The position numbers were made by a program, and so were the translations under genes. Of a DNA stretch of 26,077 bases, positions 1 to 26,077 are shown in pieces. The notes beneath the pieces were generated by a model, which saw only the letters and a program-made list of their open reading frames with translations, was not told where the DNA came from and ran no database searches. Every line of letters starts with the position of its first letter. Position 1 is the first letter of the stretch. The DNA is from a virus: positions 1-26,077 of the IMG/VR virus record IMGVR_UViG_3300027608_000132; one strand, given 5' to 3'.

Positions 1-1
1 A

Positions 2-577
2 AATGGTGGTCAAGGTCCCGCAGGTCCAACAGGTCCCGCAGGTGGTCAAGGTGCCGCAGGTGCAGTTATTACAGGCCCTACAGGTGCAACAGGTCCAACA
101 GGCCCCGCAAATAGTAATAATCAAACTTTGAATCAAGGTTCTCCTATGACATTTAATCAATGTTTTTGGAACCAATTATATTATGCAACTCAAGCACAAG
201 CGTATGATGGCCAAGGAGCTAGAAGCAATAGTGGTATTAATTTTATTACAGCTCCAAATGAGTGGAAAAGTACTAATGGAGGAATAGGTTCTCCAAACTT
301 TTTTCCTACATCAACTGAAGAATTAAAATATGATATTCAACCTTTTACTAAATCAGCATTAAATATTCTTAACGCAACTAAAATTGTTAGTTATGAATTT
401 GATATTGATACAATGGAAGGAGAAACTAAATATGGTTTCATTGCAGAAGACACACCTGAAGAAATTGCAGGTACTACCCATGACAGAATTATAATATCTT
501 CAAGTATAGGAGTACTAATAAAAGCCCTTCAAGAATTAGATATTAAATTAAAAGCAAAAGAGGACTTATACTCATAA
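2..577 (+). CDS. Collagen-like tail fibre, C-terminal part with S74-type chaperone domain (5' truncated)
   Basis: The reading frame is open from base 2, so the gene starts outside the window. A TTG at 128 is only an in-frame codon, not a convincing start. The first 35 or so residues are Gly-X-Y triplets. A linker follows, then about 90 residues that resemble the intramolecular chaperone/auto-processing domain (Peptidase S74) at the end of many phage fibres and endosialidases. Its hallmarks are STEELK (bases 311-328), GFIAEDTP and a terminal helix with GVLIKALQEL. In endosialidases the cleavage Ser and assisting Lys are five residues apart. The same spacing is seen here (Ser at 311-313, Lys at 326-328), so self-cleavage after trimer folding is plausible. 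The protein probably forms the trimeric receptor-binding tip or a side fibre. It is followed 29 bases later by a prolyl-hydroxylase-like gene, which could modify the triplet stalk. Confidence 0.8.
   Translation, partial: NGGQGPAGPTGPAGGQGAAGAVITGPTGATGPTGPANSNNQTLNQGSPMTFNQCFWNQLYYATQAQAYDGQGARSNSGINFITAPNEWKSTNGGIGSPNFFPTSTEELKYDIQPFTKSALNILNATKIVSYEFDIDTMEGETKYGFIAEDTPEEIAGTTHDRIIISSSIGVLIKALQELDIKLKAKEDLYS
5..109 (+). repeat. Collagen-like Gly-X-Y repeat
   Basis: Seven triplets, a two-residue interruption (Ile-Thr), then four more triplets. Pro occurs only in the X position (Gly-Pro-Ala, Gly-Pro-Thr) and Thr only in the Y position. The array probably continues upstream of the window. Gly-Pro-Thr triplets are the type known to carry O-glycans in BclA of Bacillus spores. 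Confidence 0.85.
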
Positions 578-606
578 AAATAAAAAATAAAATTTAAAAA
601 ATAACC

Positions 607-1206
607 ATGCAAATCCAACCCATCTTTGAAACCGCAGAATGTGATATGGTAAATTATTACTATTTTCAAATCGGTTTAAATCAACAAGAAATAGATAAAG
701 TTTTTAGTTTAGTAGAAAAGTTACCTTACCATGAAGCTCTTGTTGCAGGAGAAGGTAAATTTAATAAAGAAATAAGGTCATCTAATGTTAAATGGATTCC
801 AAAAAATGATGGTTTTGGTTGGTTATATTTTAAACTAATGGAATTAGCATCTGAAGCTAATAAAAATAGTTGGAATTTTGATTTATATTCAGTTATAGAT
901 AATATTCAATATACAGAATACCATGCTACTCAAGAAGGACATTATGGATGGCATCAAGATATAGGAAATGGGTCAATGTCAAAAAGAAAAGTTTCTATGG
1001 TAGTACAACTATCAGACCCTAGTGAGTATGAAGGAGGGGAGTTACAATATTTTAAAGGTGGAAATCCTGAAAATTCAGAATCAATAATGAAAATGAAAGG
1101 GCTTACAGTTGTATTCCCTTCATATATGATGCACAGGGTTACACCTATTACTAAAGGAGTAAGAAAGTCTTTAGTGTTATGGTTAGGTGGGGAACATTAT
1201 AAATAA
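607..1206 (+). CDS. PKHD-type 2-oxoglutarate/Fe(II)-dependent hydroxylase
   Basis: A 199-residue protein of the 2OG-Fe(II) dioxygenase superfamily, closest in pattern to prolyl 4-hydroxylase-like PKHD enzymes. These couple decarboxylation of 2-oxoglutarate to hydroxylation of a side chain, often proline. The iron ligands are visible as His116-Gln-Asp118 and His176 (MMHRV), with Arg186 as the probable 2-oxoglutarate anchor. The YEGGELQ segment before the distal His is typical of the family. The start is set by ATG directly behind AATAACC, a leader shared with other transcript-leading genes here. It lies just downstream of the collagen-like fibre, which makes prolines of that fibre the most economical substrate; this is inference. 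Its stop is immediately followed by the stop of the convergent gene. Confidence 0.85.
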   Translation: MQIQPIFETAECDMVNYYYFQIGLNQQEIDKVFSLVEKLPYHEALVAGEGKFNKEIRSSNVKWIPKNDGFGWLYFKLMELASEANKNSWNFDLYSVIDNIQYTEYHATQEGHYGWHQDIGNGSMSKRKVSMVVQLSDPSEYEGGELQYFKGGNPENSESIMKMKGLTVVFPSYMMHRVTPITKGVRKSLVLWLGGEHYK

Positions 1207-1833
1207 CTAGTATATATCTTTAATTTCTAAGTAGTTAGTCTCATCATTGGAATATCCAATCCCTCCAACCCAAAAAGAATTAAAAGCTAAACTTATTCTA
1301 GTTTTATCTCCTTGTACTTCAGGTACACCATGATAAATAGTAGATGGAAATAATACAACATCTCCTGTTTTTACAGGTACATGATATAAATTACTATTAA
1401 AAGCATTTGTTCTTTCTGTATGAACATGCCATGGGTTTATATCTGTATTTTGAAATTCAATTTGGTCTTTAAATTCAGTTGCTTGTATATATATAACGCC
1501 ACTTATAACGCTATTTGGATGATAGTGTAAATGATGATGTCCTTTTTTATCGGTGTAATTCAACCATGACTGCGTAATTTTTAATTTTACAGAATTTTCA
1601 TAAGCAGGTGCTATTATTTTATCAACCCATAAATCTAAGCAATCTTGAGAAAATTTTTTAATTTCAATAAAAGCAGGGTTTTCTAAAATCCTTCTATTAT
1701 TTGAACTACTATTACCAACGCTATGGCCTTTTTTTTCTGAAAAGACTATATCTAATTCTTCTAATGTAAATTCTCTATTAAAATTAGTTTTTACAATAGG
1801 AGTAGGAAATAATGAATGTATCATGTATTGCAT
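1207..1833 (-). CDS. 2OG-Fe(II) oxygenase, LFPT/PF13759-like, paralogue 1
   Basis: 208 residues, the last gene of the long minus-strand operon. The N-terminal LFPTPI, the SWLNYT segment (residues 89-94), His103-x-His105-Pro-Asn-Ser, SGVIYI and the distal His168 with Arg179 match the putative 2OG-Fe(II) oxygenase family PF13759 (TIGR02466), whose first ligand motif is His-x-His rather than His-x-Asp. Family members are common in tailed phages and substrates are unknown. Two further copies lie directly upstream. This one is the most divergent: it has a shorter insertion before the fold and ends with NYLEIKDIY instead of the SGINF/KGINF tail of its sisters. Probable role: hydroxylation of a phage protein or glycan; the substrate cannot be read from sequence. 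Confidence 0.8.
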   Translation of the reverse strand: MQYMIHSLFPTPIVKTNFNREFTLEELDIVFSEKKGHSVGNSSSNNRRILENPAFIEIKKFSQDCLDLWVDKIIAPAYENSVKLKITQSWLNYTDKKGHHHLHYHPNSVISGVIYIQATEFKDQIEFQNTDINPWHVHTERTNAFNSNLYHVPVKTGDVVLFPSTIYHGVPEVQGDKTRISLAFNSFWVGGIGYSNDETNYLEIKDIY

Positions 1834-1834
1834 A

Positions 1835-2536
1835 CTATAAAGGTTTAAATTGTTTTTGGTTTTCGTTTAATTCAATATTTAAAAAATTAATTCCTGATAG
1901 TGGGCCTTCAATGAAGCCAATTTTACCTTTTAGATAAGTATTAAAAGCTAAACTAATTCTATCTTCATTATGAATAGTATCTACACCATGTGTTAAATTA
2001 GAAGGAAATATTACTAAATCTCCCGTTTCTATTGGAATAATTTTTTCTTTTGAATTATATTCTGTTTGTTCTTTTGGTTGTATTTGCCAATTTTCTTCAG
2101 TATCAGACTTTATAAAAAAAATACTATCAAATTCCTTTTTGGCTTTAATGTATATACATCCACTTAAAAAGCTATTATGATGTACATGAGGTCTATGGTA
2201 ATGACCAATATTTGTAAAATTTAACCAAGAATGTGTTATACATACTTTTACTTCATTTGGATTTATTGGATTATAAACCTTTATTAAATAATCTTGCAAA
2301 GCTTTATTAATAATATCTTTTAAATCAGAAAAATCTTCATGGTCCAAAACATATAAATCATTTGGTTCTTTAATAAATGAATTAGGGTCTTGCTTCAAAT
2401 CATCATCATCTTCCAATGGGTTGATATGCTTCTCACGATAAGATTTAATACATAATATTTCCTTTTCATTGAAATCTCTGCCAATGTTAGTATTTAAAAT
2501 AGCTGTTGGGAATACAGGTATAATTTTACTTTCCAT
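1835..2536 (-). CDS. 2OG-Fe(II) oxygenase, LFPT/PF13759-like, paralogue 2
   Basis: 233 residues. It shares VFPTAI near the start, HSWLNFT (102-108), His117-x-His119-His-Asn-Ser, SGCIYI, IFPSNLTHG with distal His183, and Arg193. The fold and predicted ligands are as in the neighbouring paralogues. An acidic stretch LEDDDD (41-46) lies in the variable N-terminal third. Its start overlaps the end of the third paralogue by 11 bases, so the genes are probably translationally coupled. It is closer to paralogue 3 than to paralogue 1: both have KVYNPINP/KVYKPINP and SGINF/KGINF. This points to two successive duplications. Confidence 0.8.
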   Translation of the reverse strand: MESKIIPVFPTAILNTNIGRDFNEKEILCIKSYREKHINPLEDDDDLKQDPNSFIKEPNDLYVLDHEDFSDLKDIINKALQDYLIKVYNPINPNEVKVCITHSWLNFTNIGHYHRPHVHHNSFLSGCIYIKAKKEFDSIFFIKSDTEENWQIQPKEQTEYNSKEKIIPIETGDLVIFPSNLTHGVDTIHNEDRISLAFNTYLKGKIGFIEGPLSGINFLNIELNENQKQFKPL

Positions 2537-3200
2537 AATTTTCTTTTTGATTATTTACATCTAATTTTACAAAATTAATACCTTTTAACCTACCATCTAC
2601 AAATCCAATATCTCCTGATGGGAATGAGTTAAAAGCTATACTAATCCTTGTGTAATCAGTATTTGAAGGGGGAACGCTGTGAGTTAAATTAGATGGGAAA
2701 AGAATAATATCACAAGTATCTATAAAAAAATTAACATCACTACAATTTAGCTCATCTTCATGTTGTGATTGTATTTGCCAATTTTGAGGATTATTTCTTT
2801 TTGAAAATGTAATTAAGTCATTCTCTTTTTTAGCATTAATATATATACATCCACTTACTAAACTATTGTGATGATAATGTTTATGATGAAATTGACCTTT
2901 ATCTGTATAATTTAACCAAGATTGTGTTATCTGTAAATTTACATTTTCAGGGTTAATTGGTTTATAAACTTTTATAAAATAATCATCTAAAGATTTTTGA
3001 CAATAATCTTTTATATCTTTTAAAATATCATTTTCAAATACATACATGTCATTTGTAGTAATATTACCTGTATTTTGTCTAACATTATTTCTGTAATCCA
3101 TAATACAATCCAATTCATCAGAATTGAATGGTCTAGGGAATTTATTTCGCATTACAGATGTTGGGAATATCGTTACTATTTCTCCTTGTTTATAATTCAT
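2526..3200 (-). CDS. 2OG-Fe(II) oxygenase, LFPT/PF13759-like, paralogue 3
   Basis: 224 residues. Motifs in order: IFPTSV (11-16), QSWLNYT (93-99), His108-Tyr-His110-His-Asn-Ser, SGCIYI, LFPSNLTH with distal His174, and Arg185. These are the expected iron and 2-oxoglutarate ligands of the PF13759-like family. The start codon overlaps the stop of the upstream glycosyltransferase gene (ATGA-type, 4 bases), so hydroxylase and glycosyltransferase are made from the same message. As for its sisters, the substrate is unknown; neighbouring glycosyltransferases suggest a hydroxylated residue or sugar that is then extended. Confidence 0.8.
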   Translation of the reverse strand: MNYKQGEIVTIFPTSVMRNKFPRPFNSDELDCIMDYRNNVRQNTGNITTNDMYVFENDILKDIKDYCQKSLDDYFIKVYKPINPENVNLQITQSWLNYTDKGQFHHKHYHHNSLVSGCIYINAKKENDLITFSKRNNPQNWQIQSQHEDELNCSDVNFFIDTCDIILFPSNLTHSVPPSNTDYTRISIAFNSFPSGDIGFVDGRLKGINFVKLDVNNQKENYGK

Positions 3201-4273
3201 ATATTTTGCTTTATTAAATCAATTACTTTTTGAGCACTTATTGATTTATGACATTCAAACTGTCTAGGAGTATCTTCATGCTCAGGGCAATAATTCCAAT
3301 CCCCTTTATTAAATCTAAACAATGGATTATGCCAACATCCATGGCAAACGGCCTCGTTTGTAATCCTAATAGTATTGTGGCTAAACTCATGGTCGGAATT
3401 GGTAAAATTAGCTATCATAAAGACCTTTTTACGCATAGCCCATGACAACCATCCAAGTCCGCTAGAAAGCCCAATAAAGAACTCAGAATGATGAATTACA
3501 TTCATTGTGTTTTCCATCGACCTATCTTTTAATAAGTCTATATTATTTAAGTCTAAAGTATCTTGATTTGAAATTTCAATTACTTTATATCCTTCTGAAA
3601 CTAGCCAATCTATTAATTCCTGCCAATAATACCAATATTTAAGCTGTGCAGTAGAATGTATTGAAATACAAACATATTTCTGCTCATAAGGCCTCTCTTT
3701 TGGGGTAAAATCCAAATTAGGTATCAATTCCTGATAGGGCAAATTAAGTATATTAGTTGCTGATTTCTGTAACGGAATCAATATAGGGTTTACAGGTTCT
3801 TTGTTAGTCTCCCAATACCAACCTAACTCAAACATAGCAACTATGTTATTTACAACCTCTCCTCTACCTACAAACTCTAATTCAGGGTATTGATTCTCAA
3901 AAAGGAAATTTTTAAAAGTTGATACAACTACTTTACATTGATAATACTTGGCAAATTCAGCACAGTAAGGCATCCAAGCTAAAGTGTCTCCTAAAGCTTT
4001 GCTCTCAAAAGATATGAATACTCTTTTACCTTTAATCTCATCTAAAAAGTTAATTTGCTTAATTACTCTTCCTTCATATTTAACCATTACGGCCACATCT
4101 GAGAGGTATTTTCTATCTAATCTAGCCCATGAACCTACTTTTAATTTAGTATCATATATGTTCTTAGACTCTTTCCTATCATAGAATATAATATCATATT
4201 CTCTATTTTTACCTTCGTCATCAGTAATTTCAAAGTAAAGTCCATTTACATGGTGGATGTTGTAAGTTATCAT
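3197..4273 (-). CDS. TibC/Aah-like protein O-glycosyltransferase
   Basis: 358 residues resembling the bacterial autotransporter heptosyltransferase family (TibC, Aah; GT9-related, GT-B fold). These enzymes attach heptose to hydroxyl residues of autotransporter repeat proteins. The sequence shows an N-terminal beta-rich region, then SKALGDTLAWMPY (residues 91-103) with the family's Gly-Asp, a nucleotide-sugar domain with SIHSTAQ and FIGLSSGLGWL (266-276), and a C-terminal cysteine cluster Cys310-x2-Cys313-x15-Cys329-x11-Cys341 followed by KSI. That four-cysteine cluster matches the iron-binding finger described for TibC. As a protein glycosyltransferase of repeat-rich surface proteins, it is the best candidate to modify the threonine-rich protein at 15466-19425; the pairing is inference. 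The sugar used cannot be told from sequence. Confidence 0.75.
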   Translation of the reverse strand: MITYNIHHVNGLYFEITDDEGKNREYDIIFYDRKESKNIYDTKLKVGSWARLDRKYLSDVAVMVKYEGRVIKQINFLDEIKGKRVFISFESKALGDTLAWMPYCAEFAKYYQCKVVVSTFKNFLFENQYPELEFVGRGEVVNNIVAMFELGWYWETNKEPVNPILIPLQKSATNILNLPYQELIPNLDFTPKERPYEQKYVCISIHSTAQLKYWYYWQELIDWLVSEGYKVIEISNQDTLDLNNIDLLKDRSMENTMNVIHHSEFFIGLSSGLGWLSWAMRKKVFMIANFTNSDHEFSHNTIRITNEAVCHGCWHNPLFRFNKGDWNYCPEHEDTPRQFECHKSISAQKVIDLIKQNI

Positions 4274-4275
4274 AA

Positions 4276-4806
4276 TTAAAATTCTGTGTTAAAAAAGAAT
4301 GTTTGAAATAATCTTCCTGTTTGTAAATCTCTACCAAAATAATCAAGAGAAGTATGATATAAGTCTCCTCTATATAAAATAAGTCTATTATATAGGTTTC
4401 CTATTCTATCTACAAGTTCCCATTGTGTCATATCATAAAAGTCTGCAGAAAAATGAGATATTTCTTTTGTTTTTTTCCTAAATAAACCTGTACCTCCTGA
4501 TAATGGAGCATCAGGTGTTAAATAGCAAACTCCTGCCCAATCTGTACCATCTACATGTAACCATGACCTATTTTCAGCAGTTGTATATTGAAAAGCCCCC
4601 GTATATTCATCTACTAGCCAAGTAATATTTCCTGATAATGGTTGAATAGTATCTTCTATAACTTTTTTGATATTATCATTTAAAAATGGTTTAGTTCTAA
4701 AACTAGGGAAGTTACCTTTGACTCCAAATTCTTGTGAAAGAGCAAATTCTCTAACTTCATCAACATTGTTATAGAAATCTGATATTATTACTGATTCTAC
4801 TCTCAT
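4276..4806 (-). CDS. DUF6445-like 2OG-Fe(II) oxygenase fold protein
   Basis: 176 residues. His84-Val-Asp86 in WLHVDGTDW, followed by GVCYLTPDAP, GGTGLF, NRLILYRGDLYH with His151, and Arg165 in GRLFQTFFF, give the His-x-Asp...His...Arg signature of 2OG-Fe(II) oxygenases. The pattern is that of the DUF6445 family, which I recall as a small family of unknown function with this fold. It sits between a GT4 gene and the TibC-like gene with gaps of two or three bases, so it belongs to the modification operon. Substrate unknown. It is clearly distinct from the other six dioxygenases, which argues for a different acceptor. Confidence 0.7.
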   Translation of the reverse strand: MRVESVIISDFYNNVDEVREFALSQEFGVKGNFPSFRTKPFLNDNIKKVIEDTIQPLSGNITWLVDEYTGAFQYTTAENRSWLHVDGTDWAGVCYLTPDAPLSGGTGLFRKKTKEISHFSADFYDMTQWELVDRIGNLYNRLILYRGDLYHTSLDYFGRDLQTGRLFQTFFFNTEF

Positions 4807-4809
4807 AAA

Positions 4810-5850
4810 TTAAATATTTTGATATACATTAACATATTTTTCTCTAATTCTATCTGAATCATAATTTTGAAATTGCTGTACTGCATTATATTTTTTTTCT
4901 AACTTTTTACATACATTTAACCAACTATATGAACCTCTCTCTTTAGCCATATTATCAATCATTCTTTCATAATCGTTCATAACAACATGAATACCTGCAA
5001 TTACATTACTAGTTGATAATTCATTTATTTTAACTAAACCTGCAATATCCTTACTTCCTTTATATGTAGCCACCATAGGCATACAAACACTAGCAGCCTC
5101 AAGTAAAGTCAAATTAGGATGTCCATATTCAAGATTAGATGGATGTAAGAAAATAGTATGGTCTTGAAAAATCTTTAACTTTTCTTGTTCATTTGGATTT
5201 GTGTCAATAACAGTCAATTTATCATATTGTAATAAATCTTTGTGTATTTCAAAAAATTTAGTATTAGCATCTGCACCAACTATAGTAATAGGAAGGTTTA
5301 ACATTTTAGCAGCTTCAATACCATATCTAAAACCCTTTCTGTCTGCTCCATAATCCCCTGCAACTCCATTGTTAGCACACATCAATAGCTTATGTACTAC
5401 GGGTTCATTTTTAACAGAATAAAATGCTTTAGTTGGTGTATAATAATTAATATCTACACCATGTGATAAATAAAATAACTTATCTGTATCATCAAAATAG
5501 TCAACTACATATTCAGCAGGAGCTAAAGAGAAAATAGATTTTTTCATTGCTTCCAATTGCTCTTTATAGTTGCTACTATTTTTACCATAATGGTAGCTAT
5601 GATGGTCATGTGTAGAATATACATACTCAATACCCCTTTTATGTGCTTCAATACAAAGGTTTGCCACATGTATATGAACTATGTCATACATTTTAGGTTG
5701 AACATTGTTTAAATATAATAAGTCTACTTCATTTCCTAGTATTCTAAAGTTTTTAGTATACTCATCCATAATTAATTCAGTTGCTCCCCATCCTCTTTGA
5801 CCTGTCGGTAAAATAGGCAAATTGCTACTTATAACTTGTGCTATTCTCAT
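4810..5850 (-). CDS. Glycosyltransferase, GT4-like (GT-B fold)
   Basis: 346 residues. The N-terminal MRIAQVIS and a Gly-rich loop (GQRGWGATE, 17-25) start the first Rossmann half. DIVHIHV and YSTHDHH mark the acceptor domain. DRKGF (170-174), ITIVGAD and FLHPSNLEYG...LLEAAS (234-254), with acidic residues Glu241 and Glu251, form the donor site typical of GT4 retaining transferases. It would move a sugar from a nucleotide donor to a glycan or protein in the cytoplasm. Its ATG overlaps the stop of the 901-residue transferase gene by four bases, so the two are probably coupled and may act in sequence. Sugar and acceptor unknown. Confidence 0.85.
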   Translation of the reverse strand: MRIAQVISSNLPILPTGQRGWGATELIMDEYTKNFRILGNEVDLLYLNNVQPKMYDIVHIHVANLCIEAHKRGIEYVYSTHDHHSYHYGKNSSNYKEQLEAMKKSIFSLAPAEYVVDYFDDTDKLFYLSHGVDINYYTPTKAFYSVKNEPVVHKLLMCANNGVAGDYGADRKGFRYGIEAAKMLNLPITIVGADANTKFFEIHKDLLQYDKLTVIDTNPNEQEKLKIFQDHTIFLHPSNLEYGHPNLTLLEAASVCMPMVATYKGSKDIAGLVKINELSTSNVIAGIHVVMNDYERMIDNMAKERGSYSWLNVCKKLEKKYNAVQQFQNYDSDRIREKYVNVYQNI

Positions 5851-8552
5851 ATAAATTTCTTTTCTTGTTTGTCAATTAATGAAAATCCTTCAGCTTGTGT
5901 TGTTAATCTATTATGTACGATACCAAACTTATGAGGACTACCATAAAAAATATGGTTAAAAAACATATCTGCGGCATCCCATTTTTCAGTTCTTAATCTT
6001 TCTAAAAGCCATTTTTTAACGCTTTTCGGAAAGCCAATACATTGTAGTCCAATAATATGGTCGGTAATAAATAATAAATCTTGGTCAGGAACAACTTCTC
6101 TAACAGGAGATTGTAACCAACCATGTTCCAATGTTTTTACATCCCCAAAAGACATATAACCTATTTTATTATCTTCTATTATTTGATAAGACTTTTCAAC
6201 TTTCTCTACAAATTCATGTATAGGCACTTCAATAATACAGTCCCCTTCGCAAACTATAAGAAAATCAATACTGTCATCAAATTCACTCATAATTCCATTT
6301 TTAAATGATTCGAAGCATCCGTAATGTGAAGGAGTAAGTGCGGTCCCCAATTCACGAACTTGCTCGTCATTGAAGAGGTCCATTGAAACGCAGTTTGGTC
6401 GTTGGCAGTTATACTTAGGTGGCAAGTCTCCATAGGGGATATTGGTGTGTAAGATATATTCCCACCCGTAGTTGGCCACATGCTTGAGGGATTCTCTACT
6501 TTTTTGTTCTCTTTCGTCATTTCTAGTTGTTTGTAAGTGAACTAATCTAATTTTAGGTTTTCTATTTTTAATCTTATAATGTCCTGTATGCTCGTATTTA
6601 TGAAGGGTTTTATCATTTAAAACATGTTTTTCATTTTTATATATTCTATCTCCATCATAAAAATCAAGCTCTACTTCAATTTCACGACCTTTGTATTCAA
6701 ATTCTTTTTTAAACTCTTTGCTTTTATCAATTTGCCATCTATATATAAAGAACTCTTGTCCTCCTTCACGCATCGTAATATTAACCTTTCTGCTATCTAC
6801 ATTGTAAGTAAAGAAATAGAACATATAGTTATTAGGCTTCCCTACAATAGGTATAATTGAATAATACTCAGAATTTGATGCTACACCTAATCCACTATGC
6901 TTTAAAAGGGTTTCTTCATCGTTATGCTCAATAAAATATTCTTTTTCTAGGCCTTTTAGTTTTTTAACTAAATAATCTTCAAGGAAGTTTTGAGCACCAA
7001 TATTTTGACAAATATTATTGTACTCTTCTGCAGTCCTTACATCATCAAAAGTATTTAAGAAAAAATCAACACTAAAAGCCATCCCATTCGTTTGTATACC
7101 TTTCCCAAAAGGAGTGTTCAAGCTACCTAGATAAGCCTTATACATGTATGGTTCTTTTGCATCAATATCAAATGCTTTCTCAATATTTGTTATATCCCTA
7201 GGGTCTAAAACAACATCATAAGTAGTATAAAAGAAAGCTTCATATCCTAATGCTTTGGCAGCTTTTGCTCCGTTAAATAGGTTTGTTAATACGGTTAACG
7301 ATTGATTGCTGTTTTTTAACCCATTAATGTTAATTTCAGCATGGTAGTCATCTGTAAATCTATAAAATCTTGTATAATATGAATGATGAGTCAATGGGTT
7401 ATGCTCATCGTATATATAGTAGTCAACCATTTTTTGAATATCTTCATCAACAGGGTAATGTGATAAAAGCATAATCTTTCTACCCAATGGCTTTAAGCTA
7501 TTAATAGTATCTTTTGTAAGTTGTACTCTGCTATCCAAATTAGGCCATGTACCCACAATAATGACTTCTCTTTTGTTATTAGTAGGTTTTGCTTGAGTCA
7601 GTTCTATAACTTTGTCAGCATCTTCAGTAAGATTACCTGTTAAATAATGAAAATCTTCATATCCGTTCCATCTGTTTAAATAAACATCTAGGTTATATAT
7701 TAGCTTAGGTATTTGCTTATACTCTGCAGCTTCTTTTATTACAATAGGGTTTAATTCCTTATTTCCTCGGTCTCCTTTAGAAGGAAAAAAGAAAAGGTCA
7801 GCCGCCCTAATAAAGTCCTCTGTATCGCTTCTTTCTCCCCAAATAACGCAGTTTTCGGGCTTATTATCCATCATTGGTTTCCAATAGCTCTCAAAATTAC
7901 CTGCTTGATTTCCTAAAAAGTGAAACTTTATTTTATAGTCTTTTAGCTTTTCTCCCATTTCAAAGCCGTATTTCTGATTCTTTCTAGGTGTAAATAAGCC
8001 TATTATTACCGCATGTTTGTAATCATGCTCAAGTCCTAATTTCTCTCTTGCAATCCTTTTATCTGAAGTTTTAGCATCAATTGGATATTCAATAATCTCT
8101 TGAGGTACATTTAAGTGGTCGTACTTCATCATATTATATGGGCTAACAAATACAAACTTGTCAGGCATCCATTTTTTGTTTATGGGGTTAAAACTGCTAT
8201 CATGCGTAGTTTCTACTATTTTCCAACTTCTTGTTTCTGAATATAAAAAGCTAGACATTTTATCATCCATGAACATTTCAGGAAACTCTTCCATAGATAC
8301 TACATCAGGATTAAAGCTGCACATTATATTCATAAACTCTGTAAGCTTGTCTTCTCCTAAAGAATAAAAGTTTTGTTCTCCAACTAAATCAATAATTCTA
8401 TTCCTTTGAACTACGAAGGCCCAAGCAACAAAAGCATGTTCAATAACTTTAATCTCAAAATCTTCTTTTATTAATGCAATTTTGTTTACTGTAACCTGTG
8501 GAGCTCCACCTGTACTTAAATGTGGCGTAATAATTAGTAGCTTTTTTTTCAT
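5847..8552 (-). CDS. Three-domain glycosyltransferase (GT4-like + GT-A-like + GT25-like)
   Basis: 901 residues. Residues 1 to about 325 are GT4-like: N-terminal IITPHLSTGGAP, FTPRKNQ (187-193), HFLGN, and FFFPSKG...ELNPIVIKEAAE with Glu266 and Glu274. Residues about 328-575 form a second domain with IIVGTWPN, LLSHYP and FYTTYDVVLDP (acidic 446-450), compatible with a GT-A fold, but I cannot name its family. Residues about 660-901 begin RLVHLQTTRND and contain TPSHYGCFES (740-749) and VCEGDC (767-772). This order resembles GT25 enzymes, the family of procollagen galactosyltransferases and LPS galactosyltransferases. A fused enzyme could add two or three successive sugars. GC content rises locally to 46% in the third domain (6301-6480). 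The gene overlaps both neighbours by four bases. Confidence 0.75.
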   Translation of the reverse strand: MKKKLLIITPHLSTGGAPQVTVNKIALIKEDFEIKVIEHAFVAWAFVVQRNRIIDLVGEQNFYSLGEDKLTEFMNIMCSFNPDVVSMEEFPEMFMDDKMSSFLYSETRSWKIVETTHDSSFNPINKKWMPDKFVFVSPYNMMKYDHLNVPQEIIEYPIDAKTSDKRIAREKLGLEHDYKHAVIIGLFTPRKNQKYGFEMGEKLKDYKIKFHFLGNQAGNFESYWKPMMDNKPENCVIWGERSDTEDFIRAADLFFFPSKGDRGNKELNPIVIKEAAEYKQIPKLIYNLDVYLNRWNGYEDFHYLTGNLTEDADKVIELTQAKPTNNKREVIIVGTWPNLDSRVQLTKDTINSLKPLGRKIMLLSHYPVDEDIQKMVDYYIYDEHNPLTHHSYYTRFYRFTDDYHAEININGLKNSNQSLTVLTNLFNGAKAAKALGYEAFFYTTYDVVLDPRDITNIEKAFDIDAKEPYMYKAYLGSLNTPFGKGIQTNGMAFSVDFFLNTFDDVRTAEEYNNICQNIGAQNFLEDYLVKKLKGLEKEYFIEHNDEETLLKHSGLGVASNSEYYSIIPIVGKPNNYMFYFFTYNVDSRKVNITMREGGQEFFIYRWQIDKSKEFKKEFEYKGREIEVELDFYDGDRIYKNEKHVLNDKTLHKYEHTGHYKIKNRKPKIRLVHLQTTRNDEREQKSRESLKHVANYGWEYILHTNIPYGDLPPKYNCQRPNCVSMDLFNDEQVRELGTALTPSHYGCFESFKNGIMSEFDDSIDFLIVCEGDCIIEVPIHEFVEKVEKSYQIIEDNKIGYMSFGDVKTLEHGWLQSPVREVVPDQDLLFITDHIIGLQCIGFPKSVKKWLLERLRTEKWDAADMFFNHIFYGSPHKFGIVHNRLTTQAEGFSLIDKQEKKFI

Positions 8553-9490
8553 ATCATTTCTATTAATTTATCTAATACTTGTTTTACTGATGGATGACAT
8601 TCGTAACTTTCTTTCTTTTCACAGCATCCTATTAATGGTTGTACACCTTGTATGTTTCCCCATGTTTCAACACCATATTTCATGTTAGATGCACATTCTA
8701 GTCCACATCCACCTCTTACATATTGATATTTATAATCTTGTCTATTGTCTCTATAAGGTATTCTAAATTGAGGTTTTATTGATGAGCCTAAATGTATAAT
8801 TGGGACATCTGTGGTACCTGCTAAGTGCAATAATCCGCTATCCATAGTTACAAATGCAGCAGCATTAATCATAAGGTGCCAACAATCAGAAATGCTTGTT
8901 TTATTCATTAAATTTAAACCTTTTTCAATCTCGAAATTAAACACAGGTTTTTGAACATTAAAAAATCCTGTTTCAGAAGAATCCTTTCCAATAGATACTA
9001 CATTGTAGCCCTTATCATTTAATTGTTTTGTTAAATTCATCCAATTTTCAGCAGACCAAGTTCTTGAAGGCCATGTGCTTACAGGATGTATTAAGATATA
9101 AGGTTTTTTAGGTATTTCAAAAGAACATTCTTCAGTAGGTATATAAAAACATTCCATTTCATCATTACCAAGCATAAACCCAAGATTGATAGCATGAAAT
9201 TGTCTAATATCTATTGTATTATGTTTATATTCAACACCTCTTTCGTTCTTTTTACCAACATTGTAAAATGAGTTATGTACTATGTAATTATTTTCAATAT
9301 ATCCCATATCAACGCTAGAAGATTTTATACTTCTTTCCACATAAGGATTATTTTTAAAAACTTCAGGCATTTTTGAAATGACTAATATTTTTGTATCATA
9401 AGCTTCACTTATTTTTTTAATAGTAGGAGTTGCACATATTAAGTCCCCTAATCCATTACATTCAGTCAATTCTAAACATATATTTTTCAT
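8549..9490 (-). CDS. Glycosyltransferase, GT9/heptosyltransferase-like
   Basis: 313 residues. CNGLGDLICATP (11-22) is the N-terminal glycine loop and Asp of GT9 heptosyltransferase-like enzymes. ILIHPVSTWPSRTW (132-145) and MDSGLLHLAGT (216-226) are the matching C-terminal donor-binding motifs. The C-terminal third carries extra cysteines (262, 266, 289, 290, 298), which may form a metal site as in the TibC branch, although the spacing differs. Thus two GT9-superfamily proteins occur in one operon. The gene abuts the upstream oxygenase gene and overlaps the 901-residue gene by four bases. Whether it uses ADP-heptose or another donor is open; no heptose biosynthesis gene lies in the window. 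Confidence 0.8.
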   Translation of the reverse strand: MKNICLELTECNGLGDLICATPTIKKISEAYDTKILVISKMPEVFKNNPYVERSIKSSSVDMGYIENNYIVHNSFYNVGKKNERGVEYKHNTIDIRQFHAINLGFMLGNDEMECFYIPTEECSFEIPKKPYILIHPVSTWPSRTWSAENWMNLTKQLNDKGYNVVSIGKDSSETGFFNVQKPVFNFEIEKGLNLMNKTSISDCWHLMINAAAFVTMDSGLLHLAGTTDVPIIHLGSSIKPQFRIPYRDNRQDYKYQYVRGGCGLECASNMKYGVETWGNIQGVQPLIGCCEKKESYECHPSVKQVLDKLIEMI

Positions 9491-10138
9491 TTATATAATT
9501 TTTTCTGTATCATAATTTGGGTCATCCCAAAACTTGTTTGGATTAAATTCTTGAGAAAAGTTTGTAGTTAATACCCATCTTTTTTCATTTGATTGATTTA
9601 ATTGAGTTCTATGTCTAAGCCATGCAGGGAATATTAAAACATCTCCTGATATTGTAGGTATTTGTTTCCACATCCACATAGGGTCATCATAATAATATTC
9701 TCCTTTAACATATTCAAGAGGGTCTTTACATTCAAAAAATCCACCATTCTCAGGCATGTTCAAATAAGAAGCAGCTACCATAAAAGTATTTGAATGATTA
9801 TGAGCTGTAGTTATACCATCTTTTTCATGTACATTAACCCAACTATTTTTTATTCTATAATCATGAAAGTTGTTTGAATATCCCATACCCTTTGTCGCAA
9901 CTTCTGTAACCATAAATTTTAACCAATCAAAATATGGTGTAAATTCTTTAATTTTATGAGGTTGTCTTTTATTTTGATGAGAAGTATGTCCATTAACAAC
10001 TAATGATAATCCTTTTGGAGTTGTTGAAATTAATTCATGACAAATTGGAGCTAATAAATCCCAATCAAATTCATAATGTAGTTTATACATATAGCTTGAA
10101 TGTGGACTTAAAACGGATACTTGATTATTTTCTTTCAT
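9491..10138 (-). CDS. 2OG-Fe(II) oxygenase-like protein, long member of a paralogous pair
   Basis: 215 residues. His113-Asn-His115-Ser precedes VAASYLNMP and NGGFFECKDPLEY. GDVLIFPAWLRHRTQ supplies distal His176, and Arg187 lies in RWVLTTNFS. The order is that of 2OG-Fe(II) oxygenases with a His-x-His first motif. The N-terminal YKLHYEFDW and FTPYFDWLK segments are shared with the next gene, so the two arose by duplication. It has an internal extension (residues about 40-60) and a C-terminal extension relative to its partner. It abuts the GT9 gene. Substrate unknown; the setting suggests modification of a protein or glycan that is later glycosylated or sulfated. Confidence 0.75.
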   Translation of the reverse strand: MKENNQVSVLSPHSSYMYKLHYEFDWDLLAPICHELISTTPKGLSLVVNGHTSHQNKRQPHKIKEFTPYFDWLKFMVTEVATKGMGYSNNFHDYRIKNSWVNVHEKDGITTAHNHSNTFMVAASYLNMPENGGFFECKDPLEYVKGEYYYDDPMWMWKQIPTISGDVLIFPAWLRHRTQLNQSNEKRWVLTTNFSQEFNPNKFWDDPNYDTEKII

Positions 10139-10146
10139 AAACTAAA

Positions 10147-10710
10147 TTAAAATTTGTGAGAAAAATTTGTAGTTAATACCCATCTATCCTCATTTGATAT
10201 ATTAGGCTGTGTTCTGTGTTGAAGCCATGAAGGAAAGACCAATACATCATTTGTTTTTGTAGGTAAAGTACTCCAAATATTTTCGTTACTAATTGGCAAA
10301 TTAGATTTGTGATATTCTAAAGGGTCTTTAGCTTGAAAATAACCACCATTATCGGGCATGTATAAATAAGCAGCTACCACAATAGAATTACAAGCATGAT
10401 TATGTTCATTAGCTTGAGCATTACTTTTATGAACATTTACATAACTATCGGTAATATAATATTTCATTTGATATTCATTAAAAGCCATTTTGATATTAGC
10501 TAAATTATCAACCCATGGCTTCAACCAATCATAATATGGTTTAAAGTCTTTTATATAATGAGGTTTAGCAAAGTTTTTTTGTGATGTAGAACGAGCACCT
10601 TCATCCACAATAATATCTTCACATATTGGTTTCAAAATATTCCAATCAAATTCAAAATTTAGTTTAAATATGAAGGGCCTAAATGGATTAATTATTTCAG
10701 CAGATTGCAT
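10147..10710 (-). CDS. 2OG-Fe(II) oxygenase-like protein, short member of a paralogous pair
   Basis: 187 residues. Shared with the neighbour at 9491-10138: FKLNFEFDW, FKPYYDWLKP, VNVH, His103-Asn-His105, YMPDNGGYF, AKDPLEY, VFPSWLQHRTQ with distal His165, and RWVLTTNFS with Arg176. All predicted iron and 2-oxoglutarate ligands are retained, so both copies should be active. Its start codon lies inside the end of the sulfotransferase gene (14-base overlap), placing it second in the operon. It was probably duplicated in place, with an eight-base gap between the copies. Confidence 0.75.
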   Translation of the reverse strand: MQSAEIINPFRPFIFKLNFEFDWNILKPICEDIIVDEGARSTSQKNFAKPHYIKDFKPYYDWLKPWVDNLANIKMAFNEYQMKYYITDSYVNVHKSNAQANEHNHACNSIVVAAYLYMPDNGGYFQAKDPLEYHKSNLPISNENIWSTLPTKTNDVLVFPSWLQHRTQPNISNEDRWVLTTNFSHKF

Positions 10711-11518
10711 AATTAAATTTTTTAAAGTACCATAGATGATTTTTATATATCCAATTACAAGCCTCTTTGCCTATTATTTCTTCGGCTTTTGTTTCATTTA
10801 CAGAGACTTTGCTTTTTATTTTATGACTAGCAAAGTGTAACATGTCGTTTTCTATAGTTGTTTTTTTTACTGATTTGAAATCATGTAAAAAATAAGGAAT
10901 TTTTAAAAAGTCGTAAATTCTTTTGATTTCACTTTCAGGAGATATACAAAATTCTTCATACTTTATAAATAGCATTTTGCTATCATTACCCCAATTAATA
11001 ATTTCTTTTAATCTTTCTAAGTTTAGAGCTAAAGGCGGTTTAGTTGACCATTCCACAATTCTTTTCTCCATAGTTGTATTTTTTAATTCATTCCAATCTA
11101 TGTGAGAGTTTATTTTCAAAAAATCATTTCTATAGTTTTTTTCAAAAGATGCAAAAATGTCTCTTAAATCTCTTACCATAAATATAATCTTAGGGGCCTC
11201 ATTATTGATTTGAACTAAATAATCGTAGAAATACCCCCAAGAGAAGTTTTTGTCAACATAATAAGGCTTGTTTGTAATATTAGCAGCATAGGCTTTTAAT
11301 CCTTCTTTACAAAAACTAGTAAATGCTTTTTTTAAGATTTGTTCTTGAGAAGGGTGCTGATATTGCAAGTTCATTAAGAACTCATTTTTTGCTGAAACTA
11401 TTATTTCAGTCAAAGCTCCCATAGAAGGGGCATAAATATCATTATTCTGTGCAAGGATATTCTGTAAAAGAGTCGCCCCTGAACGAGGGAGGGATGAATT
11501 ATAGAAAATCTTTTGCAT
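10697..11518 (-). CDS. Sulfotransferase (PAPS-dependent)
   Basis: 273 residues. The start LPRSGATLLQNIL (10-22) is the 5'-phosphosulfate-binding loop of PAPS-dependent sulfotransferases, where Arg12 and Ser13 replace the usual Lys/Ser/Thr set seen in other branches. IIFMVRDLRDIFASF (111-125) is the 3'-phosphate-binding segment with Arg116 and Ser124. LFIKYEEF is a further conserved strand. The enzyme moves sulfate from PAPS to a hydroxyl or amine on a sugar or protein. It is first in the minus-strand operon, with ATG behind AATAACC, and is divergently arranged to an APS kinase gene that would supply PAPS. Acceptor unknown; a glycan on a virion protein is the favoured guess, tyrosine or another residue is possible. 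Confidence 0.8.
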   Translation of the reverse strand: MQKIFYNSSLPRSGATLLQNILAQNNDIYAPSMGALTEIIVSAKNEFLMNLQYQHPSQEQILKKAFTSFCKEGLKAYAANITNKPYYVDKNFSWGYFYDYLVQINNEAPKIIFMVRDLRDIFASFEKNYRNDFLKINSHIDWNELKNTTMEKRIVEWSTKPPLALNLERLKEIINWGNDSKMLFIKYEEFCISPESEIKRIYDFLKIPYFLHDFKSVKKTTIENDMLHFASHKIKSKVSVNETKAEEIIGKEACNWIYKNHLWYFKKFNYAIC

Positions 11519-11588
11519 GGTTATTTTTATTTTATAAAATTAATGTATTTTCTACATATTTTGTATATTTACAATCTAAAATATTTTT
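11519..11588. promoter_or_regulatory. Divergent intergenic region between sulfotransferase operon and DUF6165/APS kinase genes
   Basis: These 70 AT-rich bases separate two diverging gene sets, so they must hold or border both promoters. On the plus strand TTTACAATCTAAAA lies shortly before the DUF6165 start; a related AATCTAAAA element recurs before 12507 and 19656. On the minus strand the sulfotransferase ATG follows AATAACC. I could not find an exact copy of the Bacteroidota TAnnTTTG -7 box. Confidence 0.5.
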
Positions 11589-11966
11589 ATGATAATTGAA
11601 ATTAGCATCGGAGAAGCATTTGACAGACTTACCATCCTCAAAATTAAATCAGAAAAGATTAAAGATGAGGCCAAACTGACGAATGTCATGAAAGAGTACT
11701 ATTATCTGCAAAACCTCATGAAGGATGAATTAGAAGTAGATGAGGATAATGAAGATTTTAAAAGATTGTTGGAAATCAATGAAACTTTATGGGGAGTAGA
11801 GGATTTATTGAGAGAATTTGAACAAGCAAACTCTTTTGGAGAAGAATTTGTACATTTAGCTAGGTCTGTTTATGTACTAAATGATAAAAGAGCAATAGCT
11901 AAAAAAGAGATAAATATGGGCTACGGGAGTCAATTTGTAGAGGAGAAATCTTATAACCAACTGTAA
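11589..11966 (+). CDS. DUF6165-like protein
   Basis: 125 residues. The opening EISIGEAFDRLTILKIKSEKI, the central LLEINETLWGVEDLLR and the final LARSVYVLNDKRA, EINMGYGS and EEKSY match my recollection of DUF6165, a small helical family usually encoded inside lipopolysaccharide or capsule glycosyltransferase clusters. Its biochemical role is unknown. Charged and mostly helical, it lacks membrane segments. It leads a plus-strand unit with the APS kinase six bases downstream, divergent to the sulfotransferase operon, which fits an accessory role in glycan assembly. Confidence 0.65.
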   Translation: MIIEISIGEAFDRLTILKIKSEKIKDEAKLTNVMKEYYYLQNLMKDELEVDEDNEDFKRLLEINETLWGVEDLLREFEQANSFGEEFVHLARSVYVLNDKRAIAKKEINMGYGSQFVEEKSYNQL

Positions 11967-11972
11967 ATCAAT

Positions 11973-12428
11973 ATGATAGTAGTTTTTTATGGCCAACCTA
12001 GCTCAGGCAAGACTACCTTAGCTAAATTACTCCAAGAAAAGATTTTTTTACAAAATCAACCAACCCCTGTTATCATAGATGGGGATGAAATTCGTGCTAT
12101 TTTTAAAGATACTGACTATTCAAAAGAAGGTCGAACAAATAACCTAAGAAGGATTAGTGATATAGCAACTTTTTTAGAAAGTAAGTATAACTTAGTGATT
12201 ATCAGTGCAGTATATCCTTATCAAGAAGCTAGACAATACTTAGATAGTATATGCAATAATGTGCTTTGGGTTCATTTATTCAATGTTGATTTTAGAGAAA
12301 AGCAAGAATTTCATGTAAAAGATTTTGACCTCCCTTATTTTGAAGCTAGAAAGAATTGTTCTATAAATACTACAAATTTTACTCCTGAAATGTGTATTGA
12401 GAGAATATTAGATTATATGTCTTTATAA
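11973..12428 (+). CDS. cysC: Adenylylsulfate (APS) kinase
   Basis: 151 residues. Walker A loop GQPSSGKTT (7-15), then DGDEIR (36-41), then the APS-kinase signature EGRTNNLRRI with Arg54, Asn57 and Arg59, and VYPYQEAR (80-87). These are in the order of CysC, which phosphorylates adenylylsulfate to PAPS with ATP. At 151 residues it is somewhat shorter than typical stand-alone CysC, yet all motifs are present. It needs APS, so the host must supply ATP sulfurylase (none in this window). PAPS is the donor of the sulfotransferase encoded across the divergent promoter, which argues for a role in sulfation rather than sulfate assimilation. A related small P-loop kinase remains possible. Confidence 0.75.
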   Translation: MIVVFYGQPSSGKTTLAKLLQEKIFLQNQPTPVIIDGDEIRAIFKDTDYSKEGRTNNLRRISDIATFLESKYNLVIISAVYPYQEARQYLDSICNNVLWVHLFNVDFREKQEFHVKDFDLPYFEARKNCSINTTNFTPEMCIERILDYMSL

Positions 12429-12506
12429 GTAATCATTAAATATTACTCAATTTTTAGTATATAAATCTAAAATTGTACTATTTTTATACTAAATATTTAA
12501 GTGTTT
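12429..12506 (+). promoter_or_regulatory. Intergenic region with inverted repeat and AATCTAAAA element
   Basis: A perfect 9-base inverted repeat, TTTAGTATA (12453-12461) and TATACTAAA (12485-12493), encloses a 23-base loop containing AAATCTAAAATTG. A second short inverted repeat, AGTAAT (12428-12433) and ATTACT (12442-12447), overlaps the end of the upstream gene. The first could be an operator, the second a weak transcript end. This is where the small membrane protein set begins, so a promoter is expected here. Confidence 0.45.
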
Positions 12507-12809
12507 ATGGCTGCTCCTGCAAAAAAGACAACAACTAGAACTGTAAGCTCAAGTGATAACTTGACTGTGAGAGTTAATCATATTGAGAAAACTATGATGA
12601 AAATTAGTCCTCAAATTGATGAAATTTATAAAGTTATTGTAGGGAATGAAGCTTTTCAACAGGAAGGGTTGATTTCAAGAGTTAAAAAATTAGAAGACCA
12701 AAACGAAAAAAGTAATGCTCTTAGAAATAAATTAATGGGTGCATTTGTTGTAGGTGGTGCAGTTTGGACAGTATTATGGGAAATAATTAAAAATAACTTT
12801 TTGAAATGA
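12507..12809 (+). CDS. Small tail-anchored coiled-coil membrane protein (XhlA-like layout)
   Basis: 100 residues from the ATG at 12507; a GTG two codons upstream is in frame but less likely. A basic Thr/Ser-rich N-terminus is followed by a heptad-like helix (VNHIEKTMMKI...VKKLEDQ) and one C-terminal membrane segment, roughly residues 76-92 (MGAFVVGGAVWTVLW), then a short basic tail. The layout is like haemolysin XhlA proteins that work with phage holins, but the likeness is one of layout only. It overlaps the next gene by ATGA. It could equally be a virion or envelope protein. Confidence 0.6.
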   Translation: MAAPAKKTTTRTVSSSDNLTVRVNHIEKTMMKISPQIDEIYKVIVGNEAFQQEGLISRVKKLEDQNEKSNALRNKLMGAFVVGGAVWTVLWEIIKNNFLK

Positions 12810-13237
12810 TACCTAAAGGAGACCCTAAAGCAATAAATCCTATTCAAAAGATATTTTCTGATGGGGACTTAAAAAAAATAGGTACTGCACAAACAATTGG
12901 ACAGTTTGCTGAAATAGGGGCTGCTTTGGCAGGGGGTTTTGCTGCTTTAAATGATGCTAAAAAAGCTCAACAGTTTCAAAACTATTTGTCTAATCTTAGC
13001 GATGACCAACAACAAGCTTTGATTAATTCAATAGAAAAAGCAAAAACAGAGGAAGAGACTTATAGAATTATTGCTGCTGTTATACAAAATGCACAATCAA
13101 AAAGGGTTGAAAACCTTGCAGGTGTGATAGTTAAACAAGAGCAAATAAATAGAAATATTAGAATAGAGAAAATAGTTATTATATCATTATTAGGTTTATT
13201 AGCTATAGGTTTAATTTATTCAAGAAAAAAAGATTAA
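12806..13237 (+). CDS. Tail-anchored membrane protein, paralogue of the 13740 gene
   Basis: 143 residues with an Ala/Gly-rich N-terminal part (GAALAGGFAAL), a long charged helix with LSDDQQQALINSIEKA, and a C-terminal membrane segment (about 122-138, IVIISLLGLLAIGLIYS) ending in RKKD. Its second half aligns by eye with the protein at 13740-14090 (LS.L..DQ...L, then KA, RV, I...E..N, LLG). Function not recognised. Start overlaps the previous stop (ATGA) and its stop overlaps the next start (TAATG), so it is part of a coupled set. Confidence 0.7.
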   Translation: MIPKGDPKAINPIQKIFSDGDLKKIGTAQTIGQFAEIGAALAGGFAALNDAKKAQQFQNYLSNLSDDQQQALINSIEKAKTEEETYRIIAAVIQNAQSKRVENLAGVIVKQEQINRNIRIEKIVIISLLGLLAIGLIYSRKKD

Positions 13238-13737
13238 TGCAAAACGAAACCATAAAAAGAGAAAATGACCAAAGGATTGATGAATTAGAGGCTGCAATAG
13301 TTGATAATTTGGAATTAATAGAATGTCCCGTAGTACATAGATTTACAGATGGAATGTACATAAGGGAAATATCTATGCCAAAAGGTTCTTTGCTAACTAG
13401 CAAAATTCATAATTCTAATCATCCATACACTATTTCGAAAGGAGTAGCCTTGGTACAAATTGATGCGGGAGAATGGATTGAGTTAGCGGCCCCTTATACG
13501 GGTATAACTTTAGCGGGAACTAGAAGAGTTTTATTTATTGAAGAAGATTGTATTTGGACAACATATCATCCATTAGAAGATATGAAATTGACTTACAATG
13601 ATTTGACTGAAGAAGAAAAACAAAACATAGTAGATGAAATTGAAAATGAAATAATAGAACCGCATGTGAATTATCTTACAGGTACTAATATTCATTTAGA
13701 TTATAAAGAAAAGATTGATAAAAATAAAATTGGATAA
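13237..13737 (+). CDS. Cupin-like phage protein
   Basis: 166 residues. After an N-terminal helix comes a beta-rich domain: HRFTDGMYIREISMPKGS, LTSKIHNSNHPYTISKG, LVQIDAGEW, AGTRRVLF, DCIWTTYHP. His58, His62 and His111 stand where cupins often hold a metal ion. Such cupin-like proteins recur in tailed phage genomes next to virion genes, and no activity is established. It is set between the two paralogous tail-anchored proteins, two bases from the next start. An enzymatic role (isomerase or dioxygenase on a sugar) is possible in this neighbourhood but not shown. Confidence 0.6.
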   Translation: MQNETIKRENDQRIDELEAAIVDNLELIECPVVHRFTDGMYIREISMPKGSLLTSKIHNSNHPYTISKGVALVQIDAGEWIELAAPYTGITLAGTRRVLFIEEDCIWTTYHPLEDMKLTYNDLTEEEKQNIVDEIENEIIEPHVNYLTGTNIHLDYKEKIDKNKIG

Positions 13738-13739
13738 TT

Positions 13740-14090
13740 ATGGCATGGTTAATGACAGGAGCAGCAGTTGCATCAGCAGGTACCGCAGTAGCGGGTACCA
13801 TAGCAGGTACAAGAGATTCTAGGTTAAGAACACAATATGAACAAAATCTAAGTCTTTTAGACTACGACCAAAAAAAGCAATTAAATAATGCTTTAATAAA
13901 AGCTCAAGATGAAACATCTAGGCAGCAAATATTAGCTAATGCTTTAGGTGGAGTTAGTCAAGCTAGAGTACAAACTTTTGGCAACATTGCATTAGAAAGA
14001 GAAAAAACTAACCAAGTTGTAACTATTTTAGGAGTTGTTGCAGGTATCGGTCTTTTGGGGTTCTTATTATTTACAGCTAAAAAATCATAA
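13740..14090 (+). CDS. Tail-anchored membrane protein, paralogue of the 12806 gene
   Basis: 116 residues. An Ala/Gly/Thr-rich N-terminus (GAAVASAGTAVAGTIAG) could insert into or lie on a membrane. A helix with LSLLDYDQKKQLNNALIKAQ follows, then RVQTFGNIALEREKTN and a C-terminal membrane segment (about 94-112) ending in KKS. It shares its central and C-terminal pattern with the protein at 12806-13237, hence a duplication with the cupin-like gene between the copies. Function unknown. Confidence 0.7.
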   Translation: MAWLMTGAAVASAGTAVAGTIAGTRDSRLRTQYEQNLSLLDYDQKKQLNNALIKAQDETSRQQILANALGGVSQARVQTFGNIALEREKTNQVVTILGVVAGIGLLGFLLFTAKKS

Positions 14091-14091
14091 A

Positions 14092-14454
14092 ATGGAAGTG
14101 TTACAAGGACAAATATTTACGCCAAATAAAAAAACTATATTGGCTGATGAGATTAAAATTGAGTTAGAAAACCTAAATAAAGCTATTGCCAAAGGTGGTA
14201 TCGATGCAGGTCAAAAACAAGCTATAGATGCTAGTAAATTAGCATTACAAAAAGTTCTAACTAGTATATTAACAAAAAGAGGAGTGGTAACTCCTGATGA
14301 AACTGATGATGCTTTAAAGAAAATTGATGAAGCTAAAAAGGTAAGACTCAAAAATGATTTTTATGGTAGCATAAAAAAATATGGTTTATATATTGCTATC
14401 GCAGTAGCCGCAGGTGTTGGATTATATTATTATACAAAAAAGAGTGCAAAATGA
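14092..14454 (+). CDS. Tail-anchored membrane protein, hypothetical
   Basis: 120 residues from the ATG one base after the preceding stop; the same frame is open further upstream inside that gene, but the downstream ATG is the better start. Mostly helical and Lys/Ala-rich, with a membrane segment at about 97-114 (YGLYIAIAVAAGVGLYYY) and a basic tail (KKSAK). It resembles the neighbours in plan, a soluble helical domain plus C-terminal anchor, but not in sequence. Overlaps the next start (ATGA). Not recognised. Confidence 0.65.
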   Translation: MEVLQGQIFTPNKKTILADEIKIELENLNKAIAKGGIDAGQKQAIDASKLALQKVLTSILTKRGVVTPDETDDALKKIDEAKKVRLKNDFYGSIKKYGLYIAIAVAAGVGLYYYTKKSAK

Positions 14455-14783
14455 ATACAAATGTAAAAAAACTGTTATTAATTTTTGGTGGTGGATTTTT
14501 GCTTTTTTGGGCTTTTAAAAAAATAAAGCCCATTGATGTTAAAAAGAAGACCAATAAAAAAACTGATTCTGAAGCTTCTGCTAATGGTAATTCCGATGAG
14601 AAAACAAAAAATGCTAAAATATGTATGAAAGCATTTATAGAAGCAAAAAAAGCAGGAGAATCAAAAGAGTTTTTAGCTGATATGAATAGAGAATTTGCTA
14701 AAGAGTATGGGTTAAAAATTATGCCAAATAAAACCGATGGTAGATTATTTGTATCTGACACAGAAGGTAATAAAGTTATATAA
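14451..14783 (+). CDS. Small protein with N-terminal membrane anchor, hypothetical
   Basis: 110 residues. The N-terminal stretch LLLIFGGGFLLFWAF (residues 8-22) is a probable membrane anchor or uncleaved signal. A Lys/Ser/Asn-rich linker and a helical, charged C-terminal domain follow. It is the opposite topology from the preceding proteins. Not recognised. The position just before the large threonine-rich genes hints that the small membrane proteins and those proteins are made together. Confidence 0.6.
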   Translation: MNTNVKKLLLIFGGGFLLFWAFKKIKPIDVKKKTNKKTDSEASANGNSDEKTKNAKICMKAFIEAKKAGESKEFLADMNREFAKEYGLKIMPNKTDGRLFVSDTEGNKVI

Positions 14784-14794
14784 CTTATTAAAGA

Positions 14795-15466
14795 ATGGCA
14801 CAAGAACAACCATTAGCATTAACGAAGGAACAATTACTGCAATTTCAGATAGTGAATAATACAAATTTCCCTATCCCTAATGTGCCGTTTCTAACAGCTA
14901 ATGTTACTTTTAATTCTACTACTCAATATCAATGGGCTTTACCTCCTAATCTTAATATACCAACAGTAATTACACCTGTAGTAACGATTTTGACTACACC
15001 TGCTTTACAAGCAGTCGTTCCTATTGATATTGATACAGCTTTTTCGCCTACTTATGCGGCAATAACTGAATCTATTTCAACTAATAATTATGGAACTAAT
15101 TTCTTTTATGCTCAATCATCAAATTGTGCTCAAGTTGCTCAAGTAAATACTTATATTGATAGTGATATTGCAGGTAATGCAACAGTTATAGCTTTACCAT
15201 TTACTTTAGACCCATATCAATCACAATGTGTTGTTTACTACTATCCGCCTGAGAATCTAGTTACTTTTAATGGAACAAGTTCATTAAATTTCACTATGCT
15301 TGAAAATACTACATTGAATTTAAAAGTATTTTCTAGTAGTACTTCTCCTTCACAAATATTAGATGAAATTTCAGGATATAAAGACAATGCTTTTACAGAA
15401 GTTGAACAAGCATTAGGGACAGATGTATTTACCGATTATTGTAACTATTTAATTGATACCGAATAA
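14795..15466 (+). CDS. Hypothetical virion-like protein upstream of the mucin-like protein
   Basis: 223 residues, rich in Thr, Asn, Gln and Pro with few charges, a composition typical of beta-sandwich structural proteins. No signal peptide or membrane segment. Many Asn-Thr/Ser pairs and Thr-rich strands are seen (for example ANVTFNSTTQY). Its stop shares a base with the start of the 1319-residue gene (TAATG), so the two are probably translated together and may form one structure. It could be a virion protein or the base of a fibre made by the next gene. Family not recognised. Confidence 0.55.
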   Translation: MAQEQPLALTKEQLLQFQIVNNTNFPIPNVPFLTANVTFNSTTQYQWALPPNLNIPTVITPVVTILTTPALQAVVPIDIDTAFSPTYAAITESISTNNYGTNFFYAQSSNCAQVAQVNTYIDSDIAGNATVIALPFTLDPYQSQCVVYYYPPENLVTFNGTSSLNFTMLENTTLNLKVFSSSTSPSQILDEISGYKDNAFTEVEQALGTDVFTDYCNYLIDTE

Positions 15467-18400
15467 TGCCAAGTTTTACTATTAATGTTAATGGGGAAAA
15501 TTATACCGTAGGCTACGATGGAACATTCGATAGCCCACAGGGATTAATTCCTGCATTAAATAATTTAGGCTATGGTATTTTTTGGATAGAACAAATTGGT
15601 GGCGTAAATGTATTGACAACTGTAGACGATGATGATGTATGGGGTACTGCTGAAACTAATTCAGACCCAACTACAACTAGTACTACGACTACTACAACAA
15701 CAGAAGCTCCTACAACTAGTACTACGACTACTACAACAACAGAAGCTCCTACAACTAGTACTACGACTACTACAACAACAGAAGCTCCTACAACTAGTAC
15801 TACGACTACTACAACAACAGAAGCTCCTACTACAAGTACGACAACAACTACAACAACAGAAGCTCCTACTACAAGTACGACAACAACTACAACAACAGAA
15901 GCTCCTACTACAAGTACGACAACAACTACTACAACAGAAGCTCCTACTACAAGTACGACAACAACTACAACTACTATTTGTGCAAATTACATTAATAGTA
16001 TCATTATTTCTGATGGCTCATATACTCCTGCGAATGGAACTTATACAAGAGATAATCCTTCAGCAGCTTTTTCACTAGTTGGTGGAAATGGTGCTATATT
16101 CTTTGGTGGAGATGCTTGGTATATTTTTAATGCTGCAATTGGAAATGCTGCTAGAAATACTTCTGAATTAGGTACAGGAACTTGGGAACCTTGGCCTCCT
16201 GCATCTTCAACAGGAATTACTGCGGTGTATTCTAGTTATATTTGTCCAACAACAACTTCAACTACAACAACTACTACAACATTATTTGCTCAAACAGTTA
16301 ATTATGCAAGTAATGCCACAGATGCTTGTTTAAATCCAACGGGAACTCAAAATGTAACAGGTAACTCTACTGATTTTTGTACTTGTACAATATTTAACTC
16401 AGCAGGTTTTGTAACACTATCTGATGGTAACTATGTATTAGCTTTTAGTGGAAACACTTTAAATATAAATATTTCAGGATTCCCTACTACAACTGCAACT
16501 GTTACGGGTGGTGGATGTACTACATGTCCTTTAAGCACCTCTACTACGACTACAAGTACTACCCTTCAACAAGTATGGTATCAATTAACAAATTGTAATG
16601 GTGGTGGTACTGTATATACAACAAATTATGATATTGGATATGCTGCCGTAACAGACAGGGTATTTGGTACAGTTTTAGGAGTGCCATCAACATTAGTGGT
16701 AACTAGTGTATTATTTAGCGACCCTGCAGGAACTCAAATTGGTATTGTTAATTCAGGTTTGACAGGATGCCCTGCAACTACATCAACTACTACCACTACT
16801 ACAACATTACCTCCTGTAACTTTAGATTTAACAGCTACATGTACAGGTCTTACTCAAACTATAACAATAGATAATTTTGCAGGTGGAGATGGAACTACAT
16901 ATTATGCAAACGATACAACTTATGATAATCCTGCATTAGCAGCAGGTGGTGCTACAAGTATAATTGTTGGTGGAACAAGAACTTATACAACACAACCTAA
17001 TGGAACAAGATATATTTATGTATTTAGTTCAACTAGAAATACAGTTAAACAAGGCGGACAAATTGATTGTGTAAGTACTACTACTACAACTACTACTACA
17101 ACTCAACCTCCTTATGTATATTATGTTGCAACAAGATGTGATGTCCCACTATTAGAACAATATTTTAGAACAACAGGTTCATATACTGCAGGAGAATCTG
17201 TTAGATATAATGGATATTGTTGGGAAATTCAAGCGGTACAAGGAGCATCAGGAGTAGACCCTGACAGTTCATATATTAATTGTGCAGCTTGTAATGGAGC
17301 ATTTCCTACTACAACTACCTCAACGACTACTACATCTACAACAGAACCTCCTGTAACTGCTAGTATCAGCTCAGTTTGTACAGGAATTACTCAAACAATA
17401 ACAGTTGATACCTTTGGTGGTGGAGATGGAACAACTTATTTTGCAAATGATACAACTTATGGAGACCCTGTTAGTGCTGCTGCAGGAGCTACAAGTATAA
17501 TTGTTGGTGGAACAAGAACTTATACAACACAACCTAACGGAACGAGATATGTTTATATAACATCAGGAACTAGAAATGATATTAAGCAAGGTGGTCTAAC
17601 TTGTACAACGACAACAAGTTCTACAACCACTACTACTACATTAGCGGGTGTACAATTTGGAGTTTCTATTACAACAAAATATGCAACTGATTATTTAGCT
17701 TGTACAGGTACAGTTACAGGAGTGATATATCAAAAAGCTGAATTTGGAAACACTCCTACTGTTGGAGCTCAATTATATACATCTTCAACGACAGGTTCAG
17801 GAACAGAGTGGACACCTTCTGCAGGTATAGGTCTTTACTTAATGCAATTTGGTGGAAGCACTAAATGGTCTGTGTTAGTTGGTACTACGGGTATTATAAA
17901 TACAGTTACAAGTTGTGCAGGTGTAAGCACAACAACTACTACTACCACATTACCTGCTATTACTGTTACAGCGACACCTTCATGTGATGGGTCAGGATTA
18001 AGTGGTCAAGGTAGAGTTACTGCAAACTTTAGTGGAGGTACAAGTTCTTACACATGGGCAGCCATTGCAAGTTCAGAGGCTAATGCAATAGCGTGTGTGA
18101 ATAATCCTTCTTGTCCTGAAAGAGTTACAGTTGCAGGTTCATCAAGTTATGCTTTCACTTCTTTAGCGAATGGACCTTATTATGTAGCTGTTTTAGATAG
18201 TAATGGTAGTTTAGGCTATTCAGGTTTAGCAACTGTTTCTTGTAACGCAACTACAACTACAACTACAACAAGTTCTACAACCACTACTACTACATTAGCG
18301 GGTGTACAATTTGGAGTTTCTATTACAACGAAATATGCAACTGATTTCTTAGCATGTACAGGTACAGTTACAGGAGTAGTATATCAAAAAGCTGAATTTG

Positions 18401-19425
18401 GAAATACTCCTACTGTTGCAGCTCAATTATATACATCTTCAACAACAGGTTCAGGAACTGAGTGGACACCTTCTGCAGGAATAGGTCTTTATTTAATGCA
18501 ATTTGGTGGCAGTACTAAATGGTCTGTGTTAGTTGGTACTACAGGCATTATCAATACAGTTACAAGTTGTGCAGGTGTAAGTACTACAACTACAACTACC
18601 ACATTACCTGCTATTACGGTTACAGCAACGCCTTCATGTGATGGGTCAGGATTTAGTGGTCAGGGTAGGGTTACTGCAAACTTTAGTGGAGGTACAGGTT
18701 CTTACACTTTTGCAGCCATTGGAACTTCAGAGGCTGCTGCAATAGCGTGTGTGAATAATCCTTCTTGTCCTCAAAGAGTTACAGTTGCAGGTTCATCAAG
18801 TTATGCTTTCACTTCTTTAGCTAATGGTCCTTACTATGTAGCTGTTTTAGATAGTAATGGTAGTTTAGGCTATTCAGGTTTAGCAACTGTTTCTTGTAAT
18901 GCTACAACAACTACTACAACATCAACAACTACAACGACAACAACTGAGCCTATTGTCAATTATTATGTTGCAACAAGATGTGATGACCCATTAATTGAAC
19001 AATACTTCAATACAACAGGTTCATATAGTGTAGGTACTTCACTTAAATATGGTGGATATTGTTGGGAAGTTCAATCAATAGCAGAATTATCAGGAGTAGT
19101 AGCTGATAGTGCATACATTGATTGTGCATCTTGTAATGCCTCAAATCCTACTACAAGTACTACAACTACTACAACTACTGCTGCTCCTCCTGCATACGAT
19201 TTTTATAACGCTGATGTATATGATTGTAACGATTGTTCTGCTTCAATTGATACAATATTAGTAGCATTTGATGCAGGTACAAATGTAACTTTGAATAGAT
19301 GGTACAATGCTCAAGCAGGTCCTGATGGTAATTCATATAGAGTAACTTCTGTTGGAGATGCAGGGATAGCTTACTTATTAGCATTACCTTCATATAACAG
19401 TTGTGCATTAGCGTGTTTTGTTTAA
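15466..19425 (+). CDS. Mucin-like modular protein with threonine tracts
   Basis: 1319 residues, the largest gene here. A 65-residue N-terminal domain leads into a tract of about 100 residues made of 13-residue Thr-rich units ending in Glu-Ala-Pro. Then come about twelve modules of 60-110 residues, mostly beta-rich and each with two or more Cys, separated by tracts of 6-14 mainly Thr/Ser. Module types recur: starts near 16810 and 17347 form one pair; near 17107 and 18949 another; and a two-module block starting at 17641 is repeated 654 bases later. No signal peptide, no membrane segment. The plan, stiff Thr tracts between small globular domains, is that of an extended fibre and of mucin-like proteins that carry O-glycans. 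Phage fibre or decoration protein is the likely role. The nearby glycosyltransferases, sulfotransferase and hydroxylases make it a candidate acceptor; this is inference. Confidence 0.75.
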   Translation: MPSFTINVNGENYTVGYDGTFDSPQGLIPALNNLGYGIFWIEQIGGVNVLTTVDDDDVWGTAETNSDPTTTSTTTTTTTEAPTTSTTTTTTTEAPTTSTTTTTTTEAPTTSTTTTTTTEAPTTSTTTTTTTEAPTTSTTTTTTTEAPTTSTTTTTTTEAPTTSTTTTTTTICANYINSIIISDGSYTPANGTYTRDNPSAAFSLVGGNGAIFFGGDAWYIFNAAIGNAARNTSELGTGTWEPWPPASSTGITAVYSSYICPTTTSTTTTTTTLFAQTVNYASNATDACLNPTGTQNVTGNSTDFCTCTIFNSAGFVTLSDGNYVLAFSGNTLNINISGFPTTTATVTGGGCTTCPLSTSTTTTSTTLQQVWYQLTNCNGGGTVYTTNYDIGYAAVTDRVFGTVLGVPSTLVVTSVLFSDPAGTQIGIVNSGLTGCPATTSTTTTTTTLPPVTLDLTATCTGLTQTITIDNFAGGDGTTYYANDTTYDNPALAAGGATSIIVGGTRTYTTQPNGTRYIYVFSSTRNTVKQGGQIDCVSTTTTTTTTTQPPYVYYVATRCDVPLLEQYFRTTGSYTAGESVRYNGYCWEIQAVQGASGVDPDSSYINCAACNGAFPTTTTSTTTTSTTEPPVTASISSVCTGITQTITVDTFGGGDGTTYFANDTTYGDPVSAAAGATSIIVGGTRTYTTQPNGTRYVYITSGTRNDIKQGGLTCTTTTSSTTTTTTLAGVQFGVSITTKYATDYLACTGTVTGVIYQKAEFGNTPTVGAQLYTSSTTGSGTEWTPSAGIGLYLMQFGGSTKWSVLVGTTGIINTVTSCAGVSTTTTTTTLPAITVTATPSCDGSGLSGQGRVTANFSGGTSSYTWAAIASSEANAIACVNNPSCPERVTVAGSSSYAFTSLANGPYYVAVLDSNGSLGYSGLATVSCNATTTTTTTSSTTTTTTLAGVQFGVSITTKYATDFLACTGTVTGVVYQKAEFGNTPTVAAQLYTSSTTGSGTEWTPSAGIGLYLMQFGGSTKWSVLVGTTGIINTVTSCAGVSTTTTTTTLPAITVTATPSCDGSGFSGQGRVTANFSGGTGSYTFAAIGTSEAAAIACVNNPSCPQRVTVAGSSSYAFTSLANGPYYVAVLDSNGSLGYSGLATVSCNATTTTTTSTTTTTTTEPIVNYYVATRCDDPLIEQYFNTTGSYSVGTSLKYGGYCWEVQSIAELSGVVADSAYIDCASCNASNPTTSTTTTTTTAAPPAYDFYNADVYDCNDCSASIDTILVAFDAGTNVTLNRWYNAQAGPDGNSYRVTSVGDAGIAYLLALPSYNSCALACFV
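15673..15975 (+). repeat. 39-base tandem repeat coding Thr-rich 13-residue units
   Basis: Seven full units and a partial eighth, each coding TTSTTTTTTTEAP. Units 1-4 (15673-15828) use one set of synonymous codons beginning ACAACTAGTACT. Units 5-7 (15829-15945) use another, beginning ACTACAAGTACG. The partial eighth (from 15946) follows the second set. Unit length is a multiple of three, so gain or loss of units keeps the frame. Confidence 0.95.
17641..18903 (+). repeat. 654-base internal tandem duplication
   Basis: The block starting TTAGCGGGTGTACAATTTGG at 17641 recurs at 18295. Each copy codes two modules (AGVQFGVSI... and PAITVTATPSCDG...) plus Thr linkers. The copies differ at scattered, mostly synonymous positions, with a few amino-acid changes such as YLACTG to FLACTG and SGLSG to SGFSG. 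Confidence 0.9.
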
Positions 19426-19436
19426 AATTATAAAAT

Positions 19437-19610
19437 ATGGGAAAAATAATAACTATAACATACAAAAATATCTATGGAATAACTACAAACAGGAGGTATG
19501 TTACATTTTTTGATACTATTGAACAAGCACTTTTGGAAATGCAAGTTGTAGCTGAAAACTTGGTTATTAAGTATGGTGGAGAAATAATTAGCATACAAGA
19601 AGAGAAATAA
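19437..19610 (+). CDS. Small hypothetical protein, 57 residues
   Basis: ATG at 19437, eleven bases after the stop of the mucin-like gene, reads through 57 codons to TAA: MGKIITITYKN at the start, ALLEMQVVAENLVIKYGG in the middle, SIQEEK at the end. The predicted pattern is two short strands, a helix and a final strand. No membrane segment or cysteine. Same strand and close spacing as the large gene suggest co-transcription. Not recognised. Confidence 0.55.
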   Translation: MGKIITITYKNIYGITTNRRYVTFFDTIEQALLEMQVVAENLVIKYGGEIISIQEEK

Positions 19611-19655
19611 TTTAAAAAAAAAGACTTAATTTTATAATCTAAAAAAAACCATAAA
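19611..19655 (+). promoter_or_regulatory. Leader of the second modification cassette
   Basis: Contains TTTATAATCTAAAA (19631-19644), a relative of elements before 11589 and 12507, then AACCATAAA at 19647-19655 directly touching the ATG. No Shine-Dalgarno motif. Probably a promoter with a short A-rich leader. Confidence 0.45.
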
Positions 19656-20645
19656 ATGTACAAACACAAGACCCTAACACTAATGTGTGTTCAGCCATGT
19701 ATACAATACTATGCTTGGCAAGTGGAAGTGATGTTGACAAATTTCAAAAACCTCAGAATCCACGAAGAATTTAATGTTCAAACCCTTTGGGCGTTTAATA
19801 AGAACGAATCAGATTGGGAAGAAAAAAGAGCCATTATCAAGAAAGTAGAAGATGCTTACTCAGATGTGGCTGAATTTCATTATTACGAGGACACAAGACA
19901 ATATCCTATAAGCTATATTAGCTCAATTAGACCCAATGTATTAAAACAGCATTTTCAAGCATTTCCTGAGTTAAGTCTTGAAACTATCTTTTACCACGAT
20001 TGCGATGTGGTTTTTTCTCGTTTCCCATTATTTCTACATAATTATCAACAAAAAGATAATAATTGGTATGTATCTGATACTATTTCATATATAGGGCATG
20101 ATTATATACTATCTAAAGGCGATGATGTTCTGAAAAAAATGTGTGATATAGTAGGTATATATAAGGATGAAGTTAGACTTAGACAAGGACAATCAGGTGG
20201 TGCTCAATACATTATGAAAAATGTAGATTATGCTTTTTTCCATAAGGTTGAAAAAGATGCTGAAAAACTTTTTAAAGAAATAACTGAGCTTAACAATAAA
20301 AAGAAACAAGCTGACCCTACCCATCATGAACTACAAATTTGGTGTGCTGATATGTGGGCTGTATTATGGAACGCATGGATGAGAGGATATAATACTAATG
20401 TAATTAAAGAAATGGATTTTTGTTGGGCAACTGATTTAGCTACAACATGGGATGAAAAGATATTATTTCATAATGCAGGTGTAACGGGTAATCCTAATGA
20501 AAAGCTTTTTTACAAAGGTAAATATATATCACAATTGCCTTATGAAGATGAAGGATTAGATTATGACCCTACAAAAGCTTCATATAAGTATTTCGAAATT
20601 GTTAAATCAATCGGTAAAAATTCATGTTTATATGGGACTATTTGA
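19656..20645 (+). CDS. Putative glycosyltransferase, GT-A-like with Asp-Cys-Asp motif
   Basis: 329 residues. CIQYYAWQVEVMLTNF near the start, FYHDCDVVFSRFP with Asp115-Cys-Asp117 (a DxD metal/nucleotide-sugar site), QSGGAQYIMK (179-188), a Trp-rich segment (WCADMWAVLWNAWM) and LFHNAGV with His272 form the pattern of a GT-A enzyme with C-terminal catalytic His. The N-terminal YxxWQ...L..F phrase and the DxD/His layout recall plant and algal peptidyl-serine galactosyltransferases and hydroxyproline arabinosyltransferases, but I hold this loosely. It opens the second modification cassette behind an AACCATAAA leader. Sugar and acceptor unknown. Confidence 0.6.
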   Translation: MYKHKTLTLMCVQPCIQYYAWQVEVMLTNFKNLRIHEEFNVQTLWAFNKNESDWEEKRAIIKKVEDAYSDVAEFHYYEDTRQYPISYISSIRPNVLKQHFQAFPELSLETIFYHDCDVVFSRFPLFLHNYQQKDNNWYVSDTISYIGHDYILSKGDDVLKKMCDIVGIYKDEVRLRQGQSGGAQYIMKNVDYAFFHKVEKDAEKLFKEITELNNKKKQADPTHHELQIWCADMWAVLWNAWMRGYNTNVIKEMDFCWATDLATTWDEKILFHNAGVTGNPNEKLFYKGKYISQLPYEDEGLDYDPTKASYKYFEIVKSIGKNSCLYGTI

Positions 20646-20862
20646 TAAAATACAAGAAATCGTAACTGCATATTCTACTATGATGAATCCTACTGAGGAA
20701 CAAAAACAAGTTGCTGCAAGAAGATTACAGATTTGTATGACTTGTGAAGCTTGGAGAAATGTTCCTATAGACCATTGCTCAAAATGTGGGTGTGCAACTA
20801 AAGCAAAAGTATTTACCCCAAAAGGTCAAGAAGCATGTCCTATGGGTAAATGGACAATTTAA
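20632..20862 (+). CDS. Small zinc-ribbon protein
   Basis: 76 residues from the ATG at 20632, overlapping the end of the glycosyltransferase gene by 14 bases; an in-frame ATG at 20563 lies deep in that gene and is not favoured. Cys35-x2-Cys38, Cys49-x2-Cys52-x-Cys54 and Cys69 can bind one or two zinc ions. FTPKGQEACPMGKW ends the domain. Similar small Cys-rich proteins are common in phages, role unknown. Coupling to the glycosyltransferase suggests a partner or cofactor role. Confidence 0.65.
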   Translation: MGLFDKIQEIVTAYSTMMNPTEEQKQVAARRLQICMTCEAWRNVPIDHCSKCGCATKAKVFTPKGQEACPMGKWTI

Positions 20863-20871
20863 AATTAATTT

Positions 20872-21372
20872 ATGCCATATTCATATAACCTCTTTAAAGA
20901 TGAGGTAAAACAAAATATTGTCAATTCATTTGAAAGACATATTCAAATTTTGGATGTAGGTGCAGGTTGTGGCACTTATTCTAATTTGCTTAAAGCTAAT
21001 TTTCCCAATATGGATGGAATTGAGATTTTTGAGCAATATGTTAATGATTTTGACTTGCGTTCAAAGTACAATAACTTATATATAGCCAATATACTAGATT
21101 TTGACATCAAGCCCTATGATTTATTTATTATGGGGGATATTATTGAGCATTTAGCATTTTACGAAGCTAAAAATTTAATAGATAAAATACACAGAGCAGA
21201 TAAGTTTATGATGATTGCTGTTCCTTATAATTATGAGCAAGGTGCAGAATTTGGTAATGTACATGAAATTCATAAGCAACCTGATTTGACTAAAGAAATT
21301 TTTTTAGAAAGATACCCTTGTATGAAATATTTAATCGGAGATGACCATTATGGTTATTTCACAAACTATTAA
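20872..21372 (+). CDS. Class I SAM-dependent methyltransferase
   Basis: 166 residues. ILDVGAGCGTYSNLL (26-40) is the AdoMet-binding motif I, GIEIFEQY (49-56) carries the acidic end of strand 2, and MGDIIEHL (87-94) is motif IV. The fold is complete though the protein is short, and the C-terminal substrate part is small. The acceptor is not evident; methylation of a sugar, as capping of a glycan, would fit the glycosyltransferases on both sides. It lies nine bases after the zinc-ribbon gene and one base ahead of another methyltransferase. Confidence 0.75.
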   Translation: MPYSYNLFKDEVKQNIVNSFERHIQILDVGAGCGTYSNLLKANFPNMDGIEIFEQYVNDFDLRSKYNNLYIANILDFDIKPYDLFIMGDIIEHLAFYEAKNLIDKIHRADKFMMIAVPYNYEQGAEFGNVHEIHKQPDLTKEIFLERYPCMKYLIGDDHYGYFTNY

Positions 21373-21373
21373 C

Positions 21374-21931
21374 ATGAAAATAGAAACAGGAAGAAATAGC
21401 TCTTTTTTAAAAGTAATAAGTATTTTGGAACAAGAATATGATTCCCCAATTATCATCGTTGAAACAGGGTGTATAAGAAATGTAACAGAAGAAAGTAAAT
21501 TTGGAGATGGATGGAGTACACTTAATTGGGAATATTATTGTAAAAAAAGTGGTTCAATAGTATATGTGGTAGATATAAATAAAGACCATATAAATCAATC
21601 AAAAAAAATTGTACCTGAAAGTGAGCATGTTAAATATTTTTTAGATGATTCAATACATTATTTACAAGAATTTGACAAAAAAATAGATTTATTATTTTTA
21701 GATTCTTTTGATTATTGCGGAGATGAAGAAAATATAAAAGCTTGTCATAATCATTCTTTAAATGAATTGAAAGCTGCATGGGATAAATTAAACCAACATT
21801 GTTTTGTTTTAATTGATGATGTATTTGCTCAAAATTGGGATGGTAAAGGAAAGTTGTCAATACCTTATCTTTTAGATAATGGATTTGAATTAGTATATTT
21901 TATGGATTCACAAGCATTATTAAAACGATAA
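21374..21931 (+). CDS. Second class I methyltransferase-like protein
   Basis: 185 residues from the ATG at 21374, directly after the preceding stop; a start at 21341 inside the upstream gene is possible but unneeded. IIIVETGCIR (26-35) replaces the usual Asp-x-Gly-x-Gly loop. VYVVDIN (63-69) ends strand 2. LLFLDSFDY (106-114) and VLIDDVF (145-151) resemble the O-methyltransferase/FkbM-like group with paired acidic residues that bind a metal. Typical acceptors are sugar hydroxyls. It has no sequence likeness to its neighbour beyond the fold, so the cassette can make two distinct methylations. Confidence 0.6.
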   Translation: MKIETGRNSSFLKVISILEQEYDSPIIIVETGCIRNVTEESKFGDGWSTLNWEYYCKKSGSIVYVVDINKDHINQSKKIVPESEHVKYFLDDSIHYLQEFDKKIDLLFLDSFDYCGDEENIKACHNHSLNELKAAWDKLNQHCFVLIDDVFAQNWDGKGKLSIPYLLDNGFELVYFMDSQALLKR

Positions 21932-21932
21932 T

Positions 21933-22583
21933 ATGATATTAGATTACTTTGAAGGAGCTTTCTATTTGAATTTAGATAAGCGTACAGAAAGAAAAGAGGC
22001 CTTTGAAATGAGAAGCTCACAAATTGGCCTTGAAGTAGAAAGATTTCCTGCTATACAGCTAGGCGAAGGAGATGTCCCAAATCCGTTACAAAATAAAGAT
22101 TGGCACATTAAAATATCATGCACTTATTCTCATTTTGAGATGATTAAAGAAGCTAAAAAAAGAGGGTGGAAGAATTGTTTGATATTCGAAGATGATTGCA
22201 TATTTGAACCAAATTTCATTCAAAAAATGAAAGAATGTATTCAGGATTTAAAAAATACAGAATGGGATATGTTCTATATGGGTGGAGAGCCTAATGCTGA
22301 ATGTTATTCTATTTCTAATAATCTTGCTAAATGTACCACAGGACTTTATGGTACACATGCTTATGCAATAAATGAATGTTTTTACGATAAAATTCTAAGC
22401 ATACCATACACTTCAGGTGTTATTGACACTTTATTCTTATTTTATGATAGGAATAATAAGAACTATGTAATGTCAAAAGACCTATTAGTATTACAAGATG
22501 AAGATTTTGTAAGTGATTTGTGGCATGGTAAAATTAAAAGAACCGAAATATATCAAGAAGCATATAAAAAATGGATAAAATGA
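21933..22583 (+). CDS. GT25 family glycosyltransferase
   Basis: 216 residues. FYLNLDKRTERKEAFE (10-25) is the N-terminal donor motif of GT25; ISCTYSHFEMIKEA (61-74) and LIFEDDCIF (83-91, Glu86-Asp87-Asp88) are the core motifs; GTHAYAIN follows. GT25 includes LPS beta-galactosyltransferases of bacteria and the collagen hydroxylysine galactosyltransferases of animals and giant viruses. With a collagen-like fibre and hydroxylases in the same window, a protein-linked role is worth testing, but a glycan acceptor is equally compatible. The 3' end carries a 40-base tandem duplication that also holds the next gene's start. Confidence 0.85.
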   Translation: MILDYFEGAFYLNLDKRTERKEAFEMRSSQIGLEVERFPAIQLGEGDVPNPLQNKDWHIKISCTYSHFEMIKEAKKRGWKNCLIFEDDCIFEPNFIQKMKECIQDLKNTEWDMFYMGGEPNAECYSISNNLAKCTTGLYGTHAYAINECFYDKILSIPYTSGVIDTLFLFYDRNNKNYVMSKDLLVLQDEDFVSDLWHGKIKRTEIYQEAYKKWIK

Positions 22584-22629
22584 AAAAATATATCAAGAAG
22601 CATATAAAAAATGGATAAAATGAAAAAAT
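22546..22629 (+). repeat. 40-base tandem duplication at a gene junction
   Basis: Bases 22546-22589 recur 40 bases further on without mismatch. The unit holds the last codons and stop of the GT25 gene and the ATG of the next gene (AAAATGAAAAAA). Forty is not a multiple of three, but the reading frames are unaffected because each copy carries its own stop and start. The first ATG (22580) now opens only a 12-codon frame, and the second (22620) starts the GT2 gene. Confidence 0.95.
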
Positions 22630-23441
22630 TAAGTTTTGTATGTACATCATACCGCAGATTTACATGTGTAGAAAGAATTGTAGCACAATTTCATGCACAA
22701 ACCTATCCTAATAAGGAATTAATCATTTTTAATACAGATGAGGAATACCCTTATACTTTGGGATTTGAGGACAGCTCAATTATCATTGTAAATAATGGTA
22801 TAAACTATGAGACAAATACTCCGTATGAAAACAGAGGACAGATATGCAGAGATGCTGTAACTCACGCCACAGGAGATTATTTCATGTTAGCAGATGATGA
22901 CGACATTTACTTACCATGGCACATGCAACAAGCTGTAGATGGTATTGAAGCTAATGGGAAAGATGCTTGGAAACCTCAGCAAAGCTTTTTTGCAACACCA
23001 AATAAAGTTCAAATGTGTATGAATACACTTGAGGCATCAGTTATTGTAAAAATGGATAGAATTAGAGAAATTGGGTTTAGAAGTGATATTACAGGATATG
23101 AGGGACTTAGTTGGTATACTAAGTTAAGAGATGAAAAGCATTTAGATGAGCATAATAAGTATTATGTACCTTCTTATTGTTTTAATTGGTCCGACCCTCA
23201 TGAAATAGCAGGTCATAAACAAAGTGGTGCAATAGGTAGCCCAAATAACTTTGAAAATCATAAAGAGGCATCAAAAGATTATGCTACTAGACCTTTAGAA
23301 AAATTATCTGAGGAAAAATTAAGGGAAACCTACAAACCATATTATCATTTTTTAAGACAACATGTTGAAGATTTCCCCTTGGAGTTAGTAAGTAAGTATG
23401 TCCCTACTCAGGTATTTCAGGTAGAGAATTTATTGTATTAA
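22620..23441 (+). CDS. Glycosyltransferase, GT2-like
   Basis: 273 residues from the ATG at 22620; an in-frame ATG three codons earlier exists only because of the 40-base duplication. LSFVCTSYRR (4-13) is the first strand of GT-A GT2 enzymes, QTYPNKELIIFNTDE (28-42) the second, ENRGQICRDAVTHATGDYFMLADDDD carries the nucleotide-binding and Asp92-95 metal motif, and LPWHM follows. Inverting transfer from a nucleotide sugar is expected. It closes the second modification cassette and converges on RecT, with a 38-base overlap of the two coding ends. Confidence 0.85.
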   Translation: MKKLSFVCTSYRRFTCVERIVAQFHAQTYPNKELIIFNTDEEYPYTLGFEDSSIIIVNNGINYETNTPYENRGQICRDAVTHATGDYFMLADDDDIYLPWHMQQAVDGIEANGKDAWKPQQSFFATPNKVQMCMNTLEASVIVKMDRIREIGFRSDITGYEGLSWYTKLRDEKHLDEHNKYYVPSYCFNWSDPHEIAGHKQSGAIGSPNNFENHKEASKDYATRPLEKLSEEKLRETYKPYYHFLRQHVEDFPLELVSKYVPTQVFQVENLLY

Positions 23442-24426
23442 TTACAGAAGCTTGTTTCAATGAAGTAACTTTCTTCCCATCAATAATTTTAATGTTATTG
23501 TCTTCATCTAAGCTTAGAATGGCACCTCCTTCAAGTTGGCCATCCATTTCTACTGCTTTTTTGCCATAGAAGTCCTTTGGAAGCATTTTAGATAACTGAA
23601 TCAATGCAGTCTTTCTGACCATCCACATTTGAGGGTCTTTTTTGTCATTGAAATATAAATCATTGTCATATCGAGAAAGGGCCTTAATCTTTAAAATCTC
23701 CCCTTTTGACAATACTTGGAACTGATAGTCCCCATTCTTTAATTTAGCCACCGCATAGACGAATTTAAGCGTATTAGCAGACCTTTCTGTATCGAAGTTG
23801 GGTTTATGTATAATATTCTGCTCAAGGCCGTAAATCGCCTCAAAATGGTCCCCTTCGAATACACACTCTGTATGTATCTTAGTTATCTCCCCTGACCTTA
23901 AAAGGATGCTTACAAGTCCTTTATACCCGATTAATGGTGTTACAGTTTGTTTGCCATCAATTCTGCGTGGAATTAAATAAAACTCCCCTAGCATATCACT
24001 TGGAATTAACCCAATCTCTGCTCCTGCTAAAATAGAGGCAAATAAGGAGCTAGGATTTTCTTTGAACGCATCTATTAGCTTTGGGTTCTTTTTGAGCTCA
24101 GAAACGACTATTTGAACGAATTGAGCAGGTTCTATGTTATGCTTTGATAACAAGTTTGGTAATACCTGCTTTTTGTAAGCCTCAAGACTATTATTAAATA
24201 GCTGAATAGCTGTTAAAGGTTTTGCAGGAGGTGGAGCAGGAGCTTGAGGCTGTGGTTCGTTCAATTTTGGAACATCTTCATCTTTTCGTGCTCTGTTCTT
24301 TGCTCTTAGTTCCATTTCGCCCTGAGTAACAGGTGTTGTTAATACAAATTCATTTTGTGGCTTTGGTGCAACATCTTCTGTGTTGTCAATTGAGAAAATG
24401 TCAGTTTGTTGTAGTTTTTCTTTCAT
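23404..24426 (-). CDS. recT: RecT family single-strand annealing protein
   Basis: 340 residues. After a polar, Pro-rich N-terminal tail (PQPQAPAPPPAKP near residues 58-70) the RecT core reads SLFASILAGAEIGLIPS, GEFYLIPRR, TPLIGYKGLVSILLRSG and VFEGDHF. RecT proteins anneal complementary DNA strands in phage recombination and replication, partnered by an exonuclease, here probably the nuclease gene at 25168-25968. The start is set by ATG one base after AACCATAAA. Local GC is somewhat higher than in the genes around it. The last 38 bases overlap the convergent GT2 gene. Confidence 0.9.
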   Translation of the reverse strand: MKEKLQQTDIFSIDNTEDVAPKPQNEFVLTTPVTQGEMELRAKNRARKDEDVPKLNEPQPQAPAPPPAKPLTAIQLFNNSLEAYKKQVLPNLLSKHNIEPAQFVQIVVSELKKNPKLIDAFKENPSSLFASILAGAEIGLIPSDMLGEFYLIPRRIDGKQTVTPLIGYKGLVSILLRSGEITKIHTECVFEGDHFEAIYGLEQNIIHKPNFDTERSANTLKFVYAVAKLKNGDYQFQVLSKGEILKIKALSRYDNDLYFNDKKDPQMWMVRKTALIQLSKMLPKDFYGKKAVEMDGQLEGGAILSLDEDNNIKIIDGKKVTSLKQASVINTINSLPEIPE

Positions 24427-24436
24427 TTTTATGGTT
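24427..24436 (-). promoter_or_regulatory. AACCATAAA start-proximal element of recT
   Basis: On the minus strand AACCATAAA occupies 24436-24428, one base before the recT ATG. The same nonamer precedes the genes starting at 19656 (touching) and 25968 (three bases before), and AACCACAAA touches the ATG at 24716. There is no Shine-Dalgarno sequence at any of these starts. Confidence 0.5.
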
Positions 24437-24716
24437 TTGATTTTGATAAATTAGTTTTTTTAGGTCCAAAGTGATTTTTTAAACCTTTTATAAATTGCTT
24501 ATTAGTGGGTATTAAGGGTTCTCCTGTAGTGGGATTACCATATATCTTGACATCGTTTTGGTCTATAGTTCTAATATCTCCTGTATCATATAATCTAATT
24601 ATGAATTGAGGATTAGAGTGAATTGACCCGCCAATCATAAAGATTGCTACTCCATATCCTAATGGTGTTTCTACATCAAAAGGATTTAATATTTCATGGA
24701 TTGTTTGTACTATCAT
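24429..24716 (-). CDS. Hypothetical protein, 95 residues
   Basis: A compact domain with several predicted strands (GYGVAIFMIGGSIH, FIIRLYDTGDIRTI) followed by a basic tail (KKTNLSKSKP). DTGDIRTIDQNDVKIYG resembles small beta-barrel phage proteins that read as regulators or inhibitors, but no family is recognised. ATG follows AACCACAAA directly. It stands between recT and the small zinc-finger-like gene in the same operon. Confidence 0.6.
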   Translation of the reverse strand: MIVQTIHEILNPFDVETPLGYGVAIFMIGGSIHSNPQFIIRLYDTGDIRTIDQNDVKIYGNPTTGEPLIPTNKQFIKGLKNHFGPKKTNLSKSKP

Positions 24717-24723
24717 TTTGTGG

Positions 24724-24843
24724 TTATTTTGTTCTATAAATTTTAGTGTATCTCTGTTTTACTTCGCACCAATATTTTACCCATCCTTGATTATAGGAAA
24801 GATGTATAATTTGGCCGCATAGGTAACATTTATACCGATACAT
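24724..24843 (-). CDS. Small cysteine-containing protein, 39 residues
   Basis: From ATG at 24843 to TAA at 24726-24724 the frame reads MYRYKCYLCGQ, then a basic, aromatic segment with KYWCEVKQRY. Cys6-x2-Cys9 with His14 and Cys26 could bind zinc. The start overlaps the end of the upstream gene by 14 bases and the stop lies seven bases before the next start, the spacing of a real operon member. Role unknown. Confidence 0.5.
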   Translation of the reverse strand: MYRYKCYLCGQIIHLSYNQGWVKYWCEVKQRYTKIYRTK

Positions 24844-25075
24844 AGGATTCTATAATAAGTTTTAGCTCTTCTTTATTTAGTTTATAAGTTATGTCTATTT
24901 TTTCTCCATTATCTAAAACTATCACAACACTTGTAATTACTCTACTTACTTCTTCAGAATCGTAAAAGGTATGAAACCCATGGCCTTCTTCTACATTAGT
25001 TTCTTCTTGATAAGTTACATCAAACTCATAACAAATCTCTCCGTATTGAGTTTCTTTTTTAATTATGCTTTTCAT
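24830..25075 (-). CDS. Hypothetical protein, 81 residues
   Basis: A small acidic alpha/beta protein: MKSIIKKETQYGEICYEFDVTY at the start, a central GHGFHTFYDSEE loop, then ITSVVIVLDNGEKIDITYKL and a final helix LNKEELKLIIESYV. No membrane segment. It overlaps both neighbours (17 and 14 bases), in line with translational coupling. Family not recognised. Confidence 0.6.
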   Translation of the reverse strand: MKSIIKKETQYGEICYEFDVTYQEETNVEEGHGFHTFYDSEEVSRVITSVVIVLDNGEKIDITYKLNKEELKLIIESYVSV

Positions 25076-25166
25076 TTTTTTCTTCCGATTTAACTACTAT
25101 TAATATTATAACAAAAGCCATTATAAAGCAAAATAAAGCTGCAATAGTTTTGATTAAATCATACAT
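25059..25166 (-). CDS. Single-membrane-segment micro-protein, 35 residues
   Basis: ATG at 25166 lies one base after the stop of the nuclease gene. The peptide reads MYDLIKTIAALFCFIMAF then VIILIVV and a charged tail KSEEKNEKHN. One membrane helix (about residues 7-25) is clear. Its end overlaps the start of the 81-residue gene by 17 bases. Perfect fit into the operon spacing makes it a likely gene; function unknown. Confidence 0.5.
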   Translation of the reverse strand: MYDLIKTIAALFCFIMAFVIILIVVKSEEKNEKHN

Positions 25167-25167
25167 T

Positions 25168-25968
25168 TTAATAATCTATTTGTTCTATTAAAGGTACATC
25201 AGTTTTTTTATCACAACTATCATAAAATGGACATTCTAAGCACCTAATATAATTTGGTCTAGCTTCTAGTTTTTCAGGGTTGTTATAGTGAAAATCTATA
25301 TAATTTTTCATCTTAGGAACAAAAACATCTTCATGTAATTGTAAATGCTCAGGCTGAATATTAGTTTTAATAATCTTAGCCTTCTTAGGGTCTTTTGAAG
25401 AAAATATAAAATAGTAAAAAGGTATATCCTCAATACCCATTATTTTGTTAATCAAGTACTTATAATGAATTGGCTGCAATAACTGCTTTGACTTGTATAT
25501 TAAACTTTCTGTATGCCATCCATATTCATTCCATTTGTCATCTATTAAAGCACTATATTTTAAATCAATAATACACTCTTCGCCTTTCCATTTTGCCCTG
25601 ATGTCAGATATTCCACTACATCCATCATGAGACATATATTCTCCAATCTTTAATATTTCAATATCATGCTTTTTGACTATCTCTTTAAATAAATCTGCTG
25701 ACTCTGCCGCCCTTTCGTAGTCCACAGCATATTTCTCCTTAGAAGTACCTGCATATACCATTTTAGGTTGTGGTATTGGGTCTCCTTCTCTCACATAGTC
25801 TGTAGCTTTATACTCAAAATAAATTCCGAGTTTAGCAGCTTCACTAGAAGGAGTTGGTAGTTTTTCAAAGTACTGCTTACGGATTTTTAATCCACAGCCT
25901 CTTACATTTTCATCGTAGTAATCCACATAAGCTTTTAATAAGCTTTGGGAGAGATTTGGTTTTTGCAT
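25168..25968 (-). CDS. PD-(D/E)XK nuclease, Cas4/RecB-like, with predicted 4Fe-4S site
   Basis: 266 residues. The catalytic core shows Glu52 in the first helix, Asp122 in SGISDIRAKW, Asp135-Leu-Lys137 in CIIDLKYS and the motif QLLQPIHYKYL (162-172), as in RecB/Cas4 nucleases. Cys25 near the N-terminus and Cys243-x2-Cys246-x5-Cys252 near the C-terminus match the four-cysteine iron-sulfur arrangement of Cas4, AddB and Dna2. It probably resects double-stranded DNA ends for RecT, encoded downstream in the same operon. No cas1, cas2 or CRISPR repeat is present, so a CRISPR role is not indicated. Start at ATG three bases behind AACCATAAA. Confidence 0.8.
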   Translation of the reverse strand: MQKPNLSQSLLKAYVDYYDENVRGCGLKIRKQYFEKLPTPSSEAAKLGIYFEYKATDYVREGDPIPQPKMVYAGTSKEKYAVDYERAAESADLFKEIVKKHDIEILKIGEYMSHDGCSGISDIRAKWKGEECIIDLKYSALIDDKWNEYGWHTESLIYKSKQLLQPIHYKYLINKIMGIEDIPFYYFIFSSKDPKKAKIIKTNIQPEHLQLHEDVFVPKMKNYIDFHYNNPEKLEARPNYIRCLECPFYDSCDKKTDVPLIEQIDY

Positions 25969-26077
25969 TTTTTTATGGTTTTTTTGATTGTTCTAATTAT
26001 ACTAAAGAATACGATACATACACCTCCCATTAGATATACTGATATTACTAATATAGGTACAATTACTAATAGTAAAA
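25935..26077 (-). CDS. C-terminal part of a small membrane protein (truncated by window edge)
   Basis: An open frame enters from the right edge and ends at TAA (25937-25935), overlapping the nuclease start by 34 bases. It reads LLLVIVPILVISVYLMGG, VCIVFFSIIRTI, KKTIKKCKNQISPKAY: two short or one long membrane segment and a basic tail. The operon's other small membrane gene makes it plausible, but the true start is outside the window. Confidence 0.4.
   Translation of the reverse strand, partial: LLLVIVPILVISVYLMGGVCIVFFSIIRTIKKTIKKCKNQISPKAY

Follow-up and report, generated by a model that had tools for sequence, protein, structure and literature searches.

A dispersed phage gene set that probably makes and uses PAPS to sulfate a phage product, with a candidate minimal ATP sulfurylase

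Introduction

Does a phage that carries, around one divergent intergenic region, genes for a sulfotransferase and for a kinase of the APS kinase family use the pair to sulfate a product of its own, and where would its APS come from? APS kinase phosphorylates APS at the 3'-OH to yield PAPS. A sequence-only reading of the locus had proposed that one protein makes PAPS and the other uses it for sulfation of a phage product, that the pair lies away from sulfate-assimilation genes, and that APS has to be provided by the ATP sulfurylase of the host. To our knowledge, sulfated virion surface chemistry has no known example in phages. Phage sulfotransferases have been described as unclear in function (PMC10580990), and phage 'cysC' auxiliary genes are read, in three reports, as belonging to assimilatory sulfate reduction (PMC10914622, PMC9529941, PMC8190135). 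Here we present evidence that the sulfotransferase (S) and the kinase (K) belong, with a probability of about 0.78, to a dispersed set of PAPS-making and PAPS-using genes for sulfation of a phage product, in which a small nucleotidyltransferase (N) is a candidate minimal ATP sulfurylase and a DUF2061 protein (D) a further companion.

Results

The locus and its genes

The window, i.e., the whole stretch of DNA analysed, is a complete, linear IMG/VR record of 26,077 bp from a virus that infects bacteria; since its relatives reach up to 84 kb, we take it to be probably a fragment of a larger genome. The features relevant here are:

3197-9490, minus strand: glycosyltransferases (GT9, GT4-like) and DUF6445, leftward unit with S (PF01075, PF00534, PF20043)
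9491-10138, minus strand: second 2OG-Fe(II) oxygenase, leftward unit with S (PF13759, E=6.9e-15)
10147-10710, minus strand: 2OG-Fe(II) oxygenase, downstream of S (PF13759, E=6.7e-11)
10697-11518, minus strand: S, predicted PAPS-dependent sulfotransferase, 273 aa (PF13469, PF00685, phrog_27463)
11519-11588, no strand: divergent intergenic region, 70 bp, A+T-rich, presumed two-way promoter (alignment of relatives)
11589-11966, plus strand: DUF6165 protein, 125 aa, between S and K (PF19662, E=1.7e-10)
11973-12428, plus strand: K, predicted short-lid APS kinase, 151 aa (PF01583, predicted fold)
13237-13737, plus strand: short-tail-fibre-like protein, downstream of K (phrog_12032, E=3e-28)
15466-19425, plus strand: 1319-aa protein with long Thr-rich TTTTTTTEAPTTS runs (translation)

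Both open reading frames of the sequence-only reading are real and were correctly placed. Its spacing requires revision, as the 70 bp that it saw between sulfotransferase and kinase border instead an overlooked DUF6165 gene, which is followed by K after 6 bp, the K start being 454 bp away from S. Downstream of S, the start of the oxygenase gene overlaps the S end by 14 bp. Within the glycosyltransferase unit, PF01075 was matched with E=2.5e-19 and 1.2e-5, and PF00534 with E about 2e-5, which is below its cut-off; the glycosyltransferases of this unit are candidates for assembling the glycan that would be sulfated. The window also encodes GT2 and GT25 enzymes, several 2OG oxygenases and tail-fibre genes. 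The 1319-aa protein, which gave no Pfam match, is possibly a glycosylated or sulfated virion protein.

S resembles PAPS-type sulfotransferases

By sequence profiles, S is a sulfotransferase of the PAPS type, as the sequence-only reading had it: it matches PF13469 (Sulfotransfer_3) with E=2.6e-14 and 54.5 bits at a gathering cut-off of 27, PF00685 (Sulfotransfer_1) with E=1.4e-12 and phrog_27463 with E=3e-30, and none of these profiles assigns the 273-residue protein to anything other than a sulfotransferase. The 5'-phosphosulfate loop (SLPRSGATL) and the 3'-phosphate motif (VRDLRDIFAS) are present as had been noticed; both are conserved in a family alignment of 10 sequences, R116 and S124 being invariant. 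As a single sequence, S found no match in the PDB; with the family profile, the nearest solved structures were the protein-tyrosine sulfotransferases TPST1/2 (9wp1, E=4.5e-10). Since this match runs mostly via the PAPS-binding parts, the target of S is not readable from its likeness to TPSTs; in the profile alignment, Glu38, an invariant residue of S, does not line up with the TPST Glu pair. PF13469 proteins are also encoded by marine phages, namely cyanophages and OM43 phages (S-SRM01 etc.; PMC10580990), but the relatives of S in isolate phages are distant cyanophage or single-cell virus proteins of only 22-28% identity, and the isolate collection yielded no APS kinase as a partner for the cyanophage sulfotransferases.

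K, a predicted APS kinase with a short lid

K most probably has APS kinase activity, a prediction in which profile, fold and genomic context concur. It matches PF01583 (APS_kinase) with E=7e-17 and 62.3 bits against a cut-off of 21.1, albeit over profile positions 4-99 of 152 only, and the solved chains closest to it by sequence are APS kinases. Its AlphaFold model (pLDDT 91.4) superimposes best on 7yq1, an APS kinase with bound APS and AMP-PNP (Z=22.0; rmsd 1.6 A over 147 of the 151 residues). APS kinases fill the first 27 places among the PDB matches (Z 22.0-18.4), ahead of a gluconate kinase at Z=18.0; the closest known system is thus CysC/APS kinase, as represented by 7yq1 and 1m7g. Thus, the family assignment made from the sequence holds, the cysDN context of the cellular kin (see below) adding to it, and neither profile nor fold gave an unrelated P-loop family as the best match.

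Aligned with Salmonella CysC, nine short kinases share an invariant P-loop, DGDxxR and the Arg and Asn of FSxxDRxxN (Ser-x-x-[DG]-Arg-x-x-Asn); the Ser of this motif, a Pro and a later Arg are conserved as well, and R54 and N57 of the short kinases are invariant in 80 sequences. CysC proteins differ in that they comprise about 175-200 aa versus 151 aa for K, in that their lid around KGLYKKARxGE is missing from the short kinases through a deletion of about 14 residues, followed by a smaller one, and in that their FTGIDxxYE region reads FHVKDFxxP in K. Because of the deleted lid and a score of 57.8 bits with the NCBIfam apsK equivalog TIGR00455, whose cut-off is 138.7, we refer to K as a short-lid APS kinase rather than a strict CysC. 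Searches against 50,697 phage records gave only weak matches to K, and no isolate phage with the S-K pair was found among them.

Linkage of S, K, N and D in viral loci

Viral contigs were seeded separately with K, S and N, and distinct loci were counted. With S as the seed, K was present within 3 kb in 54/60 viral loci and N in 37/60, which substantiates the linkage that the sequence-only reading had drawn from a single locus; the S-K pairing is not due to chance. K lay downstream on the same strand in 45 of these loci, 27 of which showed an overlap of exactly 4 bp, and upstream in 9, of which 6 had it on the opposite strand. Seeding with K returned N in 47/58 distinct loci, S in 25/58 and D in 34/58; among the best-matching 80 found with N, K was within 3 kb in 59/59 distinct loci. 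The S-K pair, usually with N, thus recurs in many aquatic phages, in the orders S>K>N>D, S>D>K, S>D>N>K, with K>N before S, or divergently as in the window clade. A 4-bp overlap such as that of S and K is of the type found in translationally coupled genes.

Genes of two further sulfotransferase families, Sulfotransfer_2 and Sulfotransfer_4, adjoin K or N in other phages; these were found solely via the Pfam models, and the S profile revealed no weak or motif-only sulfotransferases in K-N loci. PF19798 gave no match in the phage records, and none in its control either. A recognised sulfotransferase was lacking within 5 kb in 70/107 K- or N-seeded loci, mostly on short contigs, and in 20/34 of those flanked by 4 kb or more on each side; some such K-N loci reside in records >100 kb. 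Neighbours of S-K loci include genes for GT9 enzymes, Peptidase_S74 tail fibres and tail sheaths. Stenotrophomonas and Xanthomonas phages carry diverged K-N fusions in which the conserved Asn is lost; those of Casjensviridae are located near MazG and, in Bhz60, adjacent to a NADAR gene. With this Asn lost, K and N might have another use in some phages.

The window's own lineage

The divergent arrangement of S and DUF6165-K is kept in the close relatives L002-L009, while L010-L012 retain DUF6165-K with another gene in place of S; in two of these three (G001, G003), S is found elsewhere in the same record. L220, which has its K in an S-D-N-K group, is the sister of the window clade in the K tree, and both fall inside a supported clade of phage kinases having S; the uniformity of this clade is partly by choice, because it was largely sampled through S. 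Neither N nor D is present in the 26-kb fragment. A 68-kb record (G005) with 97% nucleotide identity to the window over 13.6 kb encodes N (4510-4884) overlapping D (4790-5062) about 57 kb from K, and the 84-kb record G003 has the same N-D pair. The phage of the window therefore very probably encodes both genes outside the fragment. Accordingly, the location of the S-K pair away from sulfate-assimilation genes holds inside the 26-kb fragment but not beyond it, as judged by this near-identical genome.

N, D and the cellular loci of K

N is a HIGH-motif nucleotidyltransferase of 112-154 aa that adjoins K or is fused with it (L043, L065, cellular L139); D is a DUF2061 protein accompanying K in phage and cell loci. 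Three N proteins matched PF01467 with 23.1-33.8 bits at a cut-off of 21, that of L140 staying below with 19.5, and the motifs GRxQxxHxGH and ISxTxxR are among the invariant or nearly invariant columns. In sequence and fold, N is nearest to NadM and PPAT and resembles an NMN adenylyltransferase more than an ATP sulfurylase: it gave no match to PF01747 (ATP sulfurylase) at E<0.01 and a weak fold match to ATP sulfurylase (Foldseek E=0.04). With the NadM equivalog TIGR01527 it scored 29.8-41.8 bits against a cut-off of 181.2, the match being limited to the N-terminal part and the STxxR motif, and N is about 50 residues shorter. The pairing of a kinase with an adenylyl-transferring partner, fused in some cases, recalls PAPS synthetases (Aquifex 2gks, human PAPSS1), the partner there being a PF01747 ATP sulfurylase instead of a small NadM-like protein of the HIGH family.

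The bacterial and archaeal loci found with K (n=47) had CysD and/or CysN (named by TIGR02039 and TIGR02034) adjacent in 28 cases, N in 13 and both in 0; D goes with the cysDN loci in cells, and a Sulfotransfer_5 gene is present in 9 of the 13 N loci. Whole-genome searches of the K+N genomes, which are MAGs and SAGs and perhaps incomplete, detected CysD in 0/13 and a PF01747 ATP sulfurylase in 1/13, leaving 12/13 with no known ATP sulfurylase, whereas CysD was present in 5/5 of the K+cysDN genomes searched. As K occurs with cysDN or with N but never with both, and as the K+N genomes are nearly devoid of ATP sulfurylase, the most economical explanation is that N replaces this enzyme. The exclusion tracks lineage, cysD changing once in the K tree.

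Discussion

We propose that N would make APS from ATP and sulfate as a candidate step, that K would phosphorylate APS at its 3'-OH to PAPS, and that S would move the sulfate of PAPS onto a target made by the phage. The most plausible target is a tail-fibre-region glycan or protein that the adjacent glycosyltransferases and hydroxylases would build. Cooperation of S and K via PAPS appears very likely to us. For N as the source of APS, arguments on either side are about equally balanced; if it does have this role, the phage would therefore be independent of host ATP sulfurylase. The earlier assumption that the host has to supply APS is not supported, since N and D are present in the 97% identical record and N is the best candidate for APS formation. 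Many phages have S, K, N and D in one operon; in the lineage of the window, the set would be split, with S and DUF6165-K divergent and N-D some 57 kb from K.

The idea that a phage product is sulfated fits the surroundings, i.e., glycosyltransferases and tail fibres. From the glycosyltransferases, 2OG oxygenases, tail-fibre genes and the Thr-rich protein nearby, we infer a sulfated virion or cell-surface glycan or protein, an assignment that we would give even odds. Sulfation may alter the surface chemistry of the virion or the infected cell, for instance in adsorption or protection. Several observations weigh against the sulfation set as outlined here: the canonical lid is missing from K, whose score stays under the apsK cut-off, many K-N phage loci are without a recognisable sulfotransferase within 5 kb, N is closer to NMN adenylyltransferases than to ATP sulfurylases, the mutual exclusion of N and cysDN follows lineage and partly depends on perhaps incomplete MAGs and SAGs, and the window fragment itself is devoid of N and D.

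The closeness of N to NadM and PPAT raises the question whether K and N act in another pathway of adenylyl transfer followed by 3'-phosphorylation, such as NAD salvage, CoA or ADP-ribose chemistry, with S merely co-travelling. CoA synthesis follows this logic, PPAT acting before dephospho-CoA kinase, and the Casjensviridae fusions near MazG, the fusion beside the NADAR gene in Bhz60 and the many K-N phages lacking a recognised sulfotransferase would be in line with it. We nevertheless regard such a pathway as unlikely: both profile and fold place K closest to APS kinases, whose aligned residues it has retained, the K family occupies the CysC position in cysDN operons, DUF2061 and sulfotransferases travel with it, the likeness of N to NadM covers only part of a shorter protein, and the isolate-phage fusions, having lost the conserved Asn, may form a separate branch.

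Somewhat less probable still is a role of K in sulfur assimilation, raising the PAPS of the host, which would then be reduced to sulfite and cysteine, with S as an unrelated neighbour. Short kinases of cells do sit in cysDN operons, and this is how phage cysC is usually interpreted in published reports (PMC10914622, PMC9529941, PMC8190135). The PAPS reductase/CysD family, however, was found in 0/45 phage records, which disfavours the assimilatory interpretation, and K accompanies nearly all S-seeded loci, often with overlapping gene ends, while Sulfotransfer_2/4 families adjoin K or N in other phages.

A CysC-like protein need not act on APS, as exemplified by Cj1415 of the Campylobacter methyl phosphoramidate pathway, which is encoded in a surface-polysaccharide locus. 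That K is likewise a cytidine diphosphoramidate kinase could be entertained on account of this precedent, its position among glycosyltransferases and a PRK05541-type match; we consider it very improbable, as the window showed no recognisable partner genes of the phosphoramidate pathway, K is constantly accompanied by a sulfotransferase, and the family has cysDN context. Chance adjacency in a mosaic genome, for which the opposite strands of S and K, the intervening DUF6165 gene and the absence of S beside K in L010-L012 might be cited, is rejected on the S-seeded linkage counts (54/60, in several gene orders), with S still in the same record in two of three cases after leaving its spot.

Returning to the sulfation set, many aquatic phages would seem, judged by the tight S-K linkage, to sulfate a product of their own. 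Phage 'cysC' genes, which are APS kinase homologues common in aquatic samples like K, may decorate phage products instead of feeding sulfur metabolism; the accessible parts of the reports on them (PMC10914622, PMC9529941, PMC8190135) draw no link to a sulfotransferase, unlike K with S. We likewise found no paper connecting a phage sulfotransferase with an APS kinase in the literature searched, most subscription journals and all preprints being outside its scope. If our interpretation is correct, the counting of phage 'sulfur metabolism' genes in ecology would change, and attention would turn to sulfated virion glycans or proteins. Should N indeed make APS, it would represent a new and remarkably small catalyst of the initial reaction in sulfate activation, shared with marine Marinimicrobia, Group III archaea and others, in which N is also found. 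At roughly one chance in two, N would add a third, minimal type to the ATP sulfurylases, with a length of about 115 residues and an origin from NadM, completing a pathway from ATP and sulfate via APS and PAPS to a sulfated product in a few compact genes of phages and of certain marine bacteria and archaea that have neither CysDN nor Sat.

Another observation of this study concerns the divergent region and the DUF6165 gene next to it. The 70-bp region has a mean column identity of 91% in an alignment of 7 relatives; these include L010/L012, in which a 2OG oxygenase takes the place of S on the left, and the region is still highly conserved there. Matches to consensus promoters showed no excess over shuffles. 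The DUF6165 gene adjoins K throughout the window clade and recurs in 17 S loci of other phages.

Fusions and gene settings of the short-lid APS kinase

A DUF6165 gene lies between the sulfotransferase and the short-lid APS kinase in the window, and among other phages 17 of 83 loci likewise have one close to their sulfotransferase:

window 11589-11966 (+), DUF6165 gene
L193:11009-11404, DUF6165 gene

In one phage (L335:768-3081), the kinase is followed on the same strand by consecutive genes for Sulfotransfer_2, Sulfotransfer_4 and a GT25-like protein. Some loci combining the kinase with the small NadM-like nucleotidyltransferase are surrounded by DUF3310, DNA methylase-like and DHH phosphoesterase genes, not by tail genes (L055:2524-2799, L061:2503-3369, L081:6156-7387). 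Diverged fusions of these two domains, annotated as hypothetical or kinase, are present in isolate phages of Xanthomonas and Stenotrophomonas:

L250:5578-6324, phage AhaSv, MazG nearby
L251:5584-6324, phage Bhz60, MazG nearby, NADAR gene adjoining
L252:4590-5321, phage DLP_6

In many cysD-cysN (ATP sulfurylase) operons of Flavobacteriales, the short APS kinase and a HAD-type hydrolase domain form a single protein of 266-268 aa (L097:4294-5094, with the same fusion type in L098-L103, L105, L108, L109, L115, L123 and L134). The hydrolase part might recycle 3'-phosphoadenosine phosphate.

Other genes of the window

Downstream of the tail-fibre genes, window 15466-19425 encodes a protein of 1319 aa in which long stretches of threonine recur (TTTTTTTEAPTTS); it had no Pfam match and is a mucin-like candidate for O-glycosylation. 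2OG-Fe(II) oxygenase genes (window 607-3200 and 9491-10710) are unusually numerous for one 26-kb phage stretch, four being confirmed by Pfam and two further genes at 1835-3200 being similar in appearance.
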